Below are positions 1 through 64,000 of a DNA stretch of 64,000 bases, in pieces. The notes beneath the pieces are model-generated. The model was not told the origin of the DNA and did not search any database. It was given only the letters and a program-made list of their open reading frames with translations. Source of the stretch: Psychroflexus gondwanensis ACAM 44. Its GTDB lineage: Bacteria > Bacteroidota > Bacteroidia > Flavobacteriales > Flavobacteriaceae. How positions within the stretch are numbered: the first letter of the stretch is position 1; each line of letters starts with the position of its first letter. The stretch covers positions 248,001 to 312,000 of the forward strand of contig NZ_APLF01000003.1 in NCBI RefSeq assembly GCF_000355905.1. Reading direction: 5' to 3'. A program made the translations under genes and the position numbers.

Positions 1-687
1 GAAGTCTTAGACTCCGCAGATCAACTTGTGGTGACTAGTTTTCAAACTCAACACGAGTTTGAAACTAAAACTAAAACTCCTGTAGAAGTGATTACTAACG
101 GGTTTGAAGATATTTCTGTGGAAGTTGATCTCAGTGAAAATTTTTCAGTGTCTCATGTAGGCTCTCTGCTTAATGATAGAAATCCAAAGGTTTTGTGGGA
201 GGTTTTCGCAGAATTGATAGAAGAGGATCCGGTCTTTAAAGAGTTTTTTGAGCTAAAATTAATTGGTAAAGTCAGCGATAGCGTTTTAGAATCTGCCTTT
301 CAATCTGGTTTAAAAAAGTTTGTGAGTATCATTGGTTATTTGGACCATAAAGACGCAATTGAGAGCCAAAGGAGTTCTCAAATGCTCTTGCTTATTGAAA
401 TTAATAAACCAGAAAATAAGAGTATTATCCCAGGCAAGATTTTCGAGTATTTAGCCTCTAGGCGCCCTATTTTAGCCATTGGTCCTGAAGGTTGGGATGT
501 TAACCAAATTATTTCTGAAACCCATTCAGGCAAATGTTTTAACTACGATGAAAAAGCAAGTTTAAAAAGCTACGTAAAAGAGGCTTTTAAGGCTTTTTTA
601 AATGGTAAATTGAAATCCAATACTAAGAATATCGATCAATATCACCGTAAGAATTTAACTCAAAAGCTGGTGAAACTTATCAAATGA
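1..687 (+). CDS. Glycosyltransferase family 4-like, C-terminal part (5' truncated by window)
   Basis: The frame is open from base 1, so the gene starts upstream of the window and only about 228 C-terminal residues are visible. The piece begins with a typical end-of-N-lobe segment (VLDSADQLVVTSF, then ITNGFED) and later has the donor-site-like stretch IPGKIFEYLASRRPILAIGPEG, where the K/E/Y pattern is usual for GT-B enzymes that bind a nucleotide sugar. It presumably adds a sugar during surface-polysaccharide or LPS assembly at the cytoplasmic face. A flippase follows 6 bp downstream, which supports a polysaccharide operon. Donor and acceptor cannot be told from sequence. Confidence 0.8.
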   Translation, partial: EVLDSADQLVVTSFQTQHEFETKTKTPVEVITNGFEDISVEVDLSENFSVSHVGSLLNDRNPKVLWEVFAELIEEDPVFKEFFELKLIGKVSDSVLESAFQSGLKKFVSIIGYLDHKDAIESQRSSQMLLLIEINKPENKSIIPGKIFEYLASRRPILAIGPEGWDVNQIISETHSGKCFNYDEKASLKSYVKEAFKAFLNGKLKSNTKNIDQYHRKNLTQKLVKLIK

Positions 688-693
688 TCTCCT

Positions 694-2160
694 ATGGGAA
701 TAGTCGCCAAACAATCCTTCAGAAACCTTATTTCAACCTATTTGGGCTTTGGGATTGGAGCGCTTAATGTTTTGATTCTCTACCCGAAGTTTTTAACCGC
801 TGAGTATTACGGTTTAGTTGCTTTTTTACTATCAGCAGGTAATTTATTCTGGCCGTTTATGGCTCTTGGGGTTCACAATACAATCGTTAAATACTTTAGC
901 AGATATAGCTTAAAGGCAGACGTTGATAAACTTTTTAACTTTGCTCTTTTACTGCCTTTGGGTTTAGGAATTTTATTGGCTTTGGTAGGATTCTTAGCTT
1001 ATGATAGCTTATTGAATTATTTTGAAGGTGAAAATGATTTAGTCCAACCTTATGTGTGGGGTATTTTTGTAATTGCTACGACTACCGCTTATTTTGAAGT
1101 TTTTTTTGCGTGGGCAAAAGTCTATTACAAAAGTGTTTTTGGAACTTTGATGCGAGAATTGTTTCATAGAATAGCTATCACTATACTACTGGTATGTCTT
1201 TATTTTGAATTTATTGACGTTTCATTATTTATTTATCTACTCATACTTGTTTTTTTCTTGAGAACACTGGTCATGATGGTCTATGCGCTTAGATTATATA
1301 CTCCGCGGTTTAGCTTTCAACTCCCTAGAGAACTGAAGGATATCATAAGCTATTCCCTGCTTATTTTTATTGCAGGAACAGTAGCCGTTACGCTTTTCGA
1401 TCTGGATAAAGTTATGATAGAATACTTTATGCCTATAGAAAATGTTTCTATTTATGGAATTGCTATATACATCGCTACTGTAATTGCAGTGCCCTCTAAA
1501 GCAATGCATCAAATTACCAATCCAATTACTGCTAAATATCTAAATTCTCAAGATTTTCTTCTCTTGAAAGATCTTTATATAAGAAGTTCCAATACTCTTT
1601 TCTTAATTAGTGGATTAGTTTTTACTCTTATCGTTACCAATGTGCATCAGCTTTATCAGATCATTCCTGAGCCCTACAGGATAGGAGTGAGCATTGTTTT
1701 TTTGATTAGTCTTGTAAAGCTATCAGATAATGTTTTAGGGAATAACAATAGCATTATTTTTAATTCAAAATATTATAAAACTATTTTGGTAGTCGGCCTT
1801 GTCATTGTTGGAATCGCTTTTCTCTTAAACATCTGGCTTATCCCCGAATTTGGAATTTACGGAGCAGCTTATGCAACCTTCACTTCCTTTCTGTTGTACA
1901 ACATTTTCAAATTGATTTTTGTGAAAATCACTTTTGGAATTCACCCATTCAACAGGAAGAGTCTTTATATTTCAATAATCATAGGGCTTTTGAGCCTTAG
2001 CTTCTACTTCTGGGATTTTACAACAGGTCACGCCTTAATCAATATTATCCTTAAATCTATTGCGATTACCAGCTTATACCTTATTATAAGTTTAAAGGGA
2101 AAGCTATCTACAGATTTGTCCAAATTTTACCAACAAATCTTTAAAAAGAAAACTCCTTAG
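694..2160 (+). CDS. Polysaccharide flippase (MOP superfamily, Wzx-like)
   Basis: The 488-residue protein is almost wholly hydrophobic with about 12-14 predicted membrane helices, the size and layout of Wzx/MOP oligosaccharide flippases. Such proteins move lipid-linked sugar units across the inner membrane. The N-terminus (KQSFRNLISTYLGFGIGALNVLILYPKF) resembles flavobacterial polysaccharide biosynthesis C-terminal-type flippases. It starts with ATG 6 bp after the glycosyltransferase stop and is probably co-transcribed. Its stop codon lies inside a strong terminator hairpin. The substrate is unknown. Confidence 0.85.
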   Translation: MGIVAKQSFRNLISTYLGFGIGALNVLILYPKFLTAEYYGLVAFLLSAGNLFWPFMALGVHNTIVKYFSRYSLKADVDKLFNFALLLPLGLGILLALVGFLAYDSLLNYFEGENDLVQPYVWGIFVIATTTAYFEVFFAWAKVYYKSVFGTLMRELFHRIAITILLVCLYFEFIDVSLFIYLLILVFFLRTLVMMVYALRLYTPRFSFQLPRELKDIISYSLLIFIAGTVAVTLFDLDKVMIEYFMPIENVSIYGIAIYIATVIAVPSKAMHQITNPITAKYLNSQDFLLLKDLYIRSSNTLFLISGLVFTLIVTNVHQLYQIIPEPYRIGVSIVFLISLVKLSDNVLGNNNSIIFNSKYYKTILVVGLVIVGIAFLLNIWLIPEFGIYGAAYATFTSFLLYNIFKLIFVKITFGIHPFNRKSLYISIIIGLLSLSFYFWDFTTGHALINIILKSIAITSLYLIISLKGKLSTDLSKFYQQIFKKKTP

Positions 2161-2183
2161 CCTATTTAATGCTAAGGAGTTTT
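2149..2183 (+). terminator. Rho-independent terminator after the flippase
   Basis: A 13-bp perfect stem, AAAACTCCTTAGC (2149-2161) and GCTAAGGAGTTTT (2171-2183), closes a 9-nt loop. The flippase stop codon is in the left arm. A-rich and T-rich ends let it work in both directions, also for uvrA, which converges here. Confidence 0.8.
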
Positions 2184-2270
2184 CCAAACTAATCAACCAA
2201 AACCTATTTTGAGACAGAAAGCCTCAAAACAAATTCAATCTTTTAGTGAGTCGTTATAATTTGTAAACCT

Positions 2271-5069
2271 TTACACTTTCATTTTCAGCTTTAAATATTG
2301 ACCAGTAAACGAGGCCTTCACTTGGGCAACTTGTTCTGGAGTTCCTTCCGCCATCAATTTACCTCCGTTTATGCCTCCTTCAGGGCCAAGATCGATCACA
2401 TGGTCTGCACATTTTATTAAGTCGATGTTATGTTCAATAACCACAACACTATGGCCATTTTCTATAAGTGCTTCAAAAGATTTTAGTAATTTATTGATAT
2501 CATGAAAATGAAGCCCTGTAGTGGGTTCATCAAAAATGAATAGGGTCTTATCTGCATTTTTACCTTTAGTAAGAAATGAAGCTAATTTAATACGCTGAGC
2601 TTCACCACCAGATAAAGTAGACGAACTTTGTCCTAAAGCGACATAGCCCAAACCTACATCCTGCAGAGCTTCTAGCTTATTGGAAATTTTGGTTTCATTG
2701 TGAGACGAGAAAAACTCCATAGCATCATCAATCGTCATGGATAAGACGTCATCTATATTCTTACCTTCAAATTCTACATCCAAAACTTGCTGTTTAAAGC
2801 GTTTTCCGTAACAAGCTTCACATTCTAAGTGAACATCTGCCATAAATTGCATTTCGATAGTCACTTCACCTTCACCTTCGCAAGTGTCACAACGACCTCC
2901 CTCTACATTAAAACTGAAATGTTTTGGTTTGAAATTCCTGATTTTAGACAGTTTTTGCTTAGCAAATAAATTCCGAATATCATCATAAGCTTTGATGTAG
3001 GTCACAGGGTTGGACCTAGAGGATCTCCCTATCGGATTTTGATCTACATATTCGATATGTTTGATGTGCTTAAAGTTTCCTTCAATACCATCAAACTGTC
3101 CAGCTTTGGTTCCGTAGCCTCCATTATGCTTAATCATGGCTGGGTATAGGATACTTTTAACAAGTGTACTTTTACCACTTCCAGAAACTCCTGTAATAGC
3201 TACAAAACTATCTAAAGGAACCTTAACATTGATATTTTTTAAATTGTTTTCTCTTGCCCCTTTTAGTTCTACAAAAGCTTTTGTCTTACGCCTAGTTTTA
3301 GGAATTTCAATTTCTTTTTTTCCATTGAGGTAAGAAGACGTTAGGGAGGATCCTTTTAGAATCTCTTTATAACTTCCCTTACCGACGAGATCTCCTCCAT
3401 GAGTTCCTGCTTCTGGGCCAATGTCTATAATATAATCTGCAGCTTTCATGATATCTTCATCATGCTCTACTACAATAACTGTATTGCCCAGATCTCTTAA
3501 GTTTTTTAAAACTTCAATTAAGCGTTCATTGTCTTTAGAATGTAGACCAATGGAAGGTTCGTCTAGAATATACATAGAACCCACCAGACTACTTCCTAAA
3601 GAGGTAGCCAAGTTAATACGTTGAGATTCCCCACCAGAAAGGGAGTTGGACTTTCGGTTAAGCGATAAGTAGGTTAAACCTACATCCATTAAAAATTTAA
3701 GCCTATTGTCGATTTCTCTCAACAAGCGCTTGGCAACATTTGTATCGTGTTCATTAAGCTTTATATTTTTAAAAAACTCACTGACTTTATCAATAGGTAA
3801 ATCGACCAGGTCTGTGATATTAACGTCGTTAATTTTGACGTAAGTGGTTTCCTTTTTAAGCCGTCTTCCTTTACATTCTGGACATTTGGTTCGTCCTCGG
3901 TATCTGGATAATAAAACCCTATTCTGAATTTTATAGGCTTTAGATTTTACCACTTCAAAAAAATCGTTGACACCTGTTATGTATTGGTTTCCGTTCCAGA
4001 TGATATTTTTTTCTTCATCGGTCAATTCAAAATAAGGCGTGTGAACTGGAAAATCGAATTTGTGAGCATTTGTTATCAACTCCTTTTTATACCAGCCTAA
4101 AGTCTCTCCTTTCCATGGAGCAATAGCGCCTTCGTAAACACTAAGGCCAGTATTTGGAATGACTAAACCTTCATCAATATCTACAATATCGCCATAGCCT
4201 TCGCACTTGGGACAAGCTCCAACAGGATTGTTGAAACTAAAGAGATGCACACTAGGTTCTGTGAATTGCATGCCATCGAGCTCAAATTTATTATTGAAAT
4301 TGGTGAGTTGACCAGAAGCAACGTCCTCAATATTCAATTCTCCTTTTCCTTCGTAAAACGCATTTTGAATTGAATCTGCTAATCGGTTATAAAAATCTTC
4401 GTCATGCTTAACAACAATCCGATCTACAACTATAGAAAGCTCGCTCTTTTTCGATATTTTCTGCTCTAAGGCATCATTTATTTTGAAAACGGTATCATCG
4501 ACCTTAATTCGGCTAAAGCCTTGTTGCTGGAGAATTTTTATTTTCTCCTCTATAGTTCTGTTCTTTTCTAGACGTATAGGAGCAAGAAGAAGTAATTTTT
4601 GTTTTTCTTCGATTGACTTTACAAAGTCAATCACATCGGTAACTCTATGTTTTTTGACTTCATTACCAGAAAAGGGAGAGAGCGTTTTTCCTACTCTGGC
4701 ATAGAGCAGCTTTAAATAGTCATAGATTTCAGTAGAGGTGCCTACTGTGGATCTGGGATTTGTTGAATTTACCTTCTGTTCAATAGCAATTGCGGGTGCA
4801 ATACCTTTAATATAATCTACTTTAGGCTTATCCAATCTGCCAAGAAATTGCCTGGCATAGGCAGAAAGGCTTTCTACATAGCGTCTTTGACCTTCTGCAT
4901 ATAGAGTGTCAAAGGCGAGACTAGATTTTCCAGAGCCAGATAGTCCTGTAATAACGACTAACTTATTTCTGGGTATAACTACATCAATATTTTTAAGATT
5001 GTGAAGTTTCGCTCCTTTAATAATAATGTACTCTTTGGGATCGAACTTATCTAAATTTGTTTGTTTCAT
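2271..5069 (-). CDS. uvrA: UvrABC excinuclease subunit A
   Basis: This is the DNA-damage sensor ATPase of nucleotide excision repair, which loads UvrB on lesions. At 932 residues it has the usual UvrA length. Visible features are the first Walker A (GLSGSGKSS, residues 42-50), zinc-finger cysteines ([16 protein letters not shown]), two ABC signatures ([12 protein letters not shown] and [12 protein letters not shown]), the second Walker A ([11 protein letters not shown]) and a CDTCEGEGE...CEACYGKR insertion-domain zinc site. It is transcribed alone, convergent with the flippase. A TATATTTG -7 box lies about 17 bp upstream of the ATG. Confidence 0.97.
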
Positions 5070-5086
5070 AGACTAACGGAATCTTG

Positions 5087-5094
5087 CAAATATA
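5087..5094 (-). promoter_or_regulatory. -7 box (TATATTTG) of uvrA, next to a palindrome
   Basis: Read on the minus strand, the box fits the Bacteroidota -7 consensus TAnnTTTG. A hyphenated palindrome ACTCCAAATTGGAGT lies just upstream, at about 5105-5119, where an operator could sit. No convincing -33 TTTG at normal spacing was found. Confidence 0.5.
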
Positions 5095-5285
5095 AAGATA
5101 TGTCACTCCAAATTGGAGTTGAATACAAGCGTATAATATGTTAAATTTATTAACGGGGTGTAGTGGGTAAACTTATATTTATATATTAGCCAGATAATTA
5201 TGAGCCTATATAGCACTTTTACTTAAAACTATTTTTAATAATTAACGCCACCACTTCAGGATAGGTGTTTATTTAAGTATAAGAC

Positions 5286-5873
5286 ATGAATAGAACTTCA
5301 ATCTCTTCCGAAGCTGTATTAGTAAAGCAATACATAGATGGTGATGAAAAATCTCTTTCTACTTTAATCAATAGGCATCAACAAAAAATATTTAGTTTTA
5401 TTTTTTCTAAAGTTTACGATAAAGATTTAGCTGAGGATATTTTTCAAGATACTTTCATAAAAGTCATTAGAACTTTAAAGCGTGGCAAGTATAATGAAGA
5501 AGGTAAATTCCTTCCATGGGTAATGAGAATTGCTCATAATTTGGTTATAGATCACTTCAGGAAAAGCAACAGGATGCCAAAGTTCGAAGGGAAAGGAGAT
5601 TTTGAAATCTTAGATTTTATGACCGATGACGATCTTAATGCTGAGCGGCAAATCATAAAATCTCAAATTGAAACCGATTTGCATGAATTGATCAAAGAAC
5701 TTCCACAAGACCAGCTAGAAGTTTTGGAAATGCGAATTTTTAAAGAGATGAGCTTTAAGGAAATTGCTTTCAAAACGGATGTGAGTATCAATACAGCCCT
5801 AGGTCGTATGCGTTATGCTCTTATCAATTTGAGAAAAATTATAGAAAAGCATCAAGTCGTCTTGACCAATTAG
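5286..5873 (+). CDS. ECF sigma-70 family RNA polymerase sigma factor
   Basis: The 195-residue protein has sigma region 2 (DKDLAEDIFQDTFIKVIRTL, then WVMRIAHNLVIDHFRK) and a C-terminal region 4 helix-turn-helix (LPQDQLEVLEMRIFKEMSFKEIAFKTDVSINTALGRMRYAL). It directs RNA polymerase to a dedicated promoter set. No anti-sigma gene is adjacent; the next frame downstream is a 49-codon small ORF. The regulon cannot be inferred. Confidence 0.93.
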   Translation: MNRTSISSEAVLVKQYIDGDEKSLSTLINRHQQKIFSFIFSKVYDKDLAEDIFQDTFIKVIRTLKRGKYNEEGKFLPWVMRIAHNLVIDHFRKSNRMPKFEGKGDFEILDFMTDDDLNAERQIIKSQIETDLHELIKELPQDQLEVLEMRIFKEMSFKEIAFKTDVSINTALGRMRYALINLRKIIEKHQVVLTN

Positions 5874-5926
5874 TATACAATAATTCGTAAAAATTTACGT
5901 TTTTGTAATATCTCAAATCTATAGAT

Positions 5927-6076
5927 ATGGCAAAAATTTACTTAAACGAAGCACCTCAAACTCCTTCAAAGACGATGAAACCTTCAGCAAAAACAGTTAA
6001 ATCTATTTTGGATTTTTCTAAAGCTTTCACTGTAGTGACCTACAGAGATCTCCAGTTCGAGAGCTTTCAAAATTAA
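5927..6076 (+). CDS. Small protein of unknown function (49 aa) downstream of ECF sigma
   Basis: An ATG-to-TAA frame of 49 residues starts 53 bp after the sigma-factor stop. The protein is MAKIYLNEAPQTPSKTMKPS followed by a basic and then mixed tail ending FESFQN. It has no membrane segment or cysteine and is basic in the middle. Position and strand suggest co-transcription with the sigma factor. I do not recognise the family; support is the clean frame and operon-like spacing only. Confidence 0.5.
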   Translation: MAKIYLNEAPQTPSKTMKPSAKTVKSILDFSKAFTVVTYRDLQFESFQN

Positions 6077-6105
6077 TGGTCTAATTCTTAAATCGAAAGG
6101 CTTCT

Positions 6106-6774
6106 TTATTTAGATTTAGATGCCTTTTTCTTGTTGTATTGATCGATAACAGATTTTCGTCCAATAGTTTTTGTGATGATGTCCTTTTCGAGGTCCCATG
6201 CTCTGGCAGGAGAATATTCTCGTCCATACCAAATGATCTGAAGATGGATATCGTTCCATACCTCTTGGGGAAACAATCGCTTAGCATCTTTTTCTGTTTT
6301 TTGAACATTTTTACCAGTGGTAAGTCCCCAGCGATACATCAACCTGTGGATGTGTGTATCTACCGGAAAAGTAGGAACGCCAAACGCTTGTGCGAGAACT
6401 ACACTAGCAGTTTTATGACCAACAGCTGGTAATTCTTCTAAACCTTCAAAGCTCTCTGGAACTTTTCCATTGTATTTTTCAATTATAATTCGAGAAAGGC
6501 CATAAATACCTTTAGATTTCATTGGTGATAAACCGACGGGTTTTATAATTTCTCGTATTTGGTCAGCATTCATTTTTACCATGTCCCAAGGGTTATCAGC
6601 CCTTTCAAAAAGAAGTGGAGTAATTTGATTCACTTTTACGTCTGTGCTCTGTGCAGAAAGCAGCACAGCAATTAATAAGGTATAGGGATCTTTATGGTCT
6701 AGAGGTATTGGAATTTCTGGATAAAGTTCCTTTAACGTATTTATAACGAAATCTACTTTTTCAGATTTTTTCAT
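6106..6774 (-). CDS. nth: Endonuclease III-type DNA glycosylase lacking the iron-sulfur cysteines
   Basis: The 222-residue protein has the Nth fold signatures: LIAVLLSAQSTDVKVN, the helix-hairpin-helix LEELPAVGHKTASVVL with the catalytic lysine (K121) and the catalytic aspartate in FPVDTHIHR (D139). It should excise oxidised pyrimidines and nick the AP site. The C-terminus, where most homologues bind [4Fe-4S] with four cysteines, reads WYGREYSPARAWDLEKDI, and the whole protein has no cysteine. It is divergent from bcp with 30 bp between, and a TATTTTTG box lies in the gap. Confidence 0.92.
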   Translation of the reverse strand: MKKSEKVDFVINTLKELYPEIPIPLDHKDPYTLLIAVLLSAQSTDVKVNQITPLLFERADNPWDMVKMNADQIREIIKPVGLSPMKSKGIYGLSRIIIEKYNGKVPESFEGLEELPAVGHKTASVVLAQAFGVPTFPVDTHIHRLMYRWGLTTGKNVQKTEKDAKRLFPQEVWNDIHLQIIWYGREYSPARAWDLEKDIITKTIGRKSVIDQYNKKKASKSK

Positions 6775-6790
6775 TTACTTTACTTTTAAA

Positions 6791-6798
6791 CAAAAATA
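6791..6798 (-). promoter_or_regulatory. -7 box (TATTTTTG) of nth
   Basis: Minus-strand match to TAnnTTTG, 17 bp before the nth ATG and inside the 30-bp nth/bcp divergent gap. The predicted transcript leader would be about 10 nt. Confidence 0.45.
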
Positions 6799-6804
6799 GG
6801 AATT

Positions 6805-7254
6805 ATGACAACATTAAAAGCAGGAGATAAAGCTCCAAGTTTTGAAGCTAAAGATCAAGATGGAAATAGACATAGCTTAAAAGATTATGAAGGAAAGAAA
6901 CTTGTTGTTTTTTTCTATCCCAAGGCGAGTACTCCAGGTTGTACTGCAGAAGCTTGTAACTTGAGAGACAACTGGAAAGCCTTACAAGCTCAAGGTTATC
7001 ATATATTAGGGGCAAGTGCAGATTCTCAAAAGCGCCAGCAAAATTTTAAAAATAAATATGAGCTCCCATTTCCACTTCTAGCCGATGAAGATAAATCGGT
7101 TATTGAAGCCTTTGGAGTTTGGGGACCCAAAAAGTTTATGGGTAAAGAATATGACGGTATCCATAGAACGACTTTTATTATAGATGAAAATGGAGTTTTA
7201 GAAGACGTGATCACAAAAGTGAAAACCAAAGCTCACGCTGAACAAATTCTGTAA
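6805..7254 (+). CDS. bcp: Thioredoxin-dependent thiol peroxidase (BCP/PrxQ type)
   Basis: This 149-residue peroxiredoxin reduces hydrogen and organic peroxides using thioredoxin. The active-site stretch is FFYPKASTPGCTAEAC, with peroxidatic C46 and resolving C51 five residues later, the atypical 2-Cys PrxQ arrangement. It lies back to back with nth, pairing oxidative DNA repair with peroxide removal. An AGGA stretch 4 bp before the ATG may act as a ribosome site. Confidence 0.95.
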   Translation: MTTLKAGDKAPSFEAKDQDGNRHSLKDYEGKKLVVFFYPKASTPGCTAEACNLRDNWKALQAQGYHILGASADSQKRQQNFKNKYELPFPLLADEDKSVIEAFGVWGPKKFMGKEYDGIHRTTFIIDENGVLEDVITKVKTKAHAEQIL

Positions 7255-7283
7255 TTTTAAAATAATCATCTTAACTAGCCTGC

Positions 7284-8180
7284 ATGAAATGGCAAGAAGC
7301 AATTCAGGATTTTACATATTACCTTAAAATAGAAAGAGGTTTAGCCGATAATACTATTCAAAATTATCGGCTAGATATCTTAAAGCTTGTTAATTATCTT
7401 TCAGAATATAATGCGACTCTTACCCCAGAGCTTGTCGATGAAGAAACTCTCCAAAGTTTCATTTACTCTATTTCAAAAGTTATTAACGAACGCTCTCAGG
7501 CCCGTTTAATTTCAGGTTTAAAAAGTTTTTTTGATTATCTCATTTTCGAAAATTACAGAAAAACCAATCCCTTAGAGCTTATTGAATCCCCTCGATTAGG
7601 AAGGAAATTACCAGATACACTCTCTACAGAGGAAATCGATCAACTTGTTGATGCTATAGACCTTTCACATCCGCAAGGTCATCGCAATAAAGCTATTATA
7701 GAGACATTGTATGGTTGTGGGCTGCGTGTAAGCGAACTCGTAGAGCTCAAAATTTCAGATCTTTTTTTTGAAGAAGGTTTTATAAAAGTAATTGGAAAGG
7801 GAAATAAAGAAAGACTAGTCCCCATCAACAAGTATACACAGAAATTCATCAGTATTTATAAAGAGCAATATAGAGTTCATATCAATCAGAAGTCAGAGTC
7901 TAAGGATATTTTATTTCTGAATAGGCGAGGGGCTCAGTTGACTCGTGCTATGATTTTTACAATTGTAAAACAGTTGGCTAAAAAAACGAATCTTCAAAAA
8001 AATATTAGTCCTCATACCTTTAGACATTCTTTTGCGACTCACCTGTTAGAAAATGGAGCCAACTTAAGAGTTATTCAACAAATGCTAGGTCATGAAAGCA
8101 TTACAACAACAGAAATTTACATGCATTTGGATAAAACTCACCTTAAGTCAGTTTTAGAAAATTACCATCCAAGAGCTTAA
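7284..8180 (+). CDS. xerD: Tyrosine recombinase XerD/XerC
   Basis: At 298 residues it has the length of a Xer recombinase, with an N-terminal SAM-like core-binding domain and a C-terminal catalytic domain. All six catalytic residues are present: R148 (CGLRVSEL), K172 (GKGNKERLVP), H244 and R247 (HTFRHSFATHLL), H270 (LGHESITTT) and Y279 (IYMH). It should resolve chromosome dimers at dif. Its position 29 bp after bcp, with no mobile-element context, argues against a phage or island integrase. XerC versus XerD cannot be decided here. Confidence 0.9.
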   Translation: MKWQEAIQDFTYYLKIERGLADNTIQNYRLDILKLVNYLSEYNATLTPELVDEETLQSFIYSISKVINERSQARLISGLKSFFDYLIFENYRKTNPLELIESPRLGRKLPDTLSTEEIDQLVDAIDLSHPQGHRNKAIIETLYGCGLRVSELVELKISDLFFEEGFIKVIGKGNKERLVPINKYTQKFISIYKEQYRVHINQKSESKDILFLNRRGAQLTRAMIFTIVKQLAKKTNLQKNISPHTFRHSFATHLLENGANLRVIQQMLGHESITTTEIYMHLDKTHLKSVLENYHPRA

Positions 8181-8183
8181 TTG

Positions 8184-8789
8184 CTAAACCTCTATTTTAC
8201 TTAATATTTTATAATTTTTGTAAAGACGCTTGGTCAATATCCCGTAGAGTAATTTATAGAAAAGCAAGAAGAAGGCTAGGATAATCAACAAGATAAAAAG
8301 CATGATCCCTGTCATAATCCATAATTCGGTAGGATCTAATTCAGTTTGACTCAAAATGATTTTTGCGGACGTTATTATAAAAATAATTGCTAGAAATATG
8401 ATGTTATAACGCACATAATATTTTACAGTTGAGCGTGTTTTGATGATCTGCTTCATAAGTTGTCTAGCGGAATCATTGACTTGAATACGTTTGTAATTTC
8501 TGAAAAAAACAATAATAAATCCTACGAGGACTGCATAATTAACGATCGAAGCTATTCTTAAAAACCAAGTAAATCCAATGCTCTCAATAACAGAGCTATA
8601 ATCTTGGGAAAGGCTTAGTAATTCTACAATAATCCAAAATGAAAATTCTAAAATACTGATAATCAAAATCCACTTCACACTAGAAGAAGACTTCTTGTGA
8701 ATCATAGGGAATAGCTCCTCTTTTGAATAGCTAGGCAGGTTTTTTGTTCTATTCTGCCAGTCCTTTTTTATAAGATCTAATTCATCCAT
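8184..8789 (-). CDS. Membrane protein, probable partner of the upstream ECF sigma factor
   Basis: The 201-residue protein has a soluble N-terminal segment of about 30 residues (DELDLIKKDWQNRTKNLPSYSKEELFPMIHKK) and then four predicted transmembrane helices. It starts 2 bp after the ECF sigma gene stop, a coupling typical of anti-sigma factors or of flavobacterial sigma-linked membrane proteins. The N-terminal part could bind the sigma factor, but no zinc-anti-sigma HxxxCxxC motif is seen. The anti-sigma role is inferred from position. Confidence 0.7.
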   Translation of the reverse strand: MDELDLIKKDWQNRTKNLPSYSKEELFPMIHKKSSSSVKWILIISILEFSFWIIVELLSLSQDYSSVIESIGFTWFLRIASIVNYAVLVGFIIVFFRNYKRIQVNDSARQLMKQIIKTRSTVKYYVRYNIIFLAIIFIITSAKIILSQTELDPTELWIMTGIMLFILLIILAFFLLFYKLLYGILTKRLYKNYKILSKIEV

Positions 8790-8791
8790 AA

Positions 8792-9286
8792 TTAAGGATT
8801 CAATATGTTTTTTAATTTCGTTTTCACTCTATTCATTTTCACTCTAGCATTCACTTCAGAAATACCTAAAGCTTCAGATATTTCAGTATAAGGTTTGTCT
8901 TCCAGATAAAGCAGGACCAAAGCTTTGTCAATATCATTTAGTTCTTTGATGGCCGCATACATCAACTTTAAGTTGTCATCTAAAGTCGAATCATAGCCCT
9001 CAGAAGAAATTTTAAAATCATAGTCCTCCCAAGGCGAAGTTTGTACCCTTCTTTTTTTCTTTCTGTAAAGAGTTATCGCTGTATTAAAAGCTACACGATA
9101 CATCCAGGTGCTAAACTTAGATTCTTCTCTGAACTTGGGATAAGCTTTCCAAAGTTGAACGGTGATCTCCTGAAATAAATCTTTATGAGAATCTGCATCA
9201 TAGGTATACATCCTACAGATTTTATGAGCAATATTCTGATGCTTTTCTAGTAGGTCAATAAATTTTTTTTCTAATGGTGTCCTCAA
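8792..9286 (-). CDS. ECF sigma-70 family sigma factor
   Basis: The 164-residue protein shows region 2 (DSHKDLFQEITVQLWKAYPKF, then TWMYRVAFNTAITLYRKKKR) and a region 4 helix-turn-helix (LVLLYLEDKPYTEISEALGISEVNARVKMNRVKTKL). The best start is a TTG (reading LRTPLEKKF), because the next Met is inside region 2. It is co-transcribed with the four-helix membrane protein that follows. Confidence 0.9.
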   Translation of the reverse strand: MRTPLEKKFIDLLEKHQNIAHKICRMYTYDADSHKDLFQEITVQLWKAYPKFREESKFSTWMYRVAFNTAITLYRKKKRRVQTSPWEDYDFKISSEGYDSTLDDNLKLMYAAIKELNDIDKALVLLYLEDKPYTEISEALGISEVNARVKMNRVKTKLKNILNP

Positions 9287-9371
9287 AACTATATAATACG
9301 TTTATATGTCGTTAAATTTACCAAAAGTTACATGCTAAACAGGAAAAGATAGTAATTTAGAGAAAAAAGTT

Positions 9372-10667
9372 ATGAACATTCCAATTACAGATTTTCCAAG
9401 AGTGGTTATCATAGGAGCTGGTTTTGGTGGAGTAAGCTTAGTTAATGACCTCGAGAAAAAACCATTTCAGGTGGTTATGCTGGATAAGAGGAATTATCAT
9501 ACTTTTCAGCCTTTATTATATCAAGTATCAACCTCTGGTCTAGAGCCAGACTCTATTGCGTATCCTATACGAAAGCTTCTTAAAAAGAATAAGGATGCCT
9601 ATTTCAGAATGGCAGATGTCGAGCACATCGACTCAGTAAAGCAATTAATCCATACCAACATAGGTGAAGTTACTTATGATTATTTGGTGATTGCAACAGG
9701 ATCAAAAACTAATTTCTTCGGAAATAAAAGTGTAGAGGACAATGCTATTTGGATGAAAACAATACCACAAGCTTTGAATTTGAGGAGTTTGATTTTGGAG
9801 AATTTTGAAGAAGCTACCATAACTGAAGATCCTGAACGAAGAAAAGCGTTGTTGAATTTTGTTATTGCAGGTGCAGGGCCTACAGGTGTTGAACTGAGTG
9901 GAGCTATTGCAGAACTTCGTAAAAATGTAATCCCTAAAGATTATCAAGATATAGACCCTAAGGATATTCATATTCATTTAATAGAAGGGATGGATAAAGT
10001 TCTACCTCCAATGAGTGCAAAATCCTCTAAAAATGCGCAGAAATACCTAGAAGAACTTGGTGTCGAAATTCACCTCAATACCTTCGTTGAGTCTTACGAT
10101 GACCACATCGTAAAGACAAGTAACGAAGCTCTCTCTTTTCCTACAGAGACCTTTATCTGGAGTGCTGGTGTCACTGGAGCAGCTATAGAAGGACTTAAGA
10201 GTGGAGCACTTATGGAGAAGGAAAATCGATATAATGTAAATACTTTCAACCAAGTAGAAGGTTACGAAACTGTTTTTGCAATAGGTGACATTGCTTTAAT
10301 GATAAGCGAAGAGTATCCAAAAGGTCACCCTATGGTTGCCCAACCTGCTATTCAACAAGGTGCGCATTTGGCAAAAAATTTATTAAGAACTATAAATAAT
10401 CAATCTCTAGAGCCTTTTGAATATTTCGATAAAGGTACCATGGCAACAATAGGAAGAAATAAAGCTGTGGTTGACTTAGGCAAAATCCAATTTGGTGGTG
10501 CCTTTGCTTGGTTTGTGTGGATGTTTGTTCATCTGTGGTTTCTAGTTGGATTCAGGAATAGAATAGTGACTTTTTTTAACTGGACTTACAGCTATATCAA
10601 TTACGATAGAGCGGCTCGCTTAATCGTAAGGCCTTTTAAAGCAGAAAAACTAAAATCTCCCGACTAG
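9372..10667 (+). CDS. ndh: Type II NADH dehydrogenase (NDH-2 family)
   Basis: This 431-residue flavoprotein has two Rossmann dinucleotide sites, VVIIGAGFGGVSLVNDL for FAD near the N-terminus and FVIAGAGPTGVELSGAIAEL for NADH in the middle, plus VFAIGDIA, the second FAD contact. The C-terminal amphipathic/aromatic segment (FAWFVWMFVHLWFLVGFRNR) is the usual membrane-docking region. It oxidises NADH and reduces quinone without pumping protons. It is monocistronic and ends at a strong terminator. Confidence 0.92.
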   Translation: MNIPITDFPRVVIIGAGFGGVSLVNDLEKKPFQVVMLDKRNYHTFQPLLYQVSTSGLEPDSIAYPIRKLLKKNKDAYFRMADVEHIDSVKQLIHTNIGEVTYDYLVIATGSKTNFFGNKSVEDNAIWMKTIPQALNLRSLILENFEEATITEDPERRKALLNFVIAGAGPTGVELSGAIAELRKNVIPKDYQDIDPKDIHIHLIEGMDKVLPPMSAKSSKNAQKYLEELGVEIHLNTFVESYDDHIVKTSNEALSFPTETFIWSAGVTGAAIEGLKSGALMEKENRYNVNTFNQVEGYETVFAIGDIALMISEEYPKGHPMVAQPAIQQGAHLAKNLLRTINNQSLEPFEYFDKGTMATIGRNKAVVDLGKIQFGGAFAWFVWMFVHLWFLVGFRNRIVTFFNWTYSYINYDRAARLIVRPFKAEKLKSPD

Positions 10668-10682
10668 TTGATATGATTAAAT

Positions 10683-10720
10683 AAAAAGGGACTTTTCAAC
10701 ACATTGAAAAGTCCCTTTTT
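10683..10720 (+). terminator. Bidirectional terminator between ndh and the TlpA-like gene
   Basis: A 17-bp perfect stem AAAAAGGGACTTTTCAA (10683-10699) pairs with 10704-10720 around the loop CACA. The A- and T-rich ends make it symmetrical, so it can serve both converging genes. Confidence 0.92.
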
Positions 10721-10740
10721 ATTTTGAAGTTTAATAAGAC

Positions 10741-11850
10741 TTAGTTTTCTAAAACTTCTTTTACTTTATCTCGTAAAGCCTCACCTCTAAGATCTTTGCC
10801 AACAATAATCCCATTTTCATCAATTAAAAAGGCTGCAGGGATAGCTTTTACTCCATATTTTAGGGCTATGGGTTCTTGCCAATATTTCAAGTTTGAAACA
10901 TGATTCCATTCCAATTGATCATCCTTAATAGCTTTTAACCAAGAATTTTTACTATTGGGTTTGTCTAAAGAAACACCTATTACAGAAAACCCTTTATCTT
11001 TATAATCGTTGTAGATACTTACAATGTTAGGGTTTTCGACACGACAAGGTCTACACCAAGAAGCCCAAAAATCAATAAGGGTTACTTTACCCATTACTTC
11101 ATTAAGAGATAGCTCTTCTCCGTTTGGTGTTGGTCCTGAAAATTTTGGAGCTTCTGCTCCAATATCAGTTGCGCCTATCTTTGCAATATTTTGGCCTAGC
11201 ATTCTACCTAGGGGTGTATCCTTTACATTATCACTAAATCCGTCGTAAAGGGATTTCATTTTATTTAAGGGAACAGATTTAGAATTCATCACATCAGACA
11301 AAGCCATCATGCCCACTATAGAGTTGGTGTGGGATTGAATGAAATCCAAAGTAGCTTTTTTGGATTCTTCTGCCAAGGCATCCATATCTAATCTTGCATC
11401 TAGCATGGCAGTCTCATCTTCATTCTGCATCGCTTCTGAATGCTGATTTTTAATGAAATTTTTCTCTTCTGCAAATTTGGTAATGACACCGATATAGTCC
11501 TTTAATAACTTGTTATGTTCACCGGCCTCTATTTTAGAATTTCTCAAATTTTCATTTGAAGCATCAATCTTTATTGTTTCAGCATCATTAATAAAAATGA
11601 TATTTCCATTCACGCCTTCGATTTGAATAAGATTGATGTCTTGATTTTTGGAATTAATTAAATCAAATTCAAAAGAATTGTTATTCACCTGAGTTGTGTC
11701 TAGTGGAACAGGAACATTTTGTGGGCCTAGCTGAGCTAAGTAAACATTGGTTCCATTAGGAACTTCATCAATAGATGCTTCGAGTTTAGGAGAGGGTGAG
11801 TTACATCCTACAAGAAGCGCTAAGATCGAAACGGCATATAAAATTTTCAT
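10741..11850 (-). CDS. TlpA-type thioredoxin-fold lipoprotein with DUF4369-like N-terminus
   Basis: The 369-residue lipoprotein carries the lipobox LLVGC near residue 16. Its N-terminal half (ASIDEVPNGTNVYLAQLG...) resembles the DUF4369 beta domain common in Bacteroidota. The C-terminal third is a TlpA/ResA thioredoxin fold with the active site WASWCRPCRVENP, followed by GVSLDKP and the cis-Pro region AIPAAFLID. It probably acts as a periplasmic or envelope thiol-disulfide reductase. A TATTTTTG -7 box lies 23 bp before the ATG. Confidence 0.88.
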   Translation of the reverse strand: MKILYAVSILALLVGCNSPSPKLEASIDEVPNGTNVYLAQLGPQNVPVPLDTTQVNNNSFEFDLINSKNQDINLIQIEGVNGNIIFINDAETIKIDASNENLRNSKIEAGEHNKLLKDYIGVITKFAEEKNFIKNQHSEAMQNEDETAMLDARLDMDALAEESKKATLDFIQSHTNSIVGMMALSDVMNSKSVPLNKMKSLYDGFSDNVKDTPLGRMLGQNIAKIGATDIGAEAPKFSGPTPNGEELSLNEVMGKVTLIDFWASWCRPCRVENPNIVSIYNDYKDKGFSVIGVSLDKPNSKNSWLKAIKDDQLEWNHVSNLKYWQEPIALKYGVKAIPAAFLIDENGIIVGKDLRGEALRDKVKEVLEN

Positions 11851-11872
11851 CTAGTTTGATTTTGATTTTATA

Positions 11873-11880
11873 CAAAAATA
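11873..11880 (-). promoter_or_regulatory. -7 box (TATTTTTG) of the TlpA-like gene
   Basis: Minus-strand TAnnTTTG match, 23 bp before the start codon, giving a predicted leader of about 16 nt. Confidence 0.45.
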
Positions 11881-12001
11881 GACAACTCCAAAAGAGTAGA
11901 AGAATTACTTAAGAATAAAATAGCCAAAACTTATAAAAGTATCTTAAGTGAACGATAAAATCTACCCTTTATAAATAGTATTGTATTCTGTATATTTAAC
12001 T

Positions 12002-14380
12002 ATGGATCGCTATAAAGATATTTATCCCTTTAGAATAAAATTGAGTTTCCAAAAAATATTGGATAATTTTAGTCAACGTTTGAAAACTGAAATCAATCCT
12101 ATTTCCAAAACATATATTAAAGGTATTCTAGAGTATTCTGAATCTTACCCAGAGTTATTTGAAGGTATCGAAGATTTTGAAAACTTAGAAGTCTACCAAG
12201 ATCAAATAAAAATTCTTCTTGATGATCTGTTTCCAGATGTGTTGACCTACAATGAAATAAAAGTCGCTACGGTTCCTTTTCGCTCTAAAATGTTTAGAAA
12301 AACAAAGCGTTTTGAATCTATACTGAATTCAGTAGAAGACAAAAACTTTGAATTTCTACCTAGAAATTTTAACGTCGAAAAGGATTATATTTTAGCATGT
12401 ATCATAATTTTAAATACTTACTACAACTATAATATCGATTTTTTCCGTCCAGAATATTATGATGTTCCAGATGCAAATGGTAAAATAAGGAATTATCGGC
12501 TTTTTGTAAATGCGGATTTCATTGAACTCATTCCCACAAAAGATGCTCTAGATATCACAGACGAAGATGTAGATGAGCTTTTAAATCATCACGATGATAT
12601 TGATTTTTGGAAGGACAAATTCCCACCAAATTCATGGATTTTTAAAGGATTCGCCATTTTGAATCTTACCGATGTTACGGCAGACAATAGCATTTCAGAA
12701 ATTAAAACTCTTTTATTAAACAACAATATACTTTCTGACTCAAAGATTATTTCTACGAAAATGAGAGATGTTTTAAGCACTATCTTTAGTCTACCCAAAT
12801 TAGAATTTGGCTTCGCCCTTTTTGATGATGTCGAAGAGAAGTTTCAACATGTAAATTCGCAATACATTGAAAGTTTTATTTTGGATTCAATTTCAGAAAA
12901 TGGATGTAGAGAAGCTCTTTGTGAAGGGGCTTATAAATCTATTGTAACTCGACATAGTTATTTTAGTATTCCAGATGTGGAAAGTTATGCTGAGAAAAAT
13001 CCTAAAAATAAATTCGCGAAGCATCTTCATCAACAATCTATAAAATCAGCTATACTAGCACCGGTGATTAAAAACGAAAAGCTTCTAGCCATTCTAGAAT
13101 TGGTAAGCTATTCCAAAAATGATTTAAATAGTATCAATGCTACAAAACTCGATGATATTGTTCCTTATATTGCTGAAACCGTAGAAAATTACAGACAAGA
13201 AAAGCAAAACCGCATAAAGGCAATTATTCAAAGTGAATACACCTCTATACACCCAAGTGTAGAATGGAAATTCCAAGAAGAAGCAGAGAAGTTTTTAGAA
13301 GGTTTTGCAAATAAGGAAGAGGCAAACTTAGATGAAATTACTTTCAAAAAGGTATATCCACTTTTTGGTCAAATAGATATTGCAGGATCGTCAACCCAAA
13401 GAAATTCAGCGATTCAAAATGATTTAATTAACCAACTCAATCAAGTTCTAAATATCATCAATTCAGCCTTCGAAGCTCAACCTATTCCTGTATACGAGCA
13501 AATGGGATATAGAATTACAGATAGTCTTTCGAGTTTAATGGAGGGAATCACCGCTTCAACCGAGCAAAAAACCGATAACCTTTTAAAATATGATATTCTT
13601 CCCATTTTGGAGCACATCGAAAATAATGTTCCAGACTGCAAACTCATGGTCAATATTTACTTAAAAAAAATAGAGGTAGGTGCCAAAGCTTTTCATGAAC
13701 AAAGAGACGAGTTTGATGAGACCGTTTCTAGCATTAACTCTTGCATGGCCAACTATATTGATTTGAAGCAAGTAGAAGCACAGAAAATATACCCACATTA
13801 TTTTGATCGTTATAAAACCGATGGCGTAGAACATAATATGTACATAGGCCAATCCATTACTCGTGAACAAAAATTTAGTGAAGTGATGCTTCAAAATTTG
13901 AGATTATGGCAACTCACTGTGATGTGCGAGATGGAAAATAAATTTTACAAATTACAAGATTCCAATGCTTTAAAGTTAAGTTCTAGATCGTTGATTTTAG
14001 CATTCAATAACACCTTAAGTATTCATTATAGAATGGATGAAAAGCACTTTGATGTTGATGGGTCCTATAATGCTAGCTATGAAATCATCAAAAAAAGAAT
14101 AGATAAAGCCTTTATAAAGCATACCGAAGAGCGTATTACCTCCAAAGGGAAACTAGCTATCATCTACTCTCAAAAAGAATCTGAAAAGGAATACCTGAAA
14201 TATATTCATTACTTGCAGAGGAAGAAGTATCTAGATGAGGATGTCGAGGTGCTTGATGTTGAAGATTTGCAAGGTGTTTCAGGCTTAAAAGCCTTAAGGG
14301 TGGGGATTTTATACCATACCGATAAAAGCGAAGCTTCTGGTTTAACTTACGAAGATCTGATAGAATCTTTGAGGAGTTAA
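12002..14380 (+). CDS. GAF-domain protein of unknown function
   Basis: The 792-residue protein is soluble, with no signal peptide or membrane helix. A GAF-like domain can be made out around residues 255-400 (LPKLEFGFALFDD...ILAPVIKNEKLLAILELVSY). The long flanks are rich in predicted helices and have no kinase, cyclase or DNA-binding motif that I recognise. The ATG at 12002 is preferred over an upstream TTG at 11981. It is convergent with the HD/Pycsar-type gene. Large GAF proteins of this kind are common in flavobacteria, but their job is not known to me. Confidence 0.7.
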   Translation: MDRYKDIYPFRIKLSFQKILDNFSQRLKTEINPISKTYIKGILEYSESYPELFEGIEDFENLEVYQDQIKILLDDLFPDVLTYNEIKVATVPFRSKMFRKTKRFESILNSVEDKNFEFLPRNFNVEKDYILACIIILNTYYNYNIDFFRPEYYDVPDANGKIRNYRLFVNADFIELIPTKDALDITDEDVDELLNHHDDIDFWKDKFPPNSWIFKGFAILNLTDVTADNSISEIKTLLLNNNILSDSKIISTKMRDVLSTIFSLPKLEFGFALFDDVEEKFQHVNSQYIESFILDSISENGCREALCEGAYKSIVTRHSYFSIPDVESYAEKNPKNKFAKHLHQQSIKSAILAPVIKNEKLLAILELVSYSKNDLNSINATKLDDIVPYIAETVENYRQEKQNRIKAIIQSEYTSIHPSVEWKFQEEAEKFLEGFANKEEANLDEITFKKVYPLFGQIDIAGSSTQRNSAIQNDLINQLNQVLNIINSAFEAQPIPVYEQMGYRITDSLSSLMEGITASTEQKTDNLLKYDILPILEHIENNVPDCKLMVNIYLKKIEVGAKAFHEQRDEFDETVSSINSCMANYIDLKQVEAQKIYPHYFDRYKTDGVEHNMYIGQSITREQKFSEVMLQNLRLWQLTVMCEMENKFYKLQDSNALKLSSRSLILAFNNTLSIHYRMDEKHFDVDGSYNASYEIIKKRIDKAFIKHTEERITSKGKLAIIYSQKESEKEYLKYIHYLQRKKYLDEDVEVLDVEDLQGVSGLKALRVGILYHTDKSEASGLTYEDLIESLRS

Positions 14381-14462
14381 AATTGAAATTAATTGAGAAG
14401 ATAAATTCTTCAATTTAACAGTTCAAAGATTACCTGAAGTTAATTCGTTTCTTTGCTCGAGT

Positions 14463-15644
14463 TCAAAAAACATTAAAAGCGACAAAAAAACTAATCACAG
14501 AGATAATAATACCTACCATAAATGTTGTGTAAGTCAACCTTAGGAGGCGATATTTTCTTTCTAATACTTTTCCTAGTAAATAAAGGTCTTTTACCAAAGC
14601 TTCATAGACATAGTCTTTGTCTTTAATGATTTCTTTGACTCCCCATAGATAGTCTTTGAAACTCATTTTATGAAAATTTCCAAAAAATAAAATATTCACA
14701 TCCCTATCTTCTACTTGTTTTTTGGTGAATTCTCCCGAACTCACGTTGGGTCTTGTAGATAAAATGGATAAAATAATTGACGCTACACTAAAACAGATCA
14801 AGATGAGGGTAGGAATCATTAAATGTTGGTTACTTGGGTTGTCTAATTTTGGGATGATATTCGCCAAAGCTAAAGAGATGATAATCGCATTTACCGATAA
14901 GAGAATATTTGCTTTTGTATCGGCAATATCACTTAGTTTAATGTGATTTCTTAAAGTAACCCTAAATAAGGTTTGTATACTCCTTTCTGGATTGTTGTTT
15001 TTGTATTGAGCTTTATATTTTGCTTTTAATTTTTCTTTTTCCTCTTTTCTCTTCTTCTTATCCTTATTTTCAATAAGATTGATTAGGTTCTTTTGTTTTA
15101 TAGCGCTCCAATTCTTTACGGCATAATCTGTATAGAATTGATGTTTGGTAGAAAGCATATCGATATTAAGATCAAGCCATTCTTTTGGACTGTAAGAATC
15201 TCCTTGTAAATAAAATTCTTGTCTCAATAATTCACTTATTTCCTTAAAGTCTTCTCTAGCAAAATGAGAACAGTCGGCATCTTTTAGGATTTTCTCAATA
15301 TCAGTTGTGGGTTGCGCACCTAGTTTTGTGATACCAATAGCTTTTTCAATAATCGAGAGATCATCTTCAGACAAATTATGGTCTTTTAGGAAACTCCTCG
15401 CTATCAGTTTGCTTTCTTTTTCATGATGTTCATTAGAATGTGTATACCCTGTATCGTGGAACCATGCGGCAAGAAGGAGCATGTTTTTATCTTGTGGACT
15501 TAGATTTTTTTTCTCTGCTAGAAACTCAGCATTTTCAACAACTCTTTTAGTATGATTGAAATTATGGTATACATATATAGTAGATAACTTATCTTTGAAT
15601 AAATGCAAAACAAAAGTTTCAACTTTAGAAAGTAAATCTGTCAT
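14463..15644 (-). CDS. HD-domain protein fused to a Pycsar-effector-like (PycTM/DUF5706) membrane domain
   Basis: The 393-residue protein has two parts. Residues 1-180 form an HD phosphohydrolase domain: H31 (YHNFNHTKRV), H63-D64 (AAWFHDTGYT) and acidic D122/D124 (LKDADCSHF). After a lysine-rich linker (195-215), residues 225-393 match the Pycsar effector membrane domain: KLSDIADTKANILLSVNA (236-253), helices at about 246-264, 276-295 and 370-390, and NILFFGNF (317-324). In Pycsar defence such domains damage the membrane when a cyclic pyrimidine nucleotide binds. No cyclase gene is adjacent. It may be a housekeeping nucleotide-responsive protein or an orphan effector whose HD part destroys the signal. 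Confidence 0.82.
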   Translation of the reverse strand: MTDLLSKVETFVLHLFKDKLSTIYVYHNFNHTKRVVENAEFLAEKKNLSPQDKNMLLLAAWFHDTGYTHSNEHHEKESKLIARSFLKDHNLSEDDLSIIEKAIGITKLGAQPTTDIEKILKDADCSHFAREDFKEISELLRQEFYLQGDSYSPKEWLDLNIDMLSTKHQFYTDYAVKNWSAIKQKNLINLIENKDKKKRKEEKEKLKAKYKAQYKNNNPERSIQTLFRVTLRNHIKLSDIADTKANILLSVNAIIISLALANIIPKLDNPSNQHLMIPTLILICFSVASIILSILSTRPNVSSGEFTKKQVEDRDVNILFFGNFHKMSFKDYLWGVKEIIKDKDYVYEALVKDLYLLGKVLERKYRLLRLTYTTFMVGIIISVISFFVAFNVF

Positions 15645-15685
15645 TTTCTATATTTAAGAGACTATAATTCAAGTTTTATTTAAGA

Positions 15686-18600
15686 ATGAGAAAAAAAATA
15701 CAATTGATTGTGCTTTGTCTGGTATTTGTTTCCTGTGCAACTTACGAAGTTAACTATAAAAATTTAGAAAAATTCGAATCTACTTTTTATCCTGAGGATA
15801 AAACCAAGTTACAGCGTTTTTATCTTATTGGAGATACAGGGTATGAAAAGTTAGATACTGTTCCACCAGGTCTTCAAGCTTTTCGAAAATTTGCCAAGGG
15901 AATAGATACCCAAAAGGATAAGCTCATTATTTTGGGGGATAACATTTATCCTGCCGGTTTACCAAGCGAAGGTGAAGACGATAGGAGGCAAGCAGAACAA
16001 ATTATCGACCGGCAAACGTCAAGTCTTCAATTTTTTGAAGGGGATGTTCATTTTATTCCTGGGAACCACGATTGGTATTCAGAAGGGATTCAGTCCTTAG
16101 AAAACCAAAAGGAGCGAATTGAAGAAGCATTGCCAAACCAAGATTTACCTTGGCTGCCTAAGCCAGGCTGTGGGATGTCTTTTGTAGATATTTCAGATGA
16201 TGTTCATCTCATTATTTTAGACTCTCAATGGGTTTTACAAAATTGGGACAACACACCACAAATCAATAGAGGCTGTGAAGAAATTAAAACGCGGGATCAA
16301 TTTTACGATGAATTTGAAACTGAGCTGAAAAAAAATCAGAATAAAACCACACTAGTAGCACTTCACCATCCCTTGTATACCAATGGAATTCACGGGGGGA
16401 CTTTCGAATTTGTAAAACATTTGTTTCCTTCCCAACGCAAAGTCCCTTTACCCGTTCTGGGATCTCTAGCTAATATGATACGAGCTACAGGTGGAATTTC
16501 TGTGCAAGACACTCAAAATAATCAATACCGAAAGATGGTAGATCGAATTTCTGCTATTGCAAGCCGTTGGAATAAAGTCATTTTTGCTTCTGGCCATGAG
16601 CATAGCTTACAATATATAGAGCATGATTTGATAAAGCAGATTGTCTCAGGTTCGGGGTCTAAAGTGTCTTACGCCAAACTAGGAAGTGATGGTGAGTTCG
16701 TTTATCCTGGTTATGGTTTCGCTATTTTTGATGTTTTCGAAGACGGTTCCTCTTGGGTGCAATTTTACTCAGCTAACGAAGATGAACCAGAATTGATATT
16801 CCAGAAGGAAGTTTATGGTCCAGATGAAGCTTTTGACCTTAATCAGCTTCCAGAGACGTTTCCTAAAACAGTAAAGGCTTCAATTTACGAAGAGTTTAAA
16901 CTAGAAAGAACAGACTTTTTTGAAAGTATATGGGGAGAGCGTTACAGAGATATGTATGGAAAACCAATTGAGATGCCAGTCCTTGATTTGGATTCTGCAT
17001 ACGGAGGTCTTCGTCCAATGCGATTAGGCGGCGGCATGCAAACCAATTCTTTAAGGTTAGAAGATAGTTTAGGCCGTCAATACAACATCAGGCAAATCAA
17101 GAAAAATCCTATTCGTTTATTGCAGCAGTTCGTCTATCCCGATAAGAACTTAACTGGTGAATTTGATGACACTGTAGTGGAAGAATTATTACTAGATTTT
17201 CTTACCTCGGCACATCCATTTTCATTTATGGCAGTCCCAGATTTAGCAAAAGCTATAGATATATACCACACCAATCCAAAATTAGTTTATATCCCCAAAC
17301 AAAAAGCTCTAGGGAAGTTTAATGCCAAACATGGAGATGCTATATACATGATTGAAGAACGTCCGGAAGATAACTGGATGGGAACAGAAGGTGTTTTTGG
17401 AAACCCCAATCACGATATAGTTAGTACTGCAGATTTGATAGTGCGCCTACGTCGTGATGAAAAATACAGCGTTGATGAATCTAGTTATTTGAGAGCTCGG
17501 TTGTTTGATATGCTATTAGGGGATTGGGACAGGCACTCAGATCAATGGCGTTGGTCTGAGTTTGAAGATGAAGATGGAAATCATACTTTCAAACCTATTC
17601 CAAGAGATAGAGATCAAGTTTTTGCTAATTTCGATGGTGGTTTTTTTAATGCGATTCGTACCATCAGTAGCTTTCCTAAAATTTATCATCCTTATACTAG
17701 TGATATTAAATATTTAAGGTGGTTTAATAATTCTGGTTTGGGACTCGATAGAATTATTATAAGGAATGCAACTAAAGAAGATTGGATAAAAGAAGCTAAT
17801 TATATTCAAAACCACTTGTCTGATGAGGTAATCCAAAAAGCTTTTAGTCACTTTCCAAAAGAAATTAATAAAGAAAACACTCAAGATTTAATCAAAACCT
17901 TTAAAGAAAGACTCGGAAATCTAGAGTCTATAGCAAAACGCTATAGCAATATCCTGAATGAATATGCTATTTTGAGTGCTACAGATAAAGATGATATTAT
18001 TGACGTGGACAGGTTTGAAAACGGAAAGACTCGAGTTCAGGTTTATAGAAACAAAGGTGGAGATCGTGAAAGTTTGATGATTGATAAAACTTTTGACTCC
18101 GAGCAGACCAAAGAAATCTGGATTTATGGTTTAGATGAAACAGATGAGTTTTACGTTAATGGCGATTTCAAAAGCAAAATAAAAGTAAGATTAATAGGAG
18201 GGCACGACGAGGATGAGTACACCATAAATTCAGGTCAACGTACTGTAATTTACGATTATAAATCTTTTGAGAATACAGTAAAAAAGAAGTCGAAGGCTAG
18301 AGTTGTTGAGTCTGATGATTATCAACAGAATCTCTTTAACAAAAACAGAAAAATATCTACTTCCAATACGTTTCTGCCAAGGCTAGGTTTTAATCCAGAT
18401 GATGGATTGCTTTTTGGCCTACAAACCACCCATGCATTTAAAGGCTTTCAGCTCAATCCTTTTACTTATCGTCACAAATTAAGAGCAGGATTATATACCT
18501 CTACGGGAGGTTTTGATCTTGGTTATGAAGGAGAGTTCGCCAACGTGATAGGGAATTATAATTTCATTACTAGTGTAGAGTATACAAGTCCAAATTTTGC

Positions 18601-19414
18601 AAGGAACTTTTTTGGAATTGGAAATGATTCAGAAAACCGTGATGATGAGTTGGGTAAAGACTATAACAGGGTTAAAATAAGACGCATTGAAGCTGAAATT
18701 GGCCTCCGAAAAGCATCTGACTATGGAAGTATTTTTGAGCATAAATTAAGTTACCAAAACTATAGAGTCCAAAGAACTGAAGGGCGGTTTATTGATGAGG
18801 CTAGCGCAGAATTACTATTGAATAATCCTGATTTTTTTGAAACTCAAAATTTCGTGTCTTACCGGTCTTCCTATCAATATAAAAGCTTGGATGATAACTT
18901 AAATCCTAAGCGTGGGATGGATTTCAAAATTGAAGCTGGAGCGACTATGAATGTAGAAAATACAGATCAGCATTTTTTCTTTTTGAATCCACATCTAGAA
19001 TTTTATAATCCCATTTCTCGAGATCAGAAATGGGTGTTAAGAACCAAAGCAGCTTCTCAGCTTCTTTTCGATGATAATTATGAATTTTATCAAGCCGCTA
19101 TATTGGGAGCAAACAATGGGCTAAGAGGTTTTCGAAGAGATCGATTTATAGGTCAGCAAAGCTTAGTAGGTAATGTCGATTTGAGGTATAGTTTCAATAC
19201 TATAAGAACCAATGTCATGCCTCTTCAGTTTGGCGTGTTTGGTGGCTTAGATGTAGGTAGAGTTTGGTCCGATGTTCCAGAATCTAATCAGTGGAGAAAT
19301 AATTATGGACTTGGATTTTGGGTGAATGGTGCTGATTTATTCTCGGGAACCTTTAATTTTTTCCATAGTGAAGATGGATTTTGGTTCTCTTTTGGTTTTG
19401 GAGCTAGGTTTTAG
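15686..19414 (+). CDS. Lipoprotein metallophosphoesterase fused to an outer-membrane beta-barrel
   Basis: The 1242-residue protein starts with a lipobox (VFVSC, C17). A calcineurin-like phosphoesterase domain follows, with LIGDTGY, LGDNIYPAG, PGNHDW, HHPLY and GHEHSL holding the metal ligands. A long middle region follows. The last 400 residues or so are rich in alternating beta-strands (NPFTYRHKLRAGLYTS..., GLRGFRRDRFIGQQSLVGNVDLRY) and end GFGARF with a terminal Phe, like BamA/D15-type barrels. It is probably an outer-membrane enzyme. It starts 41 bp from the divergent HD gene and overlaps the convergent NlpC/P60 gene by 4 bp. Confidence 0.85.
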   Translation: MRKKIQLIVLCLVFVSCATYEVNYKNLEKFESTFYPEDKTKLQRFYLIGDTGYEKLDTVPPGLQAFRKFAKGIDTQKDKLIILGDNIYPAGLPSEGEDDRRQAEQIIDRQTSSLQFFEGDVHFIPGNHDWYSEGIQSLENQKERIEEALPNQDLPWLPKPGCGMSFVDISDDVHLIILDSQWVLQNWDNTPQINRGCEEIKTRDQFYDEFETELKKNQNKTTLVALHHPLYTNGIHGGTFEFVKHLFPSQRKVPLPVLGSLANMIRATGGISVQDTQNNQYRKMVDRISAIASRWNKVIFASGHEHSLQYIEHDLIKQIVSGSGSKVSYAKLGSDGEFVYPGYGFAIFDVFEDGSSWVQFYSANEDEPELIFQKEVYGPDEAFDLNQLPETFPKTVKASIYEEFKLERTDFFESIWGERYRDMYGKPIEMPVLDLDSAYGGLRPMRLGGGMQTNSLRLEDSLGRQYNIRQIKKNPIRLLQQFVYPDKNLTGEFDDTVVEELLLDFLTSAHPFSFMAVPDLAKAIDIYHTNPKLVYIPKQKALGKFNAKHGDAIYMIEERPEDNWMGTEGVFGNPNHDIVSTADLIVRLRRDEKYSVDESSYLRARLFDMLLGDWDRHSDQWRWSEFEDEDGNHTFKPIPRDRDQVFANFDGGFFNAIRTISSFPKIYHPYTSDIKYLRWFNNSGLGLDRIIIRNATKEDWIKEANYIQNHLSDEVIQKAFSHFPKEINKENTQDLIKTFKERLGNLESIAKRYSNILNEYAILSATDKDDIIDVDRFENGKTRVQVYRNKGGDRESLMIDKTFDSEQTKEIWIYGLDETDEFYVNGDFKSKIKVRLIGGHDEDEYTINSGQRTVIYDYKSFENTVKKKSKARVVESDDYQQNLFNKNRKISTSNTFLPRLGFNPDDGLLFGLQTTHAFKGFQLNPFTYRHKLRAGLYTSTGGFDLGYEGEFANVIGNYNFITSVEYTSPNFARNFFGIGNDSENRDDELGKDYNRVKIRRIEAEIGLRKASDYGSIFEHKLSYQNYRVQRTEGRFIDEASAELLLNNPDFFETQNFVSYRSSYQYKSLDDNLNPKRGMDFKIEAGATMNVENTDQHFFFLNPHLEFYNPISRDQKWVLRTKAASQLLFDDNYEFYQAAILGANNGLRGFRRDRFIGQQSLVGNVDLRYSFNTIRTNVMPLQFGVFGGLDVGRVWSDVPESNQWRNNYGLGFWVNGADLFSGTFNFFHSEDGFWFSFGFGARF

Positions 19415-20154
19415 ACTATTTTTTTAATCACTCTTAGATTGTGCGAATAGCGATTGGTATCTACGTTGAAGATGCCGTAGTGGTCTATCCTATCTATTCT
19501 CACTTGTCCGTGGGCATGAATAATATAATTATCTTTCATCATAATCCCAACGTGAATAATGTGTCCCTCCTCATTATCAAAGAAGGCTAAATCGCCAGGT
19601 TCACTTTCCTCGATAAAAGAAAGAGCTTGACCTTGTTTAGCTTGTTGATAAGCATCTCTATGAAGATGTATGAGACTTATTTTATAAACCATTTGAGTAA
19701 ATCCACTACAATCTATACCAAAGGGAGATTTACCTCCCCATAAATAGGGAGAGTTGAGATAAAGCATAGCCGTATCCACTAGTTGTGTTTTGTTATACTT
19801 CGCATTGGTAGATCCATCGAAGTGATGACTAAGGAGTTCTGAAGAATGAACTGCAGAACCAATACAAACAGGCATCAATTGATTGGAGGAGGTGGTCATA
19901 AGACCTATCAAATCTGTAGAATAAGTCGATTTCTTTTGAAGGTTTTGAAATGTCAATTCATCGATTTTGAAAGCTTGTTTCTCATCTATCCAGCCATTAT
20001 AACTATCAAAAGCTATACGTATTTTAATCCACTTGGGTCTTGTTTCGGTAATTTCGAAATGATCCCCATAAAGTAACTGAGTAACCATTTCTGAAGTGTC
20101 GTTAGCGTCTGCTCTCACTGGCACAACACTTAGAGGACAAATTCCGTATAGCAT
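19411..20154 (-). CDS. C40-family (NlpC/P60) peptidoglycan hydrolase
   Basis: The 247-residue protein has an N-terminal SH3-like part (VVPVRADANDTSEMVTQLLYGD) and a C-terminal NlpC/P60 domain with catalytic Cys in GIDCSGFTQMVY, His in HIIHVGIMM and a third His in IIHAHGQVRID. Such enzymes cut D-Glu-dipeptide bonds in peptidoglycan stems. No signal peptide is evident from this start, so export is uncertain. It follows the thiolase gene by 16 bp and is probably co-transcribed. Confidence 0.88.
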   Translation of the reverse strand: MLYGICPLSVVPVRADANDTSEMVTQLLYGDHFEITETRPKWIKIRIAFDSYNGWIDEKQAFKIDELTFQNLQKKSTYSTDLIGLMTTSSNQLMPVCIGSAVHSSELLSHHFDGSTNAKYNKTQLVDTAMLYLNSPYLWGGKSPFGIDCSGFTQMVYKISLIHLHRDAYQQAKQGQALSFIEESEPGDLAFFDNEEGHIIHVGIMMKDNYIIHAHGQVRIDRIDHYGIFNVDTNRYSHNLRVIKKIV

Positions 20155-20170
20155 TTTGAAGTATTAAGAT

Positions 20171-21346
20171 TTATCGTTCTAAAATCATAGCAGAAGCACC
20201 TCCGCCACCATTACAAATAGCAGCAGCTCCAAGCTTAGCATTGTTTTGTTTCATGATATTTATAAGCGTAATCAGGATTCTCACCCCAGAGCAACCTAAT
20301 GGATGTCCTAAAGAAACCGCACCACCATGTACGTTAACCTTATTTTTATCTAAACCTAGTAATTTAGTATTGGCAATACCAACGACAGAAAAGGCTTCGT
20401 TAAATTCAAAAAAGTCAATATCTTCTTTGGACACTTTTGCTTTCTTAAGTGCGAGAGGCAAGGCTTTTGCAGGCGCAGTAGTGAAACGCTTAGGCTCTTG
20501 AGCCGCATCAGCATAACCTTTAATAGTCGCTAAAATTTCAAGCCCCAATTCTTCAGCTTTTTCTTTAGTCATCAAAATCACAGCACCGGCACCGTCATTT
20601 ATAGTTGAGGAATTTGCAGCTGTTGCAGTACCATCTTTACTGAATGCAGGTCTCAAGCTAGAAATTTTGTCAAGTTTAATATTTTTAAACTCTTCATCTT
20701 CTTTCATGATGATAGGTTCGCCGCGTCTCTGTGGAATTTCTACAGGAACAACTTCATCATCAAATTTTCCAGCTTTCCACGCTTCAGCACTTCTTTTGTA
20801 AGACTCTTTAGCAAATTCATCTTGTTCTTCTCTAGAAATATGATGTTCTGTCGCACACAAATCTGCACAAGTTCCCATTGCATTATTGTCATAAGCATCC
20901 ACTAGACCGTCGCGTTGTAAGCCATCAACCATTTGAGCTGGTCCAAATTTTTGACCTTTTCTCAAATGCAAGTAATGAGGAATCATGCTCATATTTTCCA
21001 TCCCACCAGCAACAATAATTTCAGCATCACCTAAGGCAATAGCTTGTGCGGCTTGCATTACAGCTTTCATACCACTAGCACAAACTTTATTGATGGTTGT
21101 ACACGGGACAGTATCTGGAATACCTGCACCCATGGCTGCTTGTCTTGCTGGTGCTTGGCCATTATTGGCCTGTACGACATTCCCCATGAGGACTTCATCT
21201 ACCAATTCTGGTTTTAAGTTGATTTTGGAAAGAGCTCCCTTTATGGCAATTTCTCCCAATTTAGTTGCAGGAATATCGGCTAAGCTTCCTAAAAAGCTTC
21301 CAATAGGAGTTCTTACTGCACTTACTATAACGATATCTTTGGACAT
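20171..21346 (-). CDS. Acetyl-CoA C-acetyltransferase (thiolase)
   Basis: The 391-residue protein is a full-length thiolase. The nucleophile is in TINKVCASGMKAV (C89), and the second catalytic pair is in SLGHPLGCSG (H348) and ICNGGGGASAM (C378). It interconverts acetyl-CoA with acetoacetyl-CoA, or does the last step of beta-oxidation. Size and motifs fit biosynthetic/degradative thiolases alike, so the direction is open. It leads a two-gene unit with the C40 hydrolase. Confidence 0.95.
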   Translation of the reverse strand: MSKDIVIVSAVRTPIGSFLGSLADIPATKLGEIAIKGALSKINLKPELVDEVLMGNVVQANNGQAPARQAAMGAGIPDTVPCTTINKVCASGMKAVMQAAQAIALGDAEIIVAGGMENMSMIPHYLHLRKGQKFGPAQMVDGLQRDGLVDAYDNNAMGTCADLCATEHHISREEQDEFAKESYKRSAEAWKAGKFDDEVVPVEIPQRRGEPIIMKEDEEFKNIKLDKISSLRPAFSKDGTATAANSSTINDGAGAVILMTKEKAEELGLEILATIKGYADAAQEPKRFTTAPAKALPLALKKAKVSKEDIDFFEFNEAFSVVGIANTKLLGLDKNKVNVHGGAVSLGHPLGCSGVRILITLINIMKQNNAKLGAAAICNGGGGASAMILER

Positions 21347-21508
21347 AAGAGTTTTATTTAATTTCAGCGAATTTAAGAATTTTATGCTAATTCAATTAGG
21401 TTAAAGGAGACCTTAAGTTTTAATTATCAAGTCTTATTTCTCTTCTTTCAAAATGGGCACTTCAAAAAACAATTAAAGTTAGATAGAGCCTTACACCATA
21501 TTATTTTT

Positions 21509-21516
21509 TAAATTTG
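21509..21516 (+). promoter_or_regulatory. -7 box (TAAATTTG) of the 7TM-HD gene
   Basis: TAnnTTTG match 14 bp before the ATG at 21531, with an expected leader of about 8 nt. No clear -33 element is visible. Confidence 0.4.
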
Positions 21517-21530
21517 AGCAACTTTAAGTT

Positions 21531-23573
21531 ATGAAGAACCTTTTAGACAATCTTTATAAAAATCAATCTATAATCTATAAGTTTTTTCTTCTAGCACTTA
21601 GTGTATTCCTTATTGTTTACTTTTTTCCAACTGGTGGTCAATTCAAATATGAAATCATAAAAAGTAAACCATGGCAGTATGAAAACTTATATGCACCATT
21701 CGATTTTGCGATTTTAAAGTCTAACGAAGAAATTTCCGCAGAAAAATCTAAAATCAGAAAAACACATATCCCTTATTTTAAATATAATGTTAATACAGCA
21801 AAGGAGGTAAAAAGCAACTGGCAAGACCAATTAAACACCTCTCAAGATTCTTTACTTCAAAATAATCCTGCTATTTCAGAATTTATATCTGGAACTATAG
21901 ATGAGGTTTATGAAAACGGGATACGTATTAAAGATGAAAGTGTAAACAACTATACTTTCGTTTTTTTAATTAAAGACAAAGTCGTCAATGAAGTTTTATA
22001 TAAAGATATACTCACACAAGAAGATTTAAAACCCTTTTTGAATTCAAAAATCGACGGGTCGGATCTCTTATTGAGTAGAAATGATTTACTGGAAGTTTTC
22101 TTTGAAGTTTTCAAAGTCAATGTGGAGTATGACGAAGCACTCAATCAAAATCAAATCCAATCCAAATTCGACCAGATTTCTTACACTAGAGGTAGGGTGA
22201 GTAAAGGCAGTAAAATTATTGCAAAAGGAGAAACAATTGAAGGTGAGAAATTAAGAATGTTGAGGTCCTTAAAAAATGAGTACGAGTCTCAAAGTTTGGA
22301 ATCTTCAGCTTTTGTCGTCGTTGTCACTGGATATACTTTTTTGGTACTCTTGTCTTTATTGATGTTGTTGCTTTTTATACGACAGTATAGACCTGATATT
22401 TACGATAATAACAACAAGATTACTTTTATATTTTTCAATATTCTGTTTTTAGTATTCCTCACTTTATTGATAATGAGTTTAGATACAGATTACATCTACG
22501 TGGTTCCTCTCTGTATTTTACCTCTTACTTTAAAAGCTTTTTTTGATGCAAGGCTAGGGCTTTTTACACATGTGATTACAGTTCTTATTCTAGGGCTTGT
22601 CGTTCCTAATAGCTTTGAATATATGTTTCTTCAAATCATTGCTGGGATTGTAACCATTTTGACGGTTTCAGAATTGTACAAACGGGCAAACCTATTTATA
22701 TCTGTAGTTCAGATCACTTTAGTATATATTTTTGCATATTTCGCTTTCAATATGATCAAAGAAGCAAGTATTGCAGAGATTGATTACAATAACTTTATTT
22801 ATTTCTTATTGAGCGGCGTTGGCTTATTATTCGTTCAACCCCTTATTTACGCTTATGAAAAAATATTTGGTTTGGTATCAGACCTATCTCTTTTAGAACT
22901 ATCGGATACGAATTCAAAATTATTGAAGGAATTATCCAATGTTGCTCCGGGGACTTTCCACCACTCCTTAAACGTAGCCAATCTGGCTGAAGCAGCAGCC
23001 AATGAAATTGGTGCCAATTCACTTTTAATAAGAGTTGGAGCCTTATATCATGATATAGGTAAAATGAAAAATCCAATTTATTTTGTAGAAAACCAAACCA
23101 CTTCTGTTTCGCCTCATGACGAATTATCGCCTACCGAAAGTGCAGAAGTTATTATTGGTCATAGATTGGAAGGTATAGAAATCGCCAAGCGTAGAAATCT
23201 CCCAGATCGAATTATTGATTTTATAAGAACTCATCACGGGACGTCCACTGTTTATTATTTCTATGCTAAACAAAAGGAGGAAGAAGATGGAGAGGTTGCT
23301 ATAGACGACTTTAGATATCCCGGTCCAATTCCATTTAGTAAGGAAACTGCTATTTTAATGATGTGCGATGCAGTAGAAGCTGCGAGTAAATCCTTAAAAG
23401 AACCCAACACACAATTGATTGATGATTTTGTTGAAAAAATTATCAATAAACAGATTGAAGAAGATCAGTTCATCAACGCCAATATTACCTTTAAAGAAAT
23501 CCAATCTATTAAGAAGATTCTAAAGGCAAAATTGAATAACATCTACCATTTAAGAATTGAATATCCAGATTAA
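21531..23573 (+). CDS. 7TM-HD family phosphohydrolase (PgpH-like)
   Basis: The 680-residue protein has an N-terminal membrane helix, an extracytoplasmic 7TMR-HDED-like domain to about residue 260, a block of six to seven helices (260-440) and a cytoplasmic HDIG domain with FHHSLNVANLAEAA, LYHDIGKMKNP and IRTHHGTS. Known members such as PgpH break down cyclic di-AMP; other HD-GYP/HDIG proteins use different cyclic dinucleotides. It is one base away from cmk and presumably co-transcribed with it. Confidence 0.92.
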   Translation: MKNLLDNLYKNQSIIYKFFLLALSVFLIVYFFPTGGQFKYEIIKSKPWQYENLYAPFDFAILKSNEEISAEKSKIRKTHIPYFKYNVNTAKEVKSNWQDQLNTSQDSLLQNNPAISEFISGTIDEVYENGIRIKDESVNNYTFVFLIKDKVVNEVLYKDILTQEDLKPFLNSKIDGSDLLLSRNDLLEVFFEVFKVNVEYDEALNQNQIQSKFDQISYTRGRVSKGSKIIAKGETIEGEKLRMLRSLKNEYESQSLESSAFVVVVTGYTFLVLLSLLMLLLFIRQYRPDIYDNNNKITFIFFNILFLVFLTLLIMSLDTDYIYVVPLCILPLTLKAFFDARLGLFTHVITVLILGLVVPNSFEYMFLQIIAGIVTILTVSELYKRANLFISVVQITLVYIFAYFAFNMIKEASIAEIDYNNFIYFLLSGVGLLFVQPLIYAYEKIFGLVSDLSLLELSDTNSKLLKELSNVAPGTFHHSLNVANLAEAAANEIGANSLLIRVGALYHDIGKMKNPIYFVENQTTSVSPHDELSPTESAEVIIGHRLEGIEIAKRRNLPDRIIDFIRTHHGTSTVYYFYAKQKEEEDGEVAIDDFRYPGPIPFSKETAILMMCDAVEAASKSLKEPNTQLIDDFVEKIINKQIEEDQFINANITFKEIQSIKKILKAKLNNIYHLRIEYPD

Positions 23574-23574
23574 T

Positions 23575-24267
23575 ATGAAACCCATCGTTATTGCCATAGA
23601 CGGGCATTCTTCAACAGGAAAAAGTACAGTTGCCAAACAATTAGCTAAAGCTTTAGAATATAAATATGTGGATACAGGTGCTATGTACAGAGCGGTTACG
23701 CTTTATAGTATGAGGCATAACTGGATTGAAGAGGGGAATGTGGATATGGCTCATATTATAAATAGTTTGCCTTCTATTGACATCAATTTTGAATATAATC
23801 CAGAAGAAGGAACCAATGATGTGATTTTAAATGGAGAAAATGTAGAGCAAGAAATAAGAGCGATGAAAGTTTCTGAACACGTGAGCAGTATAGCGAAAAT
23901 TGATGAGGTCAGAAATAAGTTAGTTCAAATTCAAAAAAAACTCGGAGACCAAAAGGGTATCGTGATGGACGGCCGTGATATTGGGAGTGTTGTATTTCCT
24001 GAAGCGGAACTAAAAATATTTATGACGGCAAGTGCAGAAATAAGAGCTAAACGCCGCTATTCAGAACTTAAAGATAAAGGGGAAGACATCTCGTTTGAGG
24101 ATGTTCTAGAAAACGTGGAACATAGAGATCAGATTGACTCAAACCGTAAAAACTCACCTTTAATACAATCAGAAGATGCTATCAAAATTGATAATAGCAA
24201 TTTATCACAGCAGGAGCAGTTTGATAAAATACTTTCCTTGGCCAAGCAAAAAATAAATCAAAATTAA
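23575..24267 (+). CDS. cmk: Cytidylate kinase
   Basis: The protein has 230 residues from the ATG at 23575, one base after the upstream stop; an earlier in-frame ATG would overlap that gene and adds nothing conserved. It has the P-loop DGHSSTGKSTVAKQLA, the NMP-binding segment YVDTGAMYRAVT and VMDGRDIGSVVFPEAELKIF. It phosphorylates CMP and dCMP to the diphosphates. Its stop overlaps that of the convergent gap gene. Confidence 0.95.
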   Translation: MKPIVIAIDGHSSTGKSTVAKQLAKALEYKYVDTGAMYRAVTLYSMRHNWIEEGNVDMAHIINSLPSIDINFEYNPEEGTNDVILNGENVEQEIRAMKVSEHVSSIAKIDEVRNKLVQIQKKLGDQKGIVMDGRDIGSVVFPEAELKIFMTASAEIRAKRRYSELKDKGEDISFEDVLENVEHRDQIDSNRKNSPLIQSEDAIKIDNSNLSQQEQFDKILSLAKQKINQN

Positions 24268-25265
24268 TTCATCTTCAAAATAAGATCTACTAGGCGACTA
24301 CTATATCCTCGTTCATTATCATACCAACCAATCAGTTTAATGAGGTTTCCACCAATCACTGAGGTCATTTCTGCATCAAAAACACAGGAATAAGGATTGC
24401 CAACAATATCGATACTCACTAGAGGAATCTCTGAATACTGTAAAATTCCTTTGAGTCCATTTTCGGAAGCTTTTTTAAATAATTCATTAACCTCTTCTAT
24501 GCTTGTCGATGTTTTTACATTCAGAGTCATATCGGTTAGCGAACCATTTGGAACAGGAACCCGAATTCCACAGCCCCCAATAACATTACTCAAATCTGGA
24601 AAAATTTTGGTCAACGCTTTAGCAGCTCCTGTGGTAGTAGGAATGATAGATTGTGTGGCAGCTCTAGCTCGTCGCAAGTCTCGGTGGGGCTTGTCGTGTA
24701 GGCTCTGGTCCGATGTGTAAGAATGTACAGTAGTTATATAAGCTTGCTCTACCTGAAAAGCATCATGGATTACTTTTAGCATTGGAGCAGCATTATTGGT
24801 TGTGCAAGATGCATTAGAAATCATGATATCATCCTCTTCTAGAACATGGTCATTTACGCCTAGCACGATCATTTTTACGGAGTCATCACTTGGAGGAACA
24901 CTTAAGATCACTTTTTTAGCTCCTGCGTAAAGATGCTGTTTTAGCTTTTCTTCCGTTTTGAATTGCCCCGTACACTCTATTAACGTGTCCACTCCAAAGT
25001 CCGACCATCTTAGGTCTTCAAGTTCAGAACTACTAGTTAAAGGGAATAATTTGCCATCAACAAGAATACCTTCTTCATTGTAAGACACCTCAAAAGGAAA
25101 CTGACCATGAACACTATCATATTTGAGAAGATGAGAAAGTGTTCTAGCATCAGATAAATCGTTGATTGCTGTTACTTCAAGGTTAGGGTGTTGATACAGT
25201 AAACGAAAAAGGCTTCGACCGATACGACCAAAGCCATTAATTCCTACTCTAATATGGTTTTGCAT
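24264..25265 (-). CDS. gap: Type I glyceraldehyde-3-phosphate dehydrogenase
   Basis: At 333 residues it is full length. It has the NAD site VGINGFGRIGRSLFRL, D36 in TAINDLSD (NAD preference), the catalytic loop SNASCTTNNAAP (C154), the TTVHSYTSDQ(S)LHD segment and C-terminal WYDNERGYSSR. It converts glyceraldehyde-3-phosphate to 1,3-bisphosphoglycerate. It starts 2 bp after lipA and is likely co-transcribed with it. Confidence 0.96.
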   Translation of the reverse strand: MQNHIRVGINGFGRIGRSLFRLLYQHPNLEVTAINDLSDARTLSHLLKYDSVHGQFPFEVSYNEEGILVDGKLFPLTSSSELEDLRWSDFGVDTLIECTGQFKTEEKLKQHLYAGAKKVILSVPPSDDSVKMIVLGVNDHVLEEDDIMISNASCTTNNAAPMLKVIHDAFQVEQAYITTVHSYTSDQSLHDKPHRDLRRARAATQSIIPTTTGAAKALTKIFPDLSNVIGGCGIRVPVPNGSLTDMTLNVKTSTSIEEVNELFKKASENGLKGILQYSEIPLVSIDIVGNPYSCVFDAEMTSVIGGNLIKLIGWYDNERGYSSRLVDLILKMN

Positions 25266-25267
25266 TC

Positions 25268-26167
25268 TTATTCTAAATGTTTGTGAGCTTTATAAGAAGA
25301 TCTTACTAGTGCAGAACTTTCAACATGTCTAAATCCTAGTTCTTTACCAATTCGCTTATACGTTTCAAATTGTTCTGGCGTAACAAATTCTTGTACAGGT
25401 AAATGTTGCTTACTTGGTTGTAAATATTGACCGATTGTAACAACGTCTACGTCTACACTTCTCAAATCCTTCAAAGTTTGGATAACTTCTTCTTCTTTTT
25501 CACCGAGACCTAGCATAATACCAGATTTAGTTCTTTTAATACCTTGTGCTTTTAAGTATCTTAAAACCTCTAGGCTAGTATCATATTTAGCTTGTATTCT
25601 CACTTCTCTTGTTAGACGTCTTACCGTTTCCATATTGTGAGAAACAACCTCAGGGGCTACCTCTATAATTCTGTCTATATTTCTTTTATTTCCTTGAAAA
25701 TCAGGGATTAAAGTTTCCAAAGTTGTAGTTGGATTCATTCTTCTGATGGCATTAACAGTTTCAGCCCAGATGATAGAACCCATATCTTTTAAGTCATCTC
25801 TATCTACAGAAGTAACCACAGCGTGTTTTACCCCCATAATTTTTATAGAACGTGCTACTTTCTCTGGCTCATCCCACTCAATATCTTCAGGTCTTCCCGT
25901 TTTTACACCACAAAAACCACAAGAGCGAGTACAGACATTGCCCAAAATCATGAACGTCGCCGTACCTTCTCCCCAACATTCACCCATATTTGGGCAACTC
26001 CCAGAGGTGCAAATTGTGTGTAAATCGTATTTATCTACAAGATTTCTAAGGTTTCGGTATTTCTTACCAGTTGGTAATTTTACACGTAACCATTTAGGTT
26101 TTCCACTTCTTGTTTTGGTTTTATTTTCTGTAGCTAAGTTTTCTTTCTCTAATACTGCAGTGTCCAT
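25268..26167 (-). CDS. lipA: Lipoyl synthase (radical SAM)
   Basis: The protein has 299 residues from the ATG at 26167; a longer frame would begin with TTG inside the promoter region. The auxiliary cluster ligands are in [12 protein letters not shown], the radical-SAM motif is CTRSCGFC, and the C-terminal RSSY serine that ligates the auxiliary cluster is in ALVRSSYKA. It inserts two sulfurs into octanoyl groups on lipoyl domains of 2-oxoacid dehydrogenases. Confidence 0.96.
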
Positions 26168-26176
26168 AGTTTGCAA

Positions 26177-26599
26177 TTTTGTACAAATGTAATAAATAAA
26201 GAGTAGTTAAGCATTTGTTTAAGTCTCACAATACTCCAATTATAGAAACTCTAAGACAAATTTAACCTGGGTTTATTTATATCTAAAGGCAAGGAGAAAT
26301 TCATTCATTATTATTTATTCTGAATCTTACGCAGATGGTTTAAAGGCAGGAACTGTTAAGCTTAAATTTTAAAGACATTTTTTTGGCATGTTCTTTTCTA
26401 TCCTTGTAGTTAAATATCCTCGTTTAAGGTTGCCGAATTTTTCTTGCTCCGCCCCTAAAAGAAGCGAAATCCTAAGTCAGTTACTGGTTTTAGAATATCG
26501 CCAACCTCGAGTTTCGATAATTTTCGGGAGGTCAAAGCGATATTAGGCTGGTAATTAATGTTTGGGGATGTTAACGGACATGCAATTTATTATCTCATC
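26177..26599. other. Intergenic region upstream of lipA with lipA promoter and an orphan frame
   Basis: A minus-strand TACATTTG -7 box at 26184-26191 lies 16 bp before the lipA ATG. The rest has no recognisable gene. On the minus strand a frame of roughly 40 codons ending at 26455 (...LTSRKLSKLEVGDILKPV...) is open but has no ATG; it could be a remnant or chance. No RNA structure was recognised. Confidence 0.4.
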
Positions 26600-27229
26600 T
26601 TAAGCTATGGAGAAGTAAATCATCAGGTAGTGAAAGAAACTTCCCAAAAGAACAAAAATATGCCAAATCACATGGTTGTAAAGCATAGATTGCTTGACAT
26701 AAAAATAGATACCCACAGAATAAAATAAGCCTCCTGCGATAAGCATTGCAAGTTCTACACTTGAAAATTTTTCAAAAAGGGCAAAGCCATCTAAAGCGAT
26801 GAGCCAACCCATTACCAAGTAGAGGAGGAGAGAGATTTTTTCAAATCTACCAGTAAAAAAAAGCTTAAGAATTACTCCCAAGGCGGCGATACTCCAAACG
26901 AGATAAAATAATAAAGTGCCATTGCTGTCTTCTAAAACAGTTAATACAATAGGGCTATAGGTTCCCGCAATGAGAAAATAAATACTGATATGATCTAAAA
27001 CCCTCAGTTTATGCTTTAAGCGGATTCTTGTTGTATAATGATATAAGGTAGAGGCGGCGTATAGCAATACGAGTGAAGCAGAATATAGGGAAAGCCCAAG
27101 TAAAAGCTTATCGTTGTGAAAGTCGATACTAGACCATAGTAACCAAACCCCAAAGAGTGCTAAAACAAATCCGAAAGCGTGAGATAAGGTGTTCCAAAAT
27201 TCTTCTTTTTGAGTTTGTTGATACTCCAT
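26600..27229 (-). CDS. PAQR / hemolysin III family membrane protein
   Basis: The protein has 209 residues and seven predicted helices. Family marks are EEFWNTLSHAFGFVLAL near the start and the histidine pair MLYNHVIWHIFVLLGSFFHY near the end. Members are membrane hydrolase-like or receptor-like proteins; a toxin role is not implied by the family name. The start at 27229 is chosen because the earlier ATG at 27310 lies inside a terminator hairpin and upstream of a TACTTTTG -7 box at 27254-27261. Confidence 0.88.
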   Translation of the reverse strand: MEYQQTQKEEFWNTLSHAFGFVLALFGVWLLWSSIDFHNDKLLLGLSLYSASLVLLYAASTLYHYTTRIRLKHKLRVLDHISIYFLIAGTYSPIVLTVLEDSNGTLLFYLVWSIAALGVILKLFFTGRFEKISLLLYLVMGWLIALDGFALFEKFSSVELAMLIAGGLFYSVGIYFYVKQSMLYNHVIWHIFVLLGSFFHYLMIYFSIA

Positions 27230-27253
27230 TAAATAAACTGGACTTTGATATTG

Positions 27254-27261
27254 CAAAAGTA
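27254..27261 (-). promoter_or_regulatory. -7 box (TACTTTTG) of the PAQR gene
   Basis: TAnnTTTG match 24 bp before the chosen ATG and between it and the upstream operon's terminator, which supports the shorter start. Confidence 0.45.
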
Positions 27262-27279
27262 ATCTAAACACTGAATATG

Positions 27280-27319
27280 AAAAAACAAATCTCAATAGAT
27301 CGTGATCCATTGAGATTTG
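27280..27319 (-). terminator. Terminator of the adhesin-porP operon
   Basis: The stem CAAATCTCAAT (27286-27296) pairs with ATTGAGATTTG (27309-27319), and the loop contains a small GATC/GATC pair. On the minus strand it is followed by six Ts, so it ends transcripts coming from porP. Confidence 0.8.
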
Positions 27320-27357
27320 TAATAAAAGCTAAATAGATGAAGCTTTCCTTATTTTTT

Positions 27358-28293
27358 TTAGTAGGTAAAGCAGCCACAACGGTCTCTTCTATATCTTTCT
27401 TTAGCTCTAAAGTTGATCATAAATGAATGTATACCCCCATTGTATTGAGAAAAAGTGGTAATAGCAGTATCGTAGGCATATCCTGCCATGATTTGATCTG
27501 TAATCCTAAGACCTACAAAAGCTCCAGCTGTAACATTATGCTCATAGTTAGCACTTGCAAATATTCTATCTTTCCAGTCCAAGTTGAACGAGAATAAAGC
27601 ACTATAGGGTGCGCCTTTAGCAACTCTTGTCATTACCGTAGGTTGAAAATACACCTCGCGCTCTAGCTCAAATCTGTAGCCTGTACTTATAAAATAATTG
27701 GGAGTAGTATTGGCTAGTGTATTTCTAAAATCATCGATATACTCAGTAGTTAAAAAATTGGGAATAGCTACACCTAAGAAAAAATTCTCTCTATGAAGAA
27801 AAAACCCAGTCCCAAAGATGAGACTTGTTCTTGAAAGATCTCCAAAGGGATTACCAAACTCTCCTTGGTTTTCTATAGAAAGCAATGAGTAATCTATGGC
27901 ATAGTTATTCACTCCTAATTTTACACCTGTTGAGAGTAACCAGTTTTGACTCAGCCTTAGGTGATAAGCTATATTACCAACGACTCTATTCTCTTTGCTA
28001 GCCCCAATTTTATCGCTCATCACATCAAAGCCAGCTCCAAGATTTGTTAATCCTATCCTGTCATGTCCAGTAACGATTAGAGTTTCTGGTGCTCCATCAA
28101 ATCCAACCCATTGTGAAGTGTAAAGTGCAGTTGCGCTATACCCATCAGAGCTACCTGCGTAAGCTGGATTCAATACCAGAGGCGTATATACAAAATTTGA
28201 CAATTTAACATCGGTTTGAGCCTGAAGTTGATTCCCAATCCCAGTGACTATTATTACTATGCATCCTATGTTTTTTAGAAAGTTCCTCATCAT
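27358..28293 (-). CDS. PorP/SprF family type IX secretion membrane protein
   Basis: The 311-residue outer-membrane protein has a signal peptide ending near LQAQTDVKLSNF, the conserved start VYTPLVLNPAYAGSSDGYSATALYTSQWVGFDGAPET typical of PorP/SprF, and beta-strand alternation to the end. In Flavobacterium, SprF is needed to export its partner adhesin SprB through T9SS. Its start overlaps the adhesin stop by 4 bp (ATGA type), so the two are translated together. It is most likely the dedicated partner of that adhesin. Confidence 0.93.
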   Translation of the reverse strand: MMRNFLKNIGCIVIIVTGIGNQLQAQTDVKLSNFVYTPLVLNPAYAGSSDGYSATALYTSQWVGFDGAPETLIVTGHDRIGLTNLGAGFDVMSDKIGASKENRVVGNIAYHLRLSQNWLLSTGVKLGVNNYAIDYSLLSIENQGEFGNPFGDLSRTSLIFGTGFFLHRENFFLGVAIPNFLTTEYIDDFRNTLANTTPNYFISTGYRFELEREVYFQPTVMTRVAKGAPYSALFSFNLDWKDRIFASANYEHNVTAGAFVGLRITDQIMAGYAYDTAITTFSQYNGGIHSFMINFRAKERYRRDRCGCFTY

Positions 28294-31200
28294 CTGTTAT
28301 TATTATCCACTTGTACAAATCCTTTCTTGGTATCGTTCCTACACGGTGACTTATAATTTAATATATAGAAGTAGGTTCCCGTTGGTAAAAAATTAGCTTG
28401 ATTGAGGGTTCCTCCAACATTAGACTCCCCTTTAAAAGCATTATCCGTATTGTTATAGCCTGTAGTTTCCCAGACTAATTTTCCGTAGCGGTTGTAGATT
28501 TTCATTTCATTTTCTGGGAACAATTCTATATTAACTACGTTAAGTCGTTCGTTTAAGTTATTTCCATTAACTGTTATGAAATTGTTGACTTCTAGAATAC
28601 CCTCAATAATGCTCACTTCCACTCTTAGAGTTTGGCTACTCAAACAGTTTAAAGATTCATCAAAATTCCTGGCGTATAAAATCGTGGTTTCTGTAATTAA
28701 ATAATCATCTGGTAGCGCATCATCGCTTGTTGGGGATAAATACCATTTAACGCCTAATCCTTGAACATTAAGATCACTAAGCATTGGTTGATCTTCAATA
28801 CAAAACTCCTGAAAAGGCTCTCCTTGAGGAGGATCAATTTCATTGATGAAATCGGGTTCTATTTCGATTTCAAGTAATTCAATACACCCATTGTCATCCA
28901 TGACCTCTATGTCATAAATACCTGGTTCAAGATTTTCAAAGAGAAACGTAGAATCTCCGGGGCCAAAATTAGAAGTGTAGGGTGGTGTGCCTCCATCCAC
29001 AAAAAGAGTGATTGTTCCATCGTCTATACCAAAGCAATTTGCTTGAGTTGTCTGGAAACTCACTTCTAATGGTGCTGGTTCATTGATAAAAACATCAAGT
29101 ACTTCAGAACAATTACTTGCATCTGTAACGACAAGCGAATAGGTTCCCCCAATAGATAAGTTGCTGATACTGGCCTCGGTACTTGTAAAGCCCTCGGGAC
29201 CACTCCATTGGTATTCGTAAGAACCACCAGTAAATTGTCTACCGCCATTTGCATTTACATCTATAAAGCCATCTGCTGCATTAAAACAGCTTATACTTTC
29301 AGCATTATGATCAATTTCTAAAGCATTTACACCTTCAATTTCAACGCTAACTTCTTCATTACAATTGTACTTATCTGTAATGGTAGCTGTATAAGTTCCG
29401 GGTGCTAGGTTATTCAATATTGCACCTGTCTCTCCAGTGTTCCAAACGATATTGTAGGGTTCTGTACCACCAGTTATATCTAGTTCTATACTGCCATCTT
29501 CATTAAAAGCACAAGTTTCATCTTCAGATTCTGCAGCAATATCTATAGGTTCTGGCATGATGAGTTCGACTTCTTTAGAAGCAACACAACTCAGGTTATC
29601 ATAAACATTTATAGTGTAAAGGCCTGGTCCAACTCCAGTGAGGTTTTTTTCAGTAGAAATTATATCTTCAATTTCGTTTAACCACTCGTATTGATACGTA
29701 AATTCAGTAGGACCTGTCTGAAGAGGAGTTCCTCCTTGAACCTCAATATTTATAAAGCCATTGAACTCATCTGCTAAATTTTGAGGACTGAAAGCATCAG
29801 GAATTTCAAATTCATCATTGCAAACTATCGCTGTTTTTTCAACAATCTCAATTTCAATTGGCGTAGGTTCAGTCACTTCAAAATCCTCAGTAGCAATACA
29901 ACTATTTTCATCGGTCACAATGACGGTGTAATACCCAGCACCGATATTTTCTAAATCTTGAGTTGTAGCTACAAACATTCCATCTTTTAACCAGTTGTAG
30001 GAATAACTTCCAGTGCCACCAGTTGCAGATATTAATATTCTACCAGTGAATTCTCCGTGGCATTGAATATTGAGAACAGCATCTTCAAGAACAAGAAGTT
30101 CATCGGGGGCGTCAATCTCATAAGAGAATTCATAGACGCACCCAAATCCATCAGTTATTTCAAGATCATAATCTCCTTGCCTTAAATTGAAAATGTCTTC
30201 TTGGTTTGAACTAAATCCATCAGGCCCAGTCCAATTGAACAAATAGGATTGGTTTCCTGAAATTGGAATTCCACCAGATGGAGTTATTTGTATACTTCCA
30301 TCATTGGCATCAGAACAACTGGTTTGATTGCCATTGAAGTCGGAGATGATAGCATTATCTTCTACTTCTGCTGGGACAGTTATTGTAAATTGAGTGGTAC
30401 TTAGACCACAAGGATCTCCAATAAACACGCTTTCAGAAGTCACAGTGATGACTGCAGTTTGAGTTATGCCAGTGGTATTTGTAGCTGTAAAGGTTGGAAT
30501 GTTCCCCAAACCACTAGCTGCTAAACCAATCGCAGGATTATCGTTGGTCCACTCGAACGTGTTTATCATGATTGGATTGGTTGTCGAAAAATTAATTCCT
30601 GCAATATCATCTCCATTACACACTTCAAAGTCATTTATAGGGTTAAGCTCTGCAAATGGAACTACGTTTAGGGTAGCAGGGTCAGAAACAACTGGACCAC
30701 AGCTTGAATTATCAAAACTTACAACCACATAGTAAAATTGTTCTCCTGCAACATCAGTAGGAGGTAAAAAAGTTGGCTGATTGGCACCAGCAATAGGAGT
30801 TCCGCCTACATTACTTTCCTCATCATTTTCAAACCATTGGTAAAAAGGTGAACCAAGACTAAAATTGATGTTCACGGATAATAGATTCGGAGTGGATTCA
30901 ATACAAAGCTCTTGTGACTGTGGGTGCTGATTGATAAATGGCTGAGGCTCGATTCTTACACGTGCCAAATCACTTGTATTTTCACATCCTGAAGCGGATT
31001 GAGATATGACGACATAATAATAAAGTATACCTACGTCTGAGGTAGGTGGAGTAAACTCAGGTGAATTTTCCCCAGCTATTGCTGTTCCTGTCGTAGTATC
31101 TCCAGTGGTGTTGACATACCATTGATAATTTATAGCACCTAGGCCTCCAGATACTTCGACACTCCATTCACTTGCTTGAGCATCCAAGCAAAGATCTTGA

Positions 31201-34200
31201 TCATCCAGATTCTGAACATCAAAAGTGGGATCTTCAAAGACCTCTACTTCTGAAACCTGACTTACTACATCGCCACATTCATTGCCCTGAGGGCTTACTA
31301 TGACATAAAAGTAATAAGTACCTGGAAGATTGAATGCAGGTGGAAGATAAGTTGCGTCTGTAGCTCCAGGAATCGCAGTTCCTCCCGCATTGGTTGCAGT
31401 GGTATTGGTGAACCATTGGTAGGTTGTAGTGGAGGATTCACCACTAGCCAATCCAACTCCTAAAGGGGAAATTTGACCGCCTTCACAGATAGTTTGAAAG
31501 GCCGCAGGTTGGTCTTCGATTAATCCAGAACTTTCAACAGTAATTTCTATACTAAAGGGCTCGCCAATACAACTTCCGGTCTGAGGTGTGACAGTATACG
31601 TTAATGTAGCAAGATTCTCTGAGGTATTAACTACATTCTGACTGATCTCAGTTTGAGGTGTGGTTTCAGCGCTACCTCCTGTGATTGCTCCAGCTGGATT
31701 ACTGATTGGCTCAGCCCATGTGTAAGTAGTATTAACTGGGACTATACTAGCACCAGTGTTCGCTGGAGTGATAGAAAACGTTCCTCCTGTACAGATGCTT
31801 TCTGTAATGGGCTCTATAAAAGGTTTTGGTTCAACAATCACTTCAATAAGGAAAGGGTCACCTAGACATCCGTCTGCTTCTGGAGTGACGGTATAGGTTA
31901 CTGAAACATTTTCATTGGTAGTATTTGTTAAGGTTTGAGTTATCTCAGTTTCAGCTGAAGTTGCATCAGACATACCAGTAATGCTTCCAGGCACAGAAAC
32001 TGTTGGCAGTCCCCAGGTATATGTCGTCCCACTTGGAACGATGTCTGGAGTACTATTATCAGGAATGATAGTAAAGGTCTCTTCGCTACAAATGGTAAGA
32101 CCAACATCTTGTATAGAAGGACTTGGTTTAACTTCTACAGTTATCGTAAACGGTTCACCTTCACATCCTTTTAAATCTGGAATGATGGTGTAAGTGACGG
32201 TTGCTAAAGCATTTGTTATATTTTCTAATTGTTGATCAATTGAGGAAACTGGGGTATTTTGGGCGGCACTTCCTAAGATTGAACCTGCTGGAACAATAGT
32301 AGGGACTCCCCATGAGTAGGTGGTTCCTGTTGGAATTGAATTGCCAGAAAAATTCTCATCGGGAACGACTGAAAACGCTTCCCCACTACACACTTCAAGA
32401 TTTATATCTTGAATAACCGGCTCTGGTGCAAAGTTAACAGTAACATTAAAAGGGATGCCTTCACAACCTCCTAAAACTGGAGTAACCAAGTAGGTTATAC
32501 TGGCAGCATCGGTTGTTGTATTTTCTACAGGTTGAGAAATAGAAGGTTGGGGGATGTTTTCTGCAGTTCCCCCGATTATAGCTCCAGTTGGGTTACTTAT
32601 AGGGTTTTCCCAAGTGTAATTTGTTCCTGTTGGAATAAAATTACCTCCCGTATTTGCTGGGATGACATCAAAATTATCTCCATTACATAATTCTAGAGTC
32701 ATATCTGAAATTATTGGAGTGGGATTCACAGTAATCGTAAAAGTTTCAGGTGGACCAGAACACATGATTTTGCCAGAACCTATAATGGGTGTGACGGTGA
32801 CTGTAGCCACGATAGGGTTAATAGTCAAGTTTTCTGTTACAAAACTTGGAATATTACCTGTTCCAGAAAGCGGAGTGAGGCCAATATTAGTGTCAATGAC
32901 CCAATCAAAATTAGTCGTAAAGCTTATGTTAGGTGAACTAAAACTAATTTCAGAAGTGAGGTCAGTACTACAAAATTCTAAATCTGGTAAGGGATCAATT
33001 TCTCCTTCCGGAAGGACTTGAATATCCACAGTATCAGAAGTAGCACTACAGGTTCCGGCAGGATCATCAGTGGTTATAGTTAGTGTTAAGGTTCCTGTAA
33101 AGCCTGCAGGTGGAGTGAACTCCGTGTTGGGATCGGTAGCATCTACAAATGTACCTCCAACCGAAGAGGTCCATGTAATACTTGTAGCAGTGCCTCCAAA
33201 ATTTCCATTTAGTAGGATGCTGCTGTCCATACAAATAGGATCATAATTACCAGCGTCAGCACTTGCTCCTGTTACAATATTAACAATATGAGTACTACTT
33301 GCATTTGAGCATAAAGTTCCTGAGTTGTCTGTAGTTAGTGTAAACGTGATATTTCCGATGTAACCAGCTGGAGGTGTATAGGTTGGATCTAGAGCGTTGG
33401 CATCTGGAGTAAAAACTCCTCCAGGAATACTGGCCGTCCATGAGCCATTTCCTGTACCGCCCGTAATAGTTCCATTTAAAGGGAAAGTTGTATCGGAACA
33501 AACCTCTAATGGCCCATCAGCTTGGACAAATACAGGTGGCAATACTTCAATATTTCCAGTGTAGGTGTTAGAGCCACATTCGTTGGTAAGAGTTAACTCA
33601 TAAGTGTAATTACCAGGGGTATCATAAGATATTTGGGGATTCGGATCGGTAGAACTTGAAATAGAGGCTGGAGGCGTTGTGCCAAAATCCCAAGCATAAG
33701 TTGTTCCTACGCTGGTATAACAATCGTAGACTACTGGATTAATAAAGAAAGGTTCGTCTTGGCAAACGATTAGGTCTTCAAGCTCTGCTTTAGGCTTATC
33801 CTTAATTGTAATTATTCTTTCGAAAACATCATCTTGACAATCTGCACCAGGTAAAACGTCTTCTATAAAAACCCTAAGCCTTATCGTATATATACCTGGA
33901 CTTGTAAATTCAAATTCTGGTTCTTTATCGTTTGGACCTGTCCCGTTTGCAAATGCCCATCCTGGAGATAGTGTAGGAGGGCAATCTGGATTTGACTGTG
34001 TAACCTCCCATTCGTAGATGGGGGTAATGTCGCAACCAACTGCTTGAGAAGTATTATTGGTAGAAACAATTTGGTTATCCTCAAAACAAGCTTCATCTTG
34101 ACTTAAGGTGAATTCTGAAATAACCTCTGGAATAATGCAGATTTCCTTGGTAACTCTACTTTCACCACAGTTATTTCTAGTGACTAAAGTGATATTATAG

Positions 34201-35327
34201 TATCCAGGTGTATCAAATATAACTCCTAAGGTTTGTGTTCCATCTGTCCATGAAAACCAGTCTGTAGGATTACCATTATCACTTCCTAACTGACTTCCTC
34301 CAGCTATATTAGTTCCTGCTATTGGAGTAATCTCCCAATATCTACCATACTCACCATTGCAGCCATTTTGCCCAGTGTTGGTTCCTACCTCAGAAATGTC
34401 TTCAAAATTCACTAAAGAATTAACACAGGCAATATCAGCAGGAAGAATGAAGTCGGCTTCAGTTGGCTCTGACACTCTTATCGGACCAGTAGATGTAAAA
34501 TTACCCTCGGTAGAACAGGGATTTGTTGATCTAACAGTTATTGAATATGAATTATTATTTGGGACACCATTTATAGTAGAGGTTATTCCGCAAGAGGTGT
34601 CTAGAAAGGTGTGAAAAAACGTTTCTACTATAGGAACTCCAATCGGATAATCTGAAGATTCTAGAGTAATAGGAGTAGACCCATCATTTATAATAATGGA
34701 ATAAGTAGTTCCTGGGGTATTATTTCCTGTAGTAAGCGTAAACTCGTATTGGTTAGGTAAACAGTTTTCGTTTCCTGTTAATTGTACAGTAATCACTGCT
34801 GGTTGAGTACCTACAAAAACTCTAAATTCACTAGTATCTGAAGTGCCATCAGGAAAGGTGATTGTATAAGTTAGTGTATATAATCCAGCTATGTATGTGT
34901 GATCTTCAACTTGTGTACTTGTAGTACCATCGCCCCAATCTATAAAATAGGTAGTACCAGCAGGGTAAGTAGCAATATTAGGATCGAAAAACTCGAAGTT
35001 TCCATTATTGCTTAAATCACTGGTGCATCTTAGAAATGTTTTTATCCCACCTTGTATTTCAACATCATAACCTCCAGAGCCTAAAATATTATTGATATCT
35101 AATTCTGGAGTAGGAGGTGGATTTAAGGCTTGATTAGTGAAACTTTCAAAAAAAGTAGCAATAGCAGACTTATCTGATTTAAAATGATCTGAATTGTTGA
35201 CTTGCGCTTCGGCTATAAGTTCCGATTCCTGGGTGCTAGAGTCTTCTTTGGGGTTTAGACTAAAAACAGCTAATCCTACAATTAAAGAACATCCAATAAA
35301 AAATGAGTTGAGTAGTTTTATCTTCAT
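28290..35327 (-). CDS. Giant T9SS adhesin with PKD/Ig-like and SprB repeats and type B sorting domain
   Basis: The 2345-residue protein has an N-terminal membrane segment (LLNSFFIGCSLIVGLAVFSL) and PKD domains (YFIDWGDGTTSTQVEDHTY; AWDFGTTPP). There are about five units of roughly 100 residues carrying a ..C.GE.FSV.P...TYTW..P pattern, about three Ig-like units of roughly 90 residues with YYYVV/YYFYVIVS, and SprB-type repeats (GSIELDITGGTEPY.I.WNTG). The last 90 residues or so form the gliding-motility-associated CTD (KIYNRYGKLVWETTGYNN...LPTGTYFYILNY) used for type B T9SS sorting. It is probably a mobile or anchored surface adhesin secreted with the adjacent PorP/SprF protein. Confidence 0.93.
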   Translation of the reverse strand: MKIKLLNSFFIGCSLIVGLAVFSLNPKEDSSTQESELIAEAQVNNSDHFKSDKSAIATFFESFTNQALNPPPTPELDINNILGSGGYDVEIQGGIKTFLRCTSDLSNNGNFEFFDPNIATYPAGTTYFIDWGDGTTSTQVEDHTYIAGLYTLTYTITFPDGTSDTSEFRVFVGTQPAVITVQLTGNENCLPNQYEFTLTTGNNTPGTTYSIIINDGSTPITLESSDYPIGVPIVETFFHTFLDTSCGITSTINGVPNNNSYSITVRSTNPCSTEGNFTSTGPIRVSEPTEADFILPADIACVNSLVNFEDISEVGTNTGQNGCNGEYGRYWEITPIAGTNIAGGSQLGSDNGNPTDWFSWTDGTQTLGVIFDTPGYYNITLVTRNNCGESRVTKEICIIPEVISEFTLSQDEACFEDNQIVSTNNTSQAVGCDITPIYEWEVTQSNPDCPPTLSPGWAFANGTGPNDKEPEFEFTSPGIYTIRLRVFIEDVLPGADCQDDVFERIITIKDKPKAELEDLIVCQDEPFFINPVVYDCYTSVGTTYAWDFGTTPPASISSSTDPNPQISYDTPGNYTYELTLTNECGSNTYTGNIEVLPPVFVQADGPLEVCSDTTFPLNGTITGGTGNGSWTASIPGGVFTPDANALDPTYTPPAGYIGNITFTLTTDNSGTLCSNASSTHIVNIVTGASADAGNYDPICMDSSILLNGNFGGTATSITWTSSVGGTFVDATDPNTEFTPPAGFTGTLTLTITTDDPAGTCSATSDTVDIQVLPEGEIDPLPDLEFCSTDLTSEISFSSPNISFTTNFDWVIDTNIGLTPLSGTGNIPSFVTENLTINPIVATVTVTPIIGSGKIMCSGPPETFTITVNPTPIISDMTLELCNGDNFDVIPANTGGNFIPTGTNYTWENPISNPTGAIIGGTAENIPQPSISQPVENTTTDAASITYLVTPVLGGCEGIPFNVTVNFAPEPVIQDINLEVCSGEAFSVVPDENFSGNSIPTGTTYSWGVPTIVPAGSILGSAAQNTPVSSIDQQLENITNALATVTYTIIPDLKGCEGEPFTITVEVKPSPSIQDVGLTICSEETFTIIPDNSTPDIVPSGTTYTWGLPTVSVPGSITGMSDATSAETEITQTLTNTTNENVSVTYTVTPEADGCLGDPFLIEVIVEPKPFIEPITESICTGGTFSITPANTGASIVPVNTTYTWAEPISNPAGAITGGSAETTPQTEISQNVVNTSENLATLTYTVTPQTGSCIGEPFSIEITVESSGLIEDQPAAFQTICEGGQISPLGVGLASGESSTTTYQWFTNTTATNAGGTAIPGATDATYLPPAFNLPGTYYFYVIVSPQGNECGDVVSQVSEVEVFEDPTFDVQNLDDQDLCLDAQASEWSVEVSGGLGAINYQWYVNTTGDTTTGTAIAGENSPEFTPPTSDVGILYYYVVISQSASGCENTSDLARVRIEPQPFINQHPQSQELCIESTPNLLSVNINFSLGSPFYQWFENDEESNVGGTPIAGANQPTFLPPTDVAGEQFYYVVVSFDNSSCGPVVSDPATLNVVPFAELNPINDFEVCNGDDIAGINFSTTNPIMINTFEWTNDNPAIGLAASGLGNIPTFTATNTTGITQTAVITVTSESVFIGDPCGLSTTQFTITVPAEVEDNAIISDFNGNQTSCSDANDGSIQITPSGGIPISGNQSYLFNWTGPDGFSSNQEDIFNLRQGDYDLEITDGFGCVYEFSYEIDAPDELLVLEDAVLNIQCHGEFTGRILISATGGTGSYSYNWLKDGMFVATTQDLENIGAGYYTVIVTDENSCIATEDFEVTEPTPIEIEIVEKTAIVCNDEFEIPDAFSPQNLADEFNGFINIEVQGGTPLQTGPTEFTYQYEWLNEIEDIISTEKNLTGVGPGLYTINVYDNLSCVASKEVELIMPEPIDIAAESEDETCAFNEDGSIELDITGGTEPYNIVWNTGETGAILNNLAPGTYTATITDKYNCNEEVSVEIEGVNALEIDHNAESISCFNAADGFIDVNANGGRQFTGGSYEYQWSGPEGFTSTEASISNLSIGGTYSLVVTDASNCSEVLDVFINEPAPLEVSFQTTQANCFGIDDGTITLFVDGGTPPYTSNFGPGDSTFLFENLEPGIYDIEVMDDNGCIELLEIEIEPDFINEIDPPQGEPFQEFCIEDQPMLSDLNVQGLGVKWYLSPTSDDALPDDYLITETTILYARNFDESLNCLSSQTLRVEVSIIEGILEVNNFITVNGNNLNERLNVVNIELFPENEMKIYNRYGKLVWETTGYNNTDNAFKGESNVGGTLNQANFLPTGTYFYILNYKSPCRNDTKKGFVQVDNNNR

Positions 35328-35698
35328 TAGCTGTAGTTTTTACTAAAAATATTTACGAATTAGAATTAAACAGAGTTTAAAATATAATTCAATAATATAT
35401 CTGTAGAACTTATACTACAATACTAACAACAATTACTATGATATCAAAGCAATAATTAAAAAAATAAAAAGGACGATCTTATGATTAATCCAATCTTGAG
35501 GGGTTAAATAACTGTCAATCATATATTTAAACCTCATTTATATTTAACAAAATTTATGATAATAATGCCAAATATCTACAGTGAAAGCAAATAAAGACAT
35601 TTTTTTAAATTAAAGAGAGAAATTTTAAAAGACTTAAACCTTGATTATAGACTTGGATTCTATAAAAGATATTTCAGAAAATCAGAACTATTCTTGGC
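35328..35698. other. AT-rich intergenic region upstream of the adhesin operon
   Basis: It must hold the adhesin promoter, but no clear TAnnTTTG box was found. Sequence is very AT-rich with no open frame of note, no strong hairpin and no repeat shared with the island. Confidence 0.5.
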
Positions 35699-36220
35699 TT
35701 ACCACTCATCATTATCGTTCAATACTGAATTGTAAAGATTTAAATTTAAGTCATTGAAATAAGAAGTTAAAATAGGTTGACTTTTTACTAAATCTTTTTT
35801 TATAGCATTGTCAGTTCTAAGGCTTAAAGACGTTATTCTTCGAAATTCTGTGTAGTATTCATAACTTATTTGGCTAATCTCTAATCTATATTTTTGATCT
35901 CTAAATGAGATTTTGAGCGTATATCTTAAATCGTTAGATAAATTTTTGATACTAATAAGATTTTTGGTAACAGCATTGATAACAAGTGTTCCTTCAGAAT
36001 TTTCACTTCCGATAAGTTGTTCTTTTGTAAAGTATCTGTTGATCCAACCTTGAGTTTTATCTCTTATGACTTTTGCTTCCTTGTCTTTTACATCAACTAC
36101 GACGACTTTAGGGAATTCATAATTTTCAAAATTGAAAGAGGGGAGTTCTGTGGTCTGGCTAAGCGTTAAATTACTTAATAGGCTTATAAAACAAAAGGCT
36201 AGCACATATTTTAGGGTCAT
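35699..36220 (-). CDS. Exported protein of unknown function
   Basis: The 173-residue protein has a signal peptide (VLAFCFISLLSNLTLSQ, cleavage after Q/T) and no cysteine pair or known enzyme motif. It contains a charged middle (DVKDKEAKVIRDKTQGWINRYF) and beta-strand-rich repeats. The pattern VVVDVKDKEAKVIRDKTQGWINRYFTKEQLIGS could be a DUF4468-like or other envelope domain, but I am not certain. A TAAATTTG -7 box lies only 5 bp before the ATG, so the mRNA may be leaderless. Confidence 0.65.
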   Translation of the reverse strand: MTLKYVLAFCFISLLSNLTLSQTTELPSFNFENYEFPKVVVVDVKDKEAKVIRDKTQGWINRYFTKEQLIGSENSEGTLVINAVTKNLISIKNLSNDLRYTLKISFRDQKYRLEISQISYEYYTEFRRITSLSLRTDNAIKKDLVKSQPILTSYFNDLNLNLYNSVLNDNDEW

Positions 36221-36225
36221 GTAGT

Positions 36226-36233
36226 CAAATTTA
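36226..36233 (-). promoter_or_regulatory. -7 box (TAAATTTG) giving a near-leaderless mRNA
   Basis: TAnnTTTG match whose downstream edge is 5 bp from the ATG at 36220. With a normal +1 position the transcript would start at or next to the start codon. Confidence 0.45.
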
Positions 36234-36304
36234 TGAAAAAGAATTAAAGGATAAAAGTAAGAATTAAAATCTAAATTAATGCTATTATTGAGTTAACAAA
36301 GCAA

Positions 36305-36907
36305 TTATTTAGTCCCTACAAATCGCGTTACATAAGCTTTTCCATAATGGTAATCTCCTTCTGCTAAATCTATTTCTAGTTCGCTCCCATCACTTTTTGA
36401 TAAAGCCTTGAAATCATCTTTTAGTTGTGTTAAAGTATAAAGCAAATCTTTGTTTTTTGGACCTCCAGAGGGATAATTATTCTCAAGTTGTTTAGGGTGA
36501 AAAGCTTCAATAATAATTTTTCCTCCTGGTTTTAAGGAGTTTATGGCTTTCTTATGAAATAAAGTTCTGTTTTCTAGATCTAAATGAGCAAATACGAGTA
36601 CAACTAGATCGTAAGTGTCTTTCTCAATCACATATTCTTCAACTTTAGAAACTTCATAGTTTATAGAAATACCATTGGCATCACATAATTTCAGGGCTTT
36701 TTGCTTTCCGGTTTCTGAAAAATCAAAGGCGTCGACTTTCCATCCCAGTTGGGCTGCATAGCAAGCGTTTCTTCCTTCTCCTTCTAAAGGAAACAGAGCA
36801 TTACCTTTATTTTTTATTTTATCTAGTTCAGACTTGAAGAATACATTTGGCTTAATGCCGTAAACAAATTCTTTCTCCTCAAATCGCTTATTCCAAAACT
36901 CTTTCAT
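36305..36907 (-). CDS. Class I SAM-dependent methyltransferase (TehB-like)
   Basis: The 200-residue protein starts FWNKRFEEKEFVYGIKPNVFF, typical of TehB/thiopurine-like methyltransferases. It has the SAM-binding region ALFPLEGEGRNACYAAQLGWKVDAFDFSETG, with the usual GEGRN glycine motif, and the post-II motif DLVVLVFAHL. The substrate is unknown. The ATG at 36907 is chosen because the longer frame would use a TTG inside the upstream terminator's T-run. Confidence 0.88.
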   Translation of the reverse strand: MKEFWNKRFEEKEFVYGIKPNVFFKSELDKIKNKGNALFPLEGEGRNACYAAQLGWKVDAFDFSETGKQKALKLCDANGISINYEVSKVEEYVIEKDTYDLVVLVFAHLDLENRTLFHKKAINSLKPGGKIIIEAFHPKQLENNYPSGGPKNKDLLYTLTQLKDDFKALSKSDGSELEIDLAEGDYHYGKAYVTRFVGTK

Positions 36908-36913
36908 AGGGTT

Positions 36914-36945
36914 CAAAAAAAATACCCGAAGATTACTTCGGGTAT
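36914..36945 (-). terminator. Terminator after the SDR gene
   Basis: ATACCCGAAG (36922-36931) and CTTCGGGTAT (36936-36945) form a 10-bp stem with loop ATTA. On the minus strand the stem is followed by a run of Ts at 36915-36921, which ends a few bases before the methyltransferase ATG. Confidence 0.82.
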
Positions 36946-36959
36946 AGCTTACTTAAATT

Positions 36960-37601
36960 TTACTTATAATTCTTAATGCTTTGTTTAAGATCATCATTTC
37001 CAGAGACGACTTCGAAGGACGTATTCTTAGCACGCTCAAGTTCTAGAGCATACACAAGAGTATGTGCCACATCTTCTCTAGGGATTTCACTCATTTTTTT
37101 AAGTTTATGCGCGAGCTCTACTTTTTCTGTTCCCTTTTTGTCGGTTAAACCTCCAGGTTGAACTATAGTGTAAACAAGTTTAGACTCTCTTAAGAAATCG
37201 TCTGCAGCTTTTTTAGATATTAAATACTGTTCTAAACCTTCAACTTGGCTGGGGTTATCCGTTCCCATAGAACTCAACATCACAAACTTTTGAAGTTTAT
37301 GAGCTTTTGCCAATTCTACAGCTTTTATAGCTCCTTTTTGATCTACCGCTATTGTTTTTTCATCACCACCTGTTCCACCTGATCCAGCAGCGAAAATAAC
37401 TTTATCCATACCTTTAAAGGCACTAGAAAAATCTTCTTCAAGATCGCCGTGACGAGTTTCTATCCCTTGATTTTCAAAAAAAGGCTTTTGGGTTTCTTTT
37501 CTTATCATGGCAAATGGTTTAAAATCGGAGGAATCTCTAAGAATTTTAGATACTAACCTTCCTGTTGTTCCATTGGCACCTATAACTAAAATATTTTGCA
37601 T
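36960..37601 (-). CDS. NAD(P)-binding SDR-like protein (atypical, NmrA/SDR_a5 type)
   Basis: The 213-residue protein has a Rossmann start ILVIGANGTTGRLVSKIL, the segment GMDKVIFAAGSGG and VMLSSMGTDNPSQ, followed by a YLISKKAADDFLRES pattern that stands for the YxxxK pair. Members bind NAD(P) and act as sensors or epimerase-like enzymes. The promoter region has a symmetric 9-bp inverted repeat, suggesting a dedicated regulator. A terminator separates it from the methyltransferase. Confidence 0.88.
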   Translation of the reverse strand: MQNILVIGANGTTGRLVSKILRDSSDFKPFAMIRKETQKPFFENQGIETRHGDLEEDFSSAFKGMDKVIFAAGSGGTGGDEKTIAVDQKGAIKAVELAKAHKLQKFVMLSSMGTDNPSQVEGLEQYLISKKAADDFLRESKLVYTIVQPGGLTDKKGTEKVELAHKLKKMSEIPREDVAHTLVYALELERAKNTSFEVVSGNDDLKQSIKNYK

Positions 37602-37623
37602 TTTTTTGAGTATTTCTGGTTTC

Positions 37624-37649
37624 TACAAATGTATAGATTAACATTTGTA
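37624..37649 (-). promoter_or_regulatory. Promoter with symmetric operator of the SDR gene
   Basis: TACAAATGT (37624-37632) and ACATTTGTA (37641-37649) are perfect 9-bp inverted arms around ATAGATTA. The left arm contains the minus-strand -7 box TACATTTG (37626-37633), so a dimeric regulator bound here would block the promoter. Confidence 0.5.
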
Positions 37650-37740
37650 ATGTCTTTAAAATACCCATAAATAATCTGCTTTTTAAGTTAAATACTATTA
37701 AAGTGATAATTATTAGAGAGGTATTTCTATCAAAAAGACT

Positions 37741-38266
37741 TTAGAAGTCTCCATTATTCCTAAATGGATTGTAGAAATGTCGGTGATACTCATAGCTTCT
37801 ATTTTTGCTTAATAGAAAGTCATCAATTCCAACTTCACCCTCGAGTACAAAGATGTAAATTCCATTTCCTGCTTGTTTTAGGTAATAAACTTCCTCTCAA
37901 ACTTTATTAAATTCACCTATATGAAATCAAGCCCTTTGTTAAATCCAAACTCCAGATCCTCTTTATTTGGGGATAAGATTCGATGAAAACTATTTTTGGA
38001 GAAATCCATCGAAATTTGATCATATCTAGGAGCCACGTTCTGTTGATTGGGAAGAATTTGAATTTATAAAAAAACTCCATAATTTGATGAGCATGAGAGC
38101 CAAAGTCCATTCTAGTGGCGACGTCATTATTATTCAAGACTTGTAATACTCCAAAGTCCATTCGTTCTGCATTAAAATATATCGCAAAACTAAAACTGTG
38201 GTGCGAATCTAAACAGCCATGATTGGCATGACCCCGGCTTCTTGATTTGTGTATGACTGTTTTCAT
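37741..38266 (-). pseudogene. Pirin family gene, degraded
   Basis: The 5' part reads MKTVIHKSRSRGHANHGCLD and then HHSFSFAIYFNAERMDFGVLQVLNNNDVA, a clear pirin N-terminus including the HxH-like metal region. After ATRMDFGSHAH the frame turns into unrelated sequence and stops at about residue 117. Farther down, in another frame, AGNGIYIFVLEGEVGIDD is the pirin C-terminal cupin piece, but it runs into nonsense and stops at 37741. The middle is deleted and frameshifted, so no functional pirin is made. Confidence 0.85.
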
Positions 38267-38390
38267 TCTTTTTTAGGTTAAATTATAGCAGAAAAGAAAA
38301 GAACTTTTTTAAATAAACGATAAAGTTTGTAACGTTACATAACTTCAAACGTATTTAAGGTGAAGCAATTTTAATTTATCCCTTCTGAAT

Positions 38391-38936
38391 TTGTTAGCAA
38401 CTGATTTGATATCAAAATGTTTAAAAGGAAATAAAAAGGCACAATTGAAGCTATATAACTCCTATTGTGATGCTATGTTGACTATAGCCTTCCGATACGT
38501 TAGGCAAAGAGATCTCGCTGAAGACATCACTCAAGAAGCCTTTATTAAAGCCTTTTCAAACTTAGACACTTTCGATGGTCGTTGCACTTTTGGTGCCTGG
38601 CTCAAGCAGATTGTGATTTATCAATCTATCGATTGTTTACGAAGGAAGAATTTTGATCTTAGTCTAGACCACGATCACATTTTACTACCCGAAGAGGAAG
38701 AAAAAAGCTGGAAAGTAGAGGATTCCATTTCTGTAGAGCTTATAAAATCTATAGTAGAAAACCTACCCTTAAAATACAGTCTTGTTTTGAAACTGTTTTT
38801 AATGGAGGGATATGATCACCAAGAGATTTCTGAAATTTTAAAAATTTCGGTAAATGCTTCTAGAACTCAATTGCACAGAGGGAAAACGATGTTGAAAAAC
38901 GAATTAATAAAACAGGGTTATGAAAGATTTGCGTAA
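38391..38936 (+). CDS. ECF sigma-70 family sigma factor
   Basis: The 181-residue protein starts with TTG (no in-frame ATG after the upstream TGA at 38361). Region 2 is RQRDLAEDITQEAFIKAFSNLDTFDGRCTFGAWLKQIVIYQSIDCLRRK, and region 4 is LPLKYSLVLKLFLMEGYDHQEISEILKISVNASRTQLHRGK. It is the first gene of an overlapping three-gene unit with a single-helix membrane protein and a DUF4097-like protein, the usual shape of an envelope-stress sigma operon in flavobacteria. Confidence 0.92.
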   Translation: MLATDLISKCLKGNKKAQLKLYNSYCDAMLTIAFRYVRQRDLAEDITQEAFIKAFSNLDTFDGRCTFGAWLKQIVIYQSIDCLRRKNFDLSLDHDHILLPEEEEKSWKVEDSISVELIKSIVENLPLKYSLVLKLFLMEGYDHQEISEILKISVNASRTQLHRGKTMLKNELIKQGYERFA

Positions 38937-39462
38937 AGATTTTAATTATGAGAATGCGCCTTTACAAATGTCTGAAGGTCATCAGCAACTATTTGAAACC
39001 AAATTAAAAAAAGAATCGAAAGCCGTTTCAAGCAGCGAAACTTTGCAAAAAATTGCAGCAGTTCTTATTGTAGCACTCGTGAGTTCTATTCTATGGCTTC
39101 AGACTCCACCAGATCAAATTCAGCAAAATGAAACCTCAAACTTGATAAGTCTTGGAGATTTTTCTCCAGAATTTCAAAAAATTGAATCGTTTTATCAAGC
39201 CTCTATCAATTATGAATTAGCCACCTTAGAAACAGGTGATTATGACGATTTAGTGAATTCATATGTATTGGAAGTGGAAAAAATTGATGGCGAGTATAAA
39301 CGTCTTCAAAATGAATTGGCTCAACAAGGCTTCGATGAAACTCTTATAGAAGCTATGATAGAAAATTTACAACTTAGGTTAGAATTGCTTCAAAATTTAA
39401 AACTCAAGTTAACCGAATTAAAAACCTTAAATCATGATAGCGAAAGTATATACCAATTGTAG
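38920..39462 (+). CDS. Single-pass membrane protein, likely anti-sigma or partner
   Basis: The 180-residue protein overlaps the sigma gene by 17 bp. A cytoplasmic N-terminus of about 45 residues (KDLRKDFNYENAPLQMSEGHQQLFETKLK) is followed by one helix (IAAVLIVALVSSILWL) and a coiled-coil-prone exterior (YKRLQNELAQQGFDETLIEAMIENLQLRLELLQNLKLK). This layout and position fit a transmembrane regulator of the upstream sigma factor; the anti-sigma role is an inference. It overlaps the next gene by 29 bp. Confidence 0.75.
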   Translation: MKDLRKDFNYENAPLQMSEGHQQLFETKLKKESKAVSSSETLQKIAAVLIVALVSSILWLQTPPDQIQQNETSNLISLGDFSPEFQKIESFYQASINYELATLETGDYDDLVNSYVLEVEKIDGEYKRLQNELAQQGFDETLIEAMIENLQLRLELLQNLKLKLTELKTLNHDSESIYQL

Positions 39463-40738
39463 TTTATTAGTCCTCTTATTACTAGCACCATTTCTTATTT
39501 TTTCTCAGCAAAAGAGAGTCTCGACTGAAAGTTTTGATGTGGAGAAAAGCCCGATAATTATCTTAGATCTATCACATTCTACGGTCATTATTGAAACCTG
39601 GAATAAAAATAGAGTGGAGGTAAAAACGACTTTAACTTACGATGAGGAGGATAAACAAGCTTTGAACGAAGCTTTTGATGCCTCGGAAATCATAGTACTT
39701 GGAAACAGCAAACGGGTAGAAATTACGTCTAGAAAAAATCGGAATGCGAAACCTAATGGTGTTGGGTTTGTCCAAACTCCTGTTCCTCCAAAACCACCAA
39801 AATCACCAAATCCTCCACTTCCACCAAAACCACCAAAGCCTCTGCTAGAAATAGATTTCGATTACGAGGCTTTTAAAGAACAGGGGAGAGACTATCTAGA
39901 AAAATTTAAGGAGCAATTGGATTCTACAAATCTTCGGGAGACCATGCTGGTGTGGAGAGACGAGCTTAAAAACTTTAGAGATGATCTGAAGGATCTTAGA
40001 GATGACCAGAAGGATAATAGAAGCTTCCAAGATTCTTTAAGGCAATATGCACATGTTATTAGGAAAAACATAAAACCTTGGGTTGAAGAATTCAGGGAAG
40101 GATACCAGGAGGCGAAAAACAGTTGGATGATGAAGCAATCGGTGAAGCGAGTGATAGAAATTAAAGTACCTAAATCGGCTAAGTTCGAGATGAATCTAAG
40201 ACATAGTAAAATGGAAGTTTCAAGTCTACATAATGTTGATGCAAACCTGAGCTACTCAGGTTTGCAATTGGACACTGCCACTGGTCAAAATTCAAAAATA
40301 GTAATGAGTTATTCAACGCTTTCAATCCACTCCGCAGAGAGCTTAAACTTAGATATAAATTATTCCAAGGAAGTCGATTTAAAGAAAGTAGACCAATTAA
40401 ATGTTATTTCTAAAATGTCTGAGTTAAAGATCGGTTCTATTCAAAACCAAGCCATTATTAAAGGCACCTATGGAAATTTACATATCGATAGGGTAGACGA
40501 TGGCTTTTCACTTATAGATATTTATCTGGAAAAATCCAGTGCAGATTTGAAGCTGCCAAGTGATAAAAACTTTAGGTTTTACGCCAAATCGTCTAACTCC
40601 AAGATTCAACTTAACTCAGAGTTCGACTTTAAAATGACCAAAAGTTTTGAAGATGTAATCTATACCAATACCACTCCAAAAAAGACCTCTCAAATTTTTA
40701 ACATCACGGCAAACTACAGCAATTTGAAATTAAACTAA
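39434..40738 (+). CDS. Exported DUF4097-like beta-helix protein with a proline-rich segment
   Basis: The 434-residue protein has a signal peptide (SLLVLLLLAPFLIFSQQ), an N-terminal adhesin-like strand region (IIILDLSHSTVIIETWNKNRVEVKTTL), a proline-rich stretch at about residues 116-137 (VPPKPPKSPNPPLPPKPPKP) and a charged helical segment. The C-terminal half has repeating short strands (LRHSKMEVSSLHNVDANLSYSGLQLDT..., KMSELKIGS...) typical of DUF4097/DUF4098 beta-helices. Its place in a sigma operon suggests an envelope-stress sensor or effector. Confidence 0.78.
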   Translation: MIAKVYTNCSLLVLLLLAPFLIFSQQKRVSTESFDVEKSPIIILDLSHSTVIIETWNKNRVEVKTTLTYDEEDKQALNEAFDASEIIVLGNSKRVEITSRKNRNAKPNGVGFVQTPVPPKPPKSPNPPLPPKPPKPLLEIDFDYEAFKEQGRDYLEKFKEQLDSTNLRETMLVWRDELKNFRDDLKDLRDDQKDNRSFQDSLRQYAHVIRKNIKPWVEEFREGYQEAKNSWMMKQSVKRVIEIKVPKSAKFEMNLRHSKMEVSSLHNVDANLSYSGLQLDTATGQNSKIVMSYSTLSIHSAESLNLDINYSKEVDLKKVDQLNVISKMSELKIGSIQNQAIIKGTYGNLHIDRVDDGFSLIDIYLEKSSADLKLPSDKNFRFYAKSSNSKIQLNSEFDFKMTKSFEDVIYTNTTPKKTSQIFNITANYSNLKLN

Positions 40739-40746
40739 GTCTGTGA

Positions 40747-43218
40747 TTATTTAAAAGTTTGACTCCTATTATTAACCATAAACAGAGCGTTAACGAAAAA
40801 GAGTTTGCCATTTTCCCAAAACGAGCGGAACATGACATCGTCTACCATGTAGATAATACTTCCACGACCTAGGCGTTGTTCACCAAAAACTAGAGATTTA
40901 GAAATCTTTTCTAAAGCCTTCTCGCCAGCAAAACCACTTAAGCGTTCAGGAGTATCTTCAATATAGGCGACATTAAAACCCTTGTTGAGGTATTTGTAAG
41001 CTGCAGAACTCGTTTTTAAAGTGGCGTAGGAATCATCATATCCGAAGGCTAAAGGATGTGTGTTATCTACCTTTATATTAAAGATAGCACCAGTGATGTT
41101 ATCTTTGGTACGTTCTCTTTCTCTTTCTGCGTATGCTATAAGATTATTTTGGGTGGAGTCTTTTTCAACTTTCATTTTTTCTAGCCCAAATCCTTTTTTT
41201 CCTTCAAAAGTGGATAAAGCACTGCTCATAGCTATAAGTTTCCCTCCATTTTTAATCCAATCGGACAGAGAAGATAACTTCTTTTTGTTAAAAATTTTAG
41301 AATAAGATCCACTCGGTAGGATCAAAATATCGTAATCCTTTAAATTTATCTTCTTAAGTTGCTGAGCATCAATAGAAATAATAGGATAATTCAGTTCTTG
41401 TTCAAAAAAATGCCAAATAGACCCATAACTCAAAGATGAGACTTCATCACCCCTTAAAACAGCAATGCGCTGCGTGTTTATTTTCTTGATATCTGGAGAG
41501 CCAAAATCTGTTCCTGAATCTGAAAAACTAGTTTGAGTAGCTGCTAATTTAATATGATACTTGTTAGCGAGTTCCATAACCAGAGAATCAAAATTGGAAT
41601 CTCTGTTATTGGTCTTCGTCAAAATCAGGCTACCTCTATCATAAGATTTATTTTCGATTTTAAAGGGTTTCGTTGTAGCTCTTACGTTAATCTTGTTTTG
41701 GAGTAATTCTGCTAAAAATTTAGCATCGGTCATACTCTTCCATTTGGCAATGTAGCCTACAGTTCCCGTTTCAACAGATTTTTGAGAATAAGGGTTTTCT
41801 TTTGGTTGAGTGTTGATGTTACCGCTTACTGTATAAGCCTCCACTCCATGAGCTAAGGCAAGATTCCAAGAAGTGATATCGTAGGTGAGGGGAGTGCTCA
41901 ACTCTGGGTCCACTTCCAATAGGACTTTTAGCATTTTAGACTTGGGTTGATTAGCCGGTACAACTAAAGCCTGGTCAGCATCAAAAGACATTTTTGCAGT
42001 GCTGTAAATAGGTTTACCCTTTAGTTTTTCTTCTTTAGAGAACTGGTACTCATAGTCATGTTGATCAAATAATTTGGTCAATGTATTTAGTTTACTCTTT
42101 TCACCAACAAGGACATAGTAATCAAAATCTACAGTATTTTTAAAATAGGTTTTAAATTCAGAATTAAGTTTTTTAGCATTTTCAGAAGATGTTTTTACGG
42201 TGGATAGCCCACTTTGCACATGGTGCTTTATCCGATCTTTTAAGGTAAGCTCGTAACCTTCATCGGTATGTACACCAAGACCAGCTTGGCCACTTCCTGC
42301 TTGTTCATAAGTCATACCTATAGCTCCGTTGAAAGTGGGGTAGGTATCTCCGTAACTGGGGTAGAATAAATCGAACCGCTCTCTTGTGAAATACGACCAA
42401 GCCTTATCATCAAATGCTTTAGCGTTGTTTTTCCCAATTTGGGTCTGAAATTCTTTTTGAAAATCGGTAATAGTCTTGTGAAAAGGTTTTGCTGCTGGTG
42501 CAAAATAATAAGGGCTGTTAATACTTTGTTCATGAAAATCTACGTGAACATGTGGCATCCATTGGTTATAAATCTCAAGGCGTTGTTGGGTTTCTATTTG
42601 GGTAGCCCACATCCAGTCTCTATTTAAATCGAAAAGATAATGATTGGGTCTTCCTCCAGGCCAAGGTTCGCTATGCTCAATAGCATCTTGATATGCTGTG
42701 TAAGGTGAAGATTTCACTTGGTTGTACCAGTTAACGTATCGATCTCTACCATCTGGATTTACAGTTGGATCTATAATAACTACTGTGTTGTTCAACACGT
42801 TTTTCTGATTGGTCATAAGCTCAAAAGCAGTGACCATGGAAGCTTCTGCACTAGAGGCCTCGTTACCATGCACATTATAACTCAACCAAACAATTGCAAT
42901 TTCTGGAGAGGAGTCACCTTCCAAAATACCAGTTTGTTTTAAATTGTTTTTTCGTATACCCTCAAGATTATGATGATTCTCTTCTGAAGTAATTACAGCA
43001 TAGCTTAAGGTTCTTCGTTCGTTGGTTTGACCATAGGAAGAAAAAGTAGCTAGTGGGCTATTTTGTGAAAGATAGTTAAAGTAGTCAATGACTTGGTGAT
43101 GCCGCGTAAATTCAGATCCTATTGGGTAACCTAAAAATTCACTTGGAGATTGTAAATCTTGAGCATTACTTAATTTAAAAAGACAAACTAATAAGACAAG
43201 GGTAAAAAGGTATTTCAT
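40747..43218 (-). CDS. M14-family zinc carboxypeptidase, exported
   Basis: The protein has 823 residues from the ATG at 43218, which opens a signal peptide (YLFTLVLLVCLFKLSNAQ). The zinc site is in YNVHGNEASSAEAS (HxxE) with the third His in HVHVDFHEQS, and the catalytic Glu is likely in MTYEQAGSG. The last half (HRIAVLRGDEVS... LPSGSYSKIF) resembles a glutamine-amidotransferase-like Rossmann domain seen in flavobacterial M14 proteins. The longer start at 43254 would lie inside a hairpin. It probably degrades peptides in the envelope. Confidence 0.88.
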   Translation of the reverse strand: MKYLFTLVLLVCLFKLSNAQDLQSPSEFLGYPIGSEFTRHHQVIDYFNYLSQNSPLATFSSYGQTNERRTLSYAVITSEENHHNLEGIRKNNLKQTGILEGDSSPEIAIVWLSYNVHGNEASSAEASMVTAFELMTNQKNVLNNTVVIIDPTVNPDGRDRYVNWYNQVKSSPYTAYQDAIEHSEPWPGGRPNHYLFDLNRDWMWATQIETQQRLEIYNQWMPHVHVDFHEQSINSPYYFAPAAKPFHKTITDFQKEFQTQIGKNNAKAFDDKAWSYFTRERFDLFYPSYGDTYPTFNGAIGMTYEQAGSGQAGLGVHTDEGYELTLKDRIKHHVQSGLSTVKTSSENAKKLNSEFKTYFKNTVDFDYYVLVGEKSKLNTLTKLFDQHDYEYQFSKEEKLKGKPIYSTAKMSFDADQALVVPANQPKSKMLKVLLEVDPELSTPLTYDITSWNLALAHGVEAYTVSGNINTQPKENPYSQKSVETGTVGYIAKWKSMTDAKFLAELLQNKINVRATTKPFKIENKSYDRGSLILTKTNNRDSNFDSLVMELANKYHIKLAATQTSFSDSGTDFGSPDIKKINTQRIAVLRGDEVSSLSYGSIWHFFEQELNYPIISIDAQQLKKINLKDYDILILPSGSYSKIFNKKKLSSLSDWIKNGGKLIAMSSALSTFEGKKGFGLEKMKVEKDSTQNNLIAYAERERERTKDNITGAIFNIKVDNTHPLAFGYDDSYATLKTSSAAYKYLNKGFNVAYIEDTPERLSGFAGEKALEKISKSLVFGEQRLGRGSIIYMVDDVMFRSFWENGKLFFVNALFMVNNRSQTFK

Positions 43219-43222
43219 GTGA

Positions 43223-43257
43223 TGAGTGTTTTCCGTAAAACTATAGGAAAACACTCA
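43223..43257 (-). terminator. Hairpin between sterol-desaturase and M14 genes
   Basis: TGAGTGTTTTCC (43223-43234) and GGAAAACACTCA (43246-43257) make a perfect 12-bp stem with an 11-nt loop just before the M14 ATG. No T-run follows, so it may be a weak terminator or a leader structure. Confidence 0.5.
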
Positions 43258-43289
43258 ACATCAAATCTATTCTAAAGGATTTTATGCAA

Positions 43290-44195
43290 TTATTTTTTAA
43301 GAACTTCTTCACTTCTAATTTCCATTTTTTTAAGTTCGGATTTATGATAATCCACAGGACTTCCAAAAGCGGTTCTGTAAGCTTCTTTAATAGATTTAAC
43401 TTTGGTTAAGTCTTTAAATAATGCAATCCATTCGTGAAATACTAGCGTAAAGGGATTGTAGGTATTAATAGGCTTAGTAATACCGTAGATTGGCTTTTCG
43501 ACTTCTTCCTCGAAAGTACCAAATAATCTATCCCAAATAATTAAGGTTGATCCGTAATTTTTATCCAAATACTTTTCATTTTTAGAATGGTGAACTCTAT
43601 GGTGAGAAGGCGTTGTAAAGATGAATTCAATAGGTTTTGGTAATTTTTTGATATACTCTGTGTGAATCCAGAATTGATACAAAACTTCTATTTGATGTAC
43701 CACTAAAAATACGAAAGGATGAAATCCCATCAAAATCACTGGTAAAAAGAAAATGATTTTAAGGTTTTGTGTCCATGATAATCTAAAAGAGGTAGAAAGG
43801 TTATAATATTCAGAATTGTGATGTACTACGTGTGTAGACCACCAAAAACGTTGTTCATGGGCAATTCTATGTGACCAATACCTCACAAAATCCAAAGCAA
43901 TAAAACAAAGAATATATGACCACCAAGTGTGTGGTATATGAAAAGGAGTAAGATTATAAAAGAAAATGAAGAAACCAAAAACACCCAATTTCATCACACC
44001 ATTTAAAAGAATATTCACTACTCCAATAAATGTAGAGGACATAAAATCCTTCCCTTCGTATAGCTTTTTATTTTGTTTATAGCTGAAATAGGATTCTAAA
44101 GCTACTAAACTAAACATCAAAGGGGCTGCAATCCAAATAATAGTCGTAAAATCTAAATTGGCTACATCTTCTAGACTGATTTTGACTTTCTCCAT
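43290..44195 (-). CDS. Sterol desaturase / fatty acid hydroxylase family protein
   Basis: The 301-residue membrane protein has about five helices and the three histidine boxes of the family: SHRIAHE, HVVHHNSEYYN and HHRVHHSKN. These hold a di-iron site that oxidises lipids. In bacteria the substrate may be carotenoid, hopanoid, fatty acid or ether lipid and is not defined here. A TATGTTTG -7 box (44213-44220) lies 17 bp upstream. Confidence 0.92.
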   Translation of the reverse strand: MEKVKISLEDVANLDFTTIIWIAAPLMFSLVALESYFSYKQNKKLYEGKDFMSSTFIGVVNILLNGVMKLGVFGFFIFFYNLTPFHIPHTWWSYILCFIALDFVRYWSHRIAHEQRFWWSTHVVHHNSEYYNLSTSFRLSWTQNLKIIFFLPVILMGFHPFVFLVVHQIEVLYQFWIHTEYIKKLPKPIEFIFTTPSHHRVHHSKNEKYLDKNYGSTLIIWDRLFGTFEEEVEKPIYGITKPINTYNPFTLVFHEWIALFKDLTKVKSIKEAYRTAFGSPVDYHKSELKKMEIRSEEVLKK

Positions 44196-44212
44196 TTATA
44201 TCTTATTTTTTA

Positions 44213-44220
44213 CAAACATA
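44213..44220 (-). promoter_or_regulatory. -7 box (TATGTTTG) of the desaturase gene
   Basis: TAnnTTTG match on the minus strand with a normal distance to the ATG at 44195. Confidence 0.4.
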
Positions 44221-44333
44221 AGTTTAGAAAAAACATTATCGCTAATTTTTTAGCAAAACTTTATAGGCTTTATGCTCTGTTTAAGCTTTTATGATTACTG
44301 TTCCTTGAGCCTATTATTGTAAATGTGTACGTT

Positions 44334-47300
44334 TTAGGAGGAGGATACAGTTAAAGTATCGAGTAAATTTTTAATTTCATCAGAAAGCCTATCACATCCC
44401 TCAGAAATGTTTGAGGCCTTGGGAAAAGTTGATTTTTCGACATTCAATGCACACTCCGATAAATTCCCAACCCCTAGATTAAGTGCAGTTCCTTTAACCT
44501 TATGAGCTAGTTGTTTTAGTCGTTTTTCATCTTTTTGAGAATGGATAGCTTTTAATTCTGCTAGATCTTCAGACAGGGTTTCAATTGCCAATTTAATCAA
44601 CTCGTTATAAAACTCTTCTTTATGACCAATAGCTTCCATTAAATAGTCTTTATTAAAAGAGGTTGAATTTACCTTTTCAGAATCTTTTAAAGGGGATTTA
44701 GTAATGAGCTTCTCGGTTTTTTGTTTTTGAATCTTTGGGGAGTATTCGTAAATGATATTTTTTATAGATTCTTGAAGGATGGGTTTTGAAATATAATCGT
44801 CCATACCAGATTCTAAACATTTTTCTTTAGTTCCTTTTACCGTTCCTGCCGTTATAGCAATAATAGGCACCTGTTTACCATTTTTATCCTTTCTGATGGC
44901 TTTCGTAAGTTCGTAGCCATTCATATTTGGCATCTGTATATCTGAAAAAACAAAATCTGGTTGATGAGTCTTAAATAAATTTAAGGCAACTTGGCCATCT
45001 TCAGCTTCGTAAATCTTTACATTATAATATATATTTTTAAGATAGGATTTAATCAATTCCATATTGATTAAATTATCTTCCGCGATTAAAAATTTAAGGC
45101 GAGTCTCTTTATCAAAACTGATATCTACTTTGCTTATCTGTTTATCAATAACCTCGGGGTTATCGATTTTTCTGATAGCATTGAATAAAGATTTTCGTTT
45201 TATGGGTTTATTAATACATTGGTTAAAACCCAAAGCTTGATAATCAATACCTTCTTCTTCTGCATTGGAACTTTTCAGTAAAACGAAACGCACAGATTTT
45301 GAAGCTTTATGAGTTTTTAATTTCGAGATTATATCGGAGCTACTTACTCCCGAAACCATGTGATTTATAAATATGATTTGAGGGGAATAGTCCATCATTT
45401 TCTGAGAAGCATGGTCTAGATCTTCTGCATTTTCAGTCTGAATGTTAAATGGCTTCAGGTAATCTTCTATAGATTCAAAATGTTCATTTACATCACCAAT
45501 AACAAGGACTCTATTTATGTCTTTAGGCAGAGGTAGTCTGACTTTATCCTTATTTTCTGACTTAACCGATACATCAAAATAGAATTCACTCCCTATTCCA
45601 AGCTTGCTCCTTAGTTTCAATTTGCTGTTCATCAAGCCTAAAATCTGTCCAGATATCGATAAGCCTAGACCTGTCCCGCCATATTTCTTGGTAACAGAAG
45701 CGTCTTCTTGTATAAAGGCATTAAAAATCTTTTTTTGATTTCCTTTTGCAATCCCAATGCCTGTATCTTCTACAGAGAAGGTAATACTCGTTAAGTGATT
45801 AGCATTGTTTTTGAAGTGCACCTTGAGTTTCACATAACCACTATGGGTGAATTTAATAGCATTATTTATCAAATTCATCAGGATTTGTTTAACCCTAACC
45901 CCGTCTATCCAAATATAATCTGGAACCTTATCTTCTATAACTAAAACGAATTCAAGGCCTTTTTTATGAGCATCGTACTTAGTAAGATCCACTACTTCGT
46001 TGACTAGTTTAGTTAAGCTAGTTTTTTCTGTATCCAGCTGAAGCTTTCCAGATTCAATTTTTGAAAAATCCAAAACATCGTTGATCAAGTCCAAGAGTGT
46101 ATTTGCAGATTGGAACACTGTTTTCATGTATTGATGCTGTACCTCATTTAAAGGAGTTTTCATCAAAAGGTCAGAAAAACCAATAACGCCATTTAAGGGT
46201 GTTCTAATTTCATGACTCATATTGGCAACAAACTCAGATTTGGCCTGACTCGCCTTTACAGCTTCAACTTTAGACTTCTCAAGTTTTTTCTCAAAGCGTT
46301 TTTGTTCTGTAATGTCTTGTAAAGTTGAAATGACAATCCTATTTCCATTCTTATCAAAATGGATAAGGCCATTGATCATTACGGTTATTAATTCTCCAGA
46401 TTTAGTTCTAAGAACTTTTTCTAAAGGGCCTATCTTTTTTAAGTCCTTCAAATTTTGAATGGCTTGGCGATCTTTTTTAACAACTTCCATTTCTTGTGTT
46501 ATAGACCAGATTTTCATGCCTAGAATTTCATATTCGGCATAACCAATCATCTGTTGCATTGCTCTATTGACATCCAGAAATTTACCACTTTCGAAGTCTG
46601 TAATCACTATACCTACTGGAGACAATTCAAAAATATTTTTAAACTGTTGGACATTTTGTTTAAGGTCTTTTTCTAAAACCTTTTTATCCGTTATATCATG
46701 ATGTGTTCCAAACATCCATTCTGGTTTGCCGTCTTCAGTCCATGAAATTACTCTTCCTTTATCGAGCACCCAAATCCAATGTCCTAATTTGTGCTTTAAG
46801 CGCAAATCCATTTTATAGAAATCACTTTTACCATCAAAATGCTCTTCTAAAGCTTTATTACTCTTAGTTAAATCATCTGGATGAGTAGCTTTATTCCATA
46901 CATCTATAGAATTGTTAAGAGAGATTTCGTGAGGGGTATACCCAAGCATCTCTACAAACCTATTGTTAAATAGAGCTTCTCCTGTTTGCACATTCCACTC
47001 CCAAGTACCAAGATTAGTAGCGTTAATTATATTATTAAGTCTACTTCTTTCTTTCTTGAGCTTTTCTTTGGTATTTTTTACATCGGTTATATCTTGAAAA
47101 GACCCATACACTCCTACGCATACTCCGTCAATTATCTCTGGCTTTATATTGACTAAAGCCCATATAGATCTTTCTTTTGCAGTAAGTGCTTCAAACTCTC
47201 CAGTGTAAGAAGTATGGTAATGAATGCAATCTTGGACTCTTTCGGCCATGCGTTCAGCACTTTCTCCGCTTTTAAAGAAGGAGAGAGCTCCTTCTAGGTC

Positions 47301-48311
47301 TGGCTGTTCATGACTTTCAATTTCAGCGATTTCTTTAAGGTAAGGGGTCCAGAATAACTTTTCTTTCTTGACATCATAATGCCAACCTCCAATTCGTGCT
47401 AAGCTTTCTGCTTCGCTAAATAAAGTATTGATCAGTCTTAATTCTTTCTCTGCATTTTTTCGGTCTGTAACCTCTCGTATAACGCATAAAACCTCTGTTT
47501 CTGAGTTCTTACGCTGCACAACGGTCACATTCATATTGAACCATTTTAGAGAATTATTGGCAAATAAATTATATTCAACAGGAATGCTTGAATTGTATTG
47601 TTTGCTGGTCTCAACCGCTAGTTTTAATCGACTCACCAGTTGGTGATCAAGGTCAATATCATCTATTCTTTTACCAATAAACGTTTGTTTATTTAGTAAA
47701 AGATTATCTTCCTTGCCGTAAAACTCTAAAAATTTTAGCTCAGCATCCAGAAGGAAAACCATATCCCCCGTATTGTTTAAAAGGGTTTGAAAACGGTATT
47801 TCCCGTCAGAAATACTTTCATTCAGTTTTATTAATTCGACCTGTTTTTTGTGGGAGATTATTTTATCCATAACCTCTTGAGATAATTTCTCAAGAATGTC
47901 TTTTTGAGCTTCAGTGAGCTCTTTCGGCTTTGAGTCAAATACACTTAATGTACCAAGTGCATACCCATTATGATCTAAAATAGCCTTACCTGCGTAAAAT
48001 TTTACATCAGGATTATTTAATATAGTAGCTTTATTTTTTGGGTCTTTATTTTTGGAAACATCAGGGATGATGTTTAAAACCTCAGGATTTTTGATGGTAA
48101 TATCACAAAATGAATTATGTCTTGAAATATCTTTGGCTTCAAAATTGAAGTTAGCTTTAATCCAAAGTCTATCTTTTTCAATAAAAGCGATGTGAGCGAA
48201 GGAACAGTCACAAACCTTAGCAGCTATTTCTACTAGCCTATCAAAGCTTTTGTCCTTTACAGAATCTAGTATATTATAACTGTAAAGTGCCTCTAGTCTT
48301 TCTTTCTCCAT
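44334..48311 (-). CDS. Hybrid sensor histidine kinase with GAF, four PAS, two receivers and Hpt
   Basis: The 1325-residue protein has no transmembrane segment. In order: a GAF domain (1-160), about four PAS/PAC units (165-680), HisKA with H700 (ANMSHEIRTPLNG), HATPase (NNAIKFTHSG, VEDTGIGIAKGNQ, YGGTGLGLSIS), a first receiver (VLVIGDVNEHF... IIFINHMV) in which the phospho-Asp is replaced by Asn, a second intact receiver (D1124 in VFSDIQMPNMNG) and an Hpt domain with H1270 (LAHKVKGTALNLG). The relay should go H700 to D1124 to H1270. It is alone, without an adjacent regulator, so its output partner is unknown. Confidence 0.93.
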   Translation of the reverse strand: MEKERLEALYSYNILDSVKDKSFDRLVEIAAKVCDCSFAHIAFIEKDRLWIKANFNFEAKDISRHNSFCDITIKNPEVLNIIPDVSKNKDPKNKATILNNPDVKFYAGKAILDHNGYALGTLSVFDSKPKELTEAQKDILEKLSQEVMDKIISHKKQVELIKLNESISDGKYRFQTLLNNTGDMVFLLDAELKFLEFYGKEDNLLLNKQTFIGKRIDDIDLDHQLVSRLKLAVETSKQYNSSIPVEYNLFANNSLKWFNMNVTVVQRKNSETEVLCVIREVTDRKNAEKELRLINTLFSEAESLARIGGWHYDVKKEKLFWTPYLKEIAEIESHEQPDLEGALSFFKSGESAERMAERVQDCIHYHTSYTGEFEALTAKERSIWALVNIKPEIIDGVCVGVYGSFQDITDVKNTKEKLKKERSRLNNIINATNLGTWEWNVQTGEALFNNRFVEMLGYTPHEISLNNSIDVWNKATHPDDLTKSNKALEEHFDGKSDFYKMDLRLKHKLGHWIWVLDKGRVISWTEDGKPEWMFGTHHDITDKKVLEKDLKQNVQQFKNIFELSPVGIVITDFESGKFLDVNRAMQQMIGYAEYEILGMKIWSITQEMEVVKKDRQAIQNLKDLKKIGPLEKVLRTKSGELITVMINGLIHFDKNGNRIVISTLQDITEQKRFEKKLEKSKVEAVKASQAKSEFVANMSHEIRTPLNGVIGFSDLLMKTPLNEVQHQYMKTVFQSANTLLDLINDVLDFSKIESGKLQLDTEKTSLTKLVNEVVDLTKYDAHKKGLEFVLVIEDKVPDYIWIDGVRVKQILMNLINNAIKFTHSGYVKLKVHFKNNANHLTSITFSVEDTGIGIAKGNQKKIFNAFIQEDASVTKKYGGTGLGLSISGQILGLMNSKLKLRSKLGIGSEFYFDVSVKSENKDKVRLPLPKDINRVLVIGDVNEHFESIEDYLKPFNIQTENAEDLDHASQKMMDYSPQIIFINHMVSGVSSSDIISKLKTHKASKSVRFVLLKSSNAEEEGIDYQALGFNQCINKPIKRKSLFNAIRKIDNPEVIDKQISKVDISFDKETRLKFLIAEDNLINMELIKSYLKNIYYNVKIYEAEDGQVALNLFKTHQPDFVFSDIQMPNMNGYELTKAIRKDKNGKQVPIIAITAGTVKGTKEKCLESGMDDYISKPILQESIKNIIYEYSPKIQKQKTEKLITKSPLKDSEKVNSTSFNKDYLMEAIGHKEEFYNELIKLAIETLSEDLAELKAIHSQKDEKRLKQLAHKVKGTALNLGVGNLSECALNVEKSTFPKASNISEGCDRLSDEIKNLLDTLTVSSS

Positions 48312-48428
48312 AAAGAATATGATTACAGCTTAAATTTAGGTCAATATTTTAATTATAGCTAGTATTTATTTAATAATAAATGTACAGATTAATAGCTCAA
48401 GGCTCTATAATAAGTAACATTTTAAAGT

Positions 48429-48821
48429 TTAAATGTCTTTAAGATTTTCGCTTAAGGTGGTAATGAATTTTTTGATAGGATTTTTAATCATCATAGCCAT
48501 CATGCTATTGAACTCACCTTCAAAAATAAGTTGAACTGAAGATTCTCTTTCGTTTACTTCTTCAATTTCTCCCCTTAAGGTGAAAGGGAGTTTATCACTT
48601 GCAGCAGTCAAAAGCACCAGGTGATTTGGCTCTGTCTTCTCTAGTTTTAATTTTATGGTGGGCATTCCTTTAAGTTGAAAAAGGAAGCTATCGGTTGAAA
48701 GCATTTCAAATTTTTCAATACTTTCAGGCATTAATTTTTTAAAGTTTTCTACATTTTTCAAAAATTCAAAAGTCTCTTTCTGACTTTTAGCAATACTTAC
48801 TTTTTCGCTTTCTAGATGCAT
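48429..48821 (-). CDS. SRPBCC (START-like) family protein
   Basis: The 130-residue protein starts HLESEKVSIAKSQKETFEFLKNVENFKKLMPESI, the classic opening of polyketide-cyclase/START-like proteins, with alternating strands and a final helix. Such folds bind lipids or other hydrophobic ligands. It follows pyrE by 3 bp and is co-transcribed with it. No catalytic residue is evident. Confidence 0.85.
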   Translation of the reverse strand: MHLESEKVSIAKSQKETFEFLKNVENFKKLMPESIEKFEMLSTDSFLFQLKGMPTIKLKLEKTEPNHLVLLTAASDKLPFTLRGEIEEVNERESSVQLIFEGEFNSMMAMMIKNPIKKFITTLSENLKDI

Positions 48822-48824
48822 GGT

Positions 48825-49469
48825 TTATAGGTTCCAATTGGCGGGATCTTTTCGCCAGGTTTTTAATAATTCAAGTTCTTCTTTATTTAGATAATTGGTT
48901 TTGTAAGCTTCTTCAAGTAGGATATCATAATTACCAAGCGTGTAAACGTCGATACGTTCTTCTTTAAATCTGGCTTCTGCTTCATCAAACCCATAAGAAA
49001 AGATAGCCATCATCCCTTTAATATGGGCTTGACCTTCCTCTTTTAAAGCTTTTATAGCGTTCAAACTACTTTTGCCTGTGCTAATGAGATCTTCAATAAC
49101 CACCACATTGGCATGCGGATCCAATTTACCTTCAATTTGATTTTTTCTACCGTGTTTTTTGGGCTCAGGCCTTACATATACAAATGGTAAGCCTAGATAA
49201 TTCGCTATAATAGCACCAATTCCTATGGCACCAGTCGCAACACCCGCAATGACATCGGGTTTGCCGAAAATGGTTTCTATGGGCTTTGCCAATTCAGAAA
49301 CGATAAAATTTCTGATAGGAGGATAGGATAGAATAATTCGATTATCGCAATATATAGGCGATTTCAAACCACTTGCCCAAATAAAAGGTTCTTGTGGGTT
49401 TAATTTTATTGCGTTAATTTGCAGCAATAGTTCTGCGGTCTTATGTGCTGTGCTTTCATTTAAAATCAT
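48825..49469 (-). CDS. pyrE: Orotate phosphoribosyltransferase
   Basis: The protein has 214 residues starting ILNESTAHKTAELLLQINAIKLNPQEPFIWASGLKSPIYCDNR. The PRPP loop VVVIEDLISTGKSS and the loop EPKKHGRKNQIEG are present. It makes OMP from orotate and PRPP. The ATG at 49469 is preferred; the longer frame would run through the divergent NUDIX start. A TACATTTG -7 box ends 5 bp before the ATG, so the mRNA is probably leaderless. Confidence 0.95.
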   Translation of the reverse strand: MILNESTAHKTAELLLQINAIKLNPQEPFIWASGLKSPIYCDNRIILSYPPIRNFIVSELAKPIETIFGKPDVIAGVATGAIGIGAIIANYLGLPFVYVRPEPKKHGRKNQIEGKLDPHANVVVIEDLISTGKSSLNAIKALKEEGQAHIKGMMAIFSYGFDEAEARFKEERIDVYTLGNYDILLEEAYKTNYLNKEELELLKTWRKDPANWNL

Positions 49470-49474
49470 GTTTA

Positions 49475-49482
49475 CAAATGTA
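49475..49482 (-). promoter_or_regulatory. pyrE -7 box (TACATTTG) overlapping the NUDIX start codon
   Basis: The TAnnTTTG match on the minus strand covers the ATG (49478-49480) of the divergent NUDIX gene and ends 5 bp from the pyrE ATG. The two genes therefore share an 8-bp gap in which promoter and start codon overlap. Confidence 0.5.
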
Positions 49483-50101
49483 TAAAGTTTTCGTGAATGA
49501 CGTGCCAATAATATTATCTACTCAAGAAAATACAGGTTCACACTATATTAATATAAACATTAAAAAGGCTAAAATCAAAAAGCTTATCCATAAGGTTGAA
49601 ACTGGAGAACTCCACTATATCAACCTTTACCATAAGAAAGAGCATAAGCTTTTAAAGCATCTTAAGAAGAAATTGAAAGTAATTGTTGCTGGAGGTGGTT
49701 TGGTCTATAATTCTAAAAAAGAAATTTTATTTATTTATCGCAATAAAAAGTGGGATTTGCCTAAGGGAAAGGCCGAAAAGGGTGAGAATATCGAGGAAAC
49801 TGCTATCCGGGAAGTCGAAGAAGAAACTCAAGTACAAGGCTTGGAGATTGTTAGATTTTTGCAAACCACCTATCATATCATCAATCGTAAGGGAAAATAT
49901 AAGTTGAAAGAGACTCATTGGTATGAGATGAAAACCGACTTCGAGGGGGAACTTATACCTGAAGCTTCCGAGGGCATCAAAAAAGCTAAGTGGAAAAATT
50001 TTGAAAAATCCCAAAAAGCTCTTTTAAAATCTTATGCCAACATCAAATTGTTATTCCCGAAAGAATACTTACTTCAGCACCCTAACGATAGGATAAGTTA
50101 A
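49478..50101 (+). CDS. NUDIX hydrolase
   Basis: The protein has 207 residues. The N-terminal 60 residues are a small alpha/beta extension (YKVFVNDVPIILSTQ...). The Nudix box is GKAEKGENIEETAIREVEEETQV, matching G-x5-E-x7-REVEE but with Gln where the final Gly is usual. It should cleave a nucleoside diphosphate linked to another group; the substrate is unknown. It faces pyrE, an arrangement repeated in flavobacteria, and its 3' end overlaps the convergent M14 gene by 33 bp. Confidence 0.88.
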   Translation: MYKVFVNDVPIILSTQENTGSHYININIKKAKIKKLIHKVETGELHYINLYHKKEHKLLKHLKKKLKVIVAGGGLVYNSKKEILFIYRNKKWDLPKGKAEKGENIEETAIREVEEETQVQGLEIVRFLQTTYHIINRKGKYKLKETHWYEMKTDFEGELIPEASEGIKKAKWKNFEKSQKALLKSYANIKLLFPKEYLLQHPNDRIS

Positions 50102-51808
50102 ATGCGCTTTTTCATAATATTTTGAATGTTTGTGGATCCAATCCAATTGTTGATACCAATTGTTTGCAAATTCGGAATCTGTATTTTGCTTATTTTCAAA
50201 CTCAGCTTGGAGCTTGGGGTTGTTTTCCAAAATTTCAACAGCTAAATCTTCAAACACATAAGGCGAAAAGCCTTCTTTTTGTTGCAAGATAATATCAAAG
50301 AAATTCCAATTGAAAAACGAATCTACAGCCGCCGGTTCTAAAGTTTCAATGATATAGCGTATCCCTGGTTGATTGGTTTTTACCAAAACATCGCCTTGTT
50401 GATACGTTTTGTCAATACTTTCAGCTTCTACTTTAGTCTCAGAATGTAGATAATGGCCTTCATAGGCAGAAGTACGTGTCTTATAATCTATAATCCTATA
50501 TTTTTCAACGCTTACTATGGTATCCTCCGCAAAACGCTCATAGCTTATGTTGTTCCATTTCAAAAGCTCTATCACTTTACTCCACTGTTTGGGGATAATA
50601 TAGGCTTCAGGAATTAAAATGGAATCACTTTGCTTAAAATAATTATAATAAGTCACTTCTCTTTCAAAAGGTTGATCTCTTCTGAATTTGATTCTAGGCA
50701 GCTTAGTGACTTCACTGGTTGAGCTTTCAACTTCGTAACCTAAAAAATTGTATGTGCTGGTTTTTGAAGAATCTACTTCAAAGTTAATGGGGTATACTTG
50801 AGCATTAGCAAATGCTTTAAAATTTTCATCTCTGGCCAATTGTATACTTTCTTTTTGTTGATGAGACACATTCACAAGCGTTTTAAGCATCTCCAAAGTC
50901 CCTTCCACTCTTTGCTTATAAGGTTTTAGCATGTGAGTTTCGATCATTAGACCTAAGGTGTTCCATAAAGTGGTGTAGCCAGTAGAATACCTTGGACTAT
51001 CGTTGAATTGCGAAAATCCTCTTTCTGGACTTGTATTGGATACGTTGACATAGGGCGTAATATCCCAATCCTCAGCTTTAAGACCAGCCTCGACCTTTGG
51101 AATAAATTCATTTTCGAGATGTCGCCCAAGAGCACCTCCCAACTTGTTGTGTTGAGTGAAAAGATGAGTTAATGTATACTGGTAATCTGCACCATTACTC
51201 ACGTGTGTATCGACAAAAACATCAGGATTCACTTGATGGAAAATACTGTAGAAAGCTTTACTGTTTTTGGTATCCGACTTTATAAAGTCCCGGTTCAAAT
51301 CGTAGTTTTTAGCATTACCACGAAACCCGTGGGCTTTAGGGCCATTTTGATTGGTCCTTGAATTGGAATTTCTATTGAGGGCGCCTCCTACATTGTAAAT
51401 GGGAATGGTATAAATTTCTATAGTGGTTGGCAAGGTGGACACATTATTTGAAAACTCCTTAAATAGGAGCATAGTTGCATCAATACCGTCAGACTCACCA
51501 GGGTGAATGCCATTATTAATCAAGACCTTCAAAGGATTTTCTTGGACATCTTTTGGCTTGAAACTTACCAAGTGAAGCGGCTCGCCACTGTCGGTTTCAT
51601 AAATGGACTCTATACTTACCCGATCATCTTTCCCTGCTAAAGATTCGTAAAAGTCTATTACTTCTTGGTAAGTGGAGGTGGAGTCGCCACCAGACCTTTC
51701 ATAAGCAAGGCTAAAATTCGATTCGGTTGCTTCAGAATTGACCGGCTTGGAATCGCTACAGCTGAAAATGAGTAGAACGACACTCAATAAGAGACCATAT
51801 TTGAACAT
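50069..51808 (-). CDS. M14-family zinc carboxypeptidase, lipoprotein
   Basis: The protein has 579 residues from the ATG at 51808, opening a lipoprotein signal FKYGLLLSVVLLIFSC (Cys at about 16). The zinc site is GIHPGESDGIDATM (HxxE) with His in FVDTHVSNGADY, and the catalytic Glu may be in MIETHMLKP. It is an envelope peptidase. It is divergent from a dead TonB-receptor gene, which is a relic of the same pair found again at the right edge of the window. Confidence 0.9.
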   Translation of the reverse strand: MFKYGLLLSVVLLIFSCSDSKPVNSEATESNFSLAYERSGGDSTSTYQEVIDFYESLAGKDDRVSIESIYETDSGEPLHLVSFKPKDVQENPLKVLINNGIHPGESDGIDATMLLFKEFSNNVSTLPTTIEIYTIPIYNVGGALNRNSNSRTNQNGPKAHGFRGNAKNYDLNRDFIKSDTKNSKAFYSIFHQVNPDVFVDTHVSNGADYQYTLTHLFTQHNKLGGALGRHLENEFIPKVEAGLKAEDWDITPYVNVSNTSPERGFSQFNDSPRYSTGYTTLWNTLGLMIETHMLKPYKQRVEGTLEMLKTLVNVSHQQKESIQLARDENFKAFANAQVYPINFEVDSSKTSTYNFLGYEVESSTSEVTKLPRIKFRRDQPFEREVTYYNYFKQSDSILIPEAYIIPKQWSKVIELLKWNNISYERFAEDTIVSVEKYRIIDYKTRTSAYEGHYLHSETKVEAESIDKTYQQGDVLVKTNQPGIRYIIETLEPAAVDSFFNWNFFDIILQQKEGFSPYVFEDLAVEILENNPKLQAEFENKQNTDSEFANNWYQQLDWIHKHSKYYEKAHLTYPIVRVLK

Positions 51809-52087
51809 TAGTATGTCTTTAGAATAAACTTTCATTTATATAATTATTTTTAGGTTAAAAATACACACTTGAGACCTCTTACCATCATCATATTTTTATA
51901 TTCAGGAATAATTTTTTCACAAACTCAAAAAGATACAACTTCTCTAAAGGAAGTTAAATTGAAGACTTCGGTTGAAACGGAGGGGGATTACGAGCAAGAT
52001 GCAAATGTGTCTTTGCTTAATCAAGAAGAGTTATGACAGTCCAACCAAACGACAATCACTTCAATTCTTAATAAAATTCCTGAGGTT
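51637..52087. repeat. Left copy of island-flanking direct repeat (M14/TonB-receptor junction)
   Basis: This stretch covers the first codons of the intact M14 gene, the intergenic gap and the first 70 or so codons of a TonB receptor. It recurs in the same orientation at 63546-64000 with an estimated 85-90% identity by eye, including the same TTG start and the sequence SVLNQEELxQSNQTTIT region of the receptor. The two copies bound the accessory island. Confidence 0.85.
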
Positions 52088-52174
52088 TACATGCAACAAG
52101 GAGGGATCAATACCACCAAAATTAACATTCGGGGTATAGGAGTAAAAACACGTTGGTATTATCGTTGGCTATGA
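51869..52174 (+). pseudogene. TonB-dependent receptor, N-terminal fragment with stop
   Basis: From the TTG at 51869 it reads a signal peptide (LTIIIFLYSGIIFSQTQKD), then KEVKLKTSVETEGDYEQDAN and SLLNQEEL followed by a TGA at 52034. Past that stop the plug domain goes on in frame (TSILNKIPEVYMQQGGI, then INIRGIG), after which homology is lost near 52145. The complete copy is probably the frame at 63781 that leaves the window. It is not functional here. Confidence 0.88.
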
Positions 52175-52355
52175 AGTCGAAGGTTTCTGGGTTGCCTAAA
52201 TAAATAGAAAAAATCAATTAAAAAAGCTCAAAGAATCAGTTTTATGAATCCATGATCCTAGACTACTAGTGTTCCAAATTAAAGTAGAAAAGATTTGTTT
52301 TTTACTTCAGTTTTTTAGTACCTGGTGGCTTTATTCAGATTTCAGCTTATTGCAT
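52175..52355. other. Junction region between dead receptor and island
   Basis: No gene is seen. One frame over the left edge reads IIVGYEVEGFWVA and stops; it may be the tail of some lost gene. Near the end lies a TTGCATT/AATGCAA inverted repeat over the next gene's stop, possibly a weak terminator. Confidence 0.4.
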
Positions 52356-52845
52356 TTAATGCAAACTTATAACTTTAGCCATTTTCCAATCCCCATTATC
52401 ATTATGCCACATTGTAATAAATTTACTTGGTATTGATTCAGTATTAGGTTCTTGGTTATTATAAAATTTATGATATCCTATTTGTACTGCACCATAATTA
52501 TTAATTGGATAAACTTCAAGACTTCCATCTATTAGTTCTCTAGTAACTTTCCCGCAAATATTCCGTTTCGTTCCTTCAATAATTTCTTTTTTGGAGGTCA
52601 TTAAACCTCCTTTATCGTGAAAAAACTCAATATTATCAGAGTAAATCAAAGCCTGTTTTTCCAAATCACAGTTGTTATATGCGTCAAAGAACACTTTATC
52701 CATTGCTTTTATTTCTTCAAATATTTTTTTGTCAATAGGAGTATATTCTCTTTCCTGAGTTGATTTTTTTTTCAGGTCCTGTTTTACACGAAATAAATGA
52801 TATGATTAGAAATAGAATGGCTAACAATTTAATTGAATTTTTCAT
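52356..52845 (-). pseudogene. NTF2/SnoaL-like lipoprotein with a poly-A frameshift
   Basis: From the ATG at 52845 the frame reads a lipoprotein signal (KNSIKLLAILFLIISFISCKTGPEKK) and runs into a stop after a run of nine As (52764-52772 as Ts on the plus strand). With eight As the frame would continue as STQEREYTPIDKKIFEEIKA into the downstream open part (52356-52703), which is a DUF4440/SnoaL-type domain (VFFDAYNNCDLEKQALIYSDNIEFFHD). It is either a frameshifted pseudogene or a slippage-dependent gene. The single-base change is the only visible defect. Confidence 0.75.
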
Positions 52846-53140
52846 ATTTGTTTATTATTAATTCTAGAGGCTGTTTTGTGCTTGCAGGTAATGTTTGGTA
52901 TATAGTTTATTGCGTGTTTAAGCAACTAATTTAGTAAACAAATCACAGATAGAAAATCCCAGCAGTTTCGACACTTCTGGATTCGTAAGCAAGCTAAAGC
53001 TAGAAATAAATTATATACTTCTAAAGTTTGATTTCTAATAAAATACTTAAAGAATAACCTTCAAATACATATTATAGTACCATTATATAGCTAATCAAAG
53101 GCCTTCAACGGCTAATTAATCAACTTGCATTAGAAGAACG
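52846..53140. other. Intergenic region with a diverged element fragment
   Basis: No gene is seen. The sequence from about 53035 to 53181 resembles 57115-57283 (both have a ..AAAGAATA..CC motif and the same 41-bp tail), so it looks like a diverged copy of an internal piece of the IS91-like element described there. Confidence 0.4.
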
Positions 53141-53181
53141 ACAGGTTTGCAAAAAAAAACCTTTGGTTTCACTGTTGGTTT
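53141..53181 (+). repeat. 41-bp exact repeat, copy 1
   Basis: This 41-bp stretch, with nine As in its middle, occurs identically at 57243-57283. Here it runs straight into an IS110 transposase fragment; there it runs into the IS91-like 3' end repeat. Confidence 0.9.
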
Positions 53182-53529
53182 TGATCGGTTCACAAGTGCA
53201 GCAGAATTATGTAGTTACGCAGATCTAACACCAGTCATTAGGCAAAGTGTTAGCAGTGTAAAAAGACGACCTCGAATAAGTAAAATAGACAATCAAAAAC
53301 TTCGTAATTTATTATTTATGTGCAGTTTTAATGCTTGTAAACCTGCCTGCCAGCAGGCAGGTACAACAAGGCTTGTAGAGATCTTTACGAGCGGATAGTA
53401 GCAAAAGGAAAGAGTAAGAAATTAGCATTAGTTATGGTATGTAATAAGCTCTTAAAACAAGCCTTTGCAATTTCAAAGTCAGGGTTGATATATAATAAAG
53501 AATATAAGAGTACTCTAGTTAAAAATTAA
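53177..53529 (+). pseudogene. IS110-family transposase, C-terminal remnant, interrupted
   Basis: The frame begins GFDRFTSAAELCSYADLTP and continues IRQSVSSVKRRPRISKIDNQKLRNLLFMCSFNACK, the C-terminal Transposase_20 domain of IS110/IS1111 elements. At 53342-53361 a 20-bp palindromic insert breaks the frame; without it the protein would read on as YNKACRDLYERIVAKGKSKKLAL to the stop at 53527. The N-terminal DEDD domain is absent. Confidence 0.85.
53341..53362. repeat. 20-22 bp palindromic mini-insertion in the IS110 remnant
   Basis: ACCTGCCTGC and GCAGGCAGGT are perfect 10-bp inverted arms around CA. Removing the 20 bp from 53342 to 53361 restores the IS110 reading frame exactly, so the palindrome was inserted as a unit. 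Pieces of related GCCTGCC.../GGCAGGC sequence appear near 60512 and 62269-62294. Confidence 0.8.
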
Positions 53530-53583
53530 TGAGATTTTTACTTGTTTTTCGCCACAGTACCTTGTTGGCATTTCGTTGTTTTT

Positions 53584-54396
53584 TTAATGATTATTTTCTT
53601 TTTCTATTTGATTTTTTTTATCTCTTATCAAAATTATAAAAACTACAGAAAAAAAGAAACTCGATATTAGAGGTGCAAAAGAATTATTATTTAAATTATT
53701 AAAATCGAATTCAACAATATTTGAAATTAATGTAACAGCACTTAAAATCAAAGCTGTATATAATAAGTACTTTTTCATTCGTAATAATTTATGTTCTTTT
53801 TTTAAAACTTCTTCTTGTAATCTTTCTTTGCTTAAATATCCTGCCTGCCAATTTTCCTCTTTATAACTGAATGAAACTTTTGAATGTTTACTTGTTTTTA
53901 TTTGAGTAATATATTCTGGTAAATCAAATTCCATTTCCTGTAGTTTTGAATGAACCATATCAACTATTTCTTCGGCTAATTGTGCCTTTTCGCTCTGCTT
54001 ATAATTCAGTTCGTCATTTTGTATCGAAATCTGTGCGTAAACATTTGTGTTTGGATATTTTTTTTCAAATTCCTTTTCTGCGTAAGCTAATAATGTTTTT
54101 ATTTTAAAATATCTACTCGCATCTTCAGTTAAAACCTGGGTATGTTCGAGTCCAATTAATTCATTTTTGTATTCGATTATGAAGTCAGGACTTGGTGGTT
54201 TTGGTTTATCCGTTATCCGAATGTTAGTGTCAATTTTATGAACAAATTTTCCAATTTGGCAAATTTCTAAAACCTCCTTTTTTTCAAGCTCATACTTTTC
54301 CAAAATAGGATAGATAATCTTACCTAAATCTTCGTTTTCTTTTTTAAAACTTTCTATTATCCTCTTAATTTCTCCTTTATTTATTTGTATTTTCAT
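53584..54396 (-). CDS. Membrane protein with a possible PD-(D/E)XK-like domain
   Basis: The 270-residue protein has a soluble part (1-205) and two C-terminal helices (LLYTALILSAVTLISNIVEF at about 208-230; LISSFFFSVVFIILI at about 243-258). The soluble part holds SPDFIIEYKNELIGLEHTQVL, where D71 and E84-H85-T86 are spaced like the D...ExT/ExK core of PD-(D/E)XK folds, though the last residue is not Lys. I do not recognise the family. It lies between an IS110 remnant and an attC-like spacer in the island. A nuclease role is only a hypothesis. Confidence 0.6.
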   Translation of the reverse strand: MKIQINKGEIKRIIESFKKENEDLGKIIYPILEKYELEKKEVLEICQIGKFVHKIDTNIRITDKPKPPSPDFIIEYKNELIGLEHTQVLTEDASRYFKIKTLLAYAEKEFEKKYPNTNVYAQISIQNDELNYKQSEKAQLAEEIVDMVHSKLQEMEFDLPEYITQIKTSKHSKVSFSYKEENWQAGYLSKERLQEEVLKKEHKLLRMKKYLLYTALILSAVTLISNIVEFDFNNLNNNSFAPLISSFFFSVVFIILIRDKKNQIEKENNH

Positions 54397-54413
54397 TGGT
54401 TTTTTTTAGCTGG

Positions 54414-54560
54414 CGCACAACGGTCTTGGTTAAGGCAAGTAGCGTGGAGTAGGGACGCGTTCTTTTCGGCTTTGTTGTTTGTTACTTGGTGTCTAAAATA
54501 ATACTTTTTACTCAAATGCCCGCTATTTGCGCTTAACCGATGTTGGTGGCTGGTTTTTAG
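54414..54560. repeat. attC-like imperfect inverted-repeat spacer
   Basis: The spacer between two island genes starts GCGCACAACGGTCTTGGTTAAG and ends CTTAACCGATGTTGGTGGC, which pair imperfectly over about 19 bases. It contains GCTTAAC, which fits the RYYYAAC core box of integron attC sites, but the opposite box is one base off the consensus. It resembles spacers often seen between small accessory genes in flavobacterial genomes (from memory). No integron integrase is present in the window. Confidence 0.45.
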
Positions 54561-54611
54561 TTGTTAGCTTATTTGTTAATTCAATTATTAACATTTTTTC
54601 CAAATATTATA

Positions 54612-55469
54612 CTAATAACGGTCAACTTCTAAATAAAAACTTAAATTTCTATTAGCAGATTTCCATTGAGACATTCCTTTTTCTCTGTAATACTGTGTAT
54701 CTAATGGATTTATACTACCTGGGATTGAAAAAAACTTACTTTGGGTAGTTTTCTTTTTACTTTCCAACCACTGAATAGTAACGGCAAAACTTCCTAACTC
54801 TTCTTTTAAATAAATATCATAACGTCTTAAATCAACTTTAAACCAATCTGATTGAATATTTTCCACATCAAAAATAATATTTTTATCGTTTAATAATTCA
54901 AGAGGTTCATTATTTTCTATTCGGTATACATTCAATCTAAACTTTATTGAATTATATTCATTCTGTCCTATATAAAAATTTAAACTGTTAACACGATAAT
55001 CTCCTTTTAAGTTAAATCTCATACCAACTTCTTTCCCTAATCTGTCATCTTGTTTTTCTCCCGCTATATAGAAATTGTACCACATAGTTCCAGTTCCTTT
55101 GTGGTTTCTTCCTAATATTTTCCTTTTTGGCTTTTTACTAGATAAAACAACTTCTGATAATTGGTCAATATGTGGTGTCATTTCAATCTTAACCTTACTA
55201 TTTGAAAAAGATGAAATCTTTATCAATTTTGATTCATAACCAATAAATGAAAATTGCAAACTATCATTCGGTTTTACATTTTTATTTAAACGAAGATTAA
55301 AATATCCATCTTTATTAGAAACAGTGCCAATATTAGTTTTTGGTATTCCAATATTGACATAAGGTAGCTCTAATTTGGTTTCGGCATCAATTATTTTTCC
55401 TTGGATGCTGTTTTGTGCATAGTTAAATGCACTTATAAGAATAAATGAGATTAAAAATGTTTTCTTCAT
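54612..55469 (-). CDS. Exported protein with a carboxypeptidase-regulatory-like (CarboxypepD_reg) domain
   Basis: The 285-residue protein has a signal peptide (TFLISFILISAFNYAQ) and an N-terminal beta-sandwich (IQGKIIDAETKLELPYVNIGI...TVSNKDGYFNLRL...FSFIGYESKLIKI) of the CarboxypepD_reg type that usually precedes TonB-receptor or surface domains. The remaining 160 residues are beta-rich with no motif I know. It may be a surface or periplasmic binding protein. An IS4 element sits 38 bp upstream of its start. Confidence 0.78.
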   Translation of the reverse strand: MKKTFLISFILISAFNYAQNSIQGKIIDAETKLELPYVNIGIPKTNIGTVSNKDGYFNLRLNKNVKPNDSLQFSFIGYESKLIKISSFSNSKVKIEMTPHIDQLSEVVLSSKKPKRKILGRNHKGTGTMWYNFYIAGEKQDDRLGKEVGMRFNLKGDYRVNSLNFYIGQNEYNSIKFRLNVYRIENNEPLELLNDKNIIFDVENIQSDWFKVDLRRYDIYLKEELGSFAVTIQWLESKKKTTQSKFFSIPGSINPLDTQYYREKGMSQWKSANRNLSFYLEVDRY

Positions 55470-55507
55470 TCTAAATAATTTGTTGTATTAATATTAAAAA
55501 TCATTAA

Positions 55508-56881
55508 TGTCCGGTAAAAACTAATTTCCAGGATTTACCATTTGTATTTATTTGATAATCAGTCATATGAGTTTCTGGATCTCATAATTTTGAAAATAAG
55601 GTATCAAAAAAAGGATAATTGTTCACTTTCAGTTTTCGTTATAATCCAATCTTTTTCTGGGTTTTCTAAAAAACTCATCAGGTTTATATAGTTAAAAAGA
55701 TGAATCTTACAAAAGCTGACAAGGTTTGAAAATGACCAGCTCCTTTTTAGTTTCTTCTTTATCACAGTGATCAATAAGTTGACTATCAATACACAGTATA
55801 TCTGTATTTTAATAGCGTTTTCATTATCCCCTAAAAAATATTTCAAAGGGAAGTTCTGTTTTAACTGTTTGAACAAGGTCTCTATCTGCCACCTTATTTT
55901 ATAGAGGGCAGCAATCAAATCGGCCCTGAGCTCGAATAGATTTGTTAGGAATTCAAATTCCCGTTTGTTTTTCCTATCATAAAACCTCACCTTCCTCAAC
56001 TTAAGTGTTCTATCACTATCCTTTCCCTTTACCACAACCTCTATAATATCATCCTGTAGGACCCCGCTGTGTATAAAATCTTCCACTGCTAGTGCCTCAA
56101 TTTCTTTGTAATCTGCATTATTCTTTATTCTGGTCACAAACACTGTCCCGTGATCTGTAAAATTCTCAAAAGCCTTATAATCATTGTACCCTTTGTCAAA
56201 TACATAAATGCTATTATCATCACATTTGAGCTTTTCCAGGAAATTATGATCGTGTGTTGCCGCAGGGCTGAACCATACTAGGTTGGGCACTGTTTCATCC
56301 GCATTTATAACAGAATGTACTTTGATCCCACCTTTCCTTTTGCCATCTTTTGGGGTTCTCCCTACACATTTTAAAATGTCCTTGAAAAGGCTAATTGTGC
56401 TGCTATCCACAATTTTCACCTGTTTATCTAAAACTTCTTTAATCCGGCTGTCCGATAAAACCTTACCATATTGCTCCAACATTCTATGATATATATTTTC
56501 AAAAAATTCGACCTTTCTGGTTTTATTTGCATCAGAAAGAGTGCTCCTTTTTGGAATATGGTTTAGTTTAAAATGTGCTGTCTTACCAGAGAGACCAAGC
56601 ATTGCTCCAGAAACCTCCCTTAATGAATTACACTTGGCAAAGGAACAGAACAACATACTTATCAAGTGGTCCCTGGTCATAAACTTCTTTACATATCGGT
56701 CAGAATCACACTTCTTGACCTCTTCTTTTATTGTTTTATCATCAATTAAAGAAATCAGCTGTCCGAAAACAGATTTACCCGAAAAATAATTACTTTTAGC
56801 CATCGTATTTATTGTTTTGCAACTCCAAATTACGATTTCTAAGGAGAAGTCATTCGTGGCTTCTCTTTTTTTTACCGGACA
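55508..56881 (-). mobile_element. IS4-family insertion sequence, apparently complete
   Basis: The 1374-bp element has 13-bp perfect inverted ends TGTCCGGTAAAAA (55508-55520) and TTTTTACCGGACA (56869-56881) around one full transposase gene. No target-site duplication is visible: the flanks read CATTAA on the left and CTACTGA on the right. It lies between the CarboxypepD_reg gene and the B1 repeat. Confidence 0.9.
55604..56803 (-). CDS. IS4-family DDE transposase
   Basis: The 399-residue protein begins with a DUF4372-type N-terminus (YFSGKSVFGQLISLIDD). The DDE triad is D123 (KIVDSSTISLF), D193 (VFDKGYNDYKAF) and E298. The C-terminal YREK signature Y-x2-R-x3-E-x6-K is met at Y291, R294, E298 and K305 (KIRWQIETLFKQLKQN). 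It is intact and is probably active or recently active. Confidence 0.95.
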   Translation of the reverse strand: MAKSNYFSGKSVFGQLISLIDDKTIKEEVKKCDSDRYVKKFMTRDHLISMLFCSFAKCNSLREVSGAMLGLSGKTAHFKLNHIPKRSTLSDANKTRKVEFFENIYHRMLEQYGKVLSDSRIKEVLDKQVKIVDSSTISLFKDILKCVGRTPKDGKRKGGIKVHSVINADETVPNLVWFSPAATHDHNFLEKLKCDDNSIYVFDKGYNDYKAFENFTDHGTVFVTRIKNNADYKEIEALAVEDFIHSGVLQDDIIEVVVKGKDSDRTLKLRKVRFYDRKNKREFEFLTNLFELRADLIAALYKIRWQIETLFKQLKQNFPLKYFLGDNENAIKIQIYCVLIVNLLITVIKKKLKRSWSFSNLVSFCKIHLFNYINLMSFLENPEKDWIITKTESEQLSFF

Positions 56882-56938
56882 CTACTGATTAAAAATATAT
56901 TTTATAACTGTTTGAATACAGGCATAATGTTAAACTTG

Positions 56939-57069
56939 CCACCAACGTAAGGATAATTCAACAAGTTGTGTTATACTTATTTTATTGATGGTATAAACTT
57001 AGTGATTTTTTTATGGTCTTAAAAGTATTAACATTAAAAGCATGCTTTAATAAACGGTGAAATCTGGAG
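56939..57069 (+). repeat. Repeat B, copy 1 (candidate 5' end of an IS91-like element)
   Basis: This 130-bp block (ACGTAAGGATAATTCAACAAG... TAAACGGTGAAATCT) recurs at 58335-58465 in the same orientation with few differences. It has short hairpin arms near its left end (in copy 2, CACAAC and GTTGTG). It is followed at a distance by repeat A, in the order expected of the two ends of one element. Confidence 0.75.
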
Positions 57070-57242
57070 GGTTATTAACACAAATCTTAAATCACAATAG
57101 TAAAGTACATTCTATTATAAATGCTCAAAGAATAGCCACCAAACACCTATTAAAATTCTGTTTTATGGCTACTATAATAGGAAAATCATTAGTTGATTAA
57201 TGGTTTCAAATTGCTCTACAATCACCTTGGATTAGGAGATTA

Positions 57243-57283
57243 ACAGGTTTGCAAAAAAAAACCTTTGGTTTCACTGTTGGTTT
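57243..57283 (+). repeat. 41-bp exact repeat, copy 2
   Basis: Identical to 53141-53181. Here it is followed by repeat A copy 1. Confidence 0.9.
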
Positions 57284-57290
57284 AACCGTA

Positions 57291-57545
57291 GGTTATCAAG
57301 TTTAAATTTCCCATTTTACCTAGATAGGTAGAAGAAATTATAACAAAATGCAATCTCCCCAAAAAGGACATCCTTTAGATAACCAACTGAATAAAAAGGT
57401 ATGCAAAGCACTCTAAAAACTACCTTATCCTCTTGTAAGGTTCTTGCCAACTCATCGAATTACCCGTTATTTAAAAATACCGGATCAGTCAACAAATCAT
57501 ATAGCGTTGGGCTATCGGCACGCCATATGCTTAGTTATTGTGCCA
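57291..57545 (+). repeat. Repeat A, copy 1 (candidate IS91 3' end)
   Basis: About 255 bp sharing the conserved blocks GATAACCAACTGAATAAAAAGG, CTTGCCAACTCATCGAATT, CAGTCAACAAATCATATAGCG and CGGCACGCCATATGCTTAGTT with copies at 60284-60566 and 62107-62343. It ends about 114 bp from the stop codon of the minus-strand lipoprotein gene. Confidence 0.85.
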
Positions 57546-57658
57546 CGTTTTTTTTAACAATTATAGATTTGATTTCAATTACTAATAAATTAAAAAAATT
57601 CCATTCACAAAAATCTGAAATGATTTTCATAAATAGAATTTTAAGAACTATTAAACGA

Positions 57659-58249
57659 CTAATAATTTTTTTTTAAAAGTACTTGTATTTGACAACCATC
57701 GCTAGTAGTTAAAATCAAACTTGCATCCGGACATCCACAATTGTAATGGTCAGGTCCAGGTTGAGACCATCCACAACAACTACCATTACATACATAAGAT
57801 ACTCTTGAAGATAAGTCAGCATTTAATGTTTGGCTCTTAATGTTTAAAATTTTAGACTCATCAATATTTTCAATTGAAGATTTCTTATCTAATTTATTTA
57901 AATATATATTATCATTATCTATAAAAAGTGAATAATTTTCATTCACTAATAGTGGCACGAACATCGAGCTATTTGAATCTTTATTTAAAAAATCTACTAT
58001 TGCAAACGAACCTGTTTCATTTTCATTATATCTTACATTGCTTATAGTCAAATCATTTATATTAATAATATTAGAATTATTAATTATAATTTCTTTCAAT
58101 TGTTCTGTTGATTTAGCCAATATATTACCGTTTGGTGATTCTAATTTGAAATTTAAGTTTTCATCTTCAGATGATTTTTCTTCATTACTGCAAGCAAATA
58201 AAGCTATACTTATGAAGAAAACGGACATTAATTTTGTTATTGCTTTCAT
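57659..58249 (-). CDS. Lipoprotein with a cysteine-rich C-terminus, unknown function
   Basis: The 196-residue protein has a lipobox (SIALFAC, C20), an Asn-rich beta-prone middle and a tail with six cysteines (VCNGSCCGWSQPGP, NCGCP, DGCQI). The tail could form disulfides or bind metal, but no named domain was recognised. The gene is bracketed by repeat A on its 3' side and repeat B on its 5' side, and by inverted GTGCCAC (57540-57546) and GTGGCAC (58333-58339). Very low GC suggests a different origin from the oxidoreductase next door. Confidence 0.7.
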   Translation of the reverse strand: MKAITKLMSVFFISIALFACSNEEKSSEDENLNFKLESPNGNILAKSTEQLKEIIINNSNIININDLTISNVRYNENETGSFAIVDFLNKDSNSSMFVPLLVNENYSLFIDNDNIYLNKLDKKSSIENIDESKILNIKSQTLNADLSSRVSYVCNGSCCGWSQPGPDHYNCGCPDASLILTTSDGCQIQVLLKKNY

Positions 58250-58334
58250 GCTATATTTATCTGAGTTAATGATATCAAAATATATTTTTTATTCTAATTA
58301 TCCTTAAATAAATGCAATAATTTTTTTTAAATGT

Positions 58335-58465
58335 GGCACAACGTAAGGATAATTCAACAAGTTGTGATATCCCCATTTTATTGTTAGTATAAACTTAGTG
58401 ATTTTTTATGGTCTTAAAAGTATTAACATTAAAAGCATGCTTTAATAAACGGTGAAATCTCGGAG
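58335..58465 (+). repeat. Repeat B, copy 2
   Basis: Second copy of the block at 56939-57069. It starts CACAACGTAAGGATAATTC, and its first 30 bases can fold with CACAAC and GTTGTG as arms. It lies upstream of the oxidoreductase gene. Confidence 0.75.
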
Positions 58466-58653
58466 ATAATTAATCTACCTCTCAAGCCAGCCATAGCGCT
58501 GGAGTTTTTATTTGCTTCATTAATGAGTGAGTAACCCAATGTAGTTGTTGTTCTTAAAATAGAGTTACAATGATAAGTCGCACAGTCTGTTACATATAAG
58601 TTTTGAGATTTCTTTCACAGTTTATAACCATAACTTTATGTAGCTTTAAAATT

Positions 58654-59994
58654 ATGAAAAAATATGATGTTTTTGTGTTCGGAACCGGTATCGCAGGTAA
58701 GGTAGTTGCGAGAAATTGCGCGCAGGCTGGGCTAGCAGTCGCTATTATAGATACTCGAGAATATGGGGGAACCTGCTCGCAGCGAGGCTGCGACCCTAAA
58801 AAAATCATGCTCGCACCCATAGAGGCTTACGAGCATGCCAGCAAACTGCATGGTTACGGAATCGCAACTATGCCGGTGCTAGATTTTGGACAAATACACC
58901 AGTATGCAAAGAAATACACACAAGGTATCCCTGCAAAAACAGAGAAACAGCTGCAGGATGACGGCATTGCCTGTTACCGCGGTGAGGCTATTTTTAAAAA
59001 CCCGCACACGGTTACCCTAAACAAAACCGATATATACGCAAAAACCTTTGTAATTGCTACGGGTTTAATTACGCGACCCTTAACTATTCCTGGTGCCGCG
59101 TTTCTAAAGGAATATGACGATTTTTTTAAACTGCTAAAAGCACCAGAAAAGGTGGTTTTTATAGGAGGCGGTTACATAGCCTTAGAATTTGGCCACATGC
59201 TCGCTAGAGCTGGCTCTAAGGTGGCCATTATAGAAACAGGCAATCGCATTTTAAAGAATTTTGAAGAATCTGTCACATTAAAATTACAAAAAATAACCGA
59301 AGACTTGGGCGTTGATATTATTCTTAACGCACGAGCATCGTCCGTAGAAACGATAAATGGTCGTTATGTCGTTAATTATGGTAAAGAAGACGGCATACAT
59401 CAGGTAACCGCAAGTGAGGTCTTTAATACCTCTGGTCGTATACCGGCAGTTAAATCGTTAAAGCTAGAACTTGCAGGCGTAGTCACATCTAAAACAGGTG
59501 TTGTGGTTAACGAGTTTATGCAAAGTATTTCACAACCGCACATCTATGCCTGCGGCGATGTGTCGTCTATGGGCTTGCCCTTAACACCGCTAAGCGGTTT
59601 ACAGGCAACCATAGTTGCAAATAATATTTTAGGGAAAAAAGAAGAACTACAATTACCTTCAATTCCTAGCGCTGTTTTTACGATACCGCAACTCGCAACG
59701 ATAGGTCTTACCGAAAAACAAGCATTACAGCAAGGTCACAAAATCACGGTTTTAGAAAATGATGCAAGCAACTGGTTTAATGTCCGCCGTATTAAAAGTG
59801 ACGGTTACCAGTATAAAATCATTCTAGAAAAAGAAACAGAAGCAATTCTGGGTGCTCACATCATGGGAGCAGCGGCAAGTGACCAAATTAATATGTTTGC
59901 AATAGCCATAAAAGCAGGCATGAACATGGAGGACCTTAAGAGCACCATATTCACATACCCTAGTTGGGGCAACGATATTTTAAGTTATAAATAA
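58654..59994 (+). CDS. NAD(P)/FAD-dependent disulfide-reductase-like oxidoreductase
   Basis: The protein has 446 residues from the ATG at 58654. It has the FAD site YDVFVFGTGIAGKVVARNCA, the redox-active pair GGTCSQRGCDPKK (C41, C46), the NAD(P) site VVFIGGGYIALEFGHMLARAGSKV and the second FAD contact HIYACGDVSS. The C-terminal His-Glu dyad of glutathione reductase is missing (TIFTYPSWGNDI), as in several uncharacterised bacterial relatives. Its substrate is unknown. Base composition is clearly more GC-rich than its neighbours, which fits horizontal transfer. Confidence 0.9.
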   Translation: MKKYDVFVFGTGIAGKVVARNCAQAGLAVAIIDTREYGGTCSQRGCDPKKIMLAPIEAYEHASKLHGYGIATMPVLDFGQIHQYAKKYTQGIPAKTEKQLQDDGIACYRGEAIFKNPHTVTLNKTDIYAKTFVIATGLITRPLTIPGAAFLKEYDDFFKLLKAPEKVVFIGGGYIALEFGHMLARAGSKVAIIETGNRILKNFEESVTLKLQKITEDLGVDIILNARASSVETINGRYVVNYGKEDGIHQVTASEVFNTSGRIPAVKSLKLELAGVVTSKTGVVVNEFMQSISQPHIYACGDVSSMGLPLTPLSGLQATIVANNILGKKEELQLPSIPSAVFTIPQLATIGLTEKQALQQGHKITVLENDASNWFNVRRIKSDGYQYKIILEKETEAILGAHIMGAAASDQINMFAIAIKAGMNMEDLKSTIFTYPSWGNDILSYK

Positions 59995-60085
59995 ACGGCT
60001 AAGGTGCTTCATTAACCTACTTGAAAAAATTCGTGCAAATAACTACCGATACCGGATAAATCACCTAGTAAACAACGCTCTAAAC

Positions 60086-60253
60086 TTATACGTGAAGCGT
60101 TCTAAGACGGGCAAACACCCCTTTTAAAATTGCATCAGGACCAAAGTAGGGATTGCCATCTGCAAGCGAATTATTTTCAGCTTTTTTCCATTCGATTTTA
60201 GGATGCATTAACCCAAGGACAGTTGGCATATCGCCAGTTGCAAAACCATTGGT
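60086..60253 (-). pseudogene. NTF2/SnoaL-like gene fragment
   Basis: The minus strand reads NGFATGDMPTVLGLMHPKIEW and then ADGNPYFGPDAILKGVFARL, followed by a stop at 60086-60088. This is the N-terminal third of a SnoaL/ketosteroid-isomerase-like protein. Upstream the frame runs into an 11-bp tandem repeat with stops, and downstream the rest is missing. Confidence 0.75.
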
Positions 60254-60288
60254 TCACCATTGGTTCACCATTGGTTCACCATTGGTTA
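60245..60288. repeat. Tandem repeat, 4 x 11 bp (ACCATTGGTTC)
   Basis: Four units of ACCATTGGTTC, the last ending in A, lie at the junction between the NTF2-like fragment and repeat A copy 2. Each unit holds the near-palindrome ACCATTGGT. Confidence 0.9.
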
Positions 60289-60566
60289 TAAAGTTGAAAA
60301 TTTCCGTTATACCTAGATAGATAGAAGGAAAACACAATAAAAAGCAATCACCCTTAAAAGCAACTCCTTAAGATAACCAACTGAATAAAAAGGGATAAAA
60401 CCACTCTAAAATCAACCTTCTCCTGTTGTAAGGTTCTTGCCAACTCATCGAATTCCCCTTTACCAGCAATCCCGAATCAGTCAACAAATCATATAGCGGA
60501 CTCCACTGGGCCTGCCTGTCGAAGTGTTGGCCTATCTATCGGCACTCCATATTCTTAGTTGTTGCC
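60284..60566 (+). repeat. Repeat A, copy 2 (candidate IS91 3' end)
   Basis: Matches copies 1 and 3, with an extra GACTCCACTGGGCCTGCCTGTCGAAGTG-like insert after ATATAGCG. It ends CTTAGTTGTTGCC only 14 bp from the YoeB stop codon. Confidence 0.85.
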
Positions 60567-60579
60567 TGAAGTACTTTTT

Positions 60580-60837
60580 TCAGTCGTAATGAAATCTACA
60601 TTTCGCAATTAATATTTCTCCTTCTTCATATTGGTAAATCAGTCTATGTTCACTATCAGTTCGTCTTGACCAAAATCCTGCGTATTTATGTTTTAAAGGT
60701 TCAGGCTTTCCTATTCCGTCAAAAGGAGTGCGAGAGATGTCTTTCAGGAGTTCATTTATTTTCTTCAGCTTTTTTTTATCTGTTTTTTGCCAGTACAAAT
60801 AGTCCTCCCAAGACTCATCCACAAATATAAACTTCAT
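60580..60837 (-). CDS. yoeB: YoeB-type mRNA interferase toxin
   Basis: The 85-residue protein fits YoeB in length and register. Catalytic E46 (GKPEPLK), R65 (EHRLIY) and H83 (RFHYD) fall at the same positions as in E. coli YoeB, and WSRRTDSEHR is conserved. It cleaves mRNA at the ribosomal A site. Its ATG directly follows the antitoxin stop (TAAATG). Confidence 0.95.
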   Translation of the reverse strand: MKFIFVDESWEDYLYWQKTDKKKLKKINELLKDISRTPFDGIGKPEPLKHKYAGFWSRRTDSEHRLIYQYEEGEILIAKCRFHYD

Positions 60838-61092
60838 TTAATTTTCGATTAAGTCTTTGTTGAAAGTCAATCCGTTCTTTAGCTTGTCAATTGCAGAATC
60901 TAGTCTTAATTCATTCTTTCGAGATGACAATTCGTGATTTGTAGCCATTAAAGAATTATATTCTTGCAGAGACATAACTACAATTCCAGAATCTTTTCCG
61001 CGATTTATAATTAAAGTCTCGTAGTTCTTTACAACTCGGTCTAAGTAGGTCTTAATATCTTTTCTAAAATCAGAAACAGTTGTTATTTGCAT
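60838..61092 (-). CDS. yefM: YefM/Phd-family antitoxin
   Basis: The protein has 84 residues from the ATG at 61092 (QITTVSDFRKDIKTYLDRVVKNYETLIINR, then GIVVMSLQEYNSLMAT). This is the Phd/YefM DNA-binding fold with a toxin-wrapping C-terminal tail. It neutralises YoeB and should repress the operon. The upstream region has GTACA-type half sites flanking a -7 box. Confidence 0.93.
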   Translation of the reverse strand: MQITTVSDFRKDIKTYLDRVVKNYETLIINRGKDSGIVVMSLQEYNSLMATNHELSSRKNELRLDSAIDKLKNGLTFNKDLIEN

Positions 61093-61109
61093 AATATTGT
61101 ATTTAATAA

Positions 61110-61127
61110 AGTACAAATATATGTACA
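61110..61127 (-). promoter_or_regulatory. YefM-YoeB promoter/operator
   Basis: AGTACA (61110-61115) and TGTACA (61122-61127) flank the minus-strand -7 box TATATTTG (61114-61121), 22 bp before the yefM ATG. TGTACA is the known core of the YefM operator in E. coli, so autorepression is likely. Confidence 0.6.
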
Positions 61128-61194
61128 AAATATGACTTACGCAGTTTTTTGTATTTTGAGTAGCGTTTTGTTCACACCTTGTTTTTACAGGTAT

Positions 61195-61450
61195 TCAGGC
61201 AAGCTTAATGTCACTCATTCTTGCATCTATATTAGCAATTTGTTTTTGAAGTTCTATGACATTTCTCTTTCTTTTTTGGTCAAGATAACCATAAACAGTA
61301 AGAGGATTATAATGTTGTCTTTTGTAGAGCATATTCCAAAGTTTAGTGGCTAATTTTCTTGCAGTAGTAGAAACAGCCCTTCCTTTTCTGTAGGCTATTT
61401 TGTTGTAGAAATTACGAAAGGCACTTCCCCAATTACCACAATCTTTATAT
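61195..61450 (-). pseudogene. IS110-family transposase, C-terminal remnant
   Basis: The minus strand reads YKDCGNWGSAFRNFYNKIAYRKGRAVSTTARKLATKLWNMLYKRQHYNP, the end of an IS110-type Transposase_20 domain, and stops at 61195. The frame upstream of about 61450 is the reverse of an IS91 piece and not part of this gene. Only the last 80 or so residues survive. Confidence 0.7.
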
Positions 61451-62008
61451 GATAAGTTGTTCAAAAAAGAGTGGGTGGTATATGCCAAACCTCCTTTTGG
61501 AAAACCAGAACATGTGATTGAATATTTAGGTAGGTACATTCAACCCGTTACAAATTATCACTTAAAAGCAATTTAAATTTGTAACGAGGCAAATAAAATA
61601 GCGATAAATAACCACCATATCTTGTCGATTGATAAAGAAAAAAGGAGGATTACATTTAGTTTAAAAGACTATAGAAAAGGGAAGCAAAAAACCACACTAT
61701 TACCCTACACTAAGGAGTTTATAAGGCGTTTTCAACTCCATATTCTTTCCAAAGGCTTTACTCGAATAAGGCATTATGGATTTTTGAGTAGCAGTTGGAA
61801 AAAAGAAAAGTTACCGCTATTACAACTTCAATTAAGAGATAAAAACTTGGCACACATTGTAACCTTTGCTACTCAACAGAAATCCTTACATCGCTGTTGT
61901 CCGAGTTGTAAAAAGGAAACCTTGATCACACTTTTTACCTTTGACAGTCGCGGTCCTCCAAAGGATTACAAAAAAATTATAAAGGATAAACTGGAATGCA
62001 AACATTAA
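61451..62008 (+). pseudogene. IS91-family transposase, C-terminal remnant with a palindromic insert
   Basis: One frame reads YDKLFKKEWVVYAKPPFGKPEHVIEYLGRYI and, after an insert of about 50 bp, KIAINNHHILSIDKEKRRITFSLKDYRKGKQKTTLLPYTKEFIRRFQLHIL, then KGFTRIRHYGFLSSSWKK, CPSCKKETL and a stop at 62006-62008. This is the second half of a Y2-type IS91 transposase. The 5' half, with the HUH motif, is gone. Confidence 0.88.
61544..61590. repeat. Palindromic mini-insertion in the IS91 remnant
   Basis: CGTTACAAATT (61546-61556) and AATTTGTAACG (61576-61586) are perfect 11-bp inverted arms around about 19 bases. The block lies between GRYI and KIAIN of the IS91 transposase, where homologues have only one or two residues, so it was inserted. 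Confidence 0.7.
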
Positions 62009-62106
62009 AAAAAAAACGGTTCTAAAAAGAGCCTTGACTTACCAGTGCCCAAACTGAAGAAATATGATAAAAAACAGCAGATTCTCACACAAAAAAAGGA
62101 TTGATC

Positions 62107-62343
62107 TACCTAAAAAGCACCTTAATTTAGATAACCAACTGAATAAAAAGGGATGCAAAGCACTCTAAAAAAGACCTTCTCCTCTTGTAAGGTTCCTGCC
62201 AACTCATCGAATTCCCCCTTACCAGCAATCCCGGATCAGTCAACAAATCATATAGCGGACTCCACTGAGCCTGTTTGTATTGCCTTGGCAGGCCTGTCGA
62301 AGTGTTGGCCTATCGGCACGCCATATGCTTAGTTGTTATGGCT
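62107..62343 (+). repeat. Repeat A, copy 3, behind the IS91 transposase remnant
   Basis: Starts 98 bp after the IS91 transposase stop and matches repeat A copies 1 and 2 through GATAACCAACTGAATAAAAAGG, CCTGCCAACTCATCGAATT and CATATGCTTAGTTGTT. It ends 7 bp from the stop of the antitoxin gene. Its place identifies repeat A as the likely IS91 3' end (oriIS side). Confidence 0.85.
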
Positions 62344-62350
62344 AGTTATT

Positions 62351-62848
62351 TTATATACTTTCTTCCATTAGTCTTTTGGAAAGTTCCTCTTTTTTATCAT
62401 CATCAATAGAGTCACATAATTGAATGTATTGATATATAATATCTTTATTATTCAAACACATCTTTATTAATCTACCACTAGATAAAGAAGTAATTCCCTC
62501 ATTTTCAATATTAGAAATAGTGTTTTTACTAAAACCTAATACAATACTAAATGTAGATGCAGGGATTCTATACCTTTTCCTAAAACTAATTATTTCACTT
62601 GGTGAAGCCGCTCCTTTTGCAATAAGATAAGCATTTTTGAGTGCTTTCATATTGCGGTCTATTTGATTTTTAGTATAATATTTTACCTTTTTGGTTTTAT
62701 TAATTTTACCAGTATCCTCATTTACTTCATAATCTAAATAATACACTTCAGTATATTCTAGTTTTATTCCTTTAAATGTTTTCTCAATAGAATTATATAG
62801 TTCACTAGTAGGCTTATTTTCTCTTGTTAATACTTTTTTAGCTTCCAT
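62351..62848 (-). CDS. HTH antitoxin of an MqsRA-like module
   Basis: The 165-residue protein has an N-terminal part (LTRENKPTSELYNSIEKTFKG...VYYLDYEVNEDTG) and a C-terminal Xre/MqsA-type helix-turn-helix (SPSEIISFRKRYRIPASTFSIVLGFSKNTISNIENEG). There is no zinc-binding CxxC pair as in E. coli MqsA. It lies 4 bp downstream of the likely toxin gene, the toxin-first order used by mqsRA. It should bind the palindromic promoter upstream of the toxin. Confidence 0.75.
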   Translation of the reverse strand: MEAKKVLTRENKPTSELYNSIEKTFKGIKLEYTEVYYLDYEVNEDTGKINKTKKVKYYTKNQIDRNMKALKNAYLIAKGAASPSEIISFRKRYRIPASTFSIVLGFSKNTISNIENEGITSLSSGRLIKMCLNNKDIIYQYIQLCDSIDDDKKEELSKRLMEESI

Positions 62849-62852
62849 AATA

Positions 62853-63233
62853 TTAGTTTTTAAAAGGTTGAGTCATTGGATAGTTAGGTATGTGATTCGA
62901 AAAAAGTAATATCTGTAACCCCTTGACTTCCAGTCCGTACTTTAAATAAATCTCCACAGTATCCTCTCCTACAGATGTACAAAATGCACACACGTTAAAA
63001 TCAGCTCTTCCTGACGGGTCAATTCCTCTGTAATAATTATCTGTTGTTAAATCCATAACTGCAGACTCAATATCAGTAGCATCAATATCGAATTCAAGCA
63101 CTAAATCTCCCAATTCAGAACTTGCTTTTCCCGTAAAGGTTATATCAACACCATCCGAAATTCTTTTCTTGGTTTCATCGATAAATTTTTGTATTACTGC
63201 TATATTATTAACTGTATATGTTAATTCTGTCAT
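62853..63233 (-). CDS. MqsR-like toxin candidate
   Basis: The 126-residue protein ends LTTDNYYRGIDPSGRADFNVCAFC...VEIYLKYGLEVKGLQILLFSNHIPNYPMTQPF, which resembles the C-terminal half of MqsR-family toxins (a ..LT..DYYRGPEPD..., then YIKL... and a final FH..EYPM.YPF pattern). The first half is poorly conserved. MqsR is an mRNA interferase that cuts at GCU. Gene order, spacing of 4 bp to an HTH gene and the palindromic promoter support a toxin-antitoxin pair. Family assignment is from memory of the pattern. Confidence 0.65.
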   Translation of the reverse strand: MTELTYTVNNIAVIQKFIDETKKRISDGVDITFTGKASSELGDLVLEFDIDATDIESAVMDLTTDNYYRGIDPSGRADFNVCAFCTSVGEDTVEIYLKYGLEVKGLQILLFSNHIPNYPMTQPFKN

Positions 63234-63264
63234 AGAACCTCAATTAACTTATTTAATATTGAAG

Positions 63265-63320
63265 CAAATGTACAAAAATCATTCCGTATTCCCAACCATT
63301 AGGAATACGGAATGATTTTT
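63265..63320 (-). promoter_or_regulatory. Promoter and 19-bp palindromic operator of the MqsRA-like module
   Basis: A -7 box TACATTTG (63265-63272, minus strand) is followed upstream by a perfect inverted repeat AAAAATCATTCCGTATTCC (63274-63292) and its complement (63302-63320) with a 9-nt centre. The repeat covers the -33 area, so a bound HTH antitoxin would block transcription. The T-rich ends would also allow terminator action. Confidence 0.6.
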
Positions 63321-63545
63321 TAATGTGGTTTATTTAAAAGGAAAGTATTTAGAGAATGGAAGTCATTTGGGTAATGTGGTACAATGTTAACCCTAAAAAT
63401 AGTGACATTTAAAGATAACAATTTTCTGGTCATTATTTTTAAGACATCCTAGGGGTTGTTTTTTTACAAAAATTGGTTTTGAATGTGATTGATTTAAAAA
63501 TAACTGGCGTATTCAAATTCATGCCATAAGTAAACCCGCTTTTTT
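63321..63545. other. Non-coding region at the right edge of the island
   Basis: No gene, long repeat or strong hairpin was recognised. It contains AATGTGGTACAATGTTAACCC, loosely like the attC-type spacers, and then runs into the right copy of the flanking repeat. Confidence 0.4.
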
Positions 63546-63742
63546 CTAAGATTCATCAAAGTCTATTACCTCTAAGAAAGTGGAGGTGGAGTCGCCACCA
63601 GACCTTTTATAAGAAAGGCTAAACTTTGATTCGATTGACTTCAGAATTGATGGCTTTGGAATCGCTTAAGCTGAAAATGAGGAGAACGACACTCAATAAG
63701 AGACAATATGTCAACATTAGTATTTCTTTAGAATAAATTTTC
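63546..63742 (-). pseudogene. 5' remnant of an M14 peptidase gene (right copy)
   Basis: On the minus strand it reads LTYCLLLSVVLLIFSLSDSKAINSEVNRIKV and stops. It is homologous to the start of the intact M14 lipoprotein at 51808, but the lipobox Cys is replaced by Leu and the frame breaks soon after. The rest of the gene is absent. Confidence 0.85.
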
Positions 63743-63780
63743 ATCTATATAACTACTTTTGGGGCTAAAAAAAAACACAC

Positions 63781-64000
63781 TTGAGATATCTTACCATCAT
63801 CCTATTTTTATATTCAGGAATAATTTTTTCACAAACTCAAAAAGATACCACCTCTCTACAGGAAGTTAAATTGAAGACTTCGGTTGAAATGGAGAGGGAT
63901 TACCAGCAAGACGCCAATGTGTCTTTGCTTAATCAAGAAGAGTTATTACAGTCCAACCAAACGACAATCACTCCAATTCTTAATAAAATTCCTGGAGTGT
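63781..64000 (+). CDS. TonB-dependent receptor, N-terminal part (truncated by window)
   Basis: From a TTG start (an upstream in-frame stop at 63766 excludes earlier starts) it reads a signal peptide LTIILFLYSGIIFSQTQKD, then QEVKLKTSVEMERDYQQDAN, SLLNQEELLQSNQT and PILNKIPGV, the start of the plug domain. No stop occurs before the window edge, unlike the left copy. It is probably the functional receptor of the M14/receptor pair, importing a ligand across the outer membrane. Confidence 0.8.
   Translation, partial: MRYLTIILFLYSGIIFSQTQKDTTSLQEVKLKTSVEMERDYQQDANVSLLNQEELLQSNQTTITPILNKIPGV

Follow-up and report, generated by a model that had tools for sequence, protein, structure and literature searches.

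The accessory island lying between two direct copies of a peptidase/TonB-receptor junction in Psychroflexus gondwanensis ACAM 44 is probably, on its sequence features, a gene-cassette array of an integron-like system, lodged in the duplicated junction. We observed the anatomy of the cassettes in the sequence, the complementarity of cassette ends to their own starts, and the linkage of a recombinase to cassettes across genomes. The system would be an integron-like platform with a putative Xer-type integrase, and the window appears to hold an integrase-less array of it. The window is the whole stretch of DNA that was analysed, i.e. 64,000 nt (RefSeq assembly GCF_000355905.1, contig NZ_APLF01000003.1, positions 248,001 to 312,000 of the forward strand). 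Feature coordinates are window positions, position 1 being its first letter, and the numbering is continued past 64000 for the contig.

Two copies of the peptidase/receptor junction

The initial annotation described two direct junction copies flanking mobile and accessory DNA. The alignment that it proposed (51637-52087 against 63546 onward) bears this out, over 510 columns with 89% identity (BLAST E 0.0), and gives the extents listed in Table 1; their starts are 11.9 kb apart. On the left, the peptidase is intact and the receptor is interrupted by a single in-frame TGA and breaks off near codon 95. On the right, about residues 1-67 of the peptidase remain, matched in two frames (residues 1-37 and 28-67), and Leu replaces the lipobox Cys. 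The right receptor has an open frame of 687 aa that starts with a TTG at 63781 and, in the contig, reaches a TAA whose last base is 65844; the part of it that was scanned contains plug and beta-barrel Pfam domains. The states proposed for the four half-genes were thus all recovered, with an intact peptidase and an intact receptor about 12 kb apart. A right receptor also broken soon after the window had been named as counter-evidence; the contig was inspected there and, since this receptor is full length, that case does not apply.

The M14 label given to the peptidase stood in part. The protein has no Pfam or NCBIfam match and no PDB sequence match at 0.01 or better, but its predicted structure (mean pLDDT 72.8) matches the fold of M14-type metallo-carboxypeptidases (Foldseek E 4.9e-10 to 3k2k; TM-score by query 0.34).

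Anatomy of the island

The genes of the island are mostly on one strand, with a repeat after the stop codon (Table 1). The exceptions are the oxidoreductase gene and some genes for which no site was recognised. No Rfam match was obtained up to E 1 in positions 48000-64000, and no integrase gene was found beside the window array. The integron-type cassette nature of the island was absent from the initial annotation, which was made from the sequence only.

Table 1. Features of the duplicated junction and of the island between its copies
Feature	Positions	Strand	Remarks
Intact lipoprotein peptidase, M14 carboxypeptidase-like predicted fold	50069..51835	-	Open ORF, 588 aa; no family match by sequence
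Left junction copy	51640..52145	.	Receptor part with in-frame stop, ends near codon 95
Last attC-like repeat of array (type A)	52163..52350	-	17 nt from receptor fragment
Cassette gene, DUF4440	52356..52703	-	Shorter than its 162-aa counterpart in G025; apparent frameshift in start region
attC-like region with antisense IS110-family transposase relic (53087-53398)	52860..53574	-	Left limit approximate
Cassette gene, no family match	53584..54396	-	
Short attC-like site	54409..54553	-	CCACCAAC - GGTTAAG ... CTTAACC - GTTGTGC
Cassette gene, CarboxypepD_reg-like domain	54612..55469	-	Start GTTGGTGGC at 56935-56946 matches own end GCCACCAAC
IS4-family insertion sequence, 30-nt inverted repeats (83%)	55491..56898	-	Within cassette of gene 54612-55469
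Long attC-like repeat: arms and IS110 relic 57190-57283	56935..57550	-	Recurrent in own genome and G025
Cassette gene, lipoprotein-like	57659..58249	-	
Pyridine nucleotide-disulphide oxidoreductase	58603..59994	+	Opposite to array orientation
attC-like repeat after YoeB	60256..60579	-	
YefM-YoeB toxin-antitoxin genes	60580..61128	-	Probably a cassette (start not recognised)
IS91-like relic, C-terminal part of transposase	61398..62008	+	71 bits, under cut-off 125
attC-like repeat	62086..62354	-	
Two-gene cassette, MqsA-like antitoxin (under cut-off)	62351..63233	-	Twice in G025 array, 92-93%
Cassette start (ATTGTACC) and repeat DNA common to G025	63370..63499	-	48 nt from right peptidase fragment
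Right junction copy	63548..64000, on to 64057 in contig	.	Alignment to left copy

Complementarity and folding of the attC-like sites

The dispersed repeats that follow the island genes seem to behave like integron attC sites. Their outer box is the reverse complement of the start of their own cassette, as expected if the cassette was once a circle recombined at G/TT. The cassette of the lipoprotein-like gene, for instance, starts at 58329-58342 with GTTGTGCCACATTT, the reverse complement, with 2 mismatches, of its end AAACGTGGCACAAT (in 57534-57550). From 18 curated cassettes, own start and own end were complementary at 5.2 of 9 variable positions on average, versus 2.75 for other pairs, a value reached in none of 200,000 permutations. 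Ten pairs found by pattern in other arrays, one of which shares its ends with a curated cassette, gave 4.9 versus 2.7 (11 of 100,000 permutations). Three curated cassettes score below other pairs, i.e. orf53584 of this island (1/9), C27_5635 (2) and G25_3454250 (1). A test of complementarity that was not anchored gave a weak signal for 39 genes (own 8.15 vs. 7.73; 259 of 20,000 permutations) and none for the array of the closest relative, G025, alone (7.83 vs. 7.78).

The inner L''/L' arms match at 9 or more of 10 positions in 12 out of 26 sites, versus 3.5% when they are swapped (means 7.65 vs. 6.68). The fold energies of three sites, compared with shuffled sequences, were not low throughout (z-scores of -0.77, -3.03 and -1.70, the third region being only part of a site). 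Over the 19 recombinase loci with a cassette pair (next section), the consensus reads TTTATAC...GTTR at the start and YAAC..GTATA at the end. In the R box (YAAC/GTTR), a fixed A faces a fixed C in 19/19 of them.

A Xer-type recombinase linked to cassettes

The same genome encodes a Xer-type tyrosine recombinase (contig C5, 904-2040), followed by a GTT attI-like start and by a cassette whose ends are complementary. We then searched genus and family loci for a cassette start with matching ends within 420 nt after the recombinase, retaining, of 35 loci examined, the 28 whose downstream sequence was 900 nt or longer. Such a pair was present at 19 of the 28 loci, C5 included, compared with 127 of 2000 control windows. 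At 9 of the 28, which include the integrase loci of G025 and G016, the same rule found no cassette pair. An earlier version, which used a motif search, gave a position for 12 of 30 loci; it was downstream of the recombinase in 9 of these 12 and upstream in 2. At the level of the class, only 6 of 21 loci displayed a cassette pair after the recombinase (upstream control, 6/61). The recombinase is present in 100 of the 149 sampled genera of Flavobacteriaceae. Moreover, a contig end lies within 5 kb on its 3' side at 34 of 51 places and on its 5' side at 7 of 41, as expected if repeats follow the recombinase.

No classical IntI was found in the genus: none of the proteins in 27 genus genomes reached the IntI family cut-off (TIGR02249). 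Five recombinases scored 188-227 bits against this model, whose cut-off is 265. The best NCBIfam model was NF040815 for three of the five (two over its cut-off of 220) and the integron integrase model TIGR02249, under cut-off, for the other two. The best PDB match was 4a8e (1.5e-37). The catalytic motifs, found in 33 of the 36 loci given, are 91-92 aa apart in all 33 (93 counted in 4a8e), versus about 134 aa in IntI4 (2a3v; counted by hand on a printed alignment), i.e. the additional domain specific to IntI is missing.

Likeness to known systems

The Psychroflexus system resembles chromosomal integrons and CALINs (clusters of attC sites lacking an integrase) in several respects: cassettes mostly in one orientation, outer (R) and inner (L) boxes with a G/TT junction, a start site just 3' of the recombinase, toxin-antitoxin genes, and IS110-type elements in the sites. 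The window array, with attC-like sites and no adjoining integrase, is a candidate CALIN in the sense of IntegronFinder (at least two attC sites and no integrase nearby). Unlike in integrons, the recombinase lacks the IntI-specific domain, falls below the IntI cut-off and reads toward the cassettes, and the R box has the fixed A facing the fixed C. With the XerA type (NF040815, 'site-specific tyrosine recombinase/integron integrase'), the recombinase shares the model match, the 4a8e match and the catalytic spacing, but differs in being extended at the N-terminus by about 90 residues or more and in its position ahead of cassettes. The IS110-family elements and relics inside attC-like arrays recall the IS1111-attC group of this family, although the host phylum is different here; the likeness is one of location in arrays. 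According to PMC11187229, known IS1111 members target attC. Integrons are already reported from Bacteroidota in PMC8618304 and PMC9668308, as are intI genes in PMC2426708.

Alternative explanations and history of the junction

Many of the attC-like sites are lengthened by IS110-family relics, and two near full-length IS110 frames (337 and 308 aa) occur in arrays, which suits the integron-like reading in view of the known IS1111 members that target attC. Alternatively, the repeats could be merely IS110/IS91-type relics spread by one-ended transposition, with a gene order uniform by chance. This is very unlikely: it agrees with the IS110 and IS91-like relics present in the repeats and the island, but predicts neither that a gene start matches its own end above the ends of others nor a link to one recombinase across many genera. 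Because cassette ends match their own starts, IS91/IS110 spread was rejected as the sole cause of the repeats.

Two readings concern how the array came to lie between two half-pairs. The initial annotation proposed a tandem duplication of the peptidase-receptor pair that lost its middle, with accessory DNA inserted; cassettes would then have arrived second. This reading, which we hold as a tentative one, fits the two direct copies with left peptidase and right receptor intact around mobile and accessory DNA. It also fits the single adjacent pair without island at nine close Psychroflexus loci (L037-L045). The comparison with related genomes that had been proposed thus recovered the empty state, but the tandem state was seen nowhere: no intact tandem pair was found in 27 genus genomes, 13 of which gave no DNA match to the junction, and only ACAM 44 has two junction-length copies among them. 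A protein search found no second full peptidase of the same type. The closest relative also speaks against a tandem stage, since G025 has one junction copy despite a larger array of the same kind (~45 kb) at the same place, with a peptidase fragment. Since no tandem state was found, the tandem duplication is possible but unproven. Alternatively, two alleles may have recombined, one carrying an array in its receptor gene and the other in its peptidase gene, or a circle with cassettes and the 510 bp junction may have been inserted by a single crossover, either of which would leave the half-pairs in one step. This we rate as possible to a similar, limited degree. It is favoured by recognised array repeats that come as close as 17 nt to the left junction copy and 48 nt to the right one, and by the G025 array, which ends inside the peptidase gene, with the neighbouring receptor intact. 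The left/right identity (89%), no higher than that between right copy and G025 (89%), points the same way. However, no genome was seen with an array in the receptor, and site patterns counted by gene part, which also served for dating the duplication, gave no switch point. On the age of the copies relative to G025, a weak point of the tandem account, these counts gave no date, and the tree groups the right copy with G025 (support 84/81) without rejecting a left and right grouping (p-AU 0.33). Compared with G025, the flanks show 81-95% identity in the left blocks and 91-96% in the right blocks past the junction, except for a last gapped block at 54%; no clear foreign block was found. The layout is explained as well by array repeats recombining with each other, or by a cassette-bearing circle entering through a single crossover, as by tandem duplication.

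In the integron-like reading that we prefer, a cassette would consist of one or two genes closed 3' by an attC-like site complementary to its own start, and would once have been a circle recombined at G/TT. The C5 recombinase would insert and excise cassettes. The array would have been established at or near the peptidase/receptor junction, where a duplication, or a recombination between arrays, would have left one half-pair on each side.

Wider significance

Integrons are linked to IntI and its extra domain, which is thought essential for recombining folded attC sites. On a finely balanced judgement, the Flavobacteriaceae, perhaps much of the class, may carry an overlooked integron family whose Xer-type recombinases either lost the IntI-specific domain or had none from the outset, with arrays hidden by IS110-lengthened repeats that break draft assemblies. 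Integrons are known mainly from gammaproteobacteria, which hold 93% of the complete ones according to PMC9024848. If true, this family would be a sister lineage to integrons or would mean that cassette capture arose more than once. A platform of this kind spread over many flavobacterial genera, whose recombinase does without the extra domain, would extend the range over which cassette capture is known, and the origin of integrons from Xer recombinases would become directly testable. It would also help to account for the accumulation of accessory genes in these arrays and for the many assemblies that break off at them.

The two junction copies and the corresponding locus in relatives

The divergent peptidase/TonB-receptor junction is indeed present as two direct copies, as the initial annotation had claimed (510 aligned columns, 89% identity; alignment and BLAST). 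Its description of the gene halves also held. On the left, the peptidase gene is open; its receptor partner is interrupted by a stop codon in frame and breaks off near codon 95. On the right, all that is left of the peptidase is a short piece spread over two frames, in which Leu replaces the lipobox Cys, and the receptor, read beyond the window, is full length (687 aa). The left gene is a putative peptidase, a label for which the predicted fold is the only support.

Among 27 genomes of the host genus Psychroflexus (family Flavobacteriaceae), 14 show a DNA match of some kind to the junction, and two junction-length copies occur in the ACAM 44 genome only. In 9 of 20 fetched loci (L037-L045), genes for orotate phosphoribosyltransferase, NUDIX, peptidase and receptor are consecutive, with nothing intervening. 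The receptor is present in 18 of these 20 loci and was not found in L048 and L050; it likewise adjoins the peptidase in some more distant loci (L046, L047 and L053-L055; 35-46% identity). G025, the closest relative, has its receptor next to a peptidase fragment (about residues 1-128), to the left of which lies an array of about 45 kb with the same repeats as the island, including two copies (92-93%) of the window's antitoxin cassette. The C-terminal end of the G025 peptidase is located at 95 kb, with the order inverted, next to the NUDIX gene; G025 is therefore rearranged at this locus. The roughly 60 kb separating rocD from the peptidase in ACAM 44 are gone from the corresponding place in G025, and both G025 breakpoints have a 141-bp element in common (82%).

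When three outgroups served to polarise sites, 13 sites united the left and right copies, 9 united the right copy and G025, and none united the left copy and G025. The tree groups the right copy with G025 (support 84/81), and the tree test rejects neither the left-right topology (p-AU 0.33) nor the left-G025 topology (p-AU 0.08). The two half-copies seen initially are confirmed, and the tandem duplication proposed for them is one of two fair readings.

The island as a probable cassette array

Most island genes lie on the minus strand and have a dispersed, attC-like repeat after them. The clearest example of this arrangement is the small contig C27, with ten genes on one strand and nine arm motifs. 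In most cassettes of the inspected gaps, the bases right after G|TT approximate the reverse complement of the cassette's own final bases (for example, GTTGGCGGG vs. CCCGCCAAC). One window cassette retains a nine-base own-end match despite being split by an IS4-family element. IS110-family relics lie within two island repeats and longer IS110 frames (337 and 308 aa) in other arrays, which fits lengthened repeats. The disulphide oxidoreductase gene is opposite to the array orientation, and no site was recognised as belonging to it. Further attC-like repeats were seen elsewhere in the ACAM 44 genome. Several of them sit at contig ends, so that a portion of its arrays probably goes unseen in the draft assembly. 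Two cassette genes of L061 look like genes for TIR/SEFIR-type and Fic proteins, possibly defence cargo.

Own-end complementarity was weak in an unanchored test (39 genes; 8.15 for own ends vs. 7.73; 259 of 20,000 permutations), which gave no signal on the G025 array alone. It was strong when anchored by hand on the repeat arms (18 cassettes, 0 of 200,000 permutations), with anchors picked after the sequences had been viewed and cassettes whose two ends could not be placed left out. Set patterns, derived from earlier-examined loci and fixed before the new loci were viewed, gave 10 pairs in 22 other loci (11 of 100,000 permutations); one of the 22, L063, had served in the derivation and contributed none.

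Coordinates of the features discussed
Feature	Location
Window	C3:248001-312000
Left junction copy	window 51640-52145
Right junction copy	window 63548-64000, continuing to 64057 in the contig
Cassette split by IS4-family element	window 54612-55469
Disulphide oxidoreductase gene	window 58603-59994
Further attC-like repeats, ACAM 44	L061 (C27); L063 (C3:20001-40000); L156-L164
TIR/SEFIR-type-like gene	L061:6468-7367
Fic-like gene	L061:3552-4535
ACAM 44 recombinase	C5:904-2040
Cys-rich protein	L066:2180-2539; L177:8018-8377; L178:13733-14110; L181:1237-1614
G025 array	3452-3499 kb
G025 regions of the rearrangement	C1:95138-101615; 3449448-3451101

The recombinase and its linkage to cassettes

Among proteins of the genus, the best IntI-like match is a tyrosine recombinase, with ORFs of 375-593 aa in the five that were scanned; it was found at E 1e-30 in 22 of 27 genus genomes vs. 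none of 14 control genomes. At E 1e-40, it was found in 100 of 149 genera of the family (one genome per genus), and a class survey gave 85 of 149. The integron integrase cut-off (TIGR02249) was never reached (27 genus genomes, five proteins scanned); the nearest model was NF040815 for three of the five and TIGR02249 for two. Compared with IntI4, the ACAM 44 recombinase is about 43 residues shorter between its catalytic motifs (counted by hand on the alignment); these motifs are 91-92 residues apart in all 33 loci where both were found. The missing segment falls at the place of a domain that PMC9668308 calls necessary for integron recombination. A small Cys-rich, zinc-finger-like protein encoded divergently to the recombinase at four loci possibly belongs to the same platform.

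In the single-contig genome G010, the order after the recombinase is GTTGTAAAACATTT, one gene, AAACGTTTTACAAC, a hairpin of attC-like type and then another cassette of this kind; the ACAM 44 layout is the same. A matching pair lies downstream of the recombinase in 19 of the 28 loci (out of 35) with at least 900 nt there, compared with 127 of 2000 control windows and 6 of 61 on the upstream side; the tested loci are best-scoring matches, not a random draw. The first cassette of G016 fails the pair rule; a second pair is visible by eye (13/14). At class level, only 6 of 21 loci have a pair. In 19/19 first cassettes, the outer boxes are complementary apart from a fixed A opposite a fixed C, a mismatch that looks as though it were being kept.

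Judged from sequence, the island would be an integron-like cassette array. We use this term, denoting a variant of something already known, since tests for two features that define the integrase found neither. Beyond the junction copies, which had been correctly observed, the surprise of this locus would lie in the nature of the island itself.
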